This document shows, piece by piece, positions 1 through 50,049 of a DNA stretch of 50,049 nt. Source of the DNA: a virus. The position numbers and the translations under genes are program-made. A model generated the notes under the pieces. The model was given only the letters and a program-made list of their open reading frames with translations, was not told the origin of the DNA and searched no databases. Where the stretch lies: IMG/VR virus record IMGVR_UViG_3300036859_001054, positions 1 to 50,049 of that record; one strand, given 5' to 3'. How positions within the stretch are numbered: the stretch's first letter is position 1; every line of letters starts with the position of its first letter.

Positions 1-1044
1 GTGCAGTTGGACCGCCCCCGGTCTATCTCGATCGCCGTCCACGGCGAGCAGTTCCTCACCGAGCTTCTCAACCACGGCCGCAGCGAGCTGACCGCGAAGA
101 CCTACCGTTTCCGCCTCGATCAATTCGAAGCCTGGCGCGCGGCCGTCGGCTGCGCCGTGCACGATGTGAAGCCGGGGACACTGGAGCAGTGGATCGTCGA
201 CCTGCGCGGCCGCGGCCTGGCGATGAAGACCATTCACGACAACGTCGGCGCGGTCCGGTCCTTTTACGACTGGCTCGAGGGCGCGGGCTACCTCGAGGTG
301 GATCCGCTCCGGCGCTTCCGGTCTATCAAGGTCCCCGAGCGGTTGCCGGACGTCCTCCAAGTGGAGACGGTCGTCCAGATCCTCATCGCCGGCGAGAGGT
401 GCTCCCCGCTGTCGCGCGCGATCGTGGAGGTCCTCTACGGCTGCGGCCTCCGGACCGGAGATCTCCAGCGGCTCAATGTCGACAGCGTCGACCTGGTCGG
501 ACCCGTCGTGAAGGCGGAACTCAAGGGGAAGAAGCAGCGGTACATCCCCATGAACGCGAAGGCGGCCGCGGCGGTCCGGCTGTGGCTTGGCGAGCGCCAG
601 CAGCTCCTCGACGTCTGGCAGGCGAAGCGCGACCGTGCGGAGGAGCTCCATCGGAAGGGCCTGAGCTACCGGCAGATCGCGGCCGCGATGGGCGTGTCGG
701 GCCCGACGGCGCTCAAGTACGTGGCGCAGTCGAAGAATTCGCGCCCCGTCGAACGCGCCCTATTCATCGGGCGCCAGGGACGGCTGAAGGCGAGCCAGAT
801 CCGGACGATCGTGAAGCAGGTCGCGGCGGCCGCCGGCGTCGATCGGCGCGTCTACCCGCACCTCTTCCGCCATTCGGTCGCGACCCACTTGCACGACAAC
901 GGCATGGACATCCGGACCGTCCAGAAGTTCCTCGGCCACTCGAAGCTGGGGACCACTGAGATCTACACCCACGTCGCGATCGCGAAACTCCGGAGCGAGT
1001 ACGATCGGACGCATCCACGCGGGGGAGATCTGGCGCCGCGGTGA
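1..1044 (+). CDS. int: Tyrosine recombinase (phage integrase) with inserted helix-turn-helix
   Basis: Site-specific recombinase that would integrate and excise the phage genome. The N-terminal SAM-like core-binding domain spans about residues 10-110 and the catalytic domain about 115-335. Visible catalytic residues are Arg151 (GCGLRTGD), a lysine in the beta-hairpin near 175-178 (ELKGKKQR), His287 and Arg290 (HLFRH), His313 (LGHSKLGTTE) and the nucleophile Tyr322 (IYTHV). Between the hairpin and the HxxR box, residues about 208-248 form an extra segment with a resolvase-like helix-turn-helix (LSYRQIAAAMGVSGPTALK). XerC/XerD-type enzymes lack this segment. The GTG start is the first base of the window, so the true start could lie upstream. 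It is the only large plus-strand gene of the lysogeny end and stands alone. Function is confident; the role of the inserted HTH is inferred. Confidence 0.93.
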   Translation: MQLDRPRSISIAVHGEQFLTELLNHGRSELTAKTYRFRLDQFEAWRAAVGCAVHDVKPGTLEQWIVDLRGRGLAMKTIHDNVGAVRSFYDWLEGAGYLEVDPLRRFRSIKVPERLPDVLQVETVVQILIAGERCSPLSRAIVEVLYGCGLRTGDLQRLNVDSVDLVGPVVKAELKGKKQRYIPMNAKAAAAVRLWLGERQQLLDVWQAKRDRAEELHRKGLSYRQIAAAMGVSGPTALKYVAQSKNSRPVERALFIGRQGRLKASQIRTIVKQVAAAAGVDRRVYPHLFRHSVATHLHDNGMDIRTVQKFLGHSKLGTTEIYTHVAIAKLRSEYDRTHPRGGDLAPR

Positions 1045-1162
1045 ACTATTTTCGTGTTGCTGCCTTGACTTTGCTCTTCGGCTCGAGCGACCATTCTGAT
1101 GCTCCGGAACGCGTCACCTCGATTGGGAGTGGGCGGGGGTTTCCGGAGGGAGGGGGCGAGTT

Positions 1163-1543
1163 GTGAAGGTCACCAGCTTTCTTGCTTGTGCGTATGGCAG
1201 CTACACCACCGGCGGACTCATTGATCTCGCCGGCATCGGCTTCGACAGGTTCGAGACTCCAAAGCTTCCGCTAGGCATCTCGATCAAGCTCTTCGCCCGG
1301 CTGGAGTCCGAAGTCAACGACCTCCCTAGAAAGTACAAAGTGAATCTGCACTTCCTGGGCGACGACAAGGTCCTGAGCAAGACTCCGGAGACTACGATCG
1401 AGACGACCGAGGCGAAGCGGAATCAACACCTCATTGTCGACTTTGGATTGAAGTTCGAGGCCGAAGGCGACTACCGGATCGATCTGCTCATCGACGGTCA
1501 GGCGATGGCTTCGTGGCCGATTGCGGTGCGGCTGAAGACTTGA
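1163..1543 (+). CDS. Small conserved protein, DUF6941-like
   Basis: A 126-residue protein with a GTG start behind a purine-rich GGAGGGAGGGGG box about 7 nt upstream. It opens with a short strand, then LIDLAGIGFDRFETPKLP, continues as an alternating beta pattern and ends WPIAVRLK. This organisation (a strand, a 'biological role' hairpin, then an Ig-like beta sandwich with a closing VRL strand) resembles the DUF6941 family of small proteins found in many bacteria and phages. No function is known for that family. There are no membrane segments or catalytic motifs. It lies 118 nt after the integrase on the same strand and could share its transcript. Its 3' end overlaps a small minus-strand gene. 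The family match is from memory of sequence style, not from a search. Confidence 0.7.
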   Translation: MKVTSFLACAYGSYTTGGLIDLAGIGFDRFETPKLPLGISIKLFARLESEVNDLPRKYKVNLHFLGDDKVLSKTPETTIETTEAKRNQHLIVDFGLKFEAEGDYRIDLLIDGQAMASWPIAVRLKT

Positions 1544-1679
1544 CCGCGGTCGCCGGGTCGAAGGACGGCATGAACATCCGCGCCTGGGCCGAGAGGTGGT
1601 CGAACCCCTGGGCCTGCACGTTGCAGTTCAGGATGGATCCCTTGGGTTCGTATTTCTTCTTGTCGTCGGGCTGATTCAT
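1488..1679 (-). CDS. Small hypothetical protein (63 aa)
   Basis: The ATG start sits behind an excellent ribosome binding site (AAAGGAG, about 5 nt spacing), which is the main reason to accept it. The product is short, polar and rich in Lys, Asp, Pro and Ser, with no hydrophobic segment and no recognisable domain. It is convergent with the plus-strand gene ending at 1543 and overlaps that gene's last 56 bases. It is separated from the methyltransferase gene at 1812-3338 by about 130 nt. It could be the last gene of the leftward transcript. No function can be suggested. Confidence 0.45.
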   Translation of the reverse strand: MNQPDDKKKYEPKGSILNCNVQAQGFDHLSAQARMFMPSFDPATAVKSSAAPQSATKPSPDRR

Positions 1680-1811
1680 CGGTACTCCTTTGCCCTTTCA
1701 GAGTAGCACAACGCCGGGGCGGCGGGCAACTACCTTGCGAAAACCTAACACCCCGCCCATCCGTATATCGTCATTCCCCTCGAGGAAGTTGCCCATAAAT
1801 GGGAGGGCGAT

Positions 1812-3338
1812 CTACGCCAGCTTCTTCGCGATCCTCTCCTCGAGGATCTCCTTCACCGTGAAGGGGATGATCGACTTGTGGCTTCGGCGGAAGAACCCGT
1901 CGATCTCGCGCAGCGCGTCCTCGGTGTAGTCGAACGAGACGAAGTACCCCTTCTTCCGGTTCTCCCGCATCATGACCGCTTCGAAGGAGTCGATGTCCGG
2001 CCGCCCCGCCTTGTCCCGTTGTTTGACCTGGATCGGATACCAGTCGTCCATGAAGTCGAACTCGCCCTTCTTGGCGCCGCGTTCCTCGACAATCGTCGAG
2101 ACGGGGAAGATCCGGCCGTCGATCCCCATGTCCCCGACCTTGGCCTTGTTCCCCACCCCGCCCAGGGCGATGACCGCCCAGTTCTCGAACTCGAACGGCG
2201 GGATCGCGCGCAGCTTGTCCTCGGTCCAGGGGAGGTCGCGCACGATGAAGCCGCGCCCCGCCTTCCAGAGCGCCTCGTCCTCCCGCATGCCGCAGATGTC
2301 GCGGAGGCGCTTCGCCATGACCCGGCACGCCGTCGGCGAGATGTCGATCCCGATCCATTGGCGGTTCAGCTTTTGGGCGGCGACGAGCGCGGTCCCGCAA
2401 CCGCAGAAGGCGTCGAGGACGATGTCTCCGCGGTTGCTGCTGGCCTCGACGATTCTCTCGAGGAGCGCGAGCGGCTTCTGAGTCGGATAGCCGAGACGCT
2501 CCGCACTCCCCGAGATTACAGGTTGGATATCCTCCCAAAACGTTTGGAGAGGAACGCCCGGCATTTCATCGATGTAATGCTTCAGCATCGGCATTCCGGT
2601 CGTGCGGTAGTAGATCTGTCCGGCGTCGTGGAACGCCTGCATCTTTTCCTTGGAGTAGGCCCAGTACCGCCCCCGGTAAGGCAGCACCTTTCGACCATCG
2701 GGAGTGGTCCATTCGTAGGAGGTGTCGCCACCCGGCTTGTTCGCCGTCATGTCCGAGACCCTGAATCGACGCCCCGACTCGTCCTTGTATCGGTAATTCT
2801 GCTCGAGATACTCCTCGCTGTAGGCGGTGTGAATCCGATTCCAGGTCCATTCGTCGCCGCGGGCGTAGAAGAAGATCGTGTCGTGGTTCGCCCCGTATCG
2901 CTGGGGATCGTTGTGAGCCTTGGTGCGGCGCCAGACGATCTCGTTCTGGAACTGGTTCTCCCCGAAGATCTGGTCGAGCATCACCTTGACGTAGTGGCTC
3001 GCATGCCAGTCGCAGTGATAGTAAAAGCTGCCCGTCTTCTTCAGGACGCGCGCGATCTCCACGCAGCGGGGCCGCATGAACTCGATGTAGGCTTGGGTCG
3101 ACGCGTGTCGGTCTTCGAATCGCCGCTTCTCCTGGGTCTCCCCCCAGAAGGTCTCATAATTGCGGTTGGAGTTGAACGGCGGGTCAATGTAAGCCAGGTC
3201 GATGCACGCGTCGGGGAGCTTCTTCAGCTGGTCCAGGCAGTCGCCGCAGTAGACGACCTGGGTGTCGATCAGGCGCGAGGAGCGGATGGGGGCCTGGTCG
3301 GATTGCGGAGCTTTGCTCCGCTTGGGCTTGGGAGACAC
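1812..3338 (-). CDS. DNA methyltransferase fused to an Mrr-like restriction nuclease domain
   Basis: Amino-methyltransferase of the beta class: motif IV DPPF (residues 52-55) precedes the SAM-binding motif I (VLDAFCGCGTAL, about 307-318), with TQKPL at 286-290. The intervening 60-280 region would hold the target recognition part. After about residue 375 a separate domain carries the Mrr pattern: ENWAVIALGG, then GIDG (Asp407) and a QVK strand (Gln437, Lys439). These are the D...QxK residues of the PD-(D/E)xK fold. This suggests modification and cleavage in one 508-aa chain. The GTG start has no clear Shine-Dalgarno sequence. The gene follows a ribbon-helix-helix-like gene on the same strand, which might regulate it. 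Methylation is well supported; nuclease activity is inferred from two short motifs. Confidence 0.88.
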   Translation of the reverse strand: MSPKPKRSKAPQSDQAPIRSSRLIDTQVVYCGDCLDQLKKLPDACIDLAYIDPPFNSNRNYETFWGETQEKRRFEDRHASTQAYIEFMRPRCVEIARVLKKTGSFYYHCDWHASHYVKVMLDQIFGENQFQNEIVWRRTKAHNDPQRYGANHDTIFFYARGDEWTWNRIHTAYSEEYLEQNYRYKDESGRRFRVSDMTANKPGGDTSYEWTTPDGRKVLPYRGRYWAYSKEKMQAFHDAGQIYYRTTGMPMLKHYIDEMPGVPLQTFWEDIQPVISGSAERLGYPTQKPLALLERIVEASSNRGDIVLDAFCGCGTALVAAQKLNRQWIGIDISPTACRVMAKRLRDICGMREDEALWKAGRGFIVRDLPWTEDKLRAIPPFEFENWAVIALGGVGNKAKVGDMGIDGRIFPVSTIVEERGAKKGEFDFMDDWYPIQVKQRDKAGRPDIDSFEAVMMRENRKKGYFVSFDYTEDALREIDGFFRRSHKSIIPFTVKEILEERIAKKLA

Positions 3339-3389
3339 GGGAGGCCGTTGTCGCTCGAGCCCCCCGCCCAGTTCAAGGTTTCGTTGATC

Positions 3390-3629
3390 TCACTTCAGCT
3401 CACCCCGCGCCCTGAGCGCCTCCTCGACGAGGACCGCCAGCATGAGCGATGTGCTGCGCCGCTCCCGCGCCGCCAGCGCGTCGAGGGCCTCGCGGACGTT
3501 CGGTGCGAGGTTCGTGTAGGTGGCCTGGCTGCCGATCGCGTTGACGCGCGGCCGTCCCATCACCTTCTTCACCGGCCCCGCGGATCGCTTCGAGCTTCCC
3601 ATGGGTCCGGATTCTCCGAGTTTCTGCAT
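3390..3629 (-). CDS. Small ribbon-helix-helix-like DNA-binding protein
   Basis: A 79-residue basic protein. After a flexible Lys/Gly/Ser-rich N-terminus the second half reads YTNLAPNVREALDALAARE followed by a helix LMLAVLVEEALRARG. This is the strand-helix-helix plan of CopG/Arc-type ribbon-helix-helix proteins. Such proteins usually act as dimeric repressors of their own operon. An internal ATG at residue 10, with CGGAG upstream, could be the real start. It lies about 50 nt upstream of the methyltransferase/nuclease gene on the same strand, so it may be that gene's regulator. The fold assignment is by pattern only. Confidence 0.6.
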   Translation of the reverse strand: MQKLGESGPMGSSKRSAGPVKKVMGRPRVNAIGSQATYTNLAPNVREALDALAARERRSTSLMLAVLVEEALRARGELK

Positions 3630-3732
3630 GACTCTACAAGGGGAATTCCCCCGCCTCCTTCGGCCATCACGAGAGCGGGCCGGATCCCATCGACCCGGCG
3701 CCGCTCCGGTCGCAGCTGTGCGCTGCTGCGAG

Positions 3733-3960
3733 CTACCGTCGGCGCTTCCCGCGCGCCTTGTCGAGTTCCTCTTGGACGTAGGTGGCGGCCGTCTTCTCCA
3801 TCGCCGCCCAGCTCCATCCCCGGCGCGCGGCCAGGTGCTTGAGGTCCGCGATCAGGTCGATCGTGCACGTCTCCAGATCGTCCGAGGATCCGTGCTTCCT
3901 GTGATACGCGACGACGGCCTCGGCCGCATTCTTCGCGCGCTGCATGGGCGTTTTCATCAT
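3733..3960 (-). CDS. Small hypothetical protein (75 aa)
   Basis: The start was chosen at the ATG-ATG pair because AGGAGA lies about 9 nt upstream; the open frame further upstream reads as a shadow of the SSB gene. The product is a helical, mostly soluble protein (MMKTPMQRAKNAAEAVVAYH...) that ends in a basic tail GKRRR. It begins 11 nt after the SSB stop codon and is probably cotranscribed with it. No domain was recognised. The basic tail and helical content would fit a nucleic-acid-associated protein, but that is a guess. Confidence 0.6.
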   Translation of the reverse strand: MMKTPMQRAKNAAEAVVAYHRKHGSSDDLETCTIDLIADLKHLAARRGWSWAAMEKTAATYVQEELDKARGKRRR

Positions 3961-3971
3961 GGTCTCGTCTC

Positions 3972-4319
3972 CTACTTCGCTTCCGCCGCCGAGGGCTGCC
4001 CCGCCGTCTCCTTCGGTCCGAGGAACTGCACGCGGTCGGCCTCGATCGACATCCGCGCCCCTTTGCCCGTCAGCTTGCCCACCACCATCACAGTCCGCCC
4101 CTTCTTCAGGAACTGCGCGCACAGCTCGGCGAGCCGCCGCCAAGCCACCACCGCGACCGTCAGCTCGGTCGTCTTCCGCTCCCCGGTCTCGGCGGCCAGC
4201 TCGGACCGCCGGACCCGGATCGGCATCCGCACGAAGGGGATCCCCGCGGGCTTGTCATACTCCAGCCGCGGATCCGCCTTCAGCGTCCCCACCAGAATCG
4301 CCAGAGAGTAGTCGTTCAC
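3972..4319 (-). CDS. ssb: Single-stranded DNA-binding protein, OB fold
   Basis: The GTG start (VNDYSLAILVGTLK) is fixed by an AGGAGG box 6-7 nt upstream. The first 100 residues follow the OB-fold order of bacterial SSB and PriB: a first strand LAILVGTLKADPRLEY, a strand VRMPIRVRR, then TTELTVAVVAWRRLAELCAQFLKKGRTVMVVGKL, and a last strand MSIEADRVQFLG. At 115 aa it is short. The tail is Ala/Pro-rich and lacks the acidic DDDIPF-type tip of cellular SSBs, as is common in phage versions. It would coat single strands during replication and recombination. It lies far from the recombination genes, at the left end downstream of the tRNA. Assignment is fairly sure. Confidence 0.82.
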   Translation of the reverse strand: MNDYSLAILVGTLKADPRLEYDKPAGIPFVRMPIRVRRSELAAETGERKTTELTVAVVAWRRLAELCAQFLKKGRTVMVVGKLTGKGARMSIEADRVQFLGPKETAGQPSAAEAK

Positions 4320-4383
4320 CGTCGTCCTCCTATTGACATTGGCCTCGTCCGATTCGATACTTGGTTCGTCCTTTCGGCCACCC

Positions 4384-4409
4384 GGGCGCACGGTGTGACA
4401 CGTGCGCCC
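4384..4409. repeat. Perfect 9-bp inverted repeat (hairpin) between tRNA and ssb
   Basis: GGGCGCACG (4384-4392) and CGTGCGCCC (4401-4409) flank an 8-nt loop. On the plus strand the hairpin is followed by ATTTCTGTTTT, so it would work best as a rightward terminator. On the minus strand there is no T-run, and it would form a hairpin in the leader of ssb, after the tRNA. Confidence 0.5.
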
Positions 4410-4431
4410 ATTTCTGTTTTAAAGGCAGGGA

Positions 4432-4521
4432 CGGAGGGGGCGGGGCTCGAACCCGCAAGGCGGTGTGACCCGCCGGAGGCTTCTAAGGCCTCTGCCATTG
4501 TCCTTTTTCGGCCACCCCTCC
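4432..4521 (-). tRNA. Class II tRNA, anticodon UAG (tRNA-Leu by anticodon, serine-like body)
   Basis: A 90-nt cloverleaf folds completely. The acceptor stem GGAGGGG pairs with CCCCTCC. The D arm has A14 and GG18-19. The anticodon stem GAGGC/GCCTC holds the loop CTTAGAA, giving anticodon UAG at 4483-4485. A long variable arm (GGCGG/CCGCC) marks class II. The T arm GCGGG-TTCGAGC-CCCGC is canonical. The anticodon reads CUA (and by wobble CUG), which is leucine. However, the GGAGGGGTGGCCGA 5' half and the discriminator base G73 are typical of tRNA-Ser; bacterial tRNA-Leu normally has A73. No CCA is encoded. It lies upstream of ssb on the same strand. The structure is confident; the charged amino acid is not. 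Confidence 0.88.
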
Positions 4522-4663
4522 ATCACCCGCATTTCAAAGATCGCTGTTTTTTACTACACCAGTTAGACGGGCAGGGGTCCGACTTGTTACAAGAATAAGT
4601 ATGAGAATATGCGAATTCCCGGGAGGGGTCCGGCGGTGGTGAAGGGGCGGTCCCGCTCCCGGA

Positions 4664-4679
4664 TTGCAGACGTCTGCAA
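4664..4679. promoter_or_regulatory. Perfect 16-bp palindrome, candidate operator or ParB site (copy 1)
   Basis: TTGCAGACGTCTGCAA is a perfect palindrome. It lies 4 bp upstream of the -35 box of the promoter at 4684-4713. The same palindrome with identical flanks recurs in inverse orientation at 34782-34797, the exact match being 22 bp (4662-4683 versus 34778-34799). A dimeric DNA-binding protein is the likely partner, either a phage regulator or the ParB-like protein. Confidence 0.6.
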
Positions 4680-4683
4680 AGTC

Positions 4684-4713
4684 TTGACCGGGGGACGGGG
4701 CGGGGCCTAGAGT
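4684..4713 (+). promoter_or_regulatory. Candidate sigma-70 promoter for the 4760-5664 operon
   Basis: TTGACC (4684-4689), an 18-nt spacer and TAGAGT (4708-4713) resemble -35 and -10 boxes (5/6 and 4/6 matches). A start near 4720 would give a leader of about 40 nt before the ATG at 4760. The palindrome at 4664-4679 lies just upstream, in the position of an activator or upstream operator site. The rest of 4522-4759 holds no gene that I can support; its 4570-4620 part is noticeably AT-richer than its surroundings. Confidence 0.45.
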
Positions 4714-4759
4714 CGGCCAACCGCCCAATGTAGGGGGGCGGCCCTTGGGGGGATCGCCG

Positions 4760-5053
4760 ATGGAGCTGGCCGCCTTCATTCGGGATTCGGTTGAGGAGAT
4801 TGCGCGGGGGGTGCGGCTGGCGAATGCCGCCGTCCGGAAGGAGCTGAAGGGGGGCCAGCTCAACTATGTGACCATCCCGACGGGGGAGCCCGGGCAGAAG
4901 GCGGGGTGGATCGACTTCGACATCGCCGTGCAGCCGGGGGCGAAACGCGGGGTCGAGGTCCTGCGCGCGGAGTCGGACGCGGGGAAGGCGGCCGCCGCGG
5001 CCGCGGTGAGCCGCCTCGGGTTCACCGTGAAGGTGGGGTTCGTCTTCGCATGA
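4760..5053 (+). CDS. Conserved hypothetical protein (97 aa)
   Basis: The ATG at 4760 was preferred to an in-frame TTG 15 nt upstream because a purine run lies 7-8 nt before it and homologous-looking proteins begin at MELAAFIRDSVEEI. The N-terminal helix MELAAFIRDSVEEIARGV, a linker, the strand WIDFDIAVQ and a final strand VSRLGFTVKVGFVF match a family of small bacterial proteins I recognise by style (helix, then 'I(D/E)FDVAV', then 'SRIKFKVPV'). Their function is unknown to me. It is translationally coupled (ATGA) to the next gene and forms a plus-strand two-gene operon behind its own promoter. This plus-strand position among phage genes suggests an accessory (moron) role. Confidence 0.7.
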   Translation: MELAAFIRDSVEEIARGVRLANAAVRKELKGGQLNYVTIPTGEPGQKAGWIDFDIAVQPGAKRGVEVLRAESDAGKAAAAAAVSRLGFTVKVGFVFA

Positions 5054-5664
5054 CGGGGGACCACGATCCCCTGCCCTGGCTGGACCGCATCGAGTACCTC
5101 GAGCGGGCCGTGAAATCGCGCCTCGCCGAGAGCCGCCATCACCGGGGCGAGCGATCGTTCGCCTCCGATATCGAGGAACTGTGGGGCACCGTGTGCTCTG
5201 CCATCGGGATCATTCCCCTCGCCGACGGCAACTTCAACGACCCGGCACCCGAGACGCAGCGGGCCCGGCTCCTCTGGTGGTACAAGGAGCGGCCGTCGCT
5301 CATCGAGCGATTGCTCGCGGTCCTCGGGGCGTATAAGCTCCTGATCCGCACCCACCTCTTGAGCGACGTCGAGATCGACCCGCCGTTGCCGACCCGGCCG
5401 AAGCTCCGGCGCGTGGCGATCCACGTCGAGGACGTCGAGTCCCAGGAGCGCGAGCTCGTCCACTACGCCCAGCAGAATCAGCCCGTCCCCATCGACTCGT
5501 TCCGGCGCGAGATCCTGCACCTCATGGGTTGGGATAACCCGGTCGAGATGAAGCGGCGCGAGCGGGAGGCCAAGGCGCTCGCGGCGCGCTTGGAGGAGTA
5601 TCGGAAGAGTCTCAAGCCGAAAGACGGGGCCGCCCCCCGACGTGGCGCGAGAGGCGGCCCCTGA
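5050..5664 (+). CDS. Hypothetical protein coupled to the 4760 gene (204 aa)
   Basis: The start was placed at the ATG that overlaps the previous stop codon (ATGA). The product is soluble and largely helical. A Trp-rich patch (LLWWYKERPSLIERLLAVLGAY) lies in the middle third and the C-terminus is a charged helix ending in a Lys/Arg/Pro-rich tail. No catalytic motif, signal peptide or membrane segment is visible, and I do not recognise the family. Since it is made from the same operon as the 97-aa protein, the two probably act together. The operon ends 9 nt before the convergent tail-protein gene. Confidence 0.65.
   Translation: MTGDHDPLPWLDRIEYLERAVKSRLAESRHHRGERSFASDIEELWGTVCSAIGIIPLADGNFNDPAPETQRARLLWWYKERPSLIERLLAVLGAYKLLIRTHLLSDVEIDPPLPTRPKLRRVAIHVEDVESQERELVHYAQQNQPVPIDSFRREILHLMGWDNPVEMKRREREAKALAARLEEYRKSLKPKDGAAPRRGARGGP
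5626..5661. terminator. 9-bp inverted repeat between convergent genes
   Basis: GGGGCCGCC (5626-5634) and GGCGGCCCC (5653-5661) flank an 18-nt loop at the end of the plus-strand operon, just before the convergent leftward tail gene. There is no T-run, so it would be a weak or Rho-assisted terminator at best. Confidence 0.3.
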
Positions 5665-5673
5665 GACGGACGC

Positions 5674-7200
5674 TTACCCGCGGAGTCGTGTTCGGAATGC
5701 CGCCCTCTCCCTCAGATAGTTACCGATATTGGGAGGACCCCGCCGCGGCGTGAGCACGACCGGAGGCGGGGCCGGAGGCGGGGCCGTGATCGTCGCCAGG
5801 CCGTGCGCCTCCTCCGACGCGATCCCCGCCGGCGAGAGCATCATCCCCACGCGAAGCTGGCCATGCGCCTCCGCGCTTGGAATGCCGCCGGGGGAGATCG
5901 TCTGCTCGCTGCCAGCCTGAGAGATGGCAGTGGATCCATGCTGCTCTCCGGATGTGATCGACCCGGGCCGGATCTGGAGGTTGATGCGCGGGGCTCCGTG
6001 AATCTCGAGGGTGGGGATTCCGGTCGGGGAGATCCTGAGCTCGAGGCGGGGCGCTCCGTGGGCCTCGGCGCTGGGGATGCCAGTCGGCGAGACTGTCTGA
6101 GGCCCCGGGGGCGTCGTGATCGTCGTGCTGCCGTGAGCCTCCCCGGACGCGATGCTTGCCGGCGAGACCTTGAGGTTGATCTTCTCCGCACCGTGCAGCT
6201 CGCCGCTGGCGATCGAGCCGGGGGACACGACGAGGTTCAGCTTCGGGGCGCCATGCGCCTCGGCCGTGGGGATTCCCGAGGGGCTGACCTGGAGGTTCAG
6301 TTGGGGGGAGCCGTGCGCTTCAAGGGATGCGATCGCCGCCGGCGCGATCGAGAGGTTGATCTTTGTAGACCCATGCGCCTCGGCCGATCCGATACCAGAG
6401 GGGGAGATGGATTGTGGGCTGGCTTGTGAAATCGTCGTCGAGCCATGAGCTTCGGCCGACGCGATCCCAGTCGGGTTGATCGTGAGGTTGATCTTCGTGG
6501 CCCCGTGCGCTTCGGCTGAAGCGATGCCGCCGGGATTGACGGTCAGACCGCCGGCCGGCTTGATCGCAAAAGTAAAGGCTTCCCAGCTGCGGTCTTGGGC
6601 GGTCGTAAAAGCGGCCGGGTCTTGGCTGGTTCCATTAAAGTCCCGGTCTGCTGCGGCTCCTTGGCAGTTTGAGGTAGAAGCTCCACCGGTGTCGCTGGTT
6701 ATCTGGGCACGGAGAGTGAAATTGGTAGGGGTGCCGGTCACCCACGTGTCGTCGTCTACTTCTTCACCGTTCTGGTTAAAGCACGTGCCCCAATTAGTGT
6801 CCAGAGCACCCCAGCTGGGAGCCAGATTACCGGAGTTTGGATTTGCACCGCCGGCACCTTCTGAACCGGTAGCGATAGTGGACAACTCGATGTCGGTACC
6901 TGCATCAAAGGTTCCAGCATCGTACTGGTAAATGATCGCCCAGCCCTTGGTGGTAGTACCCCACGTGACCACCACATTCCCGCCCTCGGTACCGGCGAGA
7001 ACCTTGTCGATGATGTGGAGCTTTCCGGTCCGATTAGAACGGTTATTGAAGGTGTCGCCGAGACTGGAGATAGCCTGCGAGACAGAACAACCAACGACAA
7101 TAACGATCCGGTTCCCCGTTGTCTGGGTAAACGGAATGGTGAACGTCGTCGAGTTCGAAACCTGCTTGAACTCGGTGGCGGTCTTGGTCGGGAAGGCCAC
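5674..7200 (-). CDS. Tail/receptor-binding-like protein with 12 tandem repeats
   Basis: 508 residues in two parts. The first about 215 residues form a beta-rich domain (TFTIPFTQTTGNRIVIVVGCS...WEAFTFAIKPAGG) like the jelly-roll domains placed at the start of some phage and secreted proteins. The rest is twelve tandem units of about 20 residues with the core P-x-G-I-x-S-x-E-x-H-G, usually spelled GIASAEAHG, followed by a strand such as KINLSI. The tail is PPPAPPPVVLTPRRGPPNIGNYLRERAAF. The N-terminal DNA is clearly less GC-rich than its neighbours, which suggests recent exchange. As the last gene of the leftward tail operon it is well placed to be a fibre or host-contact protein. That role is inferred. 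Confidence 0.75.
   Translation of the reverse strand: MAFPTKTATEFKQVSNSTTFTIPFTQTTGNRIVIVVGCSVSQAISSLGDTFNNRSNRTGKLHIIDKVLAGTEGGNVVVTWGTTTKGWAIIYQYDAGTFDAGTDIELSTIATGSEGAGGANPNSGNLAPSWGALDTNWGTCFNQNGEEVDDDTWVTGTPTNFTLRAQITSDTGGASTSNCQGAAADRDFNGTSQDPAAFTTAQDRSWEAFTFAIKPAGGLTVNPGGIASAEAHGATKINLTINPTGIASAEAHGSTTISQASPQSISPSGIGSAEAHGSTKINLSIAPAAIASLEAHGSPQLNLQVSPSGIPTAEAHGAPKLNLVVSPGSIASGELHGAEKINLKVSPASIASGEAHGSTTITTPPGPQTVSPTGIPSAEAHGAPRLELRISPTGIPTLEIHGAPRINLQIRPGSITSGEQHGSTAISQAGSEQTISPGGIPSAEAHGQLRVGMMLSPAGIASEEAHGLATITAPPPAPPPVVLTPRRGPPNIGNYLRERAAFRTRLRG
5790..6546 (-). repeat. Twelve in-frame about 60-bp tandem coding repeats
   Basis: Coding repeats inside the gene above. Each unit encodes about 20 residues around (I/V)xPxGIxSxEAHG. 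Units 2, 7 and 10 are longer because of short insertions (for example SQASPQS, TTPPGPQ). The units differ at many bases, so the array is old or under diversifying pressure rather than freshly amplified. Boundaries are approximate. Confidence 0.85.
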
Positions 7201-7203
7201 GGT

Positions 7204-7530
7204 TCAGCCTTTCAGAGTGGGGGGCGCAGGCATCGGCGCGACCACGATCGTCTGCGGGGCGGGACCGCTCGGGGGCTTGTAGACATACCCCTGCGGGACC
7301 GAGAGATTCCGGATCGCGAGCACCCCCGAGACGCGGCCGCCTCCCTCCATCACCTCGATCATCGCCTTGCGGGGGGAGACGCGCGGATCCGAGGGGGTCT
7401 CGATCCGCCGGCCGCGGTGGTTGATGCAGTACTCCCAGAGGAGCTTGAGCGCATCCGCCTCATCCCCCACGAAGTTGTCGGGGAGGATGAAGGTCAGCTT
7501 CTCGATCCGCAAGATGGGCGGGTGCGCCAT
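7204..7530 (-). CDS. Hypothetical phage protein (108 aa)
   Basis: A small soluble protein in the tail-tip cluster, ending 3 nt before the repeat-protein gene starts. It opens with MAHPPILRIEKLTFILPDNF, contains LKLLWEYCINHRGRR and a beta strand GVLAIRNLSVPQGYVY, and ends with a Pro-rich tail. It has no known motif. The coupling with its neighbours suggests a structural or chaperone role for the tail fibre, but there is no direct evidence. Confidence 0.6.
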   Translation of the reverse strand: MAHPPILRIEKLTFILPDNFVGDEADALKLLWEYCINHRGRRIETPSDPRVSPRKAMIEVMEGGGRVSGVLAIRNLSVPQGYVYKPPSGPAPQTIVVAPMPAPPTLKG

Positions 7531-7534
7531 TGGC

Positions 7535-7789
7535 TCAGCTCGCGGGGTGCGCTTCCTTGCTCTCGATCCCCTTCGGCCGCACGATCTGGCCCGACGGCTT
7601 CGGGGGCGGCTGCACCAGCTGGTCTTTCTCGGGGGTCGCGATCCACTCGAGGACCTGGGCGTGCCGCCGCTTCAGGTCCTCGAGCTTCACCAGGTCGGGG
7701 ACGGCCTTGTCCTTCTTCGATGCGAGCGCCGAGATCCGGAGCTCGTAGGACTTCGCCTTCTCGATCAACTGTTCGACGCGCGTCTGCAT
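7535..7789 (-). CDS. Small coiled-coil hypothetical protein (84 aa)
   Basis: The first 55 residues are a charged helix with a heptad-like pattern (VEQLIEKAKSYELRISALAS...LVKLEDLKRRHAQVLEWI). The last 25 are Pro/Lys-rich. It lies between two structural genes with short gaps, upstream of the 108-aa gene. It could be a small tail-associated or scaffolding protein. No family was recognised. Confidence 0.6.
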   Translation of the reverse strand: MQTRVEQLIEKAKSYELRISALASKKDKAVPDLVKLEDLKRRHAQVLEWIATPEKDQLVQPPPKPSGQIVRPKGIESKEAHPAS

Positions 7790-7801
7790 GACGCCTCCTC
7801 T

Positions 7802-8209
7802 TTACAGCTTGAAGATCTTGTTGGCCCCGTTGTCCCAGGCGACCGTGATGTCGCCGCCGTTCGGGGTGGTCGGGAAACCCGTCCCCGTGTCGTGGTTGAA
7901 GATCAGGCGGCTCGTCGACTCCGTGCCGGTGTGCTTGTAGCCGTCGATCGACTCGAACTGGTCGCCTACGACCAGCGCGAGCACGACGTCGTTCGCGTCC
8001 GCCACGCCATCGGTCACGGTCTTGCCCGCGAGCGAGCCAGAGACCGCGACCCGCGCGGCCGCGAGGATGTCGTCGAGGTTGTCGTCGGTCGCGAGGTTGG
8101 GGACGTCGTCATCCTCGTCGTGGAGGATGATTCGGATGTCATCGGTGTCCCAGTCGATCGACCCATCGAGGAAGCCCTGCCTCCCCTTGTCGTACAGCGC
8201 GTTCGCCAT
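7802..8209 (-). CDS. Phage structural protein of the 'MANALYDKGRQGFLDG' family
   Basis: 135 residues starting MANALYDKGRQGFLDGSIDW and containing LDDILAAARVAVSGSLAGKTVTDG and TSRLIFNHDTGTGFP, with the end NGGDITVAWDNGANKIFKL. I recognise this strongly conserved pattern from many tailed-phage genomes, where it appears as an uncharacterised structural protein near tail or head genes. It is probably a beta-sandwich virion component. The exact virion location is unknown. The start is supported by a GGAGG-like box in the leader. The call of phage structural protein is confident by family resemblance. Confidence 0.8.
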   Translation of the reverse strand: MANALYDKGRQGFLDGSIDWDTDDIRIILHDEDDDVPNLATDDNLDDILAAARVAVSGSLAGKTVTDGVADANDVVLALVVGDQFESIDGYKHTGTESTSRLIFNHDTGTGFPTTPNGGDITVAWDNGANKIFKL

Positions 8210-8222
8210 GATTCCTCCGTAG

Positions 8223-8696
8223 TTATGGTCCCTTGGGGGTGATTCGTCCCGTCGTGATGAACTCCCATGCGGCCTTCACGATCAATGCCGCCAGTGCGAG
8301 CGCGGCCGCCATGAAGATCTTCGCCCATGTCCGGTGGGCGCTCAGGTGCTTGTCGAGGGCCTGCGCGACGGGGGCGAACTCCTTCTCCTTGTGCTCCCGC
8401 AGCTCCGTCGCCGGCGCCGACGCCAGGCGCTCCAGCTCGGGGTTGATCTTCTCTTTCTGCTCGTCGAGGCGCCGATGCGCGGCCTCGGTCGCCATCTTCA
8501 GGCGCTCGTTCTCGCGGGCGAGCTGGAGCGTGTGATCGCTGAAGGCCTGGATGTGGCCGGCGAGCGCGGCGTTCGTGAGGGACAGGGCCTTCTCGATCCG
8601 CTCGTTGCCCTGCTCCATGATGTCCTTGATGTCGTCGAACTTCTCCTTCTGCTCGCGACGGGCCCGCTCGAACTCGTCCCGAATCTCCTGCTCCAT
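8223..8696 (-). CDS. Coiled-coil protein with one C-terminal membrane segment
   Basis: The start at MEQEIRDEFERAR is supported by GAGGGAG about 8 nt upstream; the longer open frame overlaps the neighbouring gene. Residues 1-115 form a long charged helix with heptads (QGNERIEKALSLTNAALAG, LARENERLKMATEAAHRRL). Residues about 124-145 (WAKIFMAAALALAALIVKAA) form a single transmembrane helix near the C-terminus. This architecture resembles XhlA-type holin accessory proteins, which would fit a lysis role. No endolysin is visible next to it. Its position among tail genes leaves a structural role open. Confidence 0.65.
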   Translation of the reverse strand: MEQEIRDEFERARREQKEKFDDIKDIMEQGNERIEKALSLTNAALAGHIQAFSDHTLQLARENERLKMATEAAHRRLDEQKEKINPELERLASAPATELREHKEKEFAPVAQALDKHLSAHRTWAKIFMAAALALAALIVKAAWEFITTGRITPKGP

Positions 8697-8728
8697 CTGC
8701 GGCTCCCTCTCGGGCTGGTTGACTGCGA

Positions 8729-9754
8729 TCAGATCTGGCTCACCCGGGTCGTGTCCTTCGGCATCGGCGCGCCGAGGAGCGGCCGCACGATGAGGCCCCA
8801 GGTAAAGGCCCGGGCACTGGCCACGTGGGCACCCTTGAAGGTGCGCTCGAGGTCGAACCTCCGGACCGTCGTCACGAACTTGTCGTCGCCCACGCCGCCG
8901 GCGACCCGGCGGAAGACCTCGTCGGCCACCATCGAGCAATCGAACTCGAAGTCGGACTCGGTCCAGGTGACCCCGTTCGACACGATCTTGAAGCGGATCC
9001 TGTTGTCGGGGCCGCTCGGGGCGTACATGCCGTCGGGTCCGTTCTTCGAGAATGCCGCGTAGAACCCGACAACCTCCATGGAGCCGTCGACGTCGATGCC
9101 GTTGTCGTCGGCCGCGCCGGGGAGGACGATCGAGGTGGAGCCCTGGATGTCTCCGATGAAGTCCGTCTCGCCGTCGAAGATCCCGATCATCCGCGGCGCC
9201 GCGATCCCCGCCTGCAGCGTCGAGTACCCGGGCAGGAGCGTTCCCAGCCGCTTGAAGGTCGTGAGCTGGAAGCCGTCCCAGGTCATCGAGTAGACGTAGA
9301 GGACGCCGGGCGTCAGCGTGTCCTCATAGAACTGGGGGACGCCGGTGGACGGGATCCCGACGTAGATCGTCTTCGGGAGGCCCGTCAGGATCGCGGCCGC
9401 GTTGATGACGACGTCGCCGTCCAGCTCTACCCGCAGCATCGCGCTGCCCGTGTTGATCCACGCCACCGAGATGTCGGTGTCGCCCAGGAGCGGATCCGCC
9501 ACCGGCCGCCGGCCGACCGTGATCTGCGACCCGCCGGAGTAGCCGTCGATGTCGAGCCGGTAGCTGGCCTCGCCCACGATGCCCGGGCGGTCGAACGCGT
9601 CGAGGATGAGGCGCGCCCCTTCGCCGGCGATCGCGGTGAGCTGCTGATAGATGTCGACGAATGCCGCCTCGATCAGCGTGAAGTTATTGTTCCACTTCGA
9701 GATGTGGTCCGTCATGGAGCCGATGAAGGCCTTGAACAGCAACGGGGCGGGCAT
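8729..9754 (-). CDS. Phage tail/virion protein (341 aa)
   Basis: A beta-rich protein. The first 45 residues are helical and Phe-rich (PLLFKAFIGSMTDHISKWNNNFTLIEAAF), as in trimeric fibre or appendage base proteins. There follow strand-rich stretches with SYRLDIDGYSGGSQITVG, GLPKTIYVGIPSTGVP and LYVYSMTWDGFQLTTFKRLG. No catalytic motif was seen. It is flanked by tail-tip genes in the same leftward operon. It is likely a baseplate or fibre-associated component. The family was not recognised. Confidence 0.65.
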   Translation of the reverse strand: MPAPLLFKAFIGSMTDHISKWNNNFTLIEAAFVDIYQQLTAIAGEGARLILDAFDRPGIVGEASYRLDIDGYSGGSQITVGRRPVADPLLGDTDISVAWINTGSAMLRVELDGDVVINAAAILTGLPKTIYVGIPSTGVPQFYEDTLTPGVLYVYSMTWDGFQLTTFKRLGTLLPGYSTLQAGIAAPRMIGIFDGETDFIGDIQGSTSIVLPGAADDNGIDVDGSMEVVGFYAAFSKNGPDGMYAPSGPDNRIRFKIVSNGVTWTESDFEFDCSMVADEVFRRVAGGVGDDKFVTTVRRFDLERTFKGAHVASARAFTWGLIVRPLLGAPMPKDTTRVSQI

Positions 9755-9780
9755 GGGTCAGCTCCTCTCTCCTGGATTCG

Positions 9781-10467
9781 TCACGCGGGCACCTCGATCA
9801 CTTCGCGGATCATTCCCTGCAGCACCTCGTCCGGCGAGGCCTGCAGCGGCTCATCCGGATCCGCCTGCAGCGGCTCCAGCCGGATCACCACCCGGCGCTC
9901 GACGGCCGATGACCCGGGCACCTGCGCGGCCGCGAGGTACGGATCCTCGACCTCTTCCTCTGGGCCGACGACCAGGCGCCCGAACGCGTTGCGGCCGCGG
10001 ACCAGCTGCAGCGGCTCGTCCTCGTCCTCCTGCAGCTCCTCGGCCGGGTTCGCCTGGAGGACCTCGAGCTCCCAGTCGATGTCGGCCACGAACCGGAGGC
10101 TCAGGTCGGCGTAGTTGTGGCGCACCTCGATGAAGGTCCCGTTCGGGACGTCGCCTCCAAAGCTCACGCCGGCGGGCATCGTCTTGGCGCGCCCCGTCAC
10201 CGTGTACTTGCCCTCGCGCGATCGCTCGAGGGTGACCGGCTGACGGATGTCCGTCACGAGGGCCTTCGCAATCGGCGCGATGATCACGCCCTCGAGCGTC
10301 CCATCCCCCACGACTTCGAGCGGCCCAAGGTAGACGTCGACCACCCATTCCTTGTTGCCGTCGCCGTCCGCGTCGACGTAGGCAGGGACGGACGCGGTGA
10401 CTCCGGTCACCCACCGGCGATGGGCGATGAGTTCGCGTCGGCCGAACTGCGCGACGTTGCGGGTCAC
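9781..10467 (-). CDS. Hypothetical virion protein with LQ-rich repeats (228 aa)
   Basis: The GTG start (VTRNVAQFGRREL) is supported by AGGAGAAGAA just upstream and overlaps the previous stop (GTGA). The first 130 residues include VDADGDGNKEWVVDVYLGPL, an Asp-rich DxDxDG loop that could bind calcium. The C-terminal part contains short acidic repeats with a conserved Leu-Gln (EVLQANPAEELQ, EPLQADPDEPLQASPDEVLQ). These repeats are unusual and look like a surface-exposed or interaction segment. It lies in the tail-tip operon. Function unknown. Confidence 0.6.
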   Translation of the reverse strand: MTRNVAQFGRRELIAHRRWVTGVTASVPAYVDADGDGNKEWVVDVYLGPLEVVGDGTLEGVIIAPIAKALVTDIRQPVTLERSREGKYTVTGRAKTMPAGVSFGGDVPNGTFIEVRHNYADLSLRFVADIDWELEVLQANPAEELQEDEDEPLQLVRGRNAFGRLVVGPEEEVEDPYLAAAQVPGSSAVERRVVIRLEPLQADPDEPLQASPDEVLQGMIREVIEVPA

Positions 10468-10718
10468 TTCTTCTCCTGGGCCTTTCCACCTTTGGGCTTG
10501 AGGGGCAGCGCGCGCACCTGCCACGTGGCGCCGACGACGATCCTCCCGCCATCCCGCGTGATGGTCGGGATCCCCTCGACCTGGCAGTCGCGATCCGCGC
10601 AGAGCTTGACGACCGCGTCGAGGCAGTCCTGGGCGCGCTTCTTGTCTCGCGCCTCCAGCTGCTCCTCGAGGGTCGGGAAGATGTCCTGCGGCTTCTCGAC
10701 CTTGTTCTCTCTGCTCAT
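10464..10718 (-). CDS. Small hypothetical protein (84 aa)
   Basis: Begins MSRENKVEKPQDIFPTLEEQ and has a helical charged first half (EARDKKRAQDCLDAVVKLCADRDC), a short beta section (GIPTITRDGGRIVVGATWQVRAL) and a Lys-rich tail. The stop codon overlaps the GTG of the next gene, so the two are translationally coupled. The second half resembles small phage proteins with an 'R(D/N)GGR..VGAxWxVxAxP' strand pair; their role is unknown to me. Confidence 0.6.
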   Translation of the reverse strand: MSRENKVEKPQDIFPTLEEQLEARDKKRAQDCLDAVVKLCADRDCQVEGIPTITRDGGRIVVGATWQVRALPLKPKGGKAQEKK

Positions 10719-10727
10719 GCGGTCTCC

Positions 10728-11159
10728 TTAGTCGAAGGTCGCCCTTTCCTTCTTCGCTTCGATCGCCGTGCGACCGACCGTCATCGACGCGCCTCCCGGC
10801 TGCGAGTTAAGCGCCGCCTGAAGCTGGACCGGGCCCGGGTTCACGCCCATGAGAAGAAGGGCCCAGATCTTGAAGCAATGGTTGCCGTTTCCGATCGCGC
10901 CGCCGATGGGGCTATCGAAGCCCGCGAAAAAGACGGGGGCGCCATTGTCGAGCGAGGCGTGCCCTTGAATGACCGCTCCGCTGGGCCCGGTGAACTGGAG
11001 TCGACCGCCGCCTCCTCCTTGCACGTTCACGCGCCCCTCGATCTCCAGGACGAAACCCGCCTCCGTCTCCTGCTGAGAGAAGGTGACGTAGACCTCCGGA
11101 TGGTTCTCGAAGGTCGTCGATTCGACCACCAGGTTCTCGCGGCTGAATTGGACGGGCAT
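10728..11159 (-). CDS. Hypothetical virion protein (143 aa)
   Basis: A beta-strand-rich protein with Gly-rich loops (GRVNVQGGGGGRLQFTGPSG) and the segment DNGAPVFFAGFDSPIGGAIG. There is no signal peptide or enzyme motif. It is located between the long tail fibre and the small coupled pair in the leftward tail operon. A small beta-sandwich cap or fibre-associated protein is the most natural reading, but there is no family recognition behind it. Confidence 0.6.
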   Translation of the reverse strand: MPVQFSRENLVVESTTFENHPEVYVTFSQQETEAGFVLEIEGRVNVQGGGGGRLQFTGPSGAVIQGHASLDNGAPVFFAGFDSPIGGAIGNGNHCFKIWALLLMGVNPGPVQLQAALNSQPGGASMTVGRTAIEAKKERATFD

Positions 11160-11174
11160 AAGCTTCCCCCTTCT

Positions 11175-12986
11175 CTAGGCTGCCGAGGTGTACTTGTGCC
11201 GGTAGCCGTACCAGTCCACGTACATGAGGCGGGCCGTCGTGCCCGCGGACTTCTGGATCGTGAGGCGGGGTGAGACTTCGCGGCCTGCCGCCGTCGGGAT
11301 GTTCGTGGTAATCGGGTTGCCGCCCACGGCCACGCTGGTGTCGTCGATGAAGAACTCAACCGATGTCGCGGCCGCGTTGATCTCGAACCGGAGTTTGATC
11401 CAAGTGTCGGCTACTACGGCCACTCCGCTGTCAACTGAAGTCTCCGTTCCGTTGTCCCTCGTGCGGATGAGCCAGTTGGCCGACGTGTTCCGGTCGTACG
11501 CGAAGTAGACCCAGTGATCGGTCCCCGGGGTCGCCTTGTTCGAGAGGCCGACATAGACGTCGTACTCTTGCGCGATCGTCGAAAGGTCTTCGAGCCGGAG
11601 CATTATTTCGATGGTCAGCGCGCCGCCGCCGAGCCGGACGGACTGCAGACCCAGGTGGAGGCTCGCGCGCCCCGTCGTAGTCGTCCCCGTCGAGAACTCC
11701 GCGATGCCGGTGTGATTGGTGTCCGTCGCCAAGCCAGTGTTGAGCGTGACGGCGCCGCCTGTTCCCTGATGCTCTCCGCGCCAACCCATCGAGCCGCCTT
11801 CGAGAGCGGAGTGCCAATGCTCGACCCACGAATGGCCGCGGCGTCCCATCCAAGAGAGGTCCGCCTGCTCGATCAGTCGCGAGATGACCCCCGTCGCCTC
11901 AGCCGCATCCGCGAGGAAGGCCTGATCATCGGCGCCGATTGACTGCGCGACCCAATTCGAGCCGTCGTGGAAGAGCCCGTCGCCCAGCGCTCCGGACGGG
12001 AGGCCCGCGCCGAAGGGGCCCGTAACCGTGCCGCCCGAATTGCGAACGAAGAGTCCGCCGCTCTTGGCGTAGAAACGCTTGAAGCCGGCCGACGGGGCGG
12101 TCGGGTCGGATCCCTGGTCATCGAGGTCCACATAGTCGTCGATGTTAGGCGTCGAGATCGTGGGCGAGGTGGCCAGGGCGACGGCGCCGGATCCGGTCGT
12201 GCCGTTCGAGAGGTCGGACGCGGCGAGCTGGGAAACCGTGATAGCGGCGCCGGGGGACGATTGACGCAGGACCTGGCTCGCGCCGCCCGTGCCGGAGAGA
12301 TCCGCTGCGGTGCCGCCTCGGATGAGCGCCACGCGGGCGTTGACGTCGAGGCCCGCGTACCCGCTGGCGATGTTCTTCTGACTCTCTCGCTCGTATTGAG
12401 AATGCGGATCCGCGGCCGCCTCGTGATTTGAGATGGACGTCGTCACTTCGCTGTCGCGCGCGATCCCCGGCGGGATCTGCGCGTCGGGAACGAAGGCCGA
12501 GCCGTCGAGGGATGCATACCCGCCGGCGCCCCCCTTCTCGGATTCCTTCTGATACTGGCCGTGGGGATCGGAGAGTCCCTCGTGAACGGCGACGGCGCCC
12601 TGCGCGATCGTGAGTGCCTCGGCGTCGGTCGTGTATTGGGGGTGAGGGTTTCCGGCGGCCTCGTGTGCGGCGACGGCGCCGAGCGGTTCGAAGCTGCCGA
12701 CGGTGAGCTCCTCGAGCACCCATCGCCCGGGCTGGAACTCCTCCAGCCAGTCAGGCTTCAGGATCGTGGTGCCGTTGTCGGCCGCCACGAGTGACGAGTC
12801 GAAGAGGTAGCGGGCCCGGCCTGGGAATCCGTGCGCCGCCACGATGATCTCAACACCCACGTGCGTCTCGGGGATCTCCCGCACCCCTTGGGTCGTGAAG
12901 GTCCGGCCGACGGGGATCGGCTTGAAGGGCAGCGTCGTTGGCGTGTACGTGCGCTTCTTCGGGGTGATCTGCGGGGTGCAGCTCAT
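11175..12986 (-). CDS. Tail fibre with HxxxxxPHxQY repeats and a C-terminal lectin-like domain
   Basis: The start at MSCTPQITPKKR overlaps the stop of the upstream hub-like gene (ATGA); the longer open frame upstream is a shadow of that gene. Residues about 100-195 contain three copies of a fibre motif: HEAAGNPHPQY, HEGLSDPHGQY and HEAAADPHSQY. Similar motifs occur in shaft regions of many tail fibres. The centre is Gly/Ser/Thr-rich beta-helix-like sequence. The last about 200 residues look like a concanavalin/LamG-type jelly roll (ALTIEIMLRLEDLSTIAQEY, TWIKLRFEINAAATSVEFF, SPRLTIQKSAGTTARLMY). This would be the cell-surface binding tip. The fibre role is well supported by motifs and position. 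Confidence 0.82.
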   Translation of the reverse strand: MSCTPQITPKKRTYTPTTLPFKPIPVGRTFTTQGVREIPETHVGVEIIVAAHGFPGRARYLFDSSLVAADNGTTILKPDWLEEFQPGRWVLEELTVGSFEPLGAVAAHEAAGNPHPQYTTDAEALTIAQGAVAVHEGLSDPHGQYQKESEKGGAGGYASLDGSAFVPDAQIPPGIARDSEVTTSISNHEAAADPHSQYERESQKNIASGYAGLDVNARVALIRGGTAADLSGTGGASQVLRQSSPGAAITVSQLAASDLSNGTTGSGAVALATSPTISTPNIDDYVDLDDQGSDPTAPSAGFKRFYAKSGGLFVRNSGGTVTGPFGAGLPSGALGDGLFHDGSNWVAQSIGADDQAFLADAAEATGVISRLIEQADLSWMGRRGHSWVEHWHSALEGGSMGWRGEHQGTGGAVTLNTGLATDTNHTGIAEFSTGTTTTGRASLHLGLQSVRLGGGALTIEIMLRLEDLSTIAQEYDVYVGLSNKATPGTDHWVYFAYDRNTSANWLIRTRDNGTETSVDSGVAVVADTWIKLRFEINAAATSVEFFIDDTSVAVGGNPITTNIPTAAGREVSPRLTIQKSAGTTARLMYVDWYGYRHKYTSAA

Positions 12987-14614
12987 GCTTCCACCCCCGC
13001 GATCTCGACGGCGTCCACGGGGCGCGTGGTCCCATCCGCCACCTGCCAGCACGTCAGCTGCAGGATCGGCATTTCTCCGCGGCGGTAGGTCCTCGAGGCC
13101 GACGCGATGTAGAAGCGGTCCCCGTTCGAGAGCTCGATGACGTCGTCGACCTCGAGGAGCGGGTCGTCCAGGATCTCGATCTGCCAGACCTGGTCCTTGA
13201 CGAGCTCGCGCTTCAGGAGGTCCTCGCAGCGTTCGTCGAGCTGCTCCATGGTCGAGATGAAGTCGTTTCGGAGCTCGAGCGTCCGCTCCTCCTCGGGGAG
13301 AAGGCCCTCGATCCCGTGCTTGGCGACGAGCTCCTGATAGACGAACTCGAACGGGTTGCCCCAGACCTCGTACTTCCCGCGCGCGATGTGGCTCGTCGCC
13401 CAAAGGAAGCCGAGGAGCGCCGCCCAGGCCGCGAGCTCGAGCCCGAGGCGGATGATGGCGAGCACCGTGCCGGCGGGCCCGCCCGACTGTTGGACGATGT
13501 AGTCGATGATCGCGATCGCGATGCGCGCCGCGAGGTGCGTCACGAGGAGGAAGGCCTGCACGTTGGCCAGGTACCGGGTGTTGATCTCGAGGCGGCCATG
13601 GAACTCGTCGACCTGCGTCCAATCGGCGTCTGCCCAGCGGATCCGCTTCACCGTGACGAGGTAGGTGTCCTGCACGCGCTGGGTGTGATCGGCCGAGAAG
13701 TAGACCTCCTCGTCGAAGTCGCGCTCGAACCAGCCGGTCGTCGGGGCGAGCTCCACGATTCGCTGCGCCTCCTGGACGATCTTCGTCAGCTCGTGCGCCA
13801 GGCCGCGGAGGACCACGACGTTGTTCACATCGACCTGGTTGGGCTGGCCGCGCGCCGATCGGACGACCGGATCCCCCAGCGGATAGACCCGGGCCGCCGG
13901 CTTGTCGAGCCGGACGTCGACGGCGACGAGGCGTCCCTGCGCGTCGAACTTCGGCTTCTTCCCCACGGGGAAGAGGCACTCGTAGATGGCCTGCAGCGCC
14001 GGCAGCTCCACGATCTGGTTCGTGACGTGCTTGAGGGGGAAGCCCTGCGAGCCGAAGAGGATCTCGTCTTGGCCCAGCTCCATGTGCTCGCGCGCGATCG
14101 CGAGCGCCATCGCGCCGAGGTCCGTGTCGGCCGGGAAGCTGCGCGTCGTGACTTGGAGGTTCAGGTACCGCTCCTCGCGGCCGTAGGCCGTCGCGGTGAG
14201 GCCCTTCGTCTTGTCCGCCGGCGTCCCGGGATCCTCGCCCGGGCGGCCGCGGAAGGTGCCGGTGAAGACGATCGTCCAGTCCTCCTTCGGTATCCGGCGG
14301 TCGCCGGCGAGGACCCGCACGATCACCCCGTCCTCGACGAGGCCGCGGCGCAGGCCCGCGTTGGGATTGCTCGTGAAGCTGAAGTCCGCGCGGGGGAAGG
14401 TCGGATCGTCGCCGGACTCGAAGCCGCTGTTCTCGGTGAGGCCGATCTCGACGACGTAGGGCGTGAGGTCGCGCGGCGCGGCCAGGGCTCGGCCGCTGGC
14501 CACCTCGTTGATCGTGGTCTCGGCCGGATCCCAGACCAGGACCCGCCACGCGGGGTACCGAGTCAGCGATCCCGCGATCGCATTCAGCCACGTGCCTGAA
14601 AGCAGCTGGCGCAT
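12983..14614 (-). CDS. Tail-tip/baseplate hub-like protein with internal hydrophobic insertion
   Basis: 543 residues. The N-terminal 180 residues are beta-rich and resemble hub domains that cap the tail tube (PYVVEIGLTENSGFESGDD, WTIVFTGTFRGRPGEDPG). The C-terminal section (VWQIEILDDPLLEVDDVIELSNGDRFYI) is the strand-rich closing domain usual in gp27/gp44-like proteins. Between them, residues about 350-410 are strongly hydrophobic (FLLVTHLAARIAIAIIDYI and VLAIIRLGLELAAWAALLGF). Two membrane-spanning helices in a hub protein are unexpected. They could insert into the host membrane during DNA ejection. Its neighbours are the fibre (coupled ATGA) and other tail-tip proteins. The hub call is by pattern and position. 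Confidence 0.6.
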   Translation of the reverse strand: MRQLLSGTWLNAIAGSLTRYPAWRVLVWDPAETTINEVASGRALAAPRDLTPYVVEIGLTENSGFESGDDPTFPRADFSFTSNPNAGLRRGLVEDGVIVRVLAGDRRIPKEDWTIVFTGTFRGRPGEDPGTPADKTKGLTATAYGREERYLNLQVTTRSFPADTDLGAMALAIAREHMELGQDEILFGSQGFPLKHVTNQIVELPALQAIYECLFPVGKKPKFDAQGRLVAVDVRLDKPAARVYPLGDPVVRSARGQPNQVDVNNVVVLRGLAHELTKIVQEAQRIVELAPTTGWFERDFDEEVYFSADHTQRVQDTYLVTVKRIRWADADWTQVDEFHGRLEINTRYLANVQAFLLVTHLAARIAIAIIDYIVQQSGGPAGTVLAIIRLGLELAAWAALLGFLWATSHIARGKYEVWGNPFEFVYQELVAKHGIEGLLPEEERTLELRNDFISTMEQLDERCEDLLKRELVKDQVWQIEILDDPLLEVDDVIELSNGDRFYIASASRTYRRGEMPILQLTCWQVADGTTRPVDAVEIAGVEA

Positions 14615-14618
14615 CGTT

Positions 14619-16031
14619 CTATGACCCCTGCTCCGTGGGGAATCCGCCGATGTCGCGCGCCTTCGGGCCGGCGACGAGGATGGGCGCGCTCCGCTTCCGC
14701 AGCGGTGACCCCAGCGTGTCGTCGTCCAGCCAGACCTCGTAGTAGGCGACGTCCGCGGCCTTGTCCGCGTCGTAGTCGAGCGCGATCCGGTGCCGGACCG
14801 GCGCAGCGTAGGGCCCGCCCAGTGGCGCCTCTCCGGAGGCTGCCTGCAGCGTCGTGTAGAACTCGTCGGCCCCCACCTGGGTCAGCTTCGCGCCCTGCGG
14901 GTCGCCTGCGCTGGCCTCGAGCTTCCACTTCCGGACCACGAGACGCGGCGTCCCCACGGAAGCGCCGTGGATGCCCACGATGACCAGGGGCTGGGGCACC
15001 GGGCCCCCCGGCCAGACGACCGGTGGCGGGCCATGCGGATCTCCCTCGCCCACCGGCGTCCCAGGCACGCCGGGGCAATCGGGCGGCGGCGGATCGCCGC
15101 ACTTGGTGAAAAACTCCTCCTTCACCTCCGTATAGTTGTGCGGGCTGTTGCAGATGACGGTCGGCGCGCCGAGGACCTCGATCCAGACCGGCGAGTCGAC
15201 GAAGTAGACGGATCCGGCCTTCGAGCGGAAGCGCGCCGTGAGCTTCTTCTGCCCGGGCGTGTTCTGGACGTTGATCTGCCGGAGCGTAGAGATCTCCGCG
15301 TCCGTGATCGGCTCCACGGCCGTCCCCACTCCCTCGGTCCCGGGCACCTCGTCGAAGAAGGAGACGAACTTGGCGCCCCCATAGGCCTTGGCGAAGCCAG
15401 GCTCGATCTCCGGATTGCCGTCGCGGTGGAGGGCGAGGAACTCGTCGTTCCAGCTCGGCATGAAGTCGACGGGGATGGTGAGCCACGGCCCGCCGCCGAT
15501 GATGGAGAACTGCCGGAAGACGGGCAGCAGCGTCGTCGGGTCGAGCGCGGAGAAGCCGCCCACCGTGACGATGTCGGGGTCCTTCGACTTGATCCAGAAC
15601 TCCCGCTCGACGGCGCCGCGCTTCGAGTCCCAGCGGATGAAGTTCCGACGCGCCCCGGTCACCGGAGATCCCGCGACCGTCGTGCCGGCGCCGGCGAGGA
15701 ACTCGAGGGCGAGGATCCCCGGCGCGGCCGCCAGGACCTGCGACCGCAGGTTCAACCCGAGGTTCGTCCGGTCCTGGTAGAGATAGACGGCGGTGAGGAT
15801 GTCGTCGATCCCCAGCGCGTACTCCGTCCGGACGCCGAGGCCGGAGAGGATGGGGTTGCCGCGGGTGGATCCGCCGCGGTTCATCGTGAGGCCGATCTTG
15901 GCGAGGACCTGGTTGGCGTTCTCGAGTGGAGAGTGCATGGCGGGGACCGGCTGCCGCAGGCGCGGGGCGTCCGCCCTGGTGACCCGCCAGTAGTCGGCGG
16001 GCCGATGGACTCCGTGCGACTGAAGGGCCAT
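14619..16031 (-). CDS. Large tail-tip structural protein (470 aa)
   Basis: A beta-rich protein beginning MALQSHGVHRPADYWRVTRA, with an Asn/Gly-rich early part and GIDDILTAVYLYQDRTNLGL. Around residues 310-345 a Pro/Gly/Cys-rich linker (CGDPPPPDCPGVPGTPVG) divides two domains, and the second ends in a strand-rich DYDADKAADVAYYEVWLDD section like a fibronectin-type fold. No enzyme motif. It is part of the tail-tip operon between the 196-aa and hub-like genes. The family was not recognised. Confidence 0.65.
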   Translation of the reverse strand: MALQSHGVHRPADYWRVTRADAPRLRQPVPAMHSPLENANQVLAKIGLTMNRGGSTRGNPILSGLGVRTEYALGIDDILTAVYLYQDRTNLGLNLRSQVLAAAPGILALEFLAGAGTTVAGSPVTGARRNFIRWDSKRGAVEREFWIKSKDPDIVTVGGFSALDPTTLLPVFRQFSIIGGGPWLTIPVDFMPSWNDEFLALHRDGNPEIEPGFAKAYGGAKFVSFFDEVPGTEGVGTAVEPITDAEISTLRQINVQNTPGQKKLTARFRSKAGSVYFVDSPVWIEVLGAPTVICNSPHNYTEVKEEFFTKCGDPPPPDCPGVPGTPVGEGDPHGPPPVVWPGGPVPQPLVIVGIHGASVGTPRLVVRKWKLEASAGDPQGAKLTQVGADEFYTTLQAASGEAPLGGPYAAPVRHRIALDYDADKAADVAYYEVWLDDDTLGSPLRKRSAPILVAGPKARDIGGFPTEQGS

Positions 16032-16034
16032 GTC

Positions 16035-16625
16035 CTACACTCCGATCGCGACGATCTCGCCCGCGGGGTGGAAGAACTCCTGCGGGATCCGGAACGATAC
16101 GGTCAGCTGCTCGCGCATGAACCAGGGCTTCTCGATCCCCAGCTCCTCGATGACGAATTCGTCCGGCTGCCCGCAGATCACATCGAGGAGCTCGATGTGG
16201 AAGCGGCGCCAGGTCTTGTCGCGCGGGATCCAGCCGATGTACTGGCCCGGCGGCAGCGGGTCGATCAGGTACCGGTGGAATTGCCGGAAGAGCTCGGTGA
16301 AGGTCGAGAGCTGCTCGGCGACCCACACCTCTTGGATCACGACCGCATCGGAGGGGTCCGGAAACCAGGCCGTCGCCTGGGCGGTGAGCGTCTGGATGGA
16401 TGCGCTGCGGTTCCTCTCGAGCTGGCGGTAGCCGAGGTTGATCGTCTTGTCCGGCATCCGCGGGTAGATGATGGGGTCGTAGTAGGGGTGCCGCATCTGG
16501 CGGCCGCCGCCGTGCTGCGGGAAGTGGCGCGGATCGCGTCTGCGGTTCGGGCGATGCCAGTCGCCCCACGGGTCGAAGGAGTCGTTGTCGTAGTCCGACA
16601 TCCTTCCGCGGCACACCAGGTCCAT
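16035..16625 (-). CDS. Hypothetical tail protein (196 aa)
   Basis: The start is set at MDLVCRGRMSDYD because GGAG lies about 8 nt upstream; an in-frame ATG eight codons later is the alternative. The first 50 residues are polar with many Asp, Arg, His and Pro (DNDSFDPWGDWHRPNRRRD). The rest is a folded domain (FRQFHRYLIDPLPPGQYIGW, DKTWRRFHIELLDVICGQPD, MREQLTVSFRIPQEFFHPAG). It is likely a distal-tail or tip component from its place between tape measure and hub. No recognised family. Confidence 0.6.
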   Translation of the reverse strand: MDLVCRGRMSDYDNDSFDPWGDWHRPNRRRDPRHFPQHGGGRQMRHPYYDPIIYPRMPDKTINLGYRQLERNRSASIQTLTAQATAWFPDPSDAVVIQEVWVAEQLSTFTELFRQFHRYLIDPLPPGQYIGWIPRDKTWRRFHIELLDVICGQPDEFVIEELGIEKPWFMREQLTVSFRIPQEFFHPAGEIVAIGV

Positions 16626-16645
16626 CTGCCAGCGCTCCGTTCTGC

Positions 16646-17206
16646 CTAGTCCACGCCGGGCGTCGCGATCTTCTCGTCCCGGACCAGCACCAAGCTCAGG
16701 ATGTTGTTCTCGCCGATCGTCACGTCCTTGGTGATCGAGATCCGCGCCCTCTCGCCCGTGTCGAGGCCTCCGAGGTCGTCGATCTCGGCCGCCTGGGCGT
16801 TGACCTTCGAATCGAAGAGCCGCAGGCGATAGCTCGTCATGACTCCGGCCTTGTTGTAGACGACCAGGTCCTGGATCGCGTTCTCGCCGAGGATCCCCAG
16901 CGTCCGCTCGAGGCGGAAGAGGATCTCGAGGATGTCGTTGCCCAGCGCGTTCGTGTCGAACACGAAGTAGGAGACCGTGATCGTCTCCCCGCCGGCGAGG
17001 ACCCCGTCCCATTCGATCTCGACGTGGGTCGCGTCCGATCGCCGGACCGTGGCGCCCCGCGCGGCGCCGGCGCGGTTGTCGCGGACCGTGGCCACGACGT
17101 AGGTCGAGCCGTCCTTCGTGGCGAAGGGGATCGTCCGGCTCTGCGGGCTCGTCTGCGGATTCGTGAACTGGATCCGCTCGTGGTAGACCAGCGTATGGCT
17201 CGCCAT
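16646..17206 (-). CDS. Hypothetical tail protein (186 aa)
   Basis: The N-terminal half is a beta sandwich (GSTYVVATVRDNRAG, ATHVEIEWDGVLAGGETITV). A helix NDILEILFRLERTLGILGENAIQD follows, then further strands (SYRLRLFDSKVNAQAAEI, ARISITKDVTIGENNILSL). The plan of sandwich plus helix plus sandwich is common among small tail-tip proteins. It lies directly downstream of the 219-aa gene after the tape measure. Function is only inferred from position. Confidence 0.6.
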   Translation of the reverse strand: MASHTLVYHERIQFTNPQTSPQSRTIPFATKDGSTYVVATVRDNRAGAARGATVRRSDATHVEIEWDGVLAGGETITVSYFVFDTNALGNDILEILFRLERTLGILGENAIQDLVVYNKAGVMTSYRLRLFDSKVNAQAAEIDDLGGLDTGERARISITKDVTIGENNILSLVLVRDEKIATPGVD

Positions 17207-17224
17207 CTATTCCCCCTCCCGCAG

Positions 17225-17884
17225 TTACTTGTAAAAGAAGCCGCCCTCGAACTCGTAGGTCCCGGCTGTCGTGATGTTGCCCGTGTGCCAGAGGTGGACC
17301 GCGGCCTCGGCCTGGGGCGGGATGATGAGCGGACCGAGGTTCACGACTCGGCCGACGCCGCCGGCGCCACCCAGCGTCCCTTCCTGGTGCTTGTCCGAGC
17401 CGAACTGCAGGAGCAGCTCCTCCCCGACCTGGAGGATCGCCGTCCGGAGCTGGGCGCGCGCGAGCTTGCGGACGTTGGCGGTCTCGGCCGACAGCGTGAC
17501 GTCGCCGAAATGAACCACGACGTCGGCCGATGGCGCCGCGACGTCGCCGTTCGGGTTCACGGGTGTGATCGCCGTGCCGCCGCCGGTCCGCCGCGTGGCG
17601 CCGAAGTCCAGCGCGATCGCGACTTCCGACTTGGTCGCGGAGGCGGGGACCACCTTCGGGATCAGCCGGAGGTAGTCCATGAAGAGGTGCTTCCCGCCGG
17701 CGGGGGCGGCGGCCGCGTTGTTGCGGATGAGCGCGACGCAGTTCGTGGCGAGGAACGTCGCGCGGATTGCGTGCGCGATCGCGGTCTCGGGCACCGCGTT
17801 GACCAACTTCCAGTAAGCCCCCTCGTCCGCGAGGACGACGGGGTTGAGGACCTGTCCGATCATCGTGCCCAGTCGATACGGCAT
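17225..17884 (-). CDS. Hypothetical virion protein (219 aa)
   Basis: The start ATG (MPYRLGTMIGQVLNPVVLAD) follows an AGGAGAG box. The protein alternates strands and short helices (KSEVAIALDFGATRRTGGG, VVVHFGDVTLSAETANV, LRTAILQVGEELLLQF) and ends in a Gly-rich strand LWHTGNITTAGTYEFEGGFF typical of virion surface proteins. It is the first gene after the tape measure protein, a position usually filled by a distal-tail or tail-tip component. The family was not recognised. Confidence 0.6.
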   Translation of the reverse strand: MPYRLGTMIGQVLNPVVLADEGAYWKLVNAVPETAIAHAIRATFLATNCVALIRNNAAAAPAGGKHLFMDYLRLIPKVVPASATKSEVAIALDFGATRRTGGGTAITPVNPNGDVAAPSADVVVHFGDVTLSAETANVRKLARAQLRTAILQVGEELLLQFGSDKHQEGTLGGAGGVGRVVNLGPLIIPPQAEAAVHLWHTGNITTAGTYEFEGGFFYK

Positions 17885-17899
17885 CTCTCTCTCCTTTCG

Positions 17900-20014
17900 C
17901 TATGAAGTCGGCGCCGTCCCGGCGAACTGGAAGCCGCCGGCGGCGGGTGAACTCGACGTGCCCCTGCCCCAGCGACGGATCGAGTAGAGGATCTCGCCCA
18001 GGAGGTTGTTCGTCGGCACGAGCGCGCGCTGCAGGTCCTCTCCCACGGCCGCGATCGGGACGCTCGAGGGCCCGGCGACGACGCCCCGCACGAGCTGGCT
18101 CGATTCGATCGCGGGATTCAGGTCGGAAAAGGTCTGGCCGAGGTCGCTCTTCTTCCGGCTCATGAAGAAGCCCACGATGCCGGCGATGCCGGTTAGCAGG
18201 TTGGCGAACGCCGTCCCGCCGGCGCCCAGCGCGGAGGTGAGCGCGCTGCTGAGCTGCTTCTGAAGCTGACTCGCGAAGCTGTTGACCATGTTCGAGAAGA
18301 GGTTCTCCCCGATGGCCACCAGGGGCTTGAAGCTGTCGCCCGCGTGGAGGATCCCGTCCGCCAGGCCCTGAAAGACGCCCTCGGAGACGGGGTCGGCGAA
18401 GGCGTCCTTGAAATCAGATTTCCTGGCGAGGAGTTTCATCTCCTCTGTCTGCGTCTTCACCCGCTCCTCGGCATCCTTCCGGAGCTTCTCGTCCGTGACG
18501 GTGGCCCCTGTGATGAACGCCTCGGCCTTCTTCAGTTCGATGATCCGCTGGATCGTCTTCTCCCTGGCCTTCTCGATCTCCTCCAGGGCCGTCGTCGGTG
18601 TGATCAGCTGCTCCAGCGACTCGTGCAGCTTGTCGAGGTCCTGGAAGGCCTTGGCGTCCGCTGTCGTGAAGAGCGTTCGGGCCCGCTCGAGGAGGATGTC
18701 CCGGGTCTTGTCGAGCTTGGCCAGCTTTTCGGGTAGCTCGGTCGCACTGACGGCTCCGGGCGCCTGGCCCCTCAGCTTGGCGATCGCGGCCAGCTGCCGC
18801 TCGATCTCGACGATCTCATTCCCGAACTTGGCCTGCAGCTCGAGCTGCTCGGTCTGTTCCCTGAATTCGTCGGTGACCTTCTCGGCTGCTGTGAACGACT
18901 CCTTCAGGCGCGCGCCGGGCAGCGCGGCGGCCGCCTTCTTCCCCTCCTCGCCGACCCTCACGACGTTGCGCTGCAGCTGCAGGATCTGCTTGTCGATCGA
19001 CTCGAGCTCGACGGTCAACCGTCTGGTCTTGACCTCCGCGATCCCCGGAATGATCTGCTCGATCACGGAGAGCCCCAGCGTGGGGTCCTCGAGGGTCTTG
19101 TTGATCTCGGCCCGGCGCTTATGGAGTGTATTGATCTCCTCCTCGAATCTCACCTGCTCAGCGACGTTCCTGCGGACGATCGCGATCTGGTCCGCAAGCT
19201 TCGTGACGATCTGGATGTCCTGCTGATCCGGGAAGAGCTGCTGCAGGCGAGATCCAACCAGGCTTTCGAACGCGCGCTCGCGCTGGCCGGTCTTGAAGGC
19301 CTCGACGGCGGCCTTGGCGCTCTGCAGGATCCCGACCGTTTCCTTCCCAGCCGCGGTGGCCGCCTTGAAGGCGACGCCGAGCCCCAGGAGGGCGCCGACG
19401 GCGAGTCCGACGGGGCCAGGGAACAGGATGGCCGTAGACGCGAAGATCCCGATTCCCTTCGTGGCCACCTCGATGGCCTTCGATCCCTTGTTGCTCTCGC
19501 CGGCCAGCCCCTGCATGGCAAACTGGACGCCCACCAGGCGGTTGGTCAGACGCGCGAATCGCTCGGTGGCCCGCAGGGAGTTCCGGTCCAGGACTCCGAA
19601 GGACTGGGCGCCTTGGTTGATGGCGGTGCTGGCGCCGGCGACGGCGGCCTGATTCTGCTTCCACCGCTGCTGGAACTCCTGGGCGAGGCGCGCGTTCTGC
19701 CGGTTGATGAGCTCGAAGCGGGTCCCCAGGTTTCCGGTGGCCGCGCCGATCGCCGTCGCCGAGCTCTCCACCGCCGCACGATTGCGGTCCCACTTCGACT
19801 GGAATTCGGTGGCGAAGGCGGCGCTCTTCTTCGCGAGCGTGTCGAACGAGAGGGAGATGCCCTTGCCTGCGCGGTCGACGTTCTCGGCCGTCTGCCCGGT
19901 CTTGGTGGCGAACTTGTCGAGCGCCGCCTCTCCCGAGGCGAGGCCCTTCTCCAGACTCGCGACCTCGATCTTGAGCGCGGAGTAGATCGAGCCGACGTCG
20001 AAACCTTCAGGCAT
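17900..20014 (-). CDS. Tail tape measure protein
   Basis: 704 residues, long and helical. The N-terminus has regular coiled coil (YSALKIEVASLEKGLASGEA), repeated patterns ATEFQSKWDRNRAAVES and AQEFQQRWKQNQAAVAG, a hydrophobic stretch at about 190-225 (GIFASTAILFPGPVGLAVGA, GLGVAFKAATAAG) and a second one near 600-625 (TALGAGGTAFANLLTGIAGI). Such proteins set tail length and line the tube before ejecting with the DNA. It follows the two-frame chaperone genes as in lambda-like phages, with one plus-strand gene inserted between. At 704 aa it predicts a short non-contractile tail (roughly 100 nm if about 1.5 Å per residue). The Shine-Dalgarno is weak (AAAAG). Confidence 0.87.
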   Translation of the reverse strand: MPEGFDVGSIYSALKIEVASLEKGLASGEAALDKFATKTGQTAENVDRAGKGISLSFDTLAKKSAAFATEFQSKWDRNRAAVESSATAIGAATGNLGTRFELINRQNARLAQEFQQRWKQNQAAVAGASTAINQGAQSFGVLDRNSLRATERFARLTNRLVGVQFAMQGLAGESNKGSKAIEVATKGIGIFASTAILFPGPVGLAVGALLGLGVAFKAATAAGKETVGILQSAKAAVEAFKTGQRERAFESLVGSRLQQLFPDQQDIQIVTKLADQIAIVRRNVAEQVRFEEEINTLHKRRAEINKTLEDPTLGLSVIEQIIPGIAEVKTRRLTVELESIDKQILQLQRNVVRVGEEGKKAAAALPGARLKESFTAAEKVTDEFREQTEQLELQAKFGNEIVEIERQLAAIAKLRGQAPGAVSATELPEKLAKLDKTRDILLERARTLFTTADAKAFQDLDKLHESLEQLITPTTALEEIEKAREKTIQRIIELKKAEAFITGATVTDEKLRKDAEERVKTQTEEMKLLARKSDFKDAFADPVSEGVFQGLADGILHAGDSFKPLVAIGENLFSNMVNSFASQLQKQLSSALTSALGAGGTAFANLLTGIAGIVGFFMSRKKSDLGQTFSDLNPAIESSQLVRGVVAGPSSVPIAAVGEDLQRALVPTNNLLGEILYSIRRWGRGTSSSPAAGGFQFAGTAPTS

Positions 20015-20016
20015 AT

Positions 20017-20046
20017 TTCACTTTTCAGACAACTTCGGGATATACT
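20017..20046 (+). promoter_or_regulatory. Candidate promoter of the plus-strand moron gene
   Basis: TTCACT (20017-20022), an 18-nt spacer and TATACT (20041-20046) match the -35 and -10 boxes at 4/6 and 5/6 positions. An AGGAGG ribosome binding site follows at 20058-20063 and the ATG at 20070. The predicted leader is about 17 nt. Confidence 0.5.
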
Positions 20047-20069
20047 TTCCACCCATTAGGAGGTCCGAT

Positions 20070-20396
20070 ATGGGCAAGAGTGTTTTTGCGGGGTTCGTGG
20101 GCGCGGCCGCCATGTTCATCGCGATGAGCGTCATGGGGGCCACTCATCAGAGTGGGAGCTCCTCGGTCGAGAAGAAGCTTGACCAGCTCCGCGCGGTGAT
20201 GATCATGAGCCATCACAAGGAGATCCAGGCGTTCCTCAAACCCATGGCCGGCCCTGAGAAGCCCAGCAAGGAGCTGGTGGCCGCGATGGTCCCTTTCTAT
20301 GGGGCGATCGAGGATCTCGGGAAGGACGACGAAGGGGCCGCCATGTACTACGTGATGATGGGCAAGACTCCCCCCGAGAAGGCAAAGGGCAAGTAG
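20070..20396 (+). CDS. Moron-like small exported/membrane protein (108 aa)
   Basis: The only plus-strand gene within the head-tail region, with its own promoter-like sequence and a strong AGGAGG box. Residues 5-24 (VFAGFVGAAAMFIAMSVMGA) form a hydrophobic signal peptide or anchor; a cleavage site after VMGA is plausible. The mature part is short, helical and charged (EKKLDQLRAVMIMSHHKEIQ, PFYGAIEDLGKDDEGAAMYY), ending KTPPEKAKGK. Independent expression from a lysogen would fit superinfection exclusion or host modulation. That is inference from context. The gene was inserted between the tail chaperone genes and the tape measure gene, an uncommon site for insertion. Confidence 0.72.
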   Translation: MGKSVFAGFVGAAAMFIAMSVMGATHQSGSSSVEKKLDQLRAVMIMSHHKEIQAFLKPMAGPEKPSKELVAAMVPFYGAIEDLGKDDEGAAMYYVMMGKTPPEKAKGK

Positions 20397-20407
20397 GGCT
20401 CGGATCA

Positions 20408-21084
20408 TCAATCCTCCACTCCGAAAGCCTCCAAGAACCGCTGAGGCGCTCTCCCCTGCCACACCTCGCCGCGTGCCGCCAGCTGCGCCTCCTCGACCTT
20501 CCGCCGCACCTGGGAGATCCACTCCCCGAGCTTCCGCGGCCCGTCCTGGGAGAAGAGCGCGGAGATCGTCGAGAACTGGCGCTCGTCGCGGGTCACCTCG
20601 ATCTCCTCGGCGACCCGGACCATCAGGTTGATGAGGTCCTGACTCCACACCCCGTCCCACGCGAGGAGCTCCTCCATGGTGGCCAGGCCCGTCCGGCAGA
20701 GGAGCCCCAGCTGCGTTTCTAGGGGGTACCGTTTCCCGGCTCCTGCTGATCCCTCGTCAGGTGACCCCAGCCCCTGGCGAGGGCGAGCAGGTTTTTTGCC
20801 TTGTGGGCGCTCATGTTGAGATCGACGGAGACCGCCGCGATCTCGAGGACGTCCTCCATCGGCAAGGCGTCCACCATGTCCCGGTCCTCGGGACGCACGG
20901 ACTCCCGCGCGATGAAAGGGATCTTGTCGGGATCGCCGGCGACCCGGCACATCTCCCAGAGCTTCCGCCAGCTCCACTTCTCGATCGCCACCGTCTTCCC
21001 GTTGGAGAGTGTGACCGTCCGCAGGCGCTCGGTGAGCGCCGGCGGGGCCGTCTCCAGGGGATCCCGAACCGCCTCGTCTGCCAC
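20408..21084 (-). CDS. Tail assembly chaperone, frameshift fusion (gpGT-like)
   Basis: Predicted -1 frameshift product of about 225 aa. Translation starts at 21084 (MADEAVRDPLETAPP), decodes to the Asn of QEPGN at the slippery heptamer 20737-20731, then slips back one base and continues RYPLETQLGLLCRTGLATM to the stop at 20408. The downstream frame has no plausible start of its own; its open frame upstream is a shadow. It contains a helical protein-like sequence (SQDLINLMVRVAEEIEVTRD, KLGEWISQVRRKVEEAQLAA). In lambda the same arrangement (gpG and gpGT) supplies chaperones that hold the tape measure protein while the tube polymerises. Gene order tube-G-GT-tape measure fits well. Confidence 0.8.
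20719..21084 (-). CDS. Tail assembly chaperone, unshifted form (gpG-like)
   Basis: 121 residues ending GNGTP at a TAG located 9 nt past the slippery site. It contains the strand-turn-strand RLRTVTLSNGKTVAIEKWSW, common in tail chaperones, and a helical section (MEDVLEIAAVSVDLNMSAHK, NLLALARGWGHLT). The gene lies directly downstream of the tail tube gene. It would be made in excess over the shifted form. The family call rests on position, size and the frameshift signal. Confidence 0.8.
   Translation of the reverse strand: MADEAVRDPLETAPPALTERLRTVTLSNGKTVAIEKWSWRKLWEMCRVAGDPDKIPFIARESVRPEDRDMVDALPMEDVLEIAAVSVDLNMSAHKAKNLLALARGWGHLTRDQQEPGNGTP
20731..20737 (-). other. -1 programmed frameshift heptamer GGGAAAC
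   Basis: In the zero frame the minus strand reads CC-G GGA AAC GGT ACC CCC TAG. This is a canonical X XXY YYZ slippery heptamer, close to GGGAAAG in the lambda G-T pair. Slippage by -1 gives CGG TAC CCC CTA GAA, the start of the downstream open frame. The zero-frame stop comes 9 nt after the heptamer. Confidence 0.85.
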
Positions 21085-21117
21085 GTTCGCCTCCCTGGGT
21101 TAGTAGTCCGTCCGTCT

Positions 21118-21918
21118 CTAGAAGGTCTGCGCCTCCTTCAGGCGATGGAATTTCGGCATCTTCCCGTCCTCGTCGGCGAGGACCTCCATCGTGAGGGGGA
21201 ACTCCTGCCACGTCGCGCCCTCGCCGAAGTTGATGTCGCCGTTCACCGTGACGACGACGTTCTTCGCGTGCAGCTGAAAGCGCTCGCCGCCCTTGCCCAG
21301 GAGCTGGAACTTCGCCTCGCCCTTGATCTCCTGGCCGTCGTGCATCTCGAAGCTCTGCGTGATGACCGACTTCTCCCAGGCGATGTGGACGCGTGGGACG
21401 GTGACCGCGTTGGCCAGCAGACCGGGGCCAACCGAGATCGTGATCACGCCCGTCGGCAGGTCGACGGTGTAGTCGGCGGGGGAGGCGTAGAGGACCGGGA
21501 GCTCGAGGCCCTCGGACCGGACGACGACGGCCGCGAGGGCCGTCGCACCGATGTTGATGGTGCCCGGGTTGCCCGGGTTCTTCACGACCTTCGAGTCGTG
21601 GACGGTCGCGTTGTCGTCGGCCTCGGCCACGGATCCGCCCATGGCCAGCCGGACGTTCTCCATGTTGAGCTCGTCGCCGCGGAAGCTGACGCGCATCGAG
21701 CGCTCGGTGACAAGCGACCGGTCCTTGATGCGCTCGCCGCGGCGGTTCGAGAAGTGGTCGAGCCGCTCGACCTCCTGGGAGACGTTCGGCTCCAGGACGT
21801 GGCCGAGATCGATCCAGTCGGCGGGCGTCAGCAGCCCTTCCTTCCGGAAGAAGATGCTCACCCGTCCGGGGACCAGGGTGTTGCGGGGGTCGGCCCCGCG
21901 GATGTTCACGTTCGACAT
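21118..21918 (-). CDS. Major tail tube protein
   Basis: 266 residues. It opens MSNVNIRGADPRNTLVPGRV and has the beta-rich tube pattern: WIDLGHVLEPNVSQEVERLD, RSLVTERSMRVSFRGDELN, ELPVLYASPADYTVDLPTGV and a final WQEFPLTMEVLADEDGKMP. The sentence-like N-terminal plan (surface strand, 'DLG' turn, 'E...DHFSNRRGE' loop) is that of siphophage and SPR-type tube subunits with an extra Ig-like insertion. It stands between the tail terminator and the tail chaperone genes, the usual position. No sheath gene is next to it, which supports a non-contractile tail. Confidence 0.8.
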   Translation of the reverse strand: MSNVNIRGADPRNTLVPGRVSIFFRKEGLLTPADWIDLGHVLEPNVSQEVERLDHFSNRRGERIKDRSLVTERSMRVSFRGDELNMENVRLAMGGSVAEADDNATVHDSKVVKNPGNPGTINIGATALAAVVVRSEGLELPVLYASPADYTVDLPTGVITISVGPGLLANAVTVPRVHIAWEKSVITQSFEMHDGQEIKGEAKFQLLGKGGERFQLHAKNVVVTVNGDINFGEGATWQEFPLTMEVLADEDGKMPKFHRLKEAQTF

Positions 21919-21936
21919 GTCATTCCTCCTTGGGTT

Positions 21937-22443
21937 TTACTTGGGCATCGGGACCGCGAAGAACCGCATCGTCGAGGAGACAAGGACCTGGTCGTTCTCT
22001 TGGCGGCCGATGACGGCCGGCGCCGCGGTGATGAGGGCGCGCTTGATCAAGAAGCCGCCCGCCTCGAGGCCGGCGAAGTCGCCCTCGATGAAGGTCACCA
22101 GCTCCTCGAGCAGCTTCTTCGTGTCCTCGTTGGCGTCGGGCAGCCGCATGACGATCTCGATCGGGAACTCGTGCCGGCCGCCGGAACTCACGGACGAGAT
22201 CGCCTTCGGGCCCGTCGCGGTGTAGAGGACGATGGCGGGCTCGACCGCCTGATCGAACGGCGGGTTCAGGCCGGCCGACGTGGCCTCGATATCCTTCGTC
22301 GACGGCAGGTCCTGCACGAAGAGATGGCGGCCGGGGACGAGGGGGATGTTCCTCAGCGTCGGTCCGGAGAAGCGGAACCGCGCCGCGATCGCCTCGGCGA
22401 CGGCGCCTTCGAACCCGATGAGGAGGACCTGGCGATCAGCCAT
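21937..22443 (-). CDS. Tail terminator / tail completion protein
   Basis: 168 residues with the mixed alpha/beta plan of tail terminators: an N-terminal helix (VAEAIAARFRFSGPT), a strand GRHLFVQDLPSTKDI, LYTATGPKAI, a strand HEFPIEIVMRLPDA, a helix TKKLLEELVTFIEGDF and a final strand QVLVSSTMRFFAV. Such proteins form the hexameric ring that ends tail growth and contacts the head. It overlaps the previous gene by 8 nt and precedes the tube gene. The assignment is by fold pattern and gene order. Confidence 0.65.
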   Translation of the reverse strand: MADRQVLLIGFEGAVAEAIAARFRFSGPTLRNIPLVPGRHLFVQDLPSTKDIEATSAGLNPPFDQAVEPAIVLYTATGPKAISSVSSGGRHEFPIEIVMRLPDANEDTKKLLEELVTFIEGDFAGLEAGGFLIKRALITAAPAVIGRQENDQVLVSSTMRFFAVPMPK

Positions 22444-23056
22444 TGGACCCTCCCGCCGCGTTGAGGTCCTTCTGGATCTCCCGCCCCACGACCTCGGTGG
22501 CCTTGGGCGCGTTCTGGGTGACCACGCGCGAGAAGTACCCGGACCCCTTCTGGTTGACCTCCGGTACCAGGAGCCAGTGGAAGTCGGCGAATCGACGCTC
22601 CCCGCTCTTGCGGGCGACCTTCTTCACCAGGAAGACCTTACCGGCGAGGACGACGAGCTGGAGATCCGGCTCCTCGCGCGGGCTCTTGTACCGGGGCACG
22701 CCGCGGCCCGTCAGGATGGGTCCGAGCGGGATCGCGAGCATCCGGCCCTTCTTGGGCTTGATCGTGCCTCCCTGGTCGACCTGGGCGCCGTATTCCTTGT
22801 TGAAGCCGAAGGGCAGCTCGAGGCCGTCGTTCGTCGCTTGGACGTCGCCGACCGTCCCCGAGGCCTTCAGGTCTCCGCTGCGCGTCTGGTTCTCGAGGTT
22901 CTCCTGGGCCTGGGAGACGAGATCCTCGGCGAAGAGGACCATGCCCCGCGTGGCGGCCTTGAGCGTGACCTGGCCCGCCTCGCGCAGGCGCCCCTTCGCC
23001 TGGTCGACGCCGGCCCTGATGCGGCCGTGGTCCAGCGTGATGAATGGGGCGGACAT
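22436..23056 (-). CDS. HK97 gp10-like neck protein
   Basis: The start at MSAPFITLDHGRI is chosen because it overlaps the previous stop (TAATG). 206 residues: an N-terminal helix with AGVDQAKGRLREAGQVTLKA and LFAEDLVSQAQENLENQTRS, followed by the loop SGDLKASGTV, then GFNKEYGAQVDQGGTIKPKK. The run 'V...A...(T/S)G.L..S......' followed by 'Y....E.G' is the hallmark of the HK97 gp10/minor tail connector family. It contains a longer C-terminal insertion than usual (FHWLLVPEVNQKGSGYF). It would join head and tail. Good agreement with gene order. Confidence 0.75.
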   Translation of the reverse strand: MSAPFITLDHGRIRAGVDQAKGRLREAGQVTLKAATRGMVLFAEDLVSQAQENLENQTRSGDLKASGTVGDVQATNDGLELPFGFNKEYGAQVDQGGTIKPKKGRMLAIPLGPILTGRGVPRYKSPREEPDLQLVVLAGKVFLVKKVARKSGERRFADFHWLLVPEVNQKGSGYFSRVVTQNAPKATEVVGREIQKDLNAAGGSNG

Positions 23057-23451
23057 TACGGCGCCCCCCCGTCGTAGGTGTGCTTGTCGAGCGGGAGCTT
23101 GATCTCGGTCCGCTGCAGGTCGGCGCGGCCGTACTTGGCCCCGCCGGCGAGCATCTGCTGCTCCTCGAGGCTGATCACCTTCCACGTGCGGCCGTCCTTC
23201 ATGACCACGAAGTCCTCCAGGAGGACCTCCGGCTTGCCCGTGACGCGGTAGACCATCTGCGCGTCGCCCCGGGTCTCGACCCCGCGGGAGTCGATCACGC
23301 GCCGGCCGCGCGCCTCGATCTTGCACCGGAGCGGCACCTGGCATTCGACCTCGTCGAGGACCTCGGCGAGCTGGACCTTGCCGGAGACCTCGCGGGTGCC
23401 GGGCTTCGGCCGCCGCAGGGTCACCGTCTCCGTCATGAGCGCGTCGAGCAT
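23056..23451 (-). CDS. Head-tail closure/adaptor protein
   Basis: 131 residues from MLDALMTETVTLRRPKPGTR. An upstream in-frame ATG at 23487 overlaps the previous gene by 32 nt and has no Shine-Dalgarno, so the inner start is preferred. It shows the small beta-barrel of gp16-like stoppers: VECQVPLRCKIEARGRRVID, VYRVTGKPEVLLEDFVVMKD and RTWKVISLEEQQMLAGGAKY. This 'D.V...G..W.V' strand pattern is common to head-tail joining proteins of SPP1 and HK97. Position between the gp6-like and gp10-like genes supports it. Confidence 0.65.
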   Translation of the reverse strand: MLDALMTETVTLRRPKPGTREVSGKVQLAEVLDEVECQVPLRCKIEARGRRVIDSRGVETRGDAQMVYRVTGKPEVLLEDFVVMKDGRTWKVISLEEQQMLAGGAKYGRADLQRTEIKLPLDKHTYDGGAP

Positions 23452-23455
23452 GGAT

Positions 23456-23995
23456 CTATCCGAAGAGTGAAGTTCCTTCCGGATCATCGGAGCCGTCGTA
23501 TTCGTGCTGGCCCAGGACGGGCGCGTTGTAGGTGGCGTAGAGCAGGTCGAGCTCCTGCCGCGCCGGCGCGGGGATCTGCGAGCGGTCCATGGGGGACGTG
23601 GCGAAGTCGGTCAAGGTCATCGACTGCCCCAGGACCGACATCGACGACACGCCCTCGGCCTGCAGCTTCTTGAGGGACTCGAGCGTCCCATCCAGGATGT
23701 AGTCGACGATCTCGAGGACCGCGACCTTGACCGACTCGGGGATCTCGGCCAGCAGCTCCTTCGACGTGGGGAAGGCGAGCCGCTGGGTGGGCACCATCCT
23801 CGGCGGCCAGAGCTTGTACCGGTCGACCAGCCGCGTCGCCCGCAGGAGCAGGCGCGCGCGGTCATCGGCGTCCTTGAGCTCGTCCCACTTGTCGGAGTTG
23901 GTGAACTCGCTCATGCGCTCGTCCGCCTCCTCGATCGTGAGATACGAATTGGCGGCCGCGCCGCTCACTTCCGCGTTGATCTCTGGCGTAGGCAT
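23456..23995 (-). CDS. Head-tail connector with DnaT-like domain
   Basis: 179 residues with NSYLTIEEADERMSEFTNSD, then DADDRARLLLRATRLVDRYK and a Pro-rich turn followed by QRLAFPTSK. This sequence pattern is that of the DnaT-like/gp6-type head completion family (adaptor at the portal exit). The helix ESVKVAVLEIVDYILDGTLE follows, as in related adaptors. It sits between the major capsid gene and the closure gene, exactly where the adaptor is expected. The name 'DnaT-like' reflects fold similarity only and does not imply a primosome role. Confidence 0.72.
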   Translation of the reverse strand: MPTPEINAEVSGAAANSYLTIEEADERMSEFTNSDKWDELKDADDRARLLLRATRLVDRYKLWPPRMVPTQRLAFPTSKELLAEIPESVKVAVLEIVDYILDGTLESLKKLQAEGVSSMSVLGQSMTLTDFATSPMDRSQIPAPARQELDLLYATYNAPVLGQHEYDGSDDPEGTSLFG

Positions 23996-24014
23996 TGAGT
24001 CCCTCAGCGCTGAC

Positions 24015-24042
24015 GGCAGGGGGCCCTCTCGAGCCCCCTGCC
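24015..24042. terminator. 10-bp inverted repeat after the major capsid gene
   Basis: GGCAGGGGGC (24015-24024) and GCCCCCTGCC (24033-24042) enclose an 8-nt loop in the 76-nt gap between the capsid and adaptor genes. The smaller palindrome TCAGCGCTGA lies at 24004-24013. There is no T-run in either direction. A partial terminator or mRNA stabiliser that raises capsid expression relative to the tail genes would fit this site. Confidence 0.5.
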
Positions 24043-24071
24043 TATGCGCTTATCTGCTCAGCAGTCCCGCC

Positions 24072-25085
24072 TTACGGCAGGACCGTGGCGGCGACGATGG
24101 CGTTCGGGACGTACAGCACCGGGAGCCGGACCTCTCCGTACCGCTGGATGATCCGGGGCGGATTGTCGTCGATCTTCGACCAGGCGAAGCGGCCGAAGAC
24201 TTCCTTCAGCGGGAGCTGGCCCGTCTCCCCCGGCGCGACGTAGGATCCCTTGACGAACTCGTACCACTCGGAATCCACGGCCGGGTAGAAGACGACCTTC
24301 TTCGTGTCGATGAACCGCTTGAGCGTCACCCCGTCGTCGTCGAGGTAGCTCTTGTCGTCGATGATCCAGGTCAGGCCCTCGAGCTTCTCGATGCGGCCGG
24401 TCTGCAGCATCTGGACTCCGGCGTTGGTCCCCTTCCAGAAGTCCCTCAAGCCGGTGTTCAGCTTGAGCTTGGCGAGGACCTCGGGGGAGGTGACCGCGAA
24501 CATGGCGTCGAAGCCGGACTCCTCGCCGATCAGCGTCTTGTAGGTCTGGATGGTCGAGCTGATGTCCGTGGCGGGGTTGTCCCAGTTCGCCGGCGTCGGC
24601 TTGTGGGAGGCCGCCAGGCCGTAGTCGATGACGTGCGAGAACAGCTTGTTGCCGTTCTGCACCTTGATCGTGGTGGTGCCCTGGAGGCAGCCCGCGATCA
24701 TCAGCTCGTCCTCGCGGTCGAGCTCGAAGGCGTTCGCCTTCGTGGTGCGGCCGACCTCGTCCTCGGCGATCCGCTGGAGCTGCTCGGTGCCGGGGTTGCG
24801 GAGGTTGCGGAGGGCCGTGGCCTTGATCGACTTCTCCGCGAAGGTCGTCGCCATGACGGCGTTCTTGACGCCGTAGACCTCGAGGTCTCGGGGGGTGGCG
24901 GATCCGGTGCGGGTGTTGAAGGGGCCGACTTTCCCGGACCGCTTCTTGATGTCCCACTGGAAGGTGTCCCCCTGGACCGTCTGTCCGGCCATGAAGCCGG
25001 AGTTGATCAGGGGGAGATTGGGATCGCGGAAGTCGGTGATCATCTTGGTCACCGATTCCTGCCTCAGAATTTCGGGTTCCTGCAT
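24072..25085 (-). CDS. Major capsid protein (HK97 fold, lambda gpE-like)
   Basis: 337 residues. It opens MQEPEILRQESVTKMITDFR, has LPLINSGFMAGQTVQGDTF and then strand- and helix-rich sequence (VKNAVMATTFAEKSIKATAL, RNPGTEQLQRIAEDEVGRTT), FDAMFAVTSPEVLAKLKLN, and the late strand-rich section WYEFVKGSYVAPGETGQLPL. This plan (E-loop, then 'A..P......L', then P-domain) resembles the gpE-type capsid family. A good ribosome binding site (AGAGAGGAG) precedes it. The decoration and protease/scaffold genes lie upstream and the adaptor downstream. Order and composition make the call strong. Confidence 0.88.
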   Translation of the reverse strand: MQEPEILRQESVTKMITDFRDPNLPLINSGFMAGQTVQGDTFQWDIKKRSGKVGPFNTRTGSATPRDLEVYGVKNAVMATTFAEKSIKATALRNLRNPGTEQLQRIAEDEVGRTTKANAFELDREDELMIAGCLQGTTTIKVQNGNKLFSHVIDYGLAASHKPTPANWDNPATDISSTIQTYKTLIGEESGFDAMFAVTSPEVLAKLKLNTGLRDFWKGTNAGVQMLQTGRIEKLEGLTWIIDDKSYLDDDGVTLKRFIDTKKVVFYPAVDSEWYEFVKGSYVAPGETGQLPLKEVFGRFAWSKIDDNPPRIIQRYGEVRLPVLYVPNAIVAATVLP

Positions 25086-25167
25086 CGCGGTCTTCTCCTC
25101 TCTTCAGAGCCAGGTCGATTTCAGTAAAAGGCCAATACGTCAGTCGCCTGCCGATCCTCCTCCGGGT

Positions 25168-25623
25168 CTAGCCCTGGAAGTGGACCAGCTTGAGCACGCT
25201 GCGGATCTTGACCTTGTAGGGCGCCGCCGTGCCCGCTCCGTAGAGGAGCTTCGAGTCGTCCACGACGCCGTGGATGAGGCCGTCCGCCTGCTGGTCCTTG
25301 ACGACGCCGGCGCGGTCCTTCATCTCGACGAAGTCGTTCAGGATGCACGCCTCGATGACCGCCGCCTCGAGGGGCGCGGCCGCGTGCTCGGGGTTGACCC
25401 ACTTGAACTGGTCCGCGCCGCCCGCCTCGATCCGGACGAGCGTGAGCCCGGGCCGCAGCTCGGTCGTGTTGCCGGCGTTCTGGTTGTCGACCGTGTCCTT
25501 GTGAATCACGATCGGGATCAGGGCCTGGTGGTCCTCGATCGACTTGTACCGCCGCTGCTTCATCGTGACTTCGGCCGAAACGCCGGGCAGCAGGTTACCG
25601 CCCAATTCATCTCTGAAACCCAT
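25168..25623 (-). CDS. Head decoration protein (gpD-like)
   Basis: 151 residues. The core IPIVIHKDTVDNQNAGNTTE, LRPGLTLVRIEAGGADQFKW and NPEHAAAPLEAAVIEACILN follows the head-decoration pattern of a short strand, 'LRPG..L' turn, the segment near 'A.GVL' and a helix. Such trimers sit on the three-fold axes of the mature capsid. It is located between protease/scaffold and major capsid genes, as gpD and its relatives are. A GGGAGATAAGCG leader supplies the Shine-Dalgarno. Confidence 0.72.
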   Translation of the reverse strand: MGFRDELGGNLLPGVSAEVTMKQRRYKSIEDHQALIPIVIHKDTVDNQNAGNTTELRPGLTLVRIEAGGADQFKWVNPEHAAAPLEAAVIEACILNDFVEMKDRAGVVKDQQADGLIHGVVDDSKLLYGAGTAAPYKVKIRSVLKLVHFQG

Positions 25624-25704
25624 CGCTTATCTCCCTTCTTCGGTTCTCTGTTTCAGTCCTCGGACCTTTGCGATCGCCCTCCGTTAGTCCGCGTTGCCCC
25701 GCGG

Positions 25705-26373
25705 TTACTTCCCCGCGCCGGCTGCGGTCGGCTGCAGCCGCTTCATGACTTCGGTGGCCTTCGCCTCGGCCGCCTTCGACTCGGCCGAATCGGGCGCGGG
25801 GGCGCCGAGCGTCGAGAGGGCGGTGCCCATGAACGACTTCAGGCTGGTGAAGACCTTCTTCAGGGTCTCCACCGGGTTGATCGCCTTCGCCGAGGGCTTC
25901 CCGTCGGCGGACAGCGCCAGGGCCTGGACCTGGCCGTTGATGGCGAACAGGTCCTCGATGTCGGCGAGCATCGCCGGGGGCACCTGGCCGTTCTTCACGA
26001 GCTCGGCCGCGATGGCCTTCGCCTGCGCGATGTGGGCCTTCTGGTTGCCCTCCATGATCGTGGCGAGCGCCTGCCCCTGGGTGGACAGCTGCTGCCCCTG
26101 GTTCGCGAGCGCCGTCTTCAGGGCGACGACGTCGGGCGCGTCCGTCGGCTTGATGGTCGTGTCGAGCGGCGCCGGCGCCGCGAGCTTCACGACCTTGCCG
26201 TCCTTCAGCTCGAAGCCGTTCAGCTTGAGCTCGGTGGCCAGCGCGACTTCCTGCTGCGCCGCGGCGCTCAGCTTCGTGGCCGCCTGGCCGGCCTTCTCGG
26301 CCGCTTCCATGATCTTGTCGGCGGGAGTGTCCTCGGGGAGCCCGAGGGCCTTCGCCAGCTTCTTCAGGTCCAT
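25705..26373 (-). CDS. Internal-start scaffold protein (222 aa)
   Basis: An in-frame start inside the protease gene: MDLKKLAKALGLPEDTPADK is preceded by GGAGGGTCAC, a strong Shine-Dalgarno at good spacing, and the boundary lies exactly between protease and scaffold domains. Such nested scaffolds occur in lambda (Nu3 within C) and other phages. The product is helical with coiled-coil traits (QVPPAMLADIEDLFAINGQV, ALKTALANQGQQLSTQGQAL). It would supply the excess of free scaffold that head assembly needs. Confidence 0.65.
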   Translation of the reverse strand: MDLKKLAKALGLPEDTPADKIMEAAEKAGQAATKLSAAAQQEVALATELKLNGFELKDGKVVKLAAPAPLDTTIKPTDAPDVVALKTALANQGQQLSTQGQALATIMEGNQKAHIAQAKAIAAELVKNGQVPPAMLADIEDLFAINGQVQALALSADGKPSAKAINPVETLKKVFTSLKSFMGTALSTLGAPAPDSAESKAAEAKATEVMKRLQPTAAGAGK

Positions 26374-26937
26374 GTGACCCTCCGTTCGATGCCTATTTCC
26401 CTCGGGCGACGTGCCCGCGAGTTCCGTGGGGATGAAGAGGTCCGCGTCGGTGCCGTCGGCCGACAACTTCAGGAAGTCCAGCTGGCCGTCGGTCACCGGT
26501 ACCGGCGTGGCGCAAATGTGGGTGATGACCTCGTCGTACACCTCGCCCTGCTGATCCATCCGGTTGAACTCGATCATGGGCGAGACGGACCGGATGGTTC
26601 CGTTCTCGAGCTTCTCCGCGATGCCGGCGGCCGTCGGCTGCACGAAGTGCCAGAGCCGGTCGCCGATCACGGTGAGGTTCCCGTTCCACCAGCCGAGATT
26701 CTTCTCGGCCGCCAGGGTATGGCCGTCGGGGAAGGGCAGGCTCTGGCGGTCCTGCCGCGTCTGAAACTTGTTGGTGTTGCGGGCGAGCCGGAGCAGGCGG
26801 GCCCGGTCGATGGGGACCACCTGGCCCGTCTTCGGATCCACCCATTCCCCGACGTGGAGGATGTCCTTGGCGAACCTCCCCATGCCTTGGGACTGGTAGG
26901 CCTCGCCCTGGTAGAAGAAGAGCGCGGGCTTTTTCAT
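25705..26937 (-). CDS. Head maturation protease fused to scaffold (Mu gpI-like)
   Basis: 410 residues in two parts. Residues 1-165 match the Mu I-type serine protease: a strand near LHVGEWVDPKTGQVVPIDRA, the helix LLRLARNTNKFQ, then PFPDGHTLAAEKNLGWW with the probable catalytic His74, and TIRSVSPMIEF with the likely Ser118 or Ser120. Residues 190-410 are a helical, Ala/Lys/Gln-rich scaffold domain. The scaffold can also be made alone from an internal ATG at 26373 with its own Shine-Dalgarno. The protease would process the scaffold and capsid during head maturation. Family assignment is fairly firm; the exact catalytic serine is not. Confidence 0.82.
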   Translation of the reverse strand: MKKPALFFYQGEAYQSQGMGRFAKDILHVGEWVDPKTGQVVPIDRARLLRLARNTNKFQTRQDRQSLPFPDGHTLAAEKNLGWWNGNLTVIGDRLWHFVQPTAAGIAEKLENGTIRSVSPMIEFNRMDQQGEVYDEVITHICATPVPVTDGQLDFLKLSADGTDADLFIPTELAGTSPEGNRHRTEGHMDLKKLAKALGLPEDTPADKIMEAAEKAGQAATKLSAAAQQEVALATELKLNGFELKDGKVVKLAAPAPLDTTIKPTDAPDVVALKTALANQGQQLSTQGQALATIMEGNQKAHIAQAKAIAAELVKNGQVPPAMLADIEDLFAINGQVQALALSADGKPSAKAINPVETLKKVFTSLKSFMGTALSTLGAPAPDSAESKAAEAKATEVMKRLQPTAAGAGK

Positions 26938-28058
26938 GCGGCGTCTCTCCCCTGGAGGTTGATCTGCCCGAGCGCGTCGGGATCGAGGCCCTCGACGAGC
27001 TCGGTCATCTCCGCGGCGGTCTTCCCGAAGAAGCGGTCGCTGAGCTGGGCCGCGGCCGCCTTCGCGTTCTCGATCGCGGTCGGGCCCTTGAGCGTGGCGA
27101 CGAACGGCTCGGCGACGTGGGCGCAGTTCGGGTGGAAAGGAGGTCCGCCATTCGTGATTGACTTGAGGGGCGGGAAGCCGAGCGGATCCTGCGGCAGCGC
27201 GCCCACGTAAAAGACGCGACCGGCGAAGGCTGTGCAGACGTCGGGCTTGTCCTGCGCGTGCTTCGAGATCCGGACGTGATCAACCCCGTTCTGCTGCAGG
27301 CGGACGACCGTGGCCACCTTGTGGGCCTCGCGCAGCATCGTCCGCCCCACCAGGTTGGCGTAGGACCTGACGCTGAAGTTGCGGTCGCCGACCTTGATCA
27401 TCTCGCCGCGGGACAGCCGGCTGTAGAGGTCGATCGTGTCGTTCTGGAACCCGTTCTGGCGCAGGCGCGCGAGGGCTTCGCGGTTCGCCGTGCCCTCGAG
27501 GATGACGCGGGCGATGTCGTCCGAGATCTGGCGCCCCGAGCTCCCCCGGATGATGCCCGAGACCACCTGGTCGCGGATCCCCGCGTCCTGGGTGAAGATG
27601 AGCTGCGTCCGGCGGACCGTCAGGCCGGCCGTCGTCAGGATCTGCCGGTGGACGTCTTGGAGGCGGTCCGTGAACGTGGCCGCGATCGCGCGCATTGACG
27701 CGGAGTTGACCGGCGTGAAAGCGCGGTTGATGGGGCCGAAGTCGGCGCGCTCGGCCGCCGAGGCGTTGGCGAGCTCGTCCCCCAGCTGCCGTACGGCCGA
27801 ACGATCGCCCAGGATGAAGGCCTCTGGGACGTGGGTCCGGATCCAGTTGCGGAGGGGCGAGTCCCTCCGCGGATCGATCGCGAAGGCGATCTCCCTGATC
27901 CGGGCGATGAGCTCCTGGGCGCGCGCGGCGCCGGGCCGAGAGATCCCGGCGGCGAGCTCGCGCAAGATGCGTTCGAGCGTCCGCTGGTAGTACCGGTCGA
28001 GCGTCGCGATGGTATCGGCGCTCGCCAGCAGGGACGTCAGCTCTCGGCTTGCGGCCAC
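26934..28058 (-). CDS. Minor head protein (Mu gpF / SPP1 gp7-like)
   Basis: 374 residues. The GTG start is supported by GAGGAG five nt upstream. A long helical N-terminus (ADTIATLDRYYQRTLERILR, ELIARIREIAF) leads into the head-morphogenesis domain with NLVGRTMLREAHKVATVV and ISKHAQDKPDVCTAFAGRVF. It closes with the conserved Cys/His region GGPPFHPNCAHVAEPFV. That last part is the signature of phage minor capsid and head morphogenesis proteins. It follows portal-side genes and precedes the protease, as expected. It probably travels with the portal into the procapsid. Confidence 0.82.
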   Translation of the reverse strand: MAASRELTSLLASADTIATLDRYYQRTLERILRELAAGISRPGAARAQELIARIREIAFAIDPRRDSPLRNWIRTHVPEAFILGDRSAVRQLGDELANASAAERADFGPINRAFTPVNSASMRAIAATFTDRLQDVHRQILTTAGLTVRRTQLIFTQDAGIRDQVVSGIIRGSSGRQISDDIARVILEGTANREALARLRQNGFQNDTIDLYSRLSRGEMIKVGDRNFSVRSYANLVGRTMLREAHKVATVVRLQQNGVDHVRISKHAQDKPDVCTAFAGRVFYVGALPQDPLGFPPLKSITNGGPPFHPNCAHVAEPFVATLKGPTAIENAKAAAAQLSDRFFGKTAAEMTELVEGLDPDALGQINLQGRDAA

Positions 28059-28059
28059 T

Positions 28060-28185
28060 TCAGCTCCTCAGGTTGATCACCAAAACCCACAGGGCGATCA
28101 CGAAAATGGCCCCGGCGATCACGATCACCCTCATCCGGCGCAGGGCCTCGCGCCGTTCAGACTGCTGCCACTCGGACTCTTTCAT
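28060..28185 (-). CDS. Tiny membrane protein (41 aa)
   Basis: An open frame of 42 codons: the start MKESEWQQSERREALRRMR is followed by one hydrophobic helix VIVIAGAIFVIALWVLVI and a short NLRS tail. It begins 2 nt after the previous stop and ends 1 nt before the next gene's GTG, so it lies tightly in the operon. A charged N-terminus with a C-terminal transmembrane helix fits a small holin, spanin partner or anti-holin, or an exclusion protein. No family recognised. The spacing is the main support for its reality. Confidence 0.55.
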   Translation of the reverse strand: MKESEWQQSERREALRRMRVIVIAGAIFVIALWVLVINLRS

Positions 28186-28187
28186 GG

Positions 28188-28841
28188 TCAGGCCGGTGGT
28201 CCGGCCTCCGTCGACGGGCCGACCGTCGCCTCGAACTTCTTCGCCAGCTCCTTAACGAAGGGCTGCACGCGGGCATCCTCCTGGAGCTTTTTCAGGTACT
28301 CGAGGTCGGCCGCGGTCACCTTGCCCTGGCGTTTCAGGTTGTCGATGAACGCCACGCCGGTCTCGGCGACGGCGCCCCACGGGCCCGCGAAGAACTTGGC
28401 GACGCCGGGGATGTAAGTCGCCGCGAGCTTCAGTCCGGCCAGCGCGACGCCGATGCCGCCGACAAGCCAGCCCCAGAATCCGCCCCCGGCATGCTCCTTC
28501 TCGGACTGCTCGCGCTTCGCCTTCGACTCTTCAGGCGACCATGGCTTAGTTGGATCGTTGGGTGCTCCGTAGTTCTTCACCAGCTGGCCGGTATTCGCCT
28601 TCACGTCGGAGAGCGGTGGCCTCGCCTTCTCGAGGGCCTCGATCGCCTCGACGACCTTGGCCGGGTTGAAGGAGAGCAGTGCGATCGCCATCTCGATCTG
28701 CGCCTGCGCGATCGTCGTGGCCTGGTCGGTCTGGGCGAGGAGGTGGCGGTCGGCCTCCATGACGGTGTTTGCGGACGCGCCGCAGCCCCAGCCCGACAGG
28801 GCCAGGCAGAACACCGTCAGCAACGCCAGGAAGGTCCTCAT
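28188..28841 (-). CDS. Exported protein with signal peptide and a mid membrane segment
   Basis: 217 residues. The start MRTFLALLTVFCLALSGWGC shows a signal peptide. A Cys at residue 20 could be lipidated, but the lipobox (GWGC) is not canonical. Residues about 30-120 are helical. Residues about 122-146 (GFWGWLVGGIGVALAGLKLA) are hydrophobic and Gly-rich. The C-terminal 70 residues are helical (ADLEYLKKLQEDARVQPFVK). It lies between head genes next to the 41-aa membrane protein. The pair might form a lysis (holin/spanin) or superinfection module, which is inferred from topology alone. Confidence 0.6.
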   Translation of the reverse strand: MRTFLALLTVFCLALSGWGCGASANTVMEADRHLLAQTDQATTIAQAQIEMAIALLSFNPAKVVEAIEALEKARPPLSDVKANTGQLVKNYGAPNDPTKPWSPEESKAKREQSEKEHAGGGFWGWLVGGIGVALAGLKLAATYIPGVAKFFAGPWGAVAETGVAFIDNLKRQGKVTAADLEYLKKLQEDARVQPFVKELAKKFEATVGPSTEAGPPA

Positions 28842-28872
28842 GACTTGCTCCTTACCTGCGGGTTTCCCGTCT

Positions 28873-29499
28873 CTACTCCCAGGCCGACCAGGTCAGCTTG
28901 TCCCCGGCGGCCGGATTGGTGGCTCCGTCGGTGTCGACCTTGATGCGCGATCCGTCGATCGTGCAGAGGCTGGTCAGGCCCTTGAGGAGGCCCGTCGCCG
29001 TCCGGCACTCGAGCTGGAAGAAGCGGGGCGAGCCGAGGCCGGTCGAGATCATGCAGCAACCGGCCGTGACGTCGAGCGCCGTCACGACGTACTCGCTGCG
29101 GGCCTCGACCTGGTTCGTCGAGTCCTCGCCGTTCGTCAGGGCGGCGCCGGACAGGACGATGTTTCCACCGACGGCCGCCAGCGCGTGGTTGCCGGCGGCT
29201 CCGGGGAACTCGGCCTCCAGGCGGGCGACCGACGTGTCGATCGGGTCGGCATAGGCGATGATCGAGGGGACCGGCTTGTTCGCGTTGATCGCCGCGATCA
29301 GATTCGTGATCGTGATCGCCGCGGTGCCGCCGATGGTGACCGCGATGTTCCCGGGCGTCACGCCGCCGCCGGATTCGAACTCGTAGATCCTGGTCGTGCC
29401 GCTAACCGGCGTGATCGTGATCGTGTTGCCGTCGGCCGGGTTGGCCGTGAGGCGGACCGCCGCCTGCGACTTCGTCCCCTCGAATTTCTGTCTGCCCAC
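28873..29499 (-). CDS. Phage virion protein with a repeated-fold N-domain (208 aa)
   Basis: It contains the widely repeated phage structural motif NPADGNTITITPVSGTTRIY, then GGVTPGNIAVTIGGTAAITI and NLIAAINANK. This '...P..G.T.TI....YEF...', 'V.IG.TA..T..NL..AIN' plan is seen in many tail and capsid-decoration proteins. It is located directly downstream of the portal gene. A virion surface or connector role is likely. The C-terminal half (QVEARSEYVVTALDVTAGCC) contains paired Cys of unknown significance. Confidence 0.65.
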   Translation of the reverse strand: MGRQKFEGTKSQAAVRLTANPADGNTITITPVSGTTRIYEFESGGGVTPGNIAVTIGGTAAITITNLIAAINANKPVPSIIAYADPIDTSVARLEAEFPGAAGNHALAAVGGNIVLSGAALTNGEDSTNQVEARSEYVVTALDVTAGCCMISTGLGSPRFFQLECRTATGLLKGLTSLCTIDGSRIKVDTDGATNPAAGDKLTWSAWE

Positions 29500-29502
29500 G
29501 CT

Positions 29503-30996
29503 CTACCCCCTCCCGTTGTTTCTGGTCAGAACGCCCCGCCTCTCGAGCGCCCGCGTCGCGGCGCGCTCGGTCTCCTCGTCGATCTCCGGCTCGTCGTCGT
29601 CCTCTTCGCCAGGCGCCGGCGGATCCTCGCCGTTCTGCGCCGCCTTCATGAGCTTCTCGACCTCCTTCGCCGGCACGATCGGGAAGCCCAGCTTCTCGGC
29701 GATCGCGACGCCGTCGATGCGCTTCGAGAGCGGGATCGTCGTGCCGTCGGCCAGGAACTGCTCGCCGTTGAGGATGGCGATGAAGGTCTCTTTCAGGATG
29801 TCGCGCATGGAGCCCGACAGGCCCTCGCCCGTGATGCGCGTGTCCGACTCCTCGAGGGCCTTCTCGCCGAAGTTGTAGAGGACGAGCGGATTCACCACCT
29901 GCGGGTTGACCACCTCGTCGAGCCACTCGTCGACGGTGGTCTCCTGCGTCGTCCCCAGGGTCTCCGCGTGCTGCTCCGCGCGCGCGCGGCTGCCGGTCTC
30001 CTGGCTCGTGCCGGCCTCGTCGGTCACCAGGAGGCCGCGGAGGATCTGGATCCCGAGCTTGTCGATGCGGCCCTGGTACATCTCGCCGCGCTGGTCGTCG
30101 GTCAGGTACTTGATGTCGAAGAGCGGGTTGCTCTTGTCGTCGCGCGCGCTCGGCACCACGACGAAGGCGCCGTTCTTCATGTCGCGCATGATCCGGCGCA
30201 TGTACTCGAAGCCGTCGAGCTCGAGCCCGCTCTTGTCCCTCAGCGAGCGCGGGTCGGCCGTCCCGATCGGGGTGGGGTCCGCGCGCCGCTCGTAGTAGCG
30301 GTTGGCGTAGAAGTTCATCCCCGCCTTCCACCACCAGGCCTCGTAGGCCTGATCGAGGAGCGGCCAGCCCTCGAGCTTCCCCCAGTTGTCCTCGTCGGCG
30401 TGCGACCATAGGACGGCCTTCTCGCGGCCGACGGTGATGTCCTTGTCCTGGCTGACACCGGCCTGCCTCACGCCGCCCCAGTCGTCCGTCGCGGGGTCGA
30501 TGAGAAGCGTCACAGTGCGGGAGTCGATCGGCTTGAACCGCTTGTAGGTCCAGGCCATGGGCAGCGTCTTTCGCTGCACGGTGCCGTCGACCTTGTCCTC
30601 GTGCTCGATCGTGATCGGCTTCGCCACCCAGTCCTTGCCCAGGACCTGGAAGCCGAAGGGGATCGCGAGCGAGCCGCCCTTGGCGAGCTGGCGGTAGAGC
30701 GGCCGGAGCTGCGACTCGACGAAGGCCTTGATGAGCGGGTCCTTCGACTCGACGGTCCAGCGCAGGTTGACGACCGGCGCGCGGCGGATGGCGAGGCCGA
30801 AGGCGACGTCGGGGTCGTACCGCATGAGGAGGCGCGTGTTGATGTTGATCCGCTGCGGGTTGAAGATCCCGATCCACTTGCGGATCTGGCCGGAGACTTC
30901 CCGCTCGTCCCCGTGCTGCAGGAGATCCGGTCCGGTGCCGGGACTCAGGGCACCGGCGGCGAGCGCCCAGGCCGACCCCGGCGTCATGCGCTTCAC
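29503..30996 (-). CDS. Portal protein (Mu gp29 / DUF935-like)
   Basis: 497 residues. It has the portal features of an N-terminal arm, then NTRLLMRYDPDVAFGLAIRR, PVVNLRWTVESKDPLIKAFV, SLAIPFGFQVLGKDWVAKPI, and AWWWKAGMNFYANRYYERR with the conserved 'YG.PP.Y'-like section replaced by ADPTPIG. The helical section at 355-395 and the acidic tail EDDDEPEIDEETERAATRAL complete it. The dodecameric ring would dock the terminase and guide DNA entry. The ATG overlaps the terminase stop by 4 nt (ATGA), so the two are translationally coupled. Identification is strong by order and pattern. Confidence 0.87.
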   Translation of the reverse strand: MKRMTPGSAWALAAGALSPGTGPDLLQHGDEREVSGQIRKWIGIFNPQRININTRLLMRYDPDVAFGLAIRRAPVVNLRWTVESKDPLIKAFVESQLRPLYRQLAKGGSLAIPFGFQVLGKDWVAKPITIEHEDKVDGTVQRKTLPMAWTYKRFKPIDSRTVTLLIDPATDDWGGVRQAGVSQDKDITVGREKAVLWSHADEDNWGKLEGWPLLDQAYEAWWWKAGMNFYANRYYERRADPTPIGTADPRSLRDKSGLELDGFEYMRRIMRDMKNGAFVVVPSARDDKSNPLFDIKYLTDDQRGEMYQGRIDKLGIQILRGLLVTDEAGTSQETGSRARAEQHAETLGTTQETTVDEWLDEVVNPQVVNPLVLYNFGEKALEESDTRITGEGLSGSMRDILKETFIAILNGEQFLADGTTIPLSKRIDGVAIAEKLGFPIVPAKEVEKLMKAAQNGEDPPAPGEEDDDEPEIDEETERAATRALERRGVLTRNNGRG

Positions 30997-32516
30997 GAGT
31001 AGATCCTCGTGACGTCGGACGGCGCGGCCTCGCGCCCGGGCAGGGACGGGAGGATGAGCGGATCCGGCTGCTCGGAGAGCCAGTTGAAGCCCTCCGCGGC
31101 CGCGTCCACCATGTCGATCAGCTTCCCGCCGGGGAAGCTGCGGATCTGCTCGAGGAACTTCTCATTCCAGGCGGCCTTGAGGTAGAAGACCCGGCCGCCC
31201 TTCGCCGCGGACGCGAGCGGATCCGCGCGCAGGACCTTCCCGCCCTCGCTCGAGGCGACGACGATCGTCACGCCCCAGCCGTCGAGCCGACGCGCGATCG
31301 CCTCAGCCTGGCTCTTGCCGCCGGAGCCGGGCTCCTGCTCGATCGTGACGTGGACGCCCTTGCCGTCGGTCTCGGCCGTGTGGCGGATCTCCTGGTCGCG
31401 ATCGCCGCTCTCCCACCAGTCGGCCTTGATGTCGGTGATGTAGTATTCGCGCTGCTCGCCGGCGCCGCGGCGGCCGAGGCGGACGCCGGCCGTCTGCTTG
31501 GCGCTCTTGTTGGAGCTCGCGGCCGGATCCCACGACCGGACGACGTAGTCGAGCTCGGGGAGCTTCTCGACGGCCTTGAACCAGAGCGCCTTGATCTGTC
31601 CGCCCTCGCGCGGGAACGGGCGCTGCTGGTAGAGGGTCGCCCACCAGAAATCGAGGAGCGTCTTCTGCCGCTTCTCGAGCTCCTCGAGCGGGAAGAGCTC
31701 GGGGCAGAGCGCCTCGCCCTTCGCCCGCTTCCATCCCCACCGCGGCCAGTTCTCGTCCTCCTCGGCGATCGCGGGGAGGCGGATGACGGTCCATTCCTCG
31801 CCCGCCGGCGTGACACAGGTGAAGTCCCCGGTCTTCGTCGCGCCCTCGAGGATCTGGCCGACCAGGTCGCGCTCGTCCCACCGCGTCATGAGGACGACGC
31901 GGACGCCGTCCTTCGAGAGGCGCGTCGAGAGGACGGAGTCCCACCAGTCCTTGATGTGCGCGCGGCGCGTGTTGGAGGCGGCCTCCTCGGCGTTCTTGAT
32001 GGGGTCGTCGACGATCGCAAGGTCGGCGCTGCGCCCCGAGAGCGGGCCCTCGACGCCGGCGGTCACCATGCCGCCGCGGTGCCCGTCGACGGACCAGTCG
32101 TCCGCGGCGTGGCTGTCCTGGCTGAGCTCGATCCCGAAGAGCTCGAGGCCGAACTCCTCGAGGACGTTCCTGCACTTGCGCCCCCAGCTCGACGCGTAGC
32201 CGGCCTCGTAGGAGCCGAGGACGACGCGCTTCTCGGGGAAGGTGCCGATGTACCAGGCGGGGAAATATTGCGACCAGAAGCTCGACTTCCCGTGCTGGGG
32301 CGGGATCTCGATGATGAGGTTCCGGATCTCCCCGCCGGCGATGGCGAGGGCGATCGCGTTGAAGAGCGCGAGGTGGCGGTACAGCCGCCACGCGCCCCTA
32401 CTCGCGAGCATGGCCGTTAGCCCCGGCGAAAGCCCCGCGGTCCCCGAGTCGCTGAGTAAGTTCTGCAACAAGGTTTCGGACCGCTGGATCGCCGAGGTGC
32501 TCCCCGATTTGGACAT
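30993..32516 (-). CDS. Terminase large subunit
   Basis: 507 residues. ATPase: Walker A PPQHGKSS (72-79) and Walker B LAIVDDP (166-172), with MTRWDERDLVGQ as the coupling motif. Nuclease: first acid RSWDPAAS (Asp330), then IEQEPGSGGKSQ (about 395-405) and the closing acid pair LIDMVDA (about 468-474). This order matches the terminase-6 type. It pumps and cuts DNA at the portal. The ATG at 32516 is preceded by CAGGAGAGCC, an excellent ribosome binding site. The start therefore lies within the small subunit gene, giving a 119-nt out-of-frame overlap. Confidence 0.92.
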   Translation of the reverse strand: MSKSGSTSAIQRSETLLQNLLSDSGTAGLSPGLTAMLASRGAWRLYRHLALFNAIALAIAGGEIRNLIIEIPPQHGKSSFWSQYFPAWYIGTFPEKRVVLGSYEAGYASSWGRKCRNVLEEFGLELFGIELSQDSHAADDWSVDGHRGGMVTAGVEGPLSGRSADLAIVDDPIKNAEEAASNTRRAHIKDWWDSVLSTRLSKDGVRVVLMTRWDERDLVGQILEGATKTGDFTCVTPAGEEWTVIRLPAIAEEDENWPRWGWKRAKGEALCPELFPLEELEKRQKTLLDFWWATLYQQRPFPREGGQIKALWFKAVEKLPELDYVVRSWDPAASSNKSAKQTAGVRLGRRGAGEQREYYITDIKADWWESGDRDQEIRHTAETDGKGVHVTIEQEPGSGGKSQAEAIARRLDGWGVTIVVASSEGGKVLRADPLASAAKGGRVFYLKAAWNEKFLEQIRSFPGGKLIDMVDAAAEGFNWLSEQPDPLILPSLPGREAAPSDVTRIYS

Positions 32517-32907
32517 GGCTCTCCTGGTGCGTCTGCTCGTTCGAGTTGCGGATCGAAATCGCCGGGCCCGCCGGCGTGGCGTTCACGAGGACCTTGTCGA
32601 GGACGACCTTCGCGAGGTCGGGATCCTGCAGCGCGCGCGTGAGGATCGCCTGCAGCCAGTTCTTCTCGCCGAGCCGGTAGCGCTTGACCGCGCGCACCAG
32701 CTCGTCGTTGAGGTTCGGGATCCCGGGCGCGCGCCCCTTGGGATTCCCCGACTGGCCTTTCTGGAAGCGGCCCTTCGGATCGCGCGGCGCCGGGGCTGCG
32801 GCAGGTCCTCCGTTTGAGGGTCCTGCCGGAGCCCCGGGCAAGGGCTCCGGTTTGGGCGTCGGGTCGCTGGGGTCCATCAGTCCGCAGGGTATGGCGGATT
32901 GGGTCAC
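32398..32907 (-). CDS. Terminase small subunit-like protein (DUF5681)
   Basis: 169 residues. The Pro/Gly-rich N-terminus leads to PKGRFQKGQSGNPKGRAPGI, the signature of DUF5681, which occurs upstream of terL in many phages. A helical part follows (NDELVRAVKRYRLGEKNWLQ, AILTRALQDPDLAKVVLDKV). By position and family resemblance it is the DNA-recognising subunit of the terminase. A pair of 18-bp repeats lies about 34 nt upstream of its start and could be its binding site. The gene overlaps terL out of frame by 119 nt. Confidence 0.75.
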   Translation of the reverse strand: MTQSAIPCGLMDPSDPTPKPEPLPGAPAGPSNGGPAAAPAPRDPKGRFQKGQSGNPKGRAPGIPNLNDELVRAVKRYRLGEKNWLQAILTRALQDPDLAKVVLDKVLVNATPAGPAISIRNSNEQTHQESHVQIGEHLGDPAVRNLVAELTQRLGDRGAFAGANGHARE

Positions 32908-32940
32908 TTGGAAGGGATGAGGGGGCTATCGTGGCGTTGC

Positions 32941-32988
32941 AAAGCGCCGCGTGGCGTCCGGTAGCGGGCGAAAGCGCCGCGTGGCGTC
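32941..32988. repeat. Two 18-bp direct repeats upstream of terS, candidate pac/cos element
   Basis: AAAGCGCCGCGTGGCGTC occurs exactly at 32941-32958 and 32971-32988, a 30-bp period (about three helical turns). It fills the gap between the HTH gene (ending at 32987) and the small terminase gene (starting at 32907). Direct repeats near terS often bind the small subunit. Function is inferred from location. Confidence 0.6.
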
Positions 32989-33232
32989 AGCGGGTGGACA
33001 GGATCATTGACCTCAGAAGGGGGACTTTGAGCTTCGGGAGGTAAACCGGGCCGCCGGTCATGCCGAGCCCCCAGCGGGGCAGCTTGATGCTGTTCTCGGC
33101 GCAGAACCGTCGGACGAAGCTCTCCGAGAAGCCGACCTCCTGCGCGATCGTGTCCCACTTGAAGACGCACTCTTCGGCGCTCAGCTGGGTCGCGTCGAAG
33201 TCCAGGAGCTGTTTTTTCAACTTCACCTCCAT
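32987..33232 (-). CDS. Small HTH DNA-binding protein (81 aa)
   Basis: The ATG is preceded by AAAGGGGGAAGC. 81 residues: an N-terminal MEVKLKKQLLDFDATQLSAE helix, then FKWDTIAQEVGFSESFVRRF, a helix-turn-helix, and CAENSIKLPRWGLGMTGGPV. The basic C-terminus is typical of small phage DNA-binding proteins. It lies just upstream of the terminase genes and downstream of the ParB-methyltransferase gene on the same strand. It might recognise the repeats at 32941-32988 or regulate late genes. No evidence selects between these. Confidence 0.62.
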   Translation of the reverse strand: MEVKLKKQLLDFDATQLSAEECVFKWDTIAQEVGFSESFVRRFCAENSIKLPRWGLGMTGGPVYLPKLKVPLLRSMILSTR

Positions 33233-33257
33233 GCTTCCCCCTTTCTGGTTGCTCGGC

Positions 33258-34508
33258 TCATTCGATCGAGATCCCCGGTCGCGTCGCGTTTGTCGCCTTC
33301 TTCGCACTGAAGTTCTGCCAGCGCTTCACGGCGACGTCGACGAACGCCGGCGAGATCTCCATCGCGTAGACGCGGCGCCCCTCGCGCTCGCCGGCGATGA
33401 TCTGACTGCCCGAGCCCGAGAAGGGCTCGTAGGCGATGCCGCCCGGGCTCGTGTGGTTCCGAATGGGAATCGCCGAGATCTCGACGGGCTTCTGCGTCGG
33501 ATGCAGGCCTTCCTCCATCCCCTTCTGGTCGATCGCCCAGATCGTCGTGAGGTTGGACTGCGGGCGCTGCGCGGGTAGCTTGCCCTCGAGCCACCCGTAG
33601 AAGCACGGCTCGTGCTGCCACATGTAGTGCGAGTGGGTGAGGATCGCCCGAGCCTTCGCCCAGATGATCTGCTGGTGGACGAAGAGGCCGGCGCGCTTCC
33701 AAGCTTCCTCGACGAGGATCTGCCGGCGCGACGCGTGCCACTGGTAGACCGCGGGGTTCTCGACGAGCGCGTGCTTGAGCGCGACGTCGATGAACTGGAA
33801 GAAGAAGTCCGTCGAGGCCTGGGGATCCTTGTACTCGTCCCAGTGCTTGTCCTTCACCTCGGGGCGGTTCGACCAGCTCTGCGGGTGATTGCCGCCCGAG
33901 TAGTCGACCAGGTAGGGCGGATCCGTGGCCATGAGCGCCGCGCGGTCGGACCCCATGAGACGCTGGACGTCCTCGGGCTTCGTCGAGTCGCCGCACAAGA
34001 GCCGGTGTGCGCCCAGCTGCCAGAGATCGCCGGGCTGGGTGATCGCCTCCTCGATGGGCTCGACGATCTCGTCCTCGTCGCCCGGGCCGCAGGCCAGCGG
34101 GTCCGCGGCGAGCAGCTCCTCGAGCGTCGCCTCCTCGAGGCCGGTCACCGTGAGGTCGAGCTCCCGCTCCTGCAGCTCCTGGACCATCTGCGCCAGGAGC
34201 CGCTCGTCCCAGTCCGACAGCTCGCCCAGCTGGTTGTCCGCGATCGTGTAGAGCGCGGCCTGGTCGTCGGACACGTCGGCGACCACGACGGGGATCTCCG
34301 TCACGCCCTTCTTCTTGAGCGCCTCGAGGCGGCCGTGGCCGGCCAGGATCCGGTACGTGCCCTTCTGCACGATGATCGGGGCGAGGTATCCGAAGCTCTC
34401 GATCGAGCGGGCGATCGCGTCGACCGCGTGGTTCTTCCTCGGGTTCTTGTCCCAGGGCCGGAGCTGGCCGATGGGGACGTTCTCGAGCGCGGGCATGGGG
34501 ATCTTCAT
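33258..34508 (-). CDS. ParB-type N domain fused to a DNA methyltransferase
   Basis: The start at MKIPMPALENVPIGQLRPWD is preceded by GGAGG about 9-11 nt upstream; the extra N-terminal residues in the open frame overlap the preceding gene. Residues 1-95 have the ParB/Sulfiredoxin-type fold (QLRPWDKNPRKNHAVDAIAR, TYRILAGHGRLEALKK, DDQAALYTIADNQLGELS). Residues 185-400 are an amino-methyltransferase: GDLWQLGAHRLLCGDST, DPPY (about 217), THSHYMWQHEPCFYGW, TQKPVE and YEPFSGSGSQIIAG (motif I). Such fusions are common in phages and probably modify phage DNA against host restriction or label packaging. The methyltransferase call is strong; the ParB-like domain's role is unknown. Confidence 0.88.
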   Translation of the reverse strand: MKIPMPALENVPIGQLRPWDKNPRKNHAVDAIARSIESFGYLAPIIVQKGTYRILAGHGRLEALKKKGVTEIPVVVADVSDDQAALYTIADNQLGELSDWDERLLAQMVQELQERELDLTVTGLEEATLEELLAADPLACGPGDEDEIVEPIEEAITQPGDLWQLGAHRLLCGDSTKPEDVQRLMGSDRAALMATDPPYLVDYSGGNHPQSWSNRPEVKDKHWDEYKDPQASTDFFFQFIDVALKHALVENPAVYQWHASRRQILVEEAWKRAGLFVHQQIIWAKARAILTHSHYMWQHEPCFYGWLEGKLPAQRPQSNLTTIWAIDQKGMEEGLHPTQKPVEISAIPIRNHTSPGGIAYEPFSGSGSQIIAGEREGRRVYAMEISPAFVDVAVKRWQNFSAKKATNATRPGISIE

Positions 34509-34762
34509 GGCGCCTTCACCTCCTTCACACGCACGACGCACTTCATGGGGATCGAGATGTCCCCCGATCCCTTCACCCGCACGCCTGGGTTCTTCTCGCC
34601 CGACAAGCTGGCCGCCAGCGTGATCGTCTTGCGGTTACGGTCGACCAGCCAGCCCACCGAGCGGCAGAAGAGCGGCTCCCTCGACTGGTCCCTGATGTAC
34701 TCGAGGGAGTTCCAGCCGTTGAACGAGGACGAGTCCATCCACTCGACCAGCACCAGCTTCAT
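34505..34762 (-). CDS. Small conserved phage protein (85 aa)
   Basis: A short phage protein of the style MKLVLVEWMDSSSFNGWNSL ... PLFCRSVGWLVDRNRKTITL ... MKCVVRVKEVKAP. I have seen the pattern (a strand, 'D(S/A)....GW', 'S.GWL..E....V.LA..') often in phage genomes, always without known function. Its ATG (with GGAGG upstream) overlaps the coiled-coil gene's stop, and its stop overlaps the next ATG. It therefore belongs to one coupled run. Its start lies 20 nt from the palindrome at 34782-34797. Confidence 0.65.
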   Translation of the reverse strand: MKLVLVEWMDSSSFNGWNSLEYIRDQSREPLFCRSVGWLVDRNRKTITLAASLSGEKNPGVRVKGSGDISIPMKCVVRVKEVKAP

Positions 34763-35535
34763 GGGGCCTTCACCTCCGACTTTGCAGACGTCTGCAATCT
34801 CTTGGCCGCGGTCGCCTTCTCCTCCTCGAGCTCGTGGATTCGCTCGCGCGCGGAGACTAGCTGGTGCTCGAAGCGGGCCTTGTCCTTGAGCACCTGGTCC
34901 CGCTCGCCCTCGGCCGCGTCCCGCGCGCGCTGCATGGTCTCGGCCGTCAACTCGAGCGCCTTCTCCCTCTGCTTGCCGGCGTCGATCTCCTTCCGCAGCT
35001 CGGCGAGGTCGAGGTTCTTTCCTGCCATGGCGTCCAGGTACATGCGGATCTCGCCGTTCAGGCGCGCGACCTCCCGGCGCAGAGCGTCCCGGTCGGGGCC
35101 GATCTCCTTCACGGTGCGGGCCAGACGACGCACGCGGCCGGGGAGCTCTCGCGGATTCGCGTCCAGGCCACCGACCGGGATGGTGATCCCCGCCTCCATG
35201 AACTCTTTCTGGGCCTCCTTGAGGGCGCGTTCATGGAGATCGTTGAGCTGCTTGGCATTGACGAACTCGGTGCGCGCGCGGCCGCGCTCGATCTTCAGCG
35301 AGTCCCGGCTTTCCCGCATCGCGTCCTTCTGAGCGGTGAGGTCGGCGATCTGGGCCTCGAAGCTGGCCACGACGCCCTTCGTCAGCTCGAACTTCCGCAT
35401 CTCCTCGCGCGTCATCGGCTTGACCTTCGCCGACTCCTTGACCTCGACCGCCGGCGAGGCCTCGGGTGGGGGCGAGGCCGGCGGCGCCGGTGCGTCGTCG
35501 ATCGTCGGACCGGGGGGCGTTGCGTCCATCGTCAT
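34759..35535 (-). CDS. Coiled-coil hypothetical protein (258 aa)
   Basis: After a Pro/Ala-rich first 40 residues the rest is almost continuous coiled coil with clear heptads (FEAQIADLTAQKDAMRESRD, DRDALRREVARLNGEIRMYL, KARFEHQLVSARERIHELEE). The C-terminus (KRLQTSAKSEVKAP) is encoded over the palindrome at 34782-34797. No ATPase or other motif. It lies in a run of coupled small genes, possibly an accessory of replication or packaging. Function unknown. Confidence 0.6.
   Translation of the reverse strand: MTMDATPPGPTIDDAPAPPASPPPEASPAVEVKESAKVKPMTREEMRKFELTKGVVASFEAQIADLTAQKDAMRESRDSLKIERGRARTEFVNAKQLNDLHERALKEAQKEFMEAGITIPVGGLDANPRELPGRVRRLARTVKEIGPDRDALRREVARLNGEIRMYLDAMAGKNLDLAELRKEIDAGKQREKALELTAETMQRARDAAEGERDQVLKDKARFEHQLVSARERIHELEEEKATAAKRLQTSAKSEVKAP
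34782..34797. promoter_or_regulatory. Perfect 16-bp palindrome (copy 2)
   Basis: TTGCAGACGTCTGCAA, identical to the copy at 4664-4679. On the minus strand the match extends to 22 bp (34778-34799). Here it lies inside the 3' end of the coiled-coil gene, 20 nt upstream of the ATG of the 85-aa gene. A site for a dimeric protein inside a reading frame points to an operator or centromere rather than coding constraint. Confidence 0.6.
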
Positions 35536-35756
35536 TTCCCTCCTCTCGGGTTCGTCCTCTTAGCGGGCCTGGCGTCGGCGCACGCCGTCGTCCAGGAGAA
35601 TCCGCAGTCGGCGCAGATGCAGTGCAGGTGGTCCTTGCCGCCGGGGTACTGCTTGCAGTTCCGGCAGTGGCCCTTCCCCGCCACCGTGGCCTTGCACTTC
35701 GGGCAGGCCGCGGAGTAGGGCAGGATGGGCGGTGACCCGCCCCGGCTCTTCTTCAT
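35532..35756 (-). CDS. Small zinc-ribbon protein (74 aa)
   Basis: A short basic protein with three Cys pairs: CPKCKA, CRNCKQ and HCICADCGFSW. The first two pairs can bind one zinc, and the third motif forms the second ribbon. The N-terminus MKKSRGGSPP and C-terminus KRTNPRGGK are basic. Zinc ribbons of this sort bind nucleic acid or protein partners. The stop overlaps the next gene's start (ATGA). It is one of a set of small zinc-ribbon genes between 35500 and 41200. Specific role unknown. Confidence 0.6.
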   Translation of the reverse strand: MKKSRGGSPPILPYSAACPKCKATVAGKGHCRNCKQYPGGKDHLHCICADCGFSWTTACADARPAKRTNPRGGK

Positions 35757-35772
35757 TCGCGGAAGACCTCCC

Positions 35773-36003
35773 TCAGTCCCTCTTCTCGCCGGCGGCCCGC
35801 TGCTGCGCGTCGAGCGGCAACTGGCCCGGCTCCAGCTTCACCGGCGGCTTCTCCTTGCAGTCCGGGCACGGCAGCGCCGACGTGTACGTGATGTCGTTGC
35901 GAACGACCGGCGGCCCCGGCACGTAGCGCGTGTACCCGCACGTCGGACACCAGGGGCGGCGCTTTACCGGAGCGCTTGGGGGTTTCTCGCGGCGCTTTCT
36001 CAT
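35773..36003 (-). CDS. Small zinc-ribbon protein (76 aa)
   Basis: The start at MRKRREKPPSAPVKRRPWCP overlaps the stop of the replication gene (ATGA), so it is translated from the same message. The motif CPTCGYTRYV is joined by CPDCKE 20-odd residues later, giving a four-Cys zinc ribbon. The C-terminus is helical and charged (LPLDAQQRAAGEKRD). Coupling to the replication gene suggests an accessory replication role. The specific function is unknown. Confidence 0.62.
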   Translation of the reverse strand: MRKRREKPPSAPVKRRPWCPTCGYTRYVPGPPVVRNDITYTSALPCPDCKEKPPVKLEPGQLPLDAQQRAAGEKRD

Positions 36004-37196
36004 GTGGCCACCGCCTGCACGCCGGTGCCCTTGCACGCAGGGCACTTGCCCCAGCGCTTCTGGTCCTCGCCTGGAAGAAATTCATCCGCCTCCACGTTGC
36101 CGATCCCCTTGCAGCGCGGACACGGAGGCCCGGTGGGCTTCTTCGATGCGGGCTCAGCCGGCTGGACCGTGCGGCCGTTGCGGAGGGCCTTCATGATGGC
36201 GAAGAAGTCCGATCTCGGATTCGCGCGCGCGGCCGCCCGCAACCACTGGTGGCTCACGCCCTGGCGCCGGAGGTCCTCGAGCGCGGACTGCTTCGCCTCG
36301 GGCCCGGGCATCTTGAAGCGCTGGAAGGCCGCCAGGGTGATGGCGAGCTCCTCGGATTCCAGCTTCTCGCCTGTTCTTGCAGGGGCCTCCGAGGGGGGCG
36401 ACGTCGATCGAGATCCGGATCCTGCGCCGTCGGAGCCCTGCGGATCGGGGGCTTGACCCCCCTTGGGTTCCTGCTCGGTCCCTGAAATGTCCCTGGGCGG
36501 GCGCTCTTCCTCCCTCTTAGGAAGGGTAGGGGAAGGGGAAGGGAAGGGAACGGCGGGACCGTCCCGCTTGTCCCGCGGGACAGCGTGCGTAAGTCCATGG
36601 CCGCCAGTGGAGCTTGCGGGGATTTGCGGTTTTGTTCCGTCCGAAACCCGGTGAAAACCCGGTGAATCCCCGCGTTTTCCCGGCGAATCCCCGGTGGAAG
36701 CCCGGCGTCCACCCGCGGTTGAACCTTCCGGGGCTTTTGAAGGTTCAAGTTCCAGTTGACCCGCCTCGAGGGCCTTTCGGGCCGCCTCTTCGGCCTCCTG
36801 CCGGCGCTTCTCGGCGGCGCGGCGGCGCTGCTCGCGCTTGCGATCGCGCTCGTAGATGCGCTCCGCGATGATGTCGCCCTGGTGCTCGTGCCAGTCGTGG
36901 ACGACGTAGGTCCGTCCGTCCGGATCCATGTCGAGGAAGCCCACCTTGAGGAGCGCATGGACGAACTTCTTCGGGTTGCCGCTCCAGAGCGCCGCGGTGG
37001 CCACCATGTCGGCGGTCCACTTCACCAGGCGCCCCTCGTCGGTGCGCGTCATCGTCCGGCACCAGAGCGCGTTGACGTGCCCGAACGCGGCCGCCAGGGC
37101 GCAGCTCTTCGCGACCTTCTGCTTCGCATAGAGCAGCTCCGCGAGCTTCCGGAACTTCCAGTGGTCCGGCGCCGCCGGGTCGAGCATCACCTTCAT
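36000..37196 (-). CDS. Replication initiator-like protein (phage O/DnaD type) with internal origin and zinc-ribbon C-terminus
   Basis: 398 residues. The first about 120 form a winged-helix replication-organiser domain (PDHWKFRKLAELLYAKQKVA, GHVNALWCRTMTRTDEGRLV, GFLDMDPDGRTYVVHDWHEH). A basic helix follows (ERDRKREQRRRAAEKRRQEA). The middle (about 145-270) is disordered, Pro/Gly/Ser-rich, and its DNA holds phased iterons (36645-36708). Residues 275-335 are helical. The C-terminus has two DnaJ-like motifs, CPRCKGIGN and CPACKGTGV, forming a zinc ribbon. The resemblance to lambda O is in plan: a DNA-binding N-domain, origin iterons within the gene, and a helicase-loading C-part. Role inferred by plan. 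Confidence 0.75.
   Translation of the reverse strand: MKVMLDPAAPDHWKFRKLAELLYAKQKVAKSCALAAAFGHVNALWCRTMTRTDEGRLVKWTADMVATAALWSGNPKKFVHALLKVGFLDMDPDGRTYVVHDWHEHQGDIIAERIYERDRKREQRRRAAEKRRQEAEEAARKALEAGQLELEPSKAPEGSTAGGRRASTGDSPGKRGDSPGFHRVSDGTKPQIPASSTGGHGLTHAVPRDKRDGPAVPFPSPSPTLPKREEERPPRDISGTEQEPKGGQAPDPQGSDGAGSGSRSTSPPSEAPARTGEKLESEELAITLAAFQRFKMPGPEAKQSALEDLRRQGVSHQWLRAAARANPRSDFFAIMKALRNGRTVQPAEPASKKPTGPPCPRCKGIGNVEADEFLPGEDQKRWGKCPACKGTGVQAVAT
36645..36708. other. Candidate replication origin: phased CCCGG iterons in the replication gene
   Basis: The motif CCCG(G/C) begins at 36647, 36658, 36669, 36679, 36690 and 36701, that is every 10-11 bp. The best copies are AACCCGGTGAA at 36645-36655 and 36656-36666, exactly repeated. 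The spacing is one helical turn and not a multiple of three, so the repeats cross reading frames and are not explained by an amino-acid repeat. Confidence 0.6.
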
Positions 37197-37203
37197 GGCG
37201 TTG

Positions 37204-37698
37204 TCATCTCGTGCTCAGGTGGTAGATCGCAATGGCGGCCGCATCTGCGGCGTCGAGCGGGGGATCCTCGCGCAGGCCGAGAAGGGCCTTGACCACGGCC
37301 GCGACCCGCAGCTTGTCCGCGCCGCCATGGCCCGTGATCATCTTCCAGACCTGCGGCGAGTACTCGTGGAAGGAGAGCGCCGCGGCCCCGATAAGCCCGA
37401 GCGCCAGACCGCGCGCGCCGGCGATCCCCAGGGTCGCCATGTGGTTTTTGTTGCAGAACGGCCGCTCGACGGCCGCTTCGGCCCCCAAGTCGTGCGCGCG
37501 GTCCACGATCGGGGCGAGCTCGGTCAGGAGCTGCCCAAGGCGCCGATGGAGCGGCATCTTCTCGGGCAGGACGATGGTCCCGAGGCCGAGCGGCTTGAAC
37601 CGCCCAGCCCCGAGATCCCCGCCGCCCTCGACCAGGGCCCAGCCGCAGAAGTTGGTCCCCGGGTCGATGCCCAGCGCGTGGCGCGTCCTGCTTCCCAT
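37204..37698 (-). CDS. ruvC: Holliday junction resolvase RuvC
   Basis: 164 residues with RuvC's RNase H fold. Acidic residues are visible in order: Asp12 in GIDPGTNFCGWAL, Glu78 in AAVERPFCNKNHMATLG, and Asp149/Asp152 near the C-terminus in PPLDAADAAAIAIYHL. The helical middle with GIAGARGLALGLIGAAALSF and QVWKMITGHGGADKLRVAAV is typical. The protein would cut four-way junctions during recombination and packaging of branched DNA. It lies 7 nt upstream of the replication gene on the same transcript. Assignment is confident. Confidence 0.9.
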   Translation of the reverse strand: MGSRTRHALGIDPGTNFCGWALVEGGGDLGAGRFKPLGLGTIVLPEKMPLHRRLGQLLTELAPIVDRAHDLGAEAAVERPFCNKNHMATLGIAGARGLALGLIGAAALSFHEYSPQVWKMITGHGGADKLRVAAVVKALLGLREDPPLDAADAAAIAIYHLSTR

Positions 37699-37704
37699 GG
37701 ACCG

Positions 37705-38028
37705 CTACGCCGAGTCCCGCTTCTTCTCTTCGCGGGCGCCCTTGGAGCCGGCCTTCTTCACGCGGCGGCGCTTCCACTTCTTGGAGCCCTCCGACAGGTA
37801 CCACTCGTCGTTGCCGCTGCGCCGGACGCTGACGCCCTGCGCCTCGACAATCTCGACGCACCGATCGTTGAGTTCGCGCTCTTTCTTCTGCATCGTGTTC
37901 CGGTCCGCCCGGAGCTTCTTGAGCGCGTCTTGGGCCTCCTCGAGTTCGACCGCCCACTTAGGCTGCACGCCGGCGATCCGGCCCTGCTTCAGCTCCGGAT
38001 CCTTCTCGTCGTCCTTGCTTCCGCCCAT
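37705..38028 (-). CDS. Small charged coiled-coil protein (107 aa)
   Basis: Helix WAVELEEAQDALKKLRADRN and TMQKKERELNDRCVEIVEAQ, then a strand SVRRSGNDEWYLS and a strongly basic tail with KKWKRRRVKKAGSKGAREEK. The basic tail suggests nucleic-acid binding. It is 6 nt upstream of the RuvC gene. It might be a resolvase or replication accessory. The family was not recognised. Confidence 0.6.
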   Translation of the reverse strand: MGGSKDDEKDPELKQGRIAGVQPKWAVELEEAQDALKKLRADRNTMQKKERELNDRCVEIVEAQGVSVRRSGNDEWYLSEGSKKWKRRRVKKAGSKGAREEKKRDSA

Positions 38029-38053
38029 CTCGGGCCTCCTTGGGTTGGGGTTC

Positions 38054-38239
38054 CTATTGCGGGATCACAGTGACCTTGCCCTTGTCGTCGACCCGGAAGA
38101 GCGCGGACACGCCATGCTCCTCGCGCAGGTGCCTCTGAAGCACGAACTCGATCTGCTCCATGCCCTGCGTCGTCTGGCCCGTCCAGTCGCAGAGGTTGCA
38201 CCAGACCTTGCCCGTCTCGTCGTTGCCGCCGTAGCTCAT
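38054..38239 (-). CDS. Small C2H2-like zinc-finger protein (61 aa)
   Basis: MSYGGNDETGKVWCNLCDWT with a Cys pair 3 residues apart (CNLC) and a matching HLREEH, giving a C-x2-C...H-x4-H finger. A short strand tail GVSALFRVDDKGKVTVIP follows. Its ATG overlaps the stop of the thioredoxin-like gene (ATGA). A single finger of this type is common in small phage proteins that bind DNA or proteins. Specific role unknown. Confidence 0.6.
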   Translation of the reverse strand: MSYGGNDETGKVWCNLCDWTGQTTQGMEQIEFVLQRHLREEHGVSALFRVDDKGKVTVIPQ

Positions 38240-38577
38240 TTCGTGTCCTTCTCAATGGCGCGCTCAAGAAGCCGCTCCATCGTGTCGCGGTCGACGTTGC
38301 CCATGCACCGGCCGAACTCCACGCCGCGGCAGAAGATCACGATGCACGGCAGCTCCAGGGCGCGGTACGCGGCCTGGGGCGTCGGGTTCTCGTCCACGTC
38401 GATGCGGACGAAGATGATCCGATCGTCCCAGTCCTCCGCGATGGCCTGGATCCGGTTGTGGACCACAAGGCAGCTCCACGTCCCCTCGCGGAACTCCACG
38501 AGGACCGGCGACGCGGCCGCCTCGAGCACCTTGTCGAGCATCTGGTCGGTCACCGTGGGTATGTGCATCGCCTTCAT
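38236..38577 (-). CDS. Thioredoxin-fold protein with a degenerate active site
   Basis: 113 residues. The start MKAMHIPTVTDQML overlaps the previous stop (ATGA). It follows the thioredoxin order: MLDKVLEAAASPVLVEFREG, then TWSCLVVHNRIQAIAEDW in place of the CxxC helix, DDRIIFVRIDVDENP, AYRALELPCIVIFCRG with the cis-Pro loop, and a final helix DTMERLLERAIEKD. The usual CxxC reads W-S-C-L-V-V, so only one Cys remains and dithiol exchange is not expected. It may be a binding platform, as thioredoxin is for T7 polymerase, but no polymerase gene is visible here. Fold call is firm; role open. Confidence 0.8.
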   Translation of the reverse strand: MKAMHIPTVTDQMLDKVLEAAASPVLVEFREGTWSCLVVHNRIQAIAEDWDDRIIFVRIDVDENPTPQAAYRALELPCIVIFCRGVEFGRCMGNVDRDTMERLLERAIEKDTK

Positions 38578-38759
38578 CGGAACTCGTTGGCTTTCGGGCA
38601 ATCGGCGAAGTGGTTCACGCCCTCCTCGGTGTAGGGTGCGCGCTTGCCGTTCTTCGTGATGAGCCACCAGATCTTCTTCCCGCAGCCGCGGCACTGGCCC
38701 TCCTGCCCGACGGCTTTCAGCAGGTCCTTGATCCGCTCCTCGGGGGGTTTCAGGGGCAT
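38574..38759 (-). CDS. Small zinc-binding protein (61 aa)
   Basis: Start at MPLKPPEERIKDLLKAVGQE. CRGCGKKIWWLITKNGKRAP is followed by VNHFADCPKANEFR. The C-x2-C and the later H...C make one zinc site, and the 'C..C......W..T..GK..P......HF..CP' pattern is common in phage genomes. It is coupled to both neighbours (ATGA and TGATG overlaps). Function unknown. Confidence 0.65.
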   Translation of the reverse strand: MPLKPPEERIKDLLKAVGQEGQCRGCGKKIWWLITKNGKRAPYTEEGVNHFADCPKANEFR

Positions 38760-39256
38760 CACTTCCACCTTTCCAGCTTGGTCTTCGAATGGACGTAGAG
38801 CGGGTGGCGTGGCGAGCCATCCTTCGTCTTGCCGAGGCACCACAGCGGCTTGTTGGCGATGGCCGGGTAGCACTGGAGTTGCCCGACGAGAGCATCAGCC
38901 CACTTGCGCATGCAGCCGTCGAGCACTCCCCACGCGGCGATCACGATCTGCGACTCCGCAATCGCGCCGACGACGTATTTCTCACCCGCCTCGGGGAACA
39001 TCAGGTCGTGATCGTGATGGGGCAGCTTGCGCGGGTCGGTCGAGATGAACGGAGAGATGTTGACGAGGATCATCCGGCCGTAACCGAACGACTCGGTGAA
39101 GCTGATGATGCGCGTGCAGGTCGGGTCGTCGTAGTCCTTGCCGGCGACCGATGGATTGGCCCCGATCCAGCACGCCGTCCCCTTCTCGGGAGCCCATGAG
39201 CGGGACAGTCGCCACCGATGGACATGGCCCTGGCTGAAGACAGCGTCGCGGATCAT
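38759..39256 (-). CDS. DUF1643 family protein (165 aa)
   Basis: MIRDAVFSQGHVHRWRLSRS, then WIGANPSVAGKDYDDPTCTR, FTESFGYGRMILVNISPFIS, then DPRKLPHHDHDL. The pattern 'Y R...L.R.W', 'NPS.A....DPT..R....A...GYG...V.N...' is that of DUF1643. Related phage and bacterial proteins are uncharacterised; they are sometimes found with nucleoside or DNA-modifying genes. C-terminal LYVHSKTKLERWK closes it. The ATG overlaps the upstream stop (ATGA). Family match is strong by eye. Confidence 0.78.
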   Translation of the reverse strand: MIRDAVFSQGHVHRWRLSRSWAPEKGTACWIGANPSVAGKDYDDPTCTRIISFTESFGYGRMILVNISPFISTDPRKLPHHDHDLMFPEAGEKYVVGAIAESQIVIAAWGVLDGCMRKWADALVGQLQCYPAIANKPLWCLGKTKDGSPRHPLYVHSKTKLERWK

Positions 39257-39669
39257 GGGCGGGTGCCCTCCGGCTCTCGACGGTCGATGAAATGCTCCGG
39301 TACGCTGACCTTCCATTCGCCGTGGGGATGACACTCGGGTGAATGGTCGAAGGAAACGACGGCGAGCTTGGAGATCGGCATGCGCGTCCGCTCTGTGACG
39401 TAGCCGAAGCAGACCATCCGGATCCGGCAGACGCCGTGATGTTCGGGCTGGACGACCTGAGAAGTTCCCTGGTAGCCGAATCCCTTGATGCAGGTGTCGC
39501 AGAAGACCGCGATCGCGCCGTCGGGAGGCAGCTTGCACACGACGCACCCCCAGCCGGTTCCGGCGATTGGGGCCTTGAGGTGCAGCTGGGTCACGTTTCG
39601 GACATTCGCTCCCTCGCGCCTGGTCAGGCCGCAGCAGCAGCACGCCCCGAAGTCGTCAACGGGCGTCAT
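39253..39669 (-). CDS. Cys/His-rich small protein (138 aa)
   Basis: Several metal-binding pairs: FGACCCCGLTR, GCVVCKLPPDG and FCDTCIKGFGYQG, then a His-rich part (QPEHHGVCRIRM, FDHSPECHPHGEW). Two zinc sites are likely. It is coupled by ATGA to the DUF1643 gene and to the sigma factor gene. This treble-clef-like plan occurs in several phage accessory proteins of unknown role. It could act with the sigma factor, but that is inferred from coupling alone. Confidence 0.6.
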   Translation of the reverse strand: MTPVDDFGACCCCGLTRREGANVRNVTQLHLKAPIAGTGWGCVVCKLPPDGAIAVFCDTCIKGFGYQGTSQVVQPEHHGVCRIRMVCFGYVTERTRMPISKLAVVSFDHSPECHPHGEWKVSVPEHFIDRREPEGTRP

Positions 39670-40214
39670 CCTGGTCCTCCCGCCAGCCGCCGGCGCAGAG
39701 TGTGAATTGCTCGCGCGTGCAGTTGGCAAACGCGCGACTCCGACAGCCCCATCAGCTGGCCGATCTGCTTCAGGGTGTAGTTGCCGCGGTAGTAGTGGTC
39801 GAGGACCTCCACCTGCTTCGCGGTGAGGATCTCGCGCAGGCGCCGCCAGAGGTCCCGGTCGCCGGCGATCCGGACCGGATCCTCGCGGCGGTCGACCGCC
39901 TCGGGAAACTCGTGCGGGTAGCGGAGATCCGGCGCGAAGCCACTCATGGACTGCATCCCGATCGCCGGTTCCTTCCGGCTCCGCACCAGGCGTGGGACCC
40001 AGTCGAGCTCGCGCAGCTCGTCGAGCACGTGGCCGCGCATCCGGTGCGGGGCGTAGGTCGAGAAGCTGACCCCGCGCTTCGGGTCGAAGCGCCGGATGGC
40101 GTCGACGAGGCCGAGCGCCGCGGTCGACCGCACGTCGTCCGTGTCCACGTGGTTCGGCAATCTGTCTTTCATCCGGTCCGCCAGGTACGTGACCATTCCC
40201 CACCGCTCCCGCAA
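39666..40214 (-). CDS. Phage-encoded sigma factor, FliA/sigma-28-like
   Basis: 182 residues. The TTG start is supported by GAGGAG six nt upstream (an internal ATG at 40196 is the alternative). Region 2 is clear: VDTDDVRSTAALGLVDAIRR, FDPKRGVSFSTYAPHRMRGH, VLDELRELDWVPRLVRSR. Region 4 is TAKQVEVLDHYYRGNYTLKQ, IGQLMGLSESRVCQLHARAI. Region 3 is shortened and region 1 absent, as in FliA-type factors. It would redirect host RNA polymerase, most simply to late genes. It ends the coupled gene run that starts at 38236. Function as a sigma factor is well supported; its target promoters are not known. Confidence 0.86.
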   Translation of the reverse strand: MRERWGMVTYLADRMKDRLPNHVDTDDVRSTAALGLVDAIRRFDPKRGVSFSTYAPHRMRGHVLDELRELDWVPRLVRSRKEPAIGMQSMSGFAPDLRYPHEFPEAVDRREDPVRIAGDRDLWRRLREILTAKQVEVLDHYYRGNYTLKQIGQLMGLSESRVCQLHARAIHTLRRRLAGGPG

Positions 40215-40254
40215 GATCCGCTCCTCGCGGATCCGCTGCTCGACCCAGCCCAGG

Positions 40255-40881
40255 TCAAAACGTCTCCACTTCGGAGGCCACCTCCTCGAGGCGCGCGGCC
40301 TGCTTGAGCTGCTTCTCCGCGACCGCGGTGATCCGCTCCGCGCTCTCCCTGAGGAGCCGGACGCGCAGGCGGATCTGCTGGATCAGCTCGGTCCCATCCT
40401 GGCCGGCCTCGGGGTCCACCCGGCGGGCCCGCCTCGAGTTATCGCGCGGCTTCCGCGGTCCGCCGCGCCTCGGGGCCCGCGTCGGCTTCTCGCTCTTCGG
40501 GGTTCCGTCGCAGTGCTTCTCGTGCTTGCCTCGGGGCCCGGCGGCGCCGCCCAACTGGCGGCCGCATCCGCGCCGGCAGGGGCCGGCCTCGCTGAGCGGG
40601 GGCAGGGGTTCGTTCTTGGCCACGTTCGTCTCCTCTCTCTCGGGTTCGGGTACGGGTTTCGGATCAGGCCGTTGAGCGTCGCCATCGGTCGGCGGTCGCG
40701 CATCGGGTATGCAATGGGGGGGGGTGACCCCTCCCGGACTTCGGACGGCCGATGTGGCGAAGCGGTAGAGGCAGCGGTTGGTGGTGCACTGCCAGACGAA
40801 GAGGACGCCGTCGCGGCCGCAGGCGTCGGAGGGGCCCCAGCACTCGGGGCAGGGCGGGCTCTTTGGAATCCCCTCTCCCAT
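40255..40881 (-). CDS. Zinc-binding hypothetical protein with an internal start (208 aa)
   Basis: The start is MGEGIPKSPPCPECWGPSDA with AAGGAGAGCGACTC upstream. The first 45 residues carry CPECWGPSDACG and VWQCTTNRCLYRF (zinc ribbon). A Pro-rich linker follows. The second half begins VAKNEPLPPLSEAGPCRRGC, which also has its own AGAGGAGACGAAC box and could start independently. CRRGCGRQL...H-x3-C makes a second zinc site like one in the gene before it. The C-terminus is a helix ELIQQIRLRVRLLRESAERI. The frame overlaps the open frame 40383-41156 by nearly 500 nt. Confidence 0.6.
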   Translation of the reverse strand: MGEGIPKSPPCPECWGPSDACGRDGVLFVWQCTTNRCLYRFATSAVRSPGGVTPPHCIPDARPPTDGDAQRPDPKPVPEPEREETNVAKNEPLPPLSEAGPCRRGCGRQLGGAAGPRGKHEKHCDGTPKSEKPTRAPRRGGPRKPRDNSRRARRVDPEAGQDGTELIQQIRLRVRLLRESAERITAVAEKQLKQAARLEEVASEVETF

Positions 40882-41156
40882 GAGTCGCTCTCCTTGGTGC
40901 GCGGAATCGGCGCGGATCCGTCGCAGTTCTGCTCGTGGCTGCCGCTCGACAGTTTTCCCCTGAAGTGGCGCCCGCATCCCTTCGCGCAGGGTCGGGTCAG
41001 CGCCTGGCCGTGCTTGCCGAACCGCGGCCGTCCGACCGGGGCGTGCCGCTCGATGTGAGGGCCGAGCTCCTCGGGAGACTTGAACTTGTCCGGACACTCC
41101 GGGCAGTTGAAGACTCGATCTCTGACTTCGGGCCACTTTGCCCCCTCACTCGCCAC
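40383..41156 (-). CDS. C2H2 zinc-finger protein, long overlap with next gene
   Basis: The GTG start is preceded by GGAGGGGGG. The first about 100 residues are protein-like: a C2H2 finger (FNCPECPDKFKSPEELGPHI, ERH), then CAKGCGRHFRGKLSSGSHEQ with NC, a C-x3-C...H-x3-C site like that in the 40255-40881 product. The remaining 150 residues are Pro/Ala/Arg/Ser-rich and lie opposite the other gene's frame; they look like overlap translation. Either the real gene is long, or a stop codon has been lost by mutation or sequencing error near 40880. Role unknown. Confidence 0.5.
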   Translation of the reverse strand: MASEGAKWPEVRDRVFNCPECPDKFKSPEELGPHIERHAPVGRPRFGKHGQALTRPCAKGCGRHFRGKLSSGSHEQNCDGSAPIPRTKESDSWERGFQRARPAPSAGAPPTPAAATASSSSGSAPPTAASTASPHRPSEVREGSPPPIAYPMRDRRPMATLNGLIRNPYPNPRERRRTWPRTNPCPRSARPAPAGADAAASWAAPPGPEASTRSTATEPRRARSRRGPRGAADRGSRAITRGGPAGWTPRPARMGPS

Positions 41157-41199
41157 CGTTCCCCCCTCCGCTCCGCTGCAATCGACTGCAGCCGGTGGT

Positions 41200-42951
41200 T
41201 TACTTCTTGGTCTTCTTCGCCAGCTTGGCCTTGAGCTTGTCGGCCTTCGTGTAGTCCGCGTCGGTGGCGCACTTCGAGCAGATCCCGCAGTTGGTCGCGC
41301 GATCGAGGAGGATCCAACTGCACCCGCCGGGGCAGGCGTTCAGCTCGGTGCATTTGCAGCGGCCGCACGTCGGTTCGGGGAAGGCCTTGCCGGCGTCGGC
41401 GGCCTCCCAAGCGGCCTTCAGCTGCTTCTTGATCTTGTCGACGGGGACCTTCCATCGCTTGCACGCGTCGAGGACCAGCTTCTCGTCGGGCGAGTCGTAG
41501 TCGGCCAGGAGCGTGCACCGGAGGTACCGGATGAGGTCCTTCTCCTTCAGCTTGAGGATGTGCTTGTCGTGCTGGCCGTAGCCCTCGGCCCACGGGAAGA
41601 TCCGCGCCAGATCCTGGGGCTGATCTCCGCGCGACGCGTAGATGGCCAGCTGCTGGAGGTCCTCGAGTTCGAGCTTGGGCGGGCCGGCGTCGACGGCCGC
41701 GATGTAGAGCGCGGTGAGGAGCTCACCATCCCGCTTCTGCTTGAGCGCCGCAGCCTCGGCGGTCTTCTTCTCCTTCTCGATCTGCGCCTGGGTCTTGGGC
41801 TTGGCCGGCGAGGATCCGCTGTAGTCGCGATAGGTCGGCTTGGGATTGTGGACGCTGCAGGACGCCGCGGTGCAGATCTCGATGATCTTCCCGCGGCTCG
41901 CGCCCTCGAACATGATCCCCAGGCCCGCGTTCCGGCACTTCTTCTTCCCGATTCGATGCCATTCGCCCAGTCGCTTCACCCCGGCGCGGCCCTCGACCGG
42001 CGCCAGCCGCCAGTTGTACTGCTCCTCGGAGATCACGACGACCTTGTCGTCCTGGGCCTTCAGCTCCTTGATCTTCAGGTCGATCCAGGCGTTGAACTTG
42101 TCCTTGAAGCAGGCGCGGTCCGTGCAGACCGTGTCCTTCTGGATCTCGGGGAAAAGGCCGGGGCTGTTGCCGGTCCGTTTCGGGCAGGTCGCGCAAGGGC
42201 CGGCCTTCGGGACGAGGTCGGCGTCCGCCATGTCCCAGGGCATCTTCGCGAGGTCGGTGTGGATCTCGCCCTCGATCCAGTTCGACAGATCCCGGACGGT
42301 GATGAGCGTCTTGGCGGCCGACTTCTTGTGGCCCCAGTCCTCGGGATCTCCGTCGGCGACGTCGACCTCGTGGACGCAGCGGCCGAGCGCGGCCTTCTGA
42401 TCGTCGGGGACCAGGCGCGCGATCAGGACGGCGTGGCCGGCCGTGATCCGATCCTCCAGAAACGCCTTCTTCGCCGGATCGATCAACTCCGCGAGCTTGA
42501 GGCGCTGGTAGATGTACGAGCTGGACTTCCCGACCTTCGCCGCCAGCCCGTCGACGTCGTACCTGCCCGTCGTGAGGAGCGACTGGTAGCCCTCGCCTTC
42601 CTCGAGCGGGTGCACGTCCTGGCGCTGCAGGTTCTCAATCACCTGCGCTTCAAGCGCCTGGTCGTCGCTCAGCTCCCGCACCAGGACCGGGATCTCGGAG
42701 AGCCCCGCCTTCTTCGCGGCGCGGTACCGGCGCGCCCCGGCGACGATCTCGAAGTGGCCGTCGACCGGCCGCACGAGCGGCGGGACGATGATGCCCTTCT
42801 CCTTCACGCTCTTCGCCAGGTCCTCGAGGGCCTGCGCGTTGAACGTCTTCCGCGGATTCGTCTTCGACTCCCGAATCTTCTCGAGCGGGAGGATCTTGTA
42901 CGCCTGGTCCTTCGCCTCGAGGATGCCCGTGTCTGCCGTGCCCGTCGTCAT
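41200..42951 (-). CDS. Large ParB/Spo0J-like protein with Cys-rich C-terminus
   Basis: 583 residues. The ParB N-domain shows ILPLEKIRESKTNPRKTFNA, HFEIVAGARRYRAAKKAGLS and VIENLQRQDVHPLEEGEGYQ (residues 106-120). A helix-turn-helix follows at 131-156 (VDGLAAKVGKSSSYIYQRLK). A Cys cluster reads CATCPKRTG...CTDRACFKDKF, as in phage and plasmid ParB relatives. The tail has CGRCKCTELNACPGGCSWIL and CGICSKC, a further zinc site. It may bind the 16-bp palindrome found at 4664 and 34782. The ATG overlaps the HerA-like gene (ATGA). The ParB assignment is strong; the partition role is inferred. Confidence 0.85.
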   Translation of the reverse strand: MTTGTADTGILEAKDQAYKILPLEKIRESKTNPRKTFNAQALEDLAKSVKEKGIIVPPLVRPVDGHFEIVAGARRYRAAKKAGLSEIPVLVRELSDDQALEAQVIENLQRQDVHPLEEGEGYQSLLTTGRYDVDGLAAKVGKSSSYIYQRLKLAELIDPAKKAFLEDRITAGHAVLIARLVPDDQKAALGRCVHEVDVADGDPEDWGHKKSAAKTLITVRDLSNWIEGEIHTDLAKMPWDMADADLVPKAGPCATCPKRTGNSPGLFPEIQKDTVCTDRACFKDKFNAWIDLKIKELKAQDDKVVVISEEQYNWRLAPVEGRAGVKRLGEWHRIGKKKCRNAGLGIMFEGASRGKIIEICTAASCSVHNPKPTYRDYSGSSPAKPKTQAQIEKEKKTAEAAALKQKRDGELLTALYIAAVDAGPPKLELEDLQQLAIYASRGDQPQDLARIFPWAEGYGQHDKHILKLKEKDLIRYLRCTLLADYDSPDEKLVLDACKRWKVPVDKIKKQLKAAWEAADAGKAFPEPTCGRCKCTELNACPGGCSWILLDRATNCGICSKCATDADYTKADKLKAKLAKKTKK

Positions 42952-44726
42952 CGCCCGCCTCCTTGTCCGAAAATCCAGTCCGCGCAACGCACGCGGCCCT
43001 TGCCTGAGTAAGTCGCCATATCCGCCGTCTTGATGGACCCCACGTTCTTCTCGAACCCGCTCGACGCGACGGTCGTGTCGCCCAGGGGCGCGAGATCCTC
43101 TCGGCTCAGGTCCTCGGGGTAGGCTTTCGCCAGCGCCTGGACCAGCTTCGCCATCGGCACCGTGACGGCCGCGACGCACTTCTCGAGGATCTCCGGCGTG
43201 TCGAGCGCGGCGACGTCGCCGGCGAGGGCGCGGCCCTCGTCGGTGAGCCGGTAGCAGCTGGGCTCTCCGTACTCGAGGAGGCCCCGGACCCGGAGCGTCC
43301 CGACGTTCTTCTCGTAGCCGCTCGAGGCGTGGGTCGTGTCCGCGATCGGGGCGACCCACGTGCGGCGCAGCTGCGTGAAGCCGAGGCCTTCGAGCCGCTT
43401 CGCGGCCTGGAGGATCTTCAGTTGCGGCCGCGTGAGCTCGGAGCCGTTGCCCTCGTGGGTTGCCTCCGACGGCGCCGGCGGAACGATCCGCGGCCGCGGC
43501 GCGGGGATCGGGACGGGGCGGCGCTCGAGGACGTTGACGGTGGGGGTCTCGGTCCGCTTCGCGAGGGCCGTGGCGATCGACTTCGCGCTCTCCTTCGTGT
43601 GGAGCGCCGCGACACCCAGCGCGTCGGCCGCGGTGGTGAGGCGCACGACGGTCCGCTCGAGTGTGGCGCGGTCCTTCTGCGACAGGACCGGGACCTCGAC
43701 GATCTTCGGTTTTACGGGCTTGAGAAAGGCGGGCGTCGGGACGAGCGTGGGCACGGCCTTCGAGCGCTTCAGCTGGAGCTCGAGCTCGTGGATCCGCTGC
43801 AGGAGGAGCTTGGGGTCCTCGCGCTTGGCCTTCTCGACCGTCTCCGACATCAGGGCACGCAGTCGATCGAGGTCGACCGGCGCCAGGCGCTTGGGCTCGC
43901 GGAGGACCTCGCCGGGCTTCGGGGTCTTGCCGCTGTCGTAGGTCTCCCGCTCCCGGATCTTCACCTGGCGGAAGATTCCCTGCTGCGGCCAGCAGACCCA
44001 CACGGTGCCGCGCTTGAGGGACGGCAGGGACTGGAGCAGCTCCTGCAGCTGGTCCACCGTGATGTCCTTGCCCTCGGCCCAGTCGACGATCGCCTTCTTG
44101 TCGCGCTTGTCGGTGGTCTGCCCCGCGATCAGGATCCCCGCTTGGGAGAGTACGTTCTTGCTCACCGCGGCCGAGCGCTGGGAAAGGATCGTCCCGCCGA
44201 TCCCGTTGATGCGGCCGCGCTTGAAGATCCGCTCGACGGCGCCGAGGCAGCGGCGCTCTTCCGGCATGGGGTTCTGCGGGGCGAACTGGTCGCCCTCGTC
44301 GAGGAAGAGGTGGATCGGGGTCCGGTTCTTCCGGTAGAGCCGCGTCGTGAAGGCCTCGACGAACCGCGTCTCCTCCGCGTTCGACTCGAAGCTCTTGAGG
44401 CTCAGGACCGCGGAGATCCCCGTATCCACGATCGTGTCGGCCATGAGCTCCCCGCTGGTGGGGCTGAGCGGCACGTCGCCGTGGGGCCCGCCGAAGATGT
44501 AGACCTCGAAGCCGGCGCGCAGGCCGTCGGCCGACGATCGCAGCCCCCACCAGGCGTCCGTCAGGTCGATCACGCAGACCTGCTGCTTGTGCTTGAGCAG
44601 CTCCTCCGCGATGACGGATCCGGTGTAGCTCTTCCCCATCCCCGTCCGCGCGAGCGTGGCAATCTTCTCGCACAGGATGTCGAGCGACAAATTGAAGTCT
44701 TCGGAGATCCTCAGCTTCGCCGTCAT
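42948..44726 (-). CDS. HerA/FtsK-like P-loop ATPase with tandem C-terminal winged helices
   Basis: 592 residues. Walker A RTGMGKSY (27-34) and Walker B PIHLFLDEGD (137-146). The arrangement KHKQQVCVIDLTDAWWGLRS, GGTILSQRSAAVSKNVLSQA and GILIAGQTTDKRDKKAIVDW matches DNA-translocating HerA/VirB4-type ATPases. After a linker (265-430) come two similar winged helices: 432-503 (ILQAAKRLEGLGF...HASSGYEKNVGTLRVRGLL) and 523-583 (VQALAKAYPEDLS...VASSGFEKNVGSIK). Upstream it overlaps the wHTH gene and downstream the ParB gene (ATGA both), so the three are made together. It is probably a DNA motor acting with ParB; specific role unknown. Confidence 0.82.
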   Translation of the reverse strand: MTAKLRISEDFNLSLDILCEKIATLARTGMGKSYTGSVIAEELLKHKQQVCVIDLTDAWWGLRSSADGLRAGFEVYIFGGPHGDVPLSPTSGELMADTIVDTGISAVLSLKSFESNAEETRFVEAFTTRLYRKNRTPIHLFLDEGDQFAPQNPMPEERRCLGAVERIFKRGRINGIGGTILSQRSAAVSKNVLSQAGILIAGQTTDKRDKKAIVDWAEGKDITVDQLQELLQSLPSLKRGTVWVCWPQQGIFRQVKIRERETYDSGKTPKPGEVLREPKRLAPVDLDRLRALMSETVEKAKREDPKLLLQRIHELELQLKRSKAVPTLVPTPAFLKPVKPKIVEVPVLSQKDRATLERTVVRLTTAADALGVAALHTKESAKSIATALAKRTETPTVNVLERRPVPIPAPRPRIVPPAPSEATHEGNGSELTRPQLKILQAAKRLEGLGFTQLRRTWVAPIADTTHASSGYEKNVGTLRVRGLLEYGEPSCYRLTDEGRALAGDVAALDTPEILEKCVAAVTVPMAKLVQALAKAYPEDLSREDLAPLGDTTVASSGFEKNVGSIKTADMATYSGKGRVRCADWIFGQGGGR

Positions 44727-44989
44727 GCGGTCCTCCCGAAGAGCTCGCCCTGGGCCTTCTCGACGAGCGTGTAGCGATAGATCGCGGCGCCGCGGTCGGT
44801 CCGCTGCTCGAAGCGGCACTCGATGTGGAAGCCGTTGGCTCGCAGCTCGGCGATGATGGAGTTGACCGCGCAGACCTGGGCCGCCTCGATGATCTCCCGC
44901 GTCGTCGCCCCCTTCGAGCCGCGGGAGCGGAGGAGCTGGAGCACCCGCTTCAGGCGCTCGCTCTTCTCGACCTTCGCCGCGTGCATCAC
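44723..44989 (-). CDS. Small winged-helix protein (88 aa), HTH_39-like
   Basis: 88 residues, MMHAAKVEKSERLKRVLQLL, RSRGSKGATTREIIEAAQVC, AVNSIIAELRANGFHIECRF, EQRTDRGAAIYRYTLVEKAQ. The plan (helix, 'TT.EI', recognition helix '..I.ELR..G..I', wing) matches phage helix-turn-helix proteins of the HTH_39 type. The ATG at 44989 is the start of the transcript segment after a 158-nt gap. The stop overlaps the HerA-like gene start. It is a natural candidate for autoregulation of the operon or DNA site recognition. Confidence 0.75.
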   Translation of the reverse strand: MMHAAKVEKSERLKRVLQLLRSRGSKGATTREIIEAAQVCAVNSIIAELRANGFHIECRFEQRTDRGAAIYRYTLVEKAQGELFGRTA

Positions 44990-45147
44990 TGTTCGCCCCT
45001 CAATCCGAATGTTTGGAGCCGCGGCGCACGCGCGGCCCCCTCTCGTTTCCTTCCCCTCGCCAGAGCCCCTTCTCCGTCTCGATCACCTTCCGTCGGGCCC
45101 GCGTGGTATCGGGCCCTCAGGGGGGCGATCCAGCCCCGCACGGGTCT
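44990..45147. other. Intergenic region upstream of the wHTH-HerA-ParB operon
   Basis: A 158-nt gap between the ATPase gene and the winged-helix gene. It contains a GC-rich stretch with the partial dyad GCCGCGGCGCACGCGCGGCC. No clear -35/-10 pair or open frame is visible. A promoter for the operon could lie here. Confidence 0.3.
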
Positions 45148-47427
45148 CTAGGCCGCCCGCGCCTCCTCGTGCTGCAGGCGGACGACGTTCCAGTCGGGGA
45201 ACACGGCGCCCTCGTCGACGTGGGGCGTCATGACGATCGCGGTGAAGTGGCCCGCTTCTTCCGGCGGCGCGATGGCGCGGATGCCGGCGAGGAGTTGGGG
45301 CAGGATCTCCTTCGTCTCGCCGGCCTCGACGAGCAGGACCTTGAGGATGCTCGGCCGGATCAGGACGACCGCGGCCGTCATGCCCGCGGCGAAGAGCGTC
45401 CACCCCCCGCCCGACATCGTCTGGATCGGAACCTCGTGGCCGGCAGGGGTCTTCCATCCGATCACGCACACGCCCTGCGACGCGCGGATGAACGCCCGCT
45501 CCTGCCGCCCCGCGGCCTGGAGGAACTCGTTCAAGATCCGGAGGAGCGGCCCCTCGGCGCTGGAGATCTCCCGCTCGCGCTGGCGCTGGAGTCCCCACTC
45601 GATCGCCGAGAACACGGCGTGCTCGGCCTTCGCGGTCTCTATGGAGTCGAGTACGTGGCGGATCTCGGAGTGGGTCGCCTTCGCGTGCGCGAGGGTGTTG
45701 AGCCGGGCCACGGTCTCGTCGAGCTTCTTCTTCAGGTCCTCGAACCCCGTCGCGGCCGCGGGCGGTTCCTGCGCGAGGATGTCGGCCAGGCGCTTGCCTC
45801 CGGACTGCACGGCAACGGCGGCGCGCTCGAGGACGCCTAGGGTGCGGCGGTCCTGCTCCTCGATCTCCTTGATGCGATCGACGATGCCGACCTTGTGGCC
45901 GGTGAGCTCGCGGACGCGCTGCCGCCAGCCCTCGTGCTCCGTCTCGAACTTCTGCCGGCGGTCCTCGCGGGACTTGCGCGACCGGGACTGGAGGCCGGAG
46001 ATCTCCTCGCGGATCCGCTTGGCCTTCTCGACCTTGTCGACGTTTGACTTCGAGATCTCCGCGGCGCGGGCTTTGAAGTCGACGAGCGCGGCCTTCGCAG
46101 TGGCCAGCATGTCATCGAGGTGGTCGGGCTCGTCCTTTAGCGCGGCCGCGGCGAGCTCCACCAGGCGCGCCCCGTCTGCCTTCACGCCGTCGACCTTGGA
46201 CTTCGACAGCCGCTGGCCGATCTTCTTGATCTCCGACCAGGGCGACTTCGCCAGTGCCTCGATGTGTTCCTCGAGGGAGGCGACCCGCGCTTCCTGTCCG
46301 GCGACGTCGGGGACGCCGGCGAAGGACGGGGTGAGGTCCGCGAGCTGGGCGTTCAGGTCCTGCGCCCTCTTGTCGAGCTCCTGGGCCTCGTTGTCGGACG
46401 GCTGCTGCGGCGGCGCCTGGTTGGCTTCGTCGAGCGCCCTGTTCGCGTGGGCCAGCTGCGCCTTGAGGTCCTCGAGCTGCTTGACCCGCTCCTCGACGCC
46501 GGCGCGGATCGTCTTGGCGTCCGCGAGTTGGAGCTGCGACGAGTCGAACTCTCTCTGCGCGGCCGCGCGGGCATCCTCAGCCCGCTTCGCGGCGGCGCCA
46601 CGTTCGCGTGCGGCCCCGAGGTCCTGATGGATGGTGACGCGGTCCGCCTCGAGCCGGTCGATCTCGGCCTGGCTCGGTTCGGGGATCTCGGCCGCGCGGA
46701 TCCGGAGCTCGCTCTCGGCGGCCTGCTTCTTCCGGAGTCCATCCGCCGCGCGGTTCTTCTCGTCGTTCGCCCAGGTCAGGGCCCCGATGATCCCCGTCGC
46801 GGTGATCTTGGCGAGGAGATCGTCGCCGACCTCGTCGAGGATCTTGACCTGCTTCTCCGGCGCCATTTCGAGGGCCTTGGTGTAGTCCTTGGGCATCCGA
46901 CTTTCGTCCTTCACGTCGGCCAGGCGCATGGCGATCCACCGGGCCACGGCGACGGCCAGGTCCCGCGGGGACTTCTGGCCGGCCGCGAGGAGCTGCTCGA
47001 TCCGTGCGGCCCGCTGGTTCGGTGTGGCCGCGAGGAGTTGACGGATGTCGAGGCATTCGGCGACGTCGAGCTCCTCGGCGCCGAAGAGTCCGCGGATCTC
47101 CTCCGAGGCTTCCGTCGTCGTGGTCTTGGCGCTCTTGAGCCACGAGGCCTGCGCCCCCTGGACGAACCCGCGCTCCGTGCGGTCGAGCGTCCGGAGGATG
47201 GTGCGCGACTCGTCGATCGCCAGCCGCACCGACATCGACCCGTCGCGCACGAGCGCCGCGGTGTCGGCTGGCCGCTTGCCCAGCGCCGGCACGTACCCGA
47301 TCGCGGCGAACCTCACCGCTTCGGCCGCCGTGGACTTCCCGCTTTCGTTCGGGCCCGTCAGGACGGTGAGCCGTTCCAGCTCGAGGTCGATGTCGTGGCC
47401 CTTCATTCCCTTCGTCGAAATCCGCAT
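45148..47427 (-). CDS. SbcC/Rad50-like AAA ATPase
   Basis: The start MRISTKGMKGHDIDLELERL is preceded by GGAGGAG. Walker A is GPNESGKST at 25-33. The central about 400 residues are coiled coil (EKNRAADGLRKKQAAESELR, QLQLADAKTIRAGVEERVKQ, REEISGLQSRSRKSREDRRQ). Near the C-terminus come TMSGGGWTLFAAGMTAAVVL (signature) and ILKVLLVEAGETKEILPQLL, a Walker B with EAGE rather than DE(A/P). The plan is that of SMC-like SbcC/RecF-type ATPases. It probably assists a nuclease, here the Fe-S nuclease at 48540-49367, in end processing and recombination. No SbcD-like partner is adjacent. The family is firm; partner inferred. Confidence 0.85.
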   Translation of the reverse strand: MRISTKGMKGHDIDLELERLTVLTGPNESGKSTAAEAVRFAAIGYVPALGKRPADTAALVRDGSMSVRLAIDESRTILRTLDRTERGFVQGAQASWLKSAKTTTTEASEEIRGLFGAEELDVAECLDIRQLLAATPNQRAARIEQLLAAGQKSPRDLAVAVARWIAMRLADVKDESRMPKDYTKALEMAPEKQVKILDEVGDDLLAKITATGIIGALTWANDEKNRAADGLRKKQAAESELRIRAAEIPEPSQAEIDRLEADRVTIHQDLGAARERGAAAKRAEDARAAAQREFDSSQLQLADAKTIRAGVEERVKQLEDLKAQLAHANRALDEANQAPPQQPSDNEAQELDKRAQDLNAQLADLTPSFAGVPDVAGQEARVASLEEHIEALAKSPWSEIKKIGQRLSKSKVDGVKADGARLVELAAAALKDEPDHLDDMLATAKAALVDFKARAAEISKSNVDKVEKAKRIREEISGLQSRSRKSREDRRQKFETEHEGWRQRVRELTGHKVGIVDRIKEIEEQDRRTLGVLERAAVAVQSGGKRLADILAQEPPAAATGFEDLKKKLDETVARLNTLAHAKATHSEIRHVLDSIETAKAEHAVFSAIEWGLQRQREREISSAEGPLLRILNEFLQAAGRQERAFIRASQGVCVIGWKTPAGHEVPIQTMSGGGWTLFAAGMTAAVVLIRPSILKVLLVEAGETKEILPQLLAGIRAIAPPEEAGHFTAIVMTPHVDEGAVFPDWNVVRLQHEEARAA

Positions 47428-47505
47428 CTGCTCCTCCATTCCGTCATGCAACCGTTCACCGGGAGGCCCCCGCTTCGGAGGCCCCCCGCGTTTGCGGTCG
47501 GACGA

Positions 47506-48525
47506 CTACCGACCGAACAGGGTGGACCCGCCTTTGGAGGGCTTGTCCGCCCCGGGCTTGGCGGCGCCGCCGGCGGGCGGTGCCTGGCCCTTCGACTCGG
47601 CGATCTCGCGTTCCTTGATTCGAGCGATCTCCTCCGGGGTCATGGTCATGGGAGGATCCTCGCCCTCGTCGGATCCGGGCTCGCGCGTGGTCTCGGCCTT
47701 GAGCGTGCCGGCGGCCGTGGTCGCGTCGTTGACGGGACCGACCGGAGCCTTCGGTTCGGCCGGCGGGAAGAGCTCGGCGACGGTGACCTCGCCGTTCTCG
47801 AGGGCCTTCTTGTCGCCGCGGAAGTCCGCGACGTCGCGCGTGGTCCACTCGGCCATCGGCTTGCCGGCCTTGGCGACGAGCTGCTCGGCCGTCACGCCCC
47901 TCGTCTTGAAGTAGGCCTCGATCTGCGTCTTGAACTCGTCGAGCTTCTTCGGGTCAATACCCCTCTGGACCGCGTCCTTCGCCTTCTCGATTGCGCGTTC
48001 GACAAGCCAGCGCGGCACGGCGTTCACGACGACGTTTCGGATCGCCTTCGACTGGCCGATCTGGAGGGCCATGTCGAGCTTGCGGTCCGGGTCGTACTTG
48101 CCCTGGACCGCGTTCTTCCGCTGCCGGAAGACGCGCTCGGTCTGGAATCCCTTCTCGAGGTCGATGAACCTGGGCGTGATGTAGAAGGCCTCGTCCGTCT
48201 CGCTCAGCTCCACAGTGAGCGCGGCGTTCGTCCACTCCCGGGCGAGGCTGTTCGCGAGGCCGATGGACGGCCCCTCGATGCGCTGGCCTCCGGCGGACCA
48301 GTTGTAGTAGAAACTGTCCCCCGCATACTCGGCCTCGCGCTCGATCGCCTTCACGATCTTGTCGAGGTCGCGGGGCCTCTGCACCGTGATCGCCGTCACG
48401 AACGGCGTCCCAGACTTCATCAGGGACCGTCCCCGTTCGAGCAGCTCAGCGGGCACCCCGAGGGGCTCTGATCCCGGCATGGGCTCGGGTTCCCTGATTG
48501 CCGGTCCTCCGCGGTCGTTCGCCAT
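47506..48525 (-). CDS. Phage recombination protein, candidate single-strand annealing protein
   Basis: 339 residues. I recognise the pattern DLDKIVKAIEREAEYAGDSFYYNWS, GQRIEGPSIGLANSLAREWT and AFYITPRFIDLEKGFQTERV, RKLDMALQIGQSKAIRNVVV, AVPRWLVERAIEKAKDAVQ from phage genomes, where it sits beside exonuclease genes. The C-terminal 130 residues are disordered and charged. Its location between an SbcC-like ATPase and a RecB/Cas4-type nuclease makes a strand-annealing role (RecT/Erf/Rad52-like) likely. There is no direct motif proof. The start MANDRGGPAIREPEP is the first Met after an AAAGGAGAC-type box. Confidence 0.7.
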   Translation of the reverse strand: MANDRGGPAIREPEPMPGSEPLGVPAELLERGRSLMKSGTPFVTAITVQRPRDLDKIVKAIEREAEYAGDSFYYNWSAGGQRIEGPSIGLANSLAREWTNAALTVELSETDEAFYITPRFIDLEKGFQTERVFRQRKNAVQGKYDPDRKLDMALQIGQSKAIRNVVVNAVPRWLVERAIEKAKDAVQRGIDPKKLDEFKTQIEAYFKTRGVTAEQLVAKAGKPMAEWTTRDVADFRGDKKALENGEVTVAELFPPAEPKAPVGPVNDATTAAGTLKAETTREPGSDEGEDPPMTMTPEEIARIKEREIAESKGQAPPAGGAAKPGADKPSKGGSTLFGR

Positions 48526-48539
48526 CGCCGTCTCCTTTC

Positions 48540-49367
48540 CTATTCCTCGCCCTTCGCCGCAGCGGCCATCCGCTGACTGTTCACGTAAGGGCATGTGTCC
48601 CAGTAGCCGCACCACTTCGGGGAGCAGATCCACGACCCGACGCCGGCGGGGGCGTAGATCCCCGCCTGGCGCGCGCGGATCATCACGTTGATCCGGTTGA
48701 AGAGGGCGCGGCGGTCCGCCTCCGTGCGGGTCGTCGAGAGGACCTGGTGCTTCGGTCCGGACTTGAGATCCACGAGCACGTCGAGGTCGATGCCGGTCGG
48801 CTTCTTCCCCGTCTTCTTCTCGTAGAGGTATTCGTAGAGGGTGAGCTGGTTCGACTCGTCCGCGTCCTTCTGGCTCTTCGAGCGGGCCGAAGTCTTGAAA
48901 TCCTTGAGGCGCCCCTGCACCGTCGAGACGTCGATCGTGCCGGCGAGGTCGACCGCGACGTTCGGCAGCTCGACGATGATCTTCTCCTCGACGAGATCCG
49001 GCTGGATGGTGGGCGCGACCTTGTCGGCGTAGAGGCCCGTGAGCGCGGTGACCGAATCGAGCGTCCGCGCGATGGTCGGCTTGAGGCCGATGCTCTGCTC
49101 GTCGGGCGTGAGGCGGAACCCCTCCTTGGACTTCTTCTCCTCGAAGCTGGCCACCGCCGCGTCGATAAGGTCCTTCTTCGGGAGGTCGACGCCGGACTTC
49201 TTCTTCTGCCGGTGGTTGACCTGGGCGGCGCCGTGGACGCCGGATCCGCGGAGCGCGGCCGTGCCCGGCAGGTCCGGCTCGCGCTCGACGTAGTGCCGGC
49301 GGTAGGCTTCCCCGCAGAGCTCGAACTTGGCGAGCTGGGACTGGTGGACTTCGATGCGGTCGGTCAT
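48540..49367 (-). CDS. Cas4/RecB-type Fe-S nuclease (PD-(D/E)xK)
   Basis: 275 residues. Cys18 (KFELCGEAYRRHYV) and a C-terminal trio Cys248, Cys253, Cys259 (SWICSPKWCGYWDTCPYV) form a 4Fe-4S site. His45 (GSGVHGAAQVNH), Asp146 (GTIDVSTVQGRLKDFKTSA) and Asp156-x-Lys158 give the D...DxK nuclease core, followed by a Q-x3-Y helix (QLTLYEYL, 174-178). This is the plan of Cas4 and AddB/RecB-type nucleases. It would resect DNA ends for the annealing protein. It lies 14 nt from that gene. Assignment is strong; DNA polarity unknown. Confidence 0.87.
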   Translation of the reverse strand: MTDRIEVHQSQLAKFELCGEAYRRHYVEREPDLPGTAALRGSGVHGAAQVNHRQKKKSGVDLPKKDLIDAAVASFEEKKSKEGFRLTPDEQSIGLKPTIARTLDSVTALTGLYADKVAPTIQPDLVEEKIIVELPNVAVDLAGTIDVSTVQGRLKDFKTSARSKSQKDADESNQLTLYEYLYEKKTGKKPTGIDLDVLVDLKSGPKHQVLSTTRTEADRRALFNRINVMIRARQAGIYAPAGVGSWICSPKWCGYWDTCPYVNSQRMAAAAKGEE

Positions 49368-49696
49368 CGGGTTTCCCTTCCTTGCTCGCGCTTGTCGCGC
49401 TCGTAGCAGGCCGCGGCCGTCTCGCAGATCCCCTCGACCATGCGGGAGGATCCGTCGTCGGTGGCCTCGACGCTGATGGTGTGGGGGGTCGGGCAGCCGA
49501 AGCAGCGGGTCTCGAGCTGGCCGACGGCGGGGACGCGCCTCGAGGAGATCGCGTTGACCAGGTCGAGCTCGATGCCCTTCTCCTGGTAGATCCCCCGCAC
49601 CGAGACCATGAGCCGCGCGTCGTGGGTCACGCAGGCGACCGACCGCGCGGACCAGTCGATCAGGACGTACTCGCGGATCTTCTCGGGGAGGGCCAT
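49364..49696 (-). CDS. Small hypothetical protein with CFGC motif (110 aa)
   Basis: The start MALPEKIREYVLIDWSARSV overlaps the previous stop (TAATG), and its own stop overlaps the next ATG (ATGA). The middle carries VPAVGQLETRCFGCPTPHTI and the late part EGICETAAACYERDKREQ, which together supply four Cys for a zinc site. Strand-rich N-terminus (EYVLIDWSARSVACVTHD). No family known to me. It is likely part of the early recombination/DNA-metabolism operon because of the tight coupling to the nuclease gene. Confidence 0.6.
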   Translation of the reverse strand: MALPEKIREYVLIDWSARSVACVTHDARLMVSVRGIYQEKGIELDLVNAISSRRVPAVGQLETRCFGCPTPHTISVEATDDGSSRMVEGICETAAACYERDKREQGRETR

Positions 49697-50049
49697 TACC
49701 AATTCCCTCCCGCCGTCCCGGCTTCGCCGAACGTGCAGGGTCCGCAGAGGCCCGTCTCGGGAACGATGGGCGTGGCGCCGCAGGTCTGACACTTCCTCGT
49801 CCAGTCGGGGCGGCCCGCCGGCCCGGGGACCGGCACCGCCGGGCCCTCGGCCTTGGCAATCGCGGCATCGGCCGCGTCACATGCCCGCGACTGGTGACCC
49901 TCGGGCCGGAACATTTCGAGCATCCCCTTCAGCGCCTTCAGGAGCTCCGGCGCGACGAGGTGCGTGCGACACCAGCGGATCTCCAACGGCTCGTAGCCGC
50001 CGGCGAGGATGACGCAGCCGCAGGCGAGCCGGTGCTGATGGCCGCTCAT
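49696..50049 (-). CDS. Small zinc-ribbon hypothetical protein, at window edge
   Basis: 117 residues. The ATG is the last three bases of the window, so an upstream start cannot be excluded. An N-terminal Cys/His set (HQHRLACGCVILAGGYEPLE, WCRTHLVAPE) is followed by a helix LLKALKGMLEMFRPEG and the Ala-rich AACDAADAAIAKAEG-type segment (RACDAADAAIAKAEGP). The C-terminus has CQTCGATPIVPETGLCGPC, a four-Cys zinc ribbon. Its stop overlaps the next gene (TAATG). Similar small proteins are common at the start of early phage operons. Function unknown. Confidence 0.65.
   Translation of the reverse strand: MSGHQHRLACGCVILAGGYEPLEIRWCRTHLVAPELLKALKGMLEMFRPEGHQSRACDAADAAIAKAEGPAVPVPGPAGRPDWTRKCQTCGATPIVPETGLCGPCTFGEAGTAGGNW

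Follow-up and report, generated by a model that had tools for sequence, protein, structure and literature searches.

Phased 11-bp repeats inside a phage replication-initiation gene and its relatives: a candidate origin of replication

In-gene origins and the locus examined

Replication origins located inside the gene of their own initiator are already known; they have been established for lambda and for oriL of SPP1, and proposed for oriL of P1. In lambda, the iterons bound by the O protein are found midway along gene O, next to an AT-rich region where the DNA opens (PMC7466680). In SPP1, oriL is located in gene 38; the initiator binds direct repeats within the gene that encodes it, and a DNA unwinding element is also present (PMC6316719). 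For P1, an in-gene origin was proposed in repL, a gene in which synonymous changes are detrimental to replication (PMC9948254).

We analyzed a stretch of phage DNA of 50,049 nucleotides (hereinafter referred to as the window). A preliminary description, made from the sequence of the window, had proposed that helically phased repeats within an O-like replication gene form an origin that mirrors that of lambda. The comparison was found to be apt in function and position: the candidate origin lies centrally within the initiator gene, the iterons are followed downstream on the coding strand by a proposed opening region, and the initiator has a predicted DNA-binding N-domain and a linker. The two systems are not homologous, however, since iteron size and spacing differ. 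The lambda iterons are 18-bp inverted repeats with starts 20, 24, and 23 bp apart, whereas the window has contiguous 11-bp units and lacks 18-bp iterons at the spacing of about 20-24 bp typical of the lambda O family. The search for relatives with the window N-domain did not reach lambda O. By description, the SPP1 oriL/gp38 system is similar to the arrangement proposed for the window, with repeats inside the initiator gene that would be bound by the initiator.

Other phages were comparable in the initiator itself. Paenibacillus Harrison, Faecalibacterium Lagaffe, and Roseburia Shimadzu encode the same N-domain family (annotated as "replication initiation protein," phrog_9474-like) and have linker iterons followed by a short tandem tract. 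They differ from the window in iteron words (e.g., CGACCGCCGGA in clostridial phages) and in the short distance between array and tract (91 nt in the window), and the window protein carries an additional zinc motif at its C-terminus. Rep of TP901-1, annotated as an experimentally supported replication protein, also has DNA repeats in its central part, but these have a 15-bp in-frame period and the N-domain is different. The family studied here is distinct from both lambda O (iterons 20-24 bp apart) and TP901-1 Rep. No description of 11-bp phased iterons in the phrog_9474-like family was found in the literature searched, the coverage of which was incomplete. The combination of contiguous 11-bp phasing, a pentameric tract, and conservation across a large initiator family looks like an undescribed variant.

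The initiator gene and the repeats in its linker

The gene encodes an N-domain, a disordered linker containing the repeats, and a DnaJ-like zinc motif at the C-terminus (Table 1). Residues 34-139 matched the replication initiation protein profile phrog_9474 (E = 1.4e-21) and, more weakly, the N-domain matched the replisome organizer profile phrog_13246 (8e-6). The N-domain contained an [IV]HDWxE[YH] motif and a basic C-terminal helix. Its AlphaFold2 model, built on 67 aligned sequences, had a mean pLDDT of 95.1 and consisted of helices and a beta wing, with a long basic helix after them. Viral structures matched by this model included a primosomal protein (E = 7e-8) and a replisome organiser (E = 5e-6). 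A fold search of the PDB returned weak generic matches (E above 0.05), several of which were winged-helix proteins, and a sequence search of solved structures gave chance matches only. The Pfam profile Phage_rep_org_N (PF09681) did not match the window N-domain and matched 2 of the 67 aligned members (best E 0.00016). The profile match, the winged-helix-like model, and the replisome-organiser and primosomal structure matches bear out the view that this is an O-like replication gene with a winged-helix-like N-domain, and the array falls in the interdomain linker, in agreement with the placement of the repeats in the disordered middle of the protein.

Table 1. Positions in the window of the initiator gene and of the elements in its linker DNA.
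Feature	Position	Strand	Basis or remark
Replication-initiation (replisome-organiser-like) gene, 398 aa	36000..37196	-	Profile matches to phrog_9474 and phrog_13246
N-domain, predicted winged-helix-like DNA-binding domain	36780..37196	-	AlphaFold2 model and viral structure matches
Perfect 10-bp inverted repeat TTGAACCTTC-N10-GAAGGTTCAA	36719..36748	.	Adjoins the array on the side of the N-domain
Seven 11-bp iterons, 10-11-bp phased	36641..36716	.	Proposed initiator-binding array
GTCCCGC/GCGGGAC cluster, two direct and two inverted copies	36553..36581	.	Abuts the tandem tract
Short tandem tract, period ~5	36517..36552	.	TRF; proposed opening/loading tract

On the + strand, CCCG(G/C) words started at 36647, 36658, 36669, 36679, 36690, 36701, and 36712, with spacings of 11, 11, 10, 11, 11, and 11 bp and a total extent of 36647-36716. 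Six copies had been reported previously; the repeats and their 10-11-bp spacing were confirmed, and a seventh copy had been missed. The unit is best taken as about 11 bp, namely YGAAaaCCCGG on the + strand and CCGGGttTTCR on the coding strand, where the core CCGGG is preceded by TTCAC or TTCGC variants. Periods of 11 and 32 bp were also detected in the array by TRF.

The chain of seven CCCG(G/C) words at 10-11 bp was compared with 60 third-order Markov simulations of the 50-kb window, in which the longest chain was three; for any 4-mer, the longest chain in 40 simulations was five at most, as against seven observed. Because the repeat stretch is coding, synonymous-codon shuffles of the gene that kept the peptide (n = 2,000) were also used. 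None of them reached seven words, and the maximum of six occurred once. Identity at lag 11 within the local 105 nt was 0.54 vs. 0.26 in local codon shuffles (p = 0.001). Neither composition nor the peptide explains the array. Part of it is repeated in frame, GGGGATTCnCCGGG recurring at 21 bp and giving the peptide GDSPG-KR-GDSPG; the earlier statement that the repeats fall in different reading frames was accordingly true for the array as a whole, but not for every pair.

The tandem tract reads TTCCCTTCCCTTCCCCTTCCCCTACCC on the coding strand and is nearly G-free on that strand. Its period-5 score was 19, above the codon-shuffle maximum of 17, and its AT content was only 37.5%. The gap between array and tract was 91 nt; across 40 loci that have strong arrays, the 5th-95th percentile range was 4-45 nt, so that the short gap of the relatives is not found in the window. 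The GTCCCGC/GCGGGAC cluster includes the palindrome GTCCCGCGGGAC and resembles the family iteron words GTCC-N-GGAC; CGTCC, CGGAC, and GGACA were among the most enriched words in the linkers of relatives. Since 21% of synonymous shuffles clustered equally, the cluster was rejected as an independent significant feature and was kept as a weak lead only. Because a cluster so similar to the family words directly abuts the tract, the window may have proximal and distal candidate initiator sites, the cluster alone not being significant. An inverted repeat such as the 10-bp one beside the array was found in the linker in 4.6% of synonymous shuffles.

A DnaJ-type CxxCxGxG zinc motif was observed at the C-terminus of the initiator (36018-36128; the DnaJ_CXXCXGXG match was below threshold), and was not seen in six relatives for which full-length alignments were made. 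A gene for RuvC was located directly upstream of the initiator gene. The phage also encodes ParB-like, methyltransferase, sigma-70, terminase, portal, capsid, and integrase proteins. Two proteins contained ParB-N domains (33258-34541 and 41200-43041), one of which was fused to an N4/N6 DNA methyltransferase, and a second methyltransferase was encoded at 1815-3338. In the replication neighbourhood, a thioredoxin domain was found in the C-terminal half of the open frame 38236-38895, the start site of which is uncertain. A sigma-70 family factor with regions 2 and 4 was encoded by the phage at 39666-40214. A scan of roughly 20 window proteins did not reveal any helicase or helicase loader. A HerA/DUF87-like ATPase (42948-44819), the gene of which adjoins a ParB gene, is possibly a translocase or a stand-in for a missing helicase.

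The 11-bp phase and the tandem tract in relatives

Relatives were collected by N-domain searches that comprised 80 loci per scan of viral contigs, relatives in named phages, and ten Firmicutes prophages; the prophage homologues were retrieved once repeats were known from the viral sequences. Near-identical linkers were collapsed, giving 76 viral sequences including the window, and about 85 relatives overall. N-domain identity between the window and its relatives was low (about 24-38%), and the iterons themselves could therefore not be aligned. A helicase loader gene is present in annotated relatives, in which the initiator gene lies next to genes for SSB, ERF recombinase, and DnaC-like or gp38-like proteins.

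In the 76 viral sequences, 8-mers repeated within 60 nt covered 30-43% of the linker DNA (scored 30-75 residues after the HDW motif) vs. about 4% in codon shuffles, and were at background level in N-domain DNA. At least two repeat pairs were present in 67 of the 76 loci (5.7 expected), and 286 of 502 pairs were out of frame. Pair distances peaked at 5, 10, 11, 15, 20, 22, 25, 30, and 33, and were separable into two modules. Between the N-domain and the tract, linker autocorrelation was strong at lags of 11 (z = 26), 22 (z = 14), and 33 (z = 11), compared with z = 1.3 at lag 11 in N-domain DNA of the same genes. This 11-bp phase of linker DNA, derived here as a family feature, was shared by the window (p = 0.001, as above), which ranked 8th of 85 loci for 11-bp repetition.

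The phase was specific in both length and location. Strong repetition at lags of 8, 10, 11, 13, and 14 was found in 1, 5, 43, 0, and 0 of 84 loci, respectively, and strong lag-11 repetition occurred in 51% of loci vs. 0.14% of codon shuffles. Of 64 loci, 55 had a significant lag-11 signal in the stretch that separates the N-domain from the tract; downstream of the tract, 5 did. All ten Firmicutes prophage homologues had the 11-bp signal (each p at most 0.011), and the phase recurred among phages of distant hosts. Loss of the phased motif from relatives that kept the peptide had been named as an outcome that would speak against an origin; the opposite was seen, in that peptides and repeat words varied between phages while the 11-bp period was constant.

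The order of elements in relatives was N-domain, 11-bp array, and a strand-biased tandem tract of about 5 bp. A tandem tract with a period of 4-7 (mostly 5) outscored every shuffle in 65 of 86 loci; examples are ACCAACC, TACCCAACCC, AGAGAAGAGAAG, and TAGAGTAGA. Mean |GC skew| was 0.59 in the tracts vs. 0.16 in N-domain DNA, and the tract was more AT-rich than its own gene in 55 of 65 loci. The array abuts the tract, with a median gap of 15 nt. As short tandem repeats beside initiator boxes, these tracts resemble the DnaA-trio tracts of bacterial oriC, and some, such as the last example, are TAG-rich. The window tract is of a TTCCC type, not TAG, and the likeness is one of repeat pattern that does not implicate DnaA.

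In the linkers of loci L044, L055, L066, and L072, REERRGEEKRGEEKRG-type peptides were encoded by AGAGAGGAGA purine tracts; similar purine tracts in other phages, read in other frames, gave quite different peptides. Separately, the exact 20-mer CCCGGTGAAAACCCGGTGAA was found in two contigs only among all viral contigs, apparently from the same phage, and the match was judged to be chance. Its sites (L003:1218-1237 and L004:11900-11919) lay in non-coding DNA next to a tRNA-like sequence, accompanied by several ACCCCGCT repeats and, further on, by TTATCCACA-type repeats. This stretch of an unrelated phage is another candidate replication region.

Interpretation as a probable origin of replication

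The linker-coding stretch of the initiator gene is very probably the replication origin of the phage, with the iterons as putative binding sites of the N-domain and the tract as the predicted site of opening. The iterons lie inside the initiator coding sequence, as in the in-gene origins described above, and the candidate origin proposed earlier gains support from the protein family, the N-domain fold, the linker position, and the 11-bp phase in about 85 relatives. It was not supported by GC skew, which gave no useful signal at 36.6 kb, where the array lacked a clear switch; the cumulative curve peaked weakly near 33-34 kb, and GC skew was dropped as origin evidence. Further points that speak against it are the 91-nt gap, the low AT content of the window tract, the lack of a recognised helicase or loader among the proteins scanned, and the low N-domain identity of the relatives. 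From sequence and predicted structure, we infer that the N-domain would bind the 11-bp iterons as a multimer. Because the iterons are one turn apart, all would face the same side of the helix. The complex would then strain or open the neighbouring strand-biased tract, where a helicase could be loaded via a phage or host loader.

Plasmids can use iteron arrays to control copy number, and the array in the window might instead be an operator to which the initiator binds for autoregulation or titration (handcuffing). Its location within the initiator's own gene would suit such a role, as would the 91 nt between array and tract in the window, where the second, GTCCCGC cluster is closer to the tract. 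We nevertheless consider an operator unlikely, given that the array is inside coding sequence at least 420 nt downstream of the start, which is unusual for an operator, and that in relatives it abuts a separate tandem tract, which fits an origin. Helical phasing is also typical of curved or wrapped DNA, from which it could be argued that the repeats are chiefly a bending or nucleoid-protein (IHF/HU-like) site near an origin and not initiator iterons. This is harder still to accept, as the repeat cores of the family are mostly GC-rich words (e.g., GGACGTCC and GTCACGCG) rather than A-tracts. Moreover, pairs with more than 60% N-domain identity shared 9.4 iteron-region 7-mers vs. 4.2 in downstream control DNA, as would be the case for a cognate initiator; common descent contributes to this sharing, which lends weak support to a match between initiator and word.

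Least probable of all, and already largely refuted, is drift in low-complexity coding sequence, by which slippage in the disordered linker would have produced tandem repeats devoid of a function in DNA. Disordered linkers do tolerate repeats and the window pattern is partly in frame (GDSPG twice), but drift does not account for a period of specifically 11 across unrelated words and peptides, for a majority of out-of-frame pairs, for the confinement of the repeats to the stretch between N-domain and tract, or for their recurrence in phages of distant hosts.

Returning to the origin interpretation, a broader proposal, on which our own judgement is evenly divided, is that these loci form a distinct large class of phage origins. 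The 11-bp iterons, one helical turn apart, would let the initiator polymerise along a single face of the DNA, and would be coupled to a tract of about 5-bp repeats without G or C on one strand, which would be the loading strand. Selection would keep the array and the tract, with the linker peptide as a by-product in whatever frame results, and the iteron word of each phage would be matched to its own N-domain.

Most phage origins are unmapped. A rule applied to sequence alone, namely an 11-bp period in the linker of an initiator gene and, after it, a short tandem tract, would yield origins that could be tested in many uncultured phages and prophages, together with a natural variety of paired initiator domains and DNA words for research on how initiators read origins. 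It also accounts for odd repetitive peptides in the initiators of this family, such as REEKREEK, NPTVPNPT, and VDKTREDK.

Follow-up and report, generated by a model that had tools for sequence, protein, structure and literature searches.

An orphan phage ParB-like protein and a candidate parS-like palindrome statistically tied to parB genes

A probable prophage encodes a ParB-like protein that has no ParA partner, and a short palindrome is statistically tied to the genes of this protein and its relatives. The preferred reading, held with a probability of about 60%, is that this ParB acts as a clamp with its own parS-like palindromic site in the handling or regulation of phage DNA, the adjoining HerA-like ATPase being optional. 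The window, that is the whole stretch of DNA analysed, comprises the 50,049 nucleotides of IMG/VR virus record IMGVR_UViG_3300036859_001054 and contains the following features.

1-1044, integrase (PF00589, 7e-36)
4664-4679, strandless, predicted parS-like site, perfect palindrome TTGCAGACGTCTGCAA, upstream of tRNA-Leu
34782-34797, strandless, predicted parS-like site, perfect palindrome, in the last codons of gene 34759-35535 (minus strand)
40383-41156, minus strand, gene region downstream of parB with a C2H2-like motif
41176-41191, strandless, degenerate palindrome CTGCAATCGACTGCAG, just past the parB stop codon
41200-42951, minus strand, orphan ParB (P0003), 583 aa (ParB_N 2.3e-28; HTH_ParB 1.6e-12)
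42948-44726, minus strand, HerA/FtsK-type ATPase, 592 aa (DUF87/HerA central domain 1.8e-6)
44723-44989, minus strand, wHTH protein, 88 aa (HTH_39 3.3e-5; phrog_35777)
45148-47451, minus strand, SbcC/Rad50-like ATPase, upstream neighbour and at most a putative member of the system
47506-48633, minus strand, phrog_3657 protein, neighbour
48540-49280, minus strand, PD-(D/E)XK exonuclease, neighbour

The wHTH, HerA and ParB genes are coupled through ATGA overlaps at 44723-44726 (wHTH/HerA) and 42948-42951 (HerA/ParB), as an initial annotation of this DNA had described, and the phage integrase that it reported is likewise present. The HerA-like ATPase does lie beside ParB, but the picture of a trio standing alone does not hold, since the SbcC-like ATPase, the phrog_3657 protein and the exonuclease adjoin it directly upstream on the same strand. 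On the downstream side, a stretch related to the 40383-41156 region also comes after ParB in loci L237 and L243. The protein of 47506-48633 was considered as an SSAP and rejected, comparison with the PDB giving no informative match. A terminase (TerL) of normal type is encoded in the record, which disfavours the packaging role proposed earlier, and a packaging complex was rejected on this ground.

The ParB protein consists of a ParB_N NTP-binding fold, an HTH_ParB domain, a C2C2 finger, a helical middle and a C-terminal Cys ribbon, and it scores 148.6 bits against TIGR00180 (cut-off 58.45). Both Cys clusters of the initial annotation are real features: the finger residues C253, C256, C276 and C281 are invariant across 49 aligned sequences, and the ribbon of P0003 recurs in 15 of 82 relatives. 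Structural matches of the N-terminal and HTH domains include KorB. Box II reads GARR, with GERR retained in 26 of the 83 proteins of the family; the same E-to-A change in Myxococcus xanthus ParB (E93A, PDB 7o0n) is reported to be CTPase-defective, and as most family members lack the box II Glu, their clamps may turn over nucleotide slowly or not at all. The claim that the operon lacks ParA was borne out, with no CbiA match in the record and none over cut-off in the records of 50 ParB relatives, two of which gave sub-threshold matches. The ParA-binding motif [LFI]G[KR]G[LFI], as defined in a passage of PMC12704722, is absent from P0003 and from the first 60 residues of the 82 relatives. The protein is a ParB homologue encoded outside any parAB operon, as expected of an orphan ParB-CTPase fold.

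Allowing up to 3 mismatches, no match to canonical parS was found in the window. It does contain two copies of the perfect 16-bp palindrome TTGCAGACGTCTGCAA, at 4664 and 34782, where 0.10 would be expected with up to 3 mismatches allowed; this is most likely the palindrome that the initial annotation had placed, without coordinates, at two loci. The palindrome at 41175 was rejected as a repeated site in its own right, having one further copy (1 mismatch) in the window and no counterpart of its type in L092 or L236; it is retained solely as a degenerate copy, CTGCAATCGACTGCAG, of the TTGCAGACGTCTGCAA-type palindrome, of which L251, L253 and L270 carry intact copies at the equivalent position after the parB stop codon.

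The relevance earlier attached to the palindrome is supported by a statistical tie to parB genes. The core TGCAGACGTCTGCA (at most 1 mismatch) lies within or adjoining parB in 26 of 80 ParB loci, against a mean of 0.02 loci and a maximum of 2 for 200 scrambled palindromes of equal composition, and its density is 0.168 per kb in or beside parB versus 0.0118 elsewhere in the same loci. Around the parB stop codon (-100 to +150) there are 10 copies in 10 of the 80 loci (0.508 per kb), compared with 0.0040 per kb across the 130 loci that lack ParB and none in the 19,931 bases examined around HerA stop codons; several of these copies are noncoding because they are located past the stop codon. A second cluster falls inside the zinc-finger codons of parB, where Ala-Asp-Val is written GCA GAC GTC in 11 of 19 cases, whereas GCA's share of the Ala codons in the rest of these 80 genes is 12%. 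In whole records the exact core is present in 14/50 with ParB versus 5/50 controls, three of these five having ParB over cut-off, and the reversed-pattern control gave 0 in all 100 rows. The P values for association are only indicative because related genes are not independent: the core is found in 2/46 records without ParB (P = 0.0016), and the palindrome in 5/11 DUF5131 control loci with ParB versus 2/68 without (P = 4e-4) and in 4/18 HerA loci with ParB versus 3/62 without (P = 0.04). Near copies are present in the cultured phages VarioGold (3) and Aval (3) and in two plasmids (3 and 5), numbers that none of 200 shuffles reached.

The tie is incomplete. Roughly two thirds of ParB loci have no recognisable site, and the HTH consensus is about the same in site-bearing (25) and site-less (23) ParBs, with no separating residues seen between them. 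When contigs were scanned for the exact 16-mer, ParB exceeded the cut-off in only 10 of 50, a set that excludes L374 and L375 as well as contigs in which ParB had already been identified (L309, L270 and the contigs of L326, L330, L336 and L340). The ParB locus of an Acidisarcina plasmid (L008) has no copy. The palindrome sequence was not found in the open-access literature. Still, the recurrence of a 14-16 base palindrome in or beside parB of many related phages makes it a good candidate for a ParB docking site.

In the preferred reading the HTH of the orphan ParB would recognise a 14-16 bp palindrome, either TTGCAGACGTCTGCAA itself or a near variant, and ParB would load there onto phage DNA as a nucleotide-gated clamp. 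Candidate sites lie within parB or at its end and at a small number of other genomic positions, and ParB would coat or mark the DNA around them. As there is neither a ParA nor a ParA-binding motif, ParB would not be segregating DNA in the classical manner; partition, proposed earlier, is unlikely on account of the missing motif and the presence of an integrase. Through its zinc-finger C-terminal half, ParB would more likely serve early phage DNA handling (replication, recombination, or organisation and regulation of phage DNA). The HerA-like ATPase would be a DNA-translocating motor of the same early operon, and any contact with ParB would be that of a recurrent but optional companion, not an obligate subunit.

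That ATPase has a HerA/FtsK motor core with Walker A and B (residues 1-282; structural match to the HerA core, Z 22-29 over about 240 residues), followed by a coiled coil and two C-terminal winged helices. The duplication of the winged helices noted previously is confirmed by an AlphaFold2 model, which places them at 433-503 and 510-586 with high pLDDT, and by a 79%-identical 56-nt DNA repeat (43038-43093 and 43299-43354). The N-terminal HAS barrel is missing, residue 1 of the model aligning with HerA residue 117-118. Curated NCBIfam cut-offs lie far above its score (38 bits versus 850), and matches to PADLOC models of anti-phage defence systems were confined to the HerA core and generic ATPases. 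No NurA or SIR2/DUF4297 partner is found among the named genes of the window, and single-protein scans of P0002 gave nothing in viral contigs.

In the model of the initial annotation, HerA would stand in for ParA as the motor of a ParB-palindrome partition or transport system. The expectation of co-occurrence held in part: whole-record tests, which took 50 loci from each set of 80 (HerA, ParB and control), gave ParB in 14/50 HerA records versus 4/50 (P = 0.009) and HerA in 14/50 ParB records versus 5/50 (P = 0.02), a modest excess of about three times the control, and the two genes share a strand in all 33 co-occurring contigs, with tight pairs in six loci (L053, L058, L238, L255, L272, L203) and the window. 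The divergent HerA rows of archaeal genomes (L110 onward) are left out of the phage-locus counts. A separate scan of neighbouring genes took in 109 of the 138 proteins listed, together with the SbcC of the window. The wHTH, however, is practically absent elsewhere (0/156 loci by tblastn; its PHROG family in 1/50 records), and the partition trio was rejected. Adjacency beyond chance was also rejected, at 7/33 versus 3.84 expected (P = 0.07), a count that depends on a crude custom gene caller inserting small ORFs, the ORF gap alone yielding more adjacent-looking pairs. Both gene orders occur, no HerA-ParB fusion exists among 237 loci, and over the cut-off HerA is missing from 36/50 ParB records and ParB from 36/50 HerA records. 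The loci of the nearest ParB relatives, L092 (64%) and L236 (50%), lack HerA, of which the L092 record has a divergent copy outside the locus and the L236 record none. A prophage pairing of HerA-like and ParB-like proteins was not found in the open-access literature, in which few papers bring HerA, ParB and phage together. With these absences and the integrase set against it, HerA as a substitute for ParA is highly improbable. A narrower version is very doubtful too, namely that in some genomes, this one among them, ParA is replaced by a hexameric HerA-type translocase, equipped with two winged helices, which would work on DNA marked by ParB clamps loaded at TTGCAGACGTCTGCAA and, for example, move, resect or protect it.

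Other explanations assign ParB a different or lesser task. It may be a regulator of the KorB/VirB kind, its clamp loading at operators and silencing or activating phage promoters at a distance; according to PMC11790492 and PMC10770331, KorB and VirB are clamps of the ParB type that have no partition task themselves. KorB is among the structural matches, and the 4664 copy abuts a promoter-like TTGACC-18-TAGAGT, as an ordinary operator would, yet the majority of sites lie within or at the end of parB and not at promoters (one promoter examined), so that this account is possible but rather unlikely. Somewhat less plausible is Rad50-HerA processing of DNA ends, in which the SbcC-like ATPase, exonuclease, phrog_3657 protein and HerA would act in phage recombination with ParB as an accessory. 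It accords with the gene order of the window, with a one-strand row of SbcD-like, SbcC-like, ParB and HerA in L238 (SbcD and SbcC labels from reading translations) and with a 'chromosome segregation protein' two genes ahead of HerA in phage L001, but the SbcC-type domain is not enriched, exceeding the cut-off in 6/50 HerA records and 7/50 controls. The palindrome could, finally, be the operator of another phage or host regulator that is merely frequent in ParB-bearing phages. ParB-less copies in G065, G074, G150, G153 and G188 speak for this, G150, G153 and G188 having 2-4 each; fragmentary contigs and chance matches account for some of these cases, not surely for all. This account is distinctly unlikely given how strongly the copies cluster within parB and at its end, the codon choice there being skewed so as to preserve the palindrome.

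Among known systems, the HerA translocase, partnered by NurA or, in defence, by SIR2/DUF4297, shares the motor core of the phage ATPase, which differs in lacking the HAS barrel and in its added winged helices. The leading region of the F plasmid likewise encodes an orphan ParB-like protein (P0018, beside ssb and psiB), separate from the partition pair SopA/SopB, but identity to it is only 29% over 165 residues and its 28-kb stretch (L314) lacks the palindrome. The orphan ParB-CTPase-fold proteins of Kaljevic et al. 2025 (PMC12704722) resemble the phage ParB in having no parA or ParA-binding motif, a mobile-element context and added domains, whereas the available passages name neither a cognate site nor a HerA for them, and 'HerA' has 0 occurrences in that text. 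Orphan ParBs are common in phages, and a predicted cognate site that is also present in the cultured VarioGold and Aval makes ParB binding an experimentally approachable question. KorB (plasmid RK2) and Noc are ParB-type proteins with tasks other than pulling DNA; they are matched structurally in the N-terminal and HTH domains, but recognise other sites and differ in their C-terminal parts. From ParABS the phage ParB is set apart by the absence of ParA and of a ParA-binding motif, a candidate site whose sequence differs from canonical parS, zinc fingers, about 380 extra residues and a mostly replaced box II Glu. Like chromosomal ParB/Spo0J, it has ParB_N and HTH_ParB, and its candidate site is a 16-bp palindrome with an ACGT centre, copies of which lie within or adjoining parB in related phages, as chromosomal parS copies do.

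Three consecutive minus-strand genes, encoding a wHTH protein, a HerA-type ATPase and a ParB, are joined by two ATGA overlaps, as the initial annotation had described.

44723-44989, minus strand, wHTH
42948-44726, minus strand, HerA-type ATPase
41200-42951, minus strand, ParB
39666-40214, minus strand, sigma-70 family factor (regions 2 and 4), farther downstream of the trio

Upstream of the trio, on the same strand, are genes for an SbcC-like ATPase, a phrog_3657 protein and a PD-(D/E)XK exonuclease. The virus record (50,049 bases) encodes the integrase noticed earlier together with a terminase, a portal and a major head protein, and it is therefore that of a tailed temperate phage or prophage. 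Its edges, GTG at position 1 and a reverse ATG at position 50049, fall exactly at gene starts, and such ends suggest a trimmed provirus. A second ParB_N domain is fused to an N6/N4 DNA methyltransferase (phrog_498; 33258-34514, minus strand), and a further DNA methyltransferase is encoded at 1812-3338 (minus strand).

The N-terminal domain and HTH are those of a ParB proper (TIGR00180, 148.6 bits against a cut-off of 58.45; PDB matches down to 5e-39). Box II reads GARR, the glutamate being replaced by an alanine that aligns with E93A of an engineered M. xanthus ParB mutant (PDB 7o0n), which a review (PMC9178275) describes as defective in CTP hydrolysis. Among 83 family members box II is GERR in 26, GARR in 19, GHRR in 16, GSRR in nine, GNRR in six and another motif in two, and was not found in five. 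Of 82 ParB relatives, 70 have the C2C2 finger pattern and 15 the C-terminal ribbon; a ParA-binding motif was not found in the window ParB or in the first 60 residues of these relatives. The earlier observation of a ParB lacking a ParA extends to its relatives, as none of 50 of their records contains a ParA over the cut-off. Two P-loop matches in that search were sub-threshold, and one of these (G107:6895-6981, in one of these records) lies within a HerA gene (G107:6826-8325).

A candidate parS-like site, TTGCAGACGTCTGCAA, was obtained by seeking palindromes common to the window and the loci of the two closest ParB relatives; it occurs in two perfect copies in the window (4664 and 34782) and is most likely the palindrome reported at two loci. 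Some exact copies elsewhere (loci L319, L320, L321, L339, L353 and L356) are enclosed in a longer palindrome, GACTTTGCAGACGTCTGCAAAGTC, which has two additional arms; either copy in the window is flanked by one of them. A tRNA-Leu gene (4429-4522, minus strand) adjoins both the SSB gene (3972-4391) and the copy at 4664.

With up to two mismatches, TTGCAGACGTCTGCAA is found in 27/80 ParB loci, 9/80 HerA loci (five of the nine with ParB), 7/79 control loci (five of the seven with ParB) and 2/60 genome loci. Its 14-base core, with at most one mismatch, lies within or next to parB in 26 of 80 loci, as compared to a mean of 0.02 loci and a maximum of two for 200 scrambled palindromes, although kinship among the genes inflates the significance. 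The exact core is present in 14/50 whole ParB records versus 5/50 controls, three of these five having a ParB. An exact 16-mer scan yielded 63 stretches; ParB was found over the cut-off in 10 of 50 such contigs not known to hold one (12 at E <= 0.001), and some of the contigs without ParB hold several palindrome copies. Some contigs of this set have four copies, and the record with the closest ParB (G102, locus L092) has one exact core (47794-47807), within its HerA-like gene. A recognisable site is lacking from two thirds of the ParB loci, though their ParBs have an HTH similar to that of the others.

Two positions of the palindrome in parB dominate, the stop codon (10/80 loci, part of the copies lying past the stop) and the zinc-finger codons. 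A degenerate palindrome about 10 bases past the window parB stop occupies the place of intact copies in three loci (L251, L253 and L270). Similarity in the finger region could arise from coding alone; this is countered by the spelling of finger Ala-Asp-Val as GCA GAC GTC in 11 of 19 cases, where GCA accounts for 12% of Ala codons in the rest of those genes, and by the palindrome falling on two separate finger stretches, LFADV and ADVCTD. Near copies inside and upstream of parB are seen in the cultured phages VarioGold and Aval and in a Comamonas plasmid. In a Myxococcus plasmid (L010), where an orphan-type ParB adjoins a normal ParA-ParB pair, the stretch read has five near copies, one of which, CCGCAGACGTCTGCGG, is located directly past the orphan-type parB.

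Residues 1-282 of the HerA-like ATPase form a motor core that aligns well with experimental structures of HerA (8xav_A: Z 29.0 over 243 residues), its first residue corresponding to the end of the HerA HAS barrel; the protein thus shares the HerA motor core but not the barrel. A coiled coil follows, and then two winged helices that resemble each other, in agreement with the duplication first proposed. Virus contigs yielded 145 relatives, of which the best 80 were retained; others are plasmid-borne (Mycolicibacterium, Clavibacter, Gemmatirosa) or belong to a single named phage. The top Pfam families among 110 large neighbour proteins are integrase (13), DUF5131 (10) and ParB_N (10), and the HerA-like gene is therefore an early-region phage gene and not part of a fixed operon. 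In eight haloarchaeal loci (L110, L124, L129, L133, L135, L144, L146 and L150) a distant HerA-like gene and a ParA-like gene on the opposite strand are separated by about 1-2 kb.

Co-conservation of the whole trio is not supported; HerA and ParB co-occur modestly above controls. Within +-10 kb, tblastn detected ParB in 20/80 HerA loci versus 11/80 DUF5131 controls and HerA in 12/80 ParB loci versus 6/80 controls; profile searches gave 18/80 versus 11/80 (P = 0.11) and again 12/80 versus 6/80. Over whole records, ParB passed the cut-off in 14/50 HerA records versus 4/50 controls (P = 0.009), and HerA in 14/50 ParB records versus 5/50 controls (P = 0.02), the last two sets overlapping by two records. 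Both genes are on one strand in all 33 contigs having both, but they are adjacent in only seven (3.84 expected, P = 0.07), both gene orders occur, and the wHTH is not common to the related loci and records. HerA is a facultative companion of ParB. Given the tight HerA-ParB pairs (L053, L058, L238, L255, L272 and L203), the two proteins may make contact.

ParBs in general are described in PMC12704722 as NTP-gated clamps that load at a palindrome and then slide. By analogy, the window ParB would load at TTGCAGACGTCTGCAA and slide, probably with slow nucleotide turnover, and might engage partners via its C-terminal half. The partition role initially envisaged, classical segregation, is unlikely, in view of the missing ParA and ParA-binding motif; a role in the organisation, recombination or regulation of phage DNA is more probable. 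Phage ParBs without a ParA have already been reported (PMC12704722), and TTGCAGACGTCTGCAA was not found in the open-access papers searched; what is new is therefore the palindrome-linked variant, with the palindrome as the candidate site of an otherwise known kind of phage ParB.
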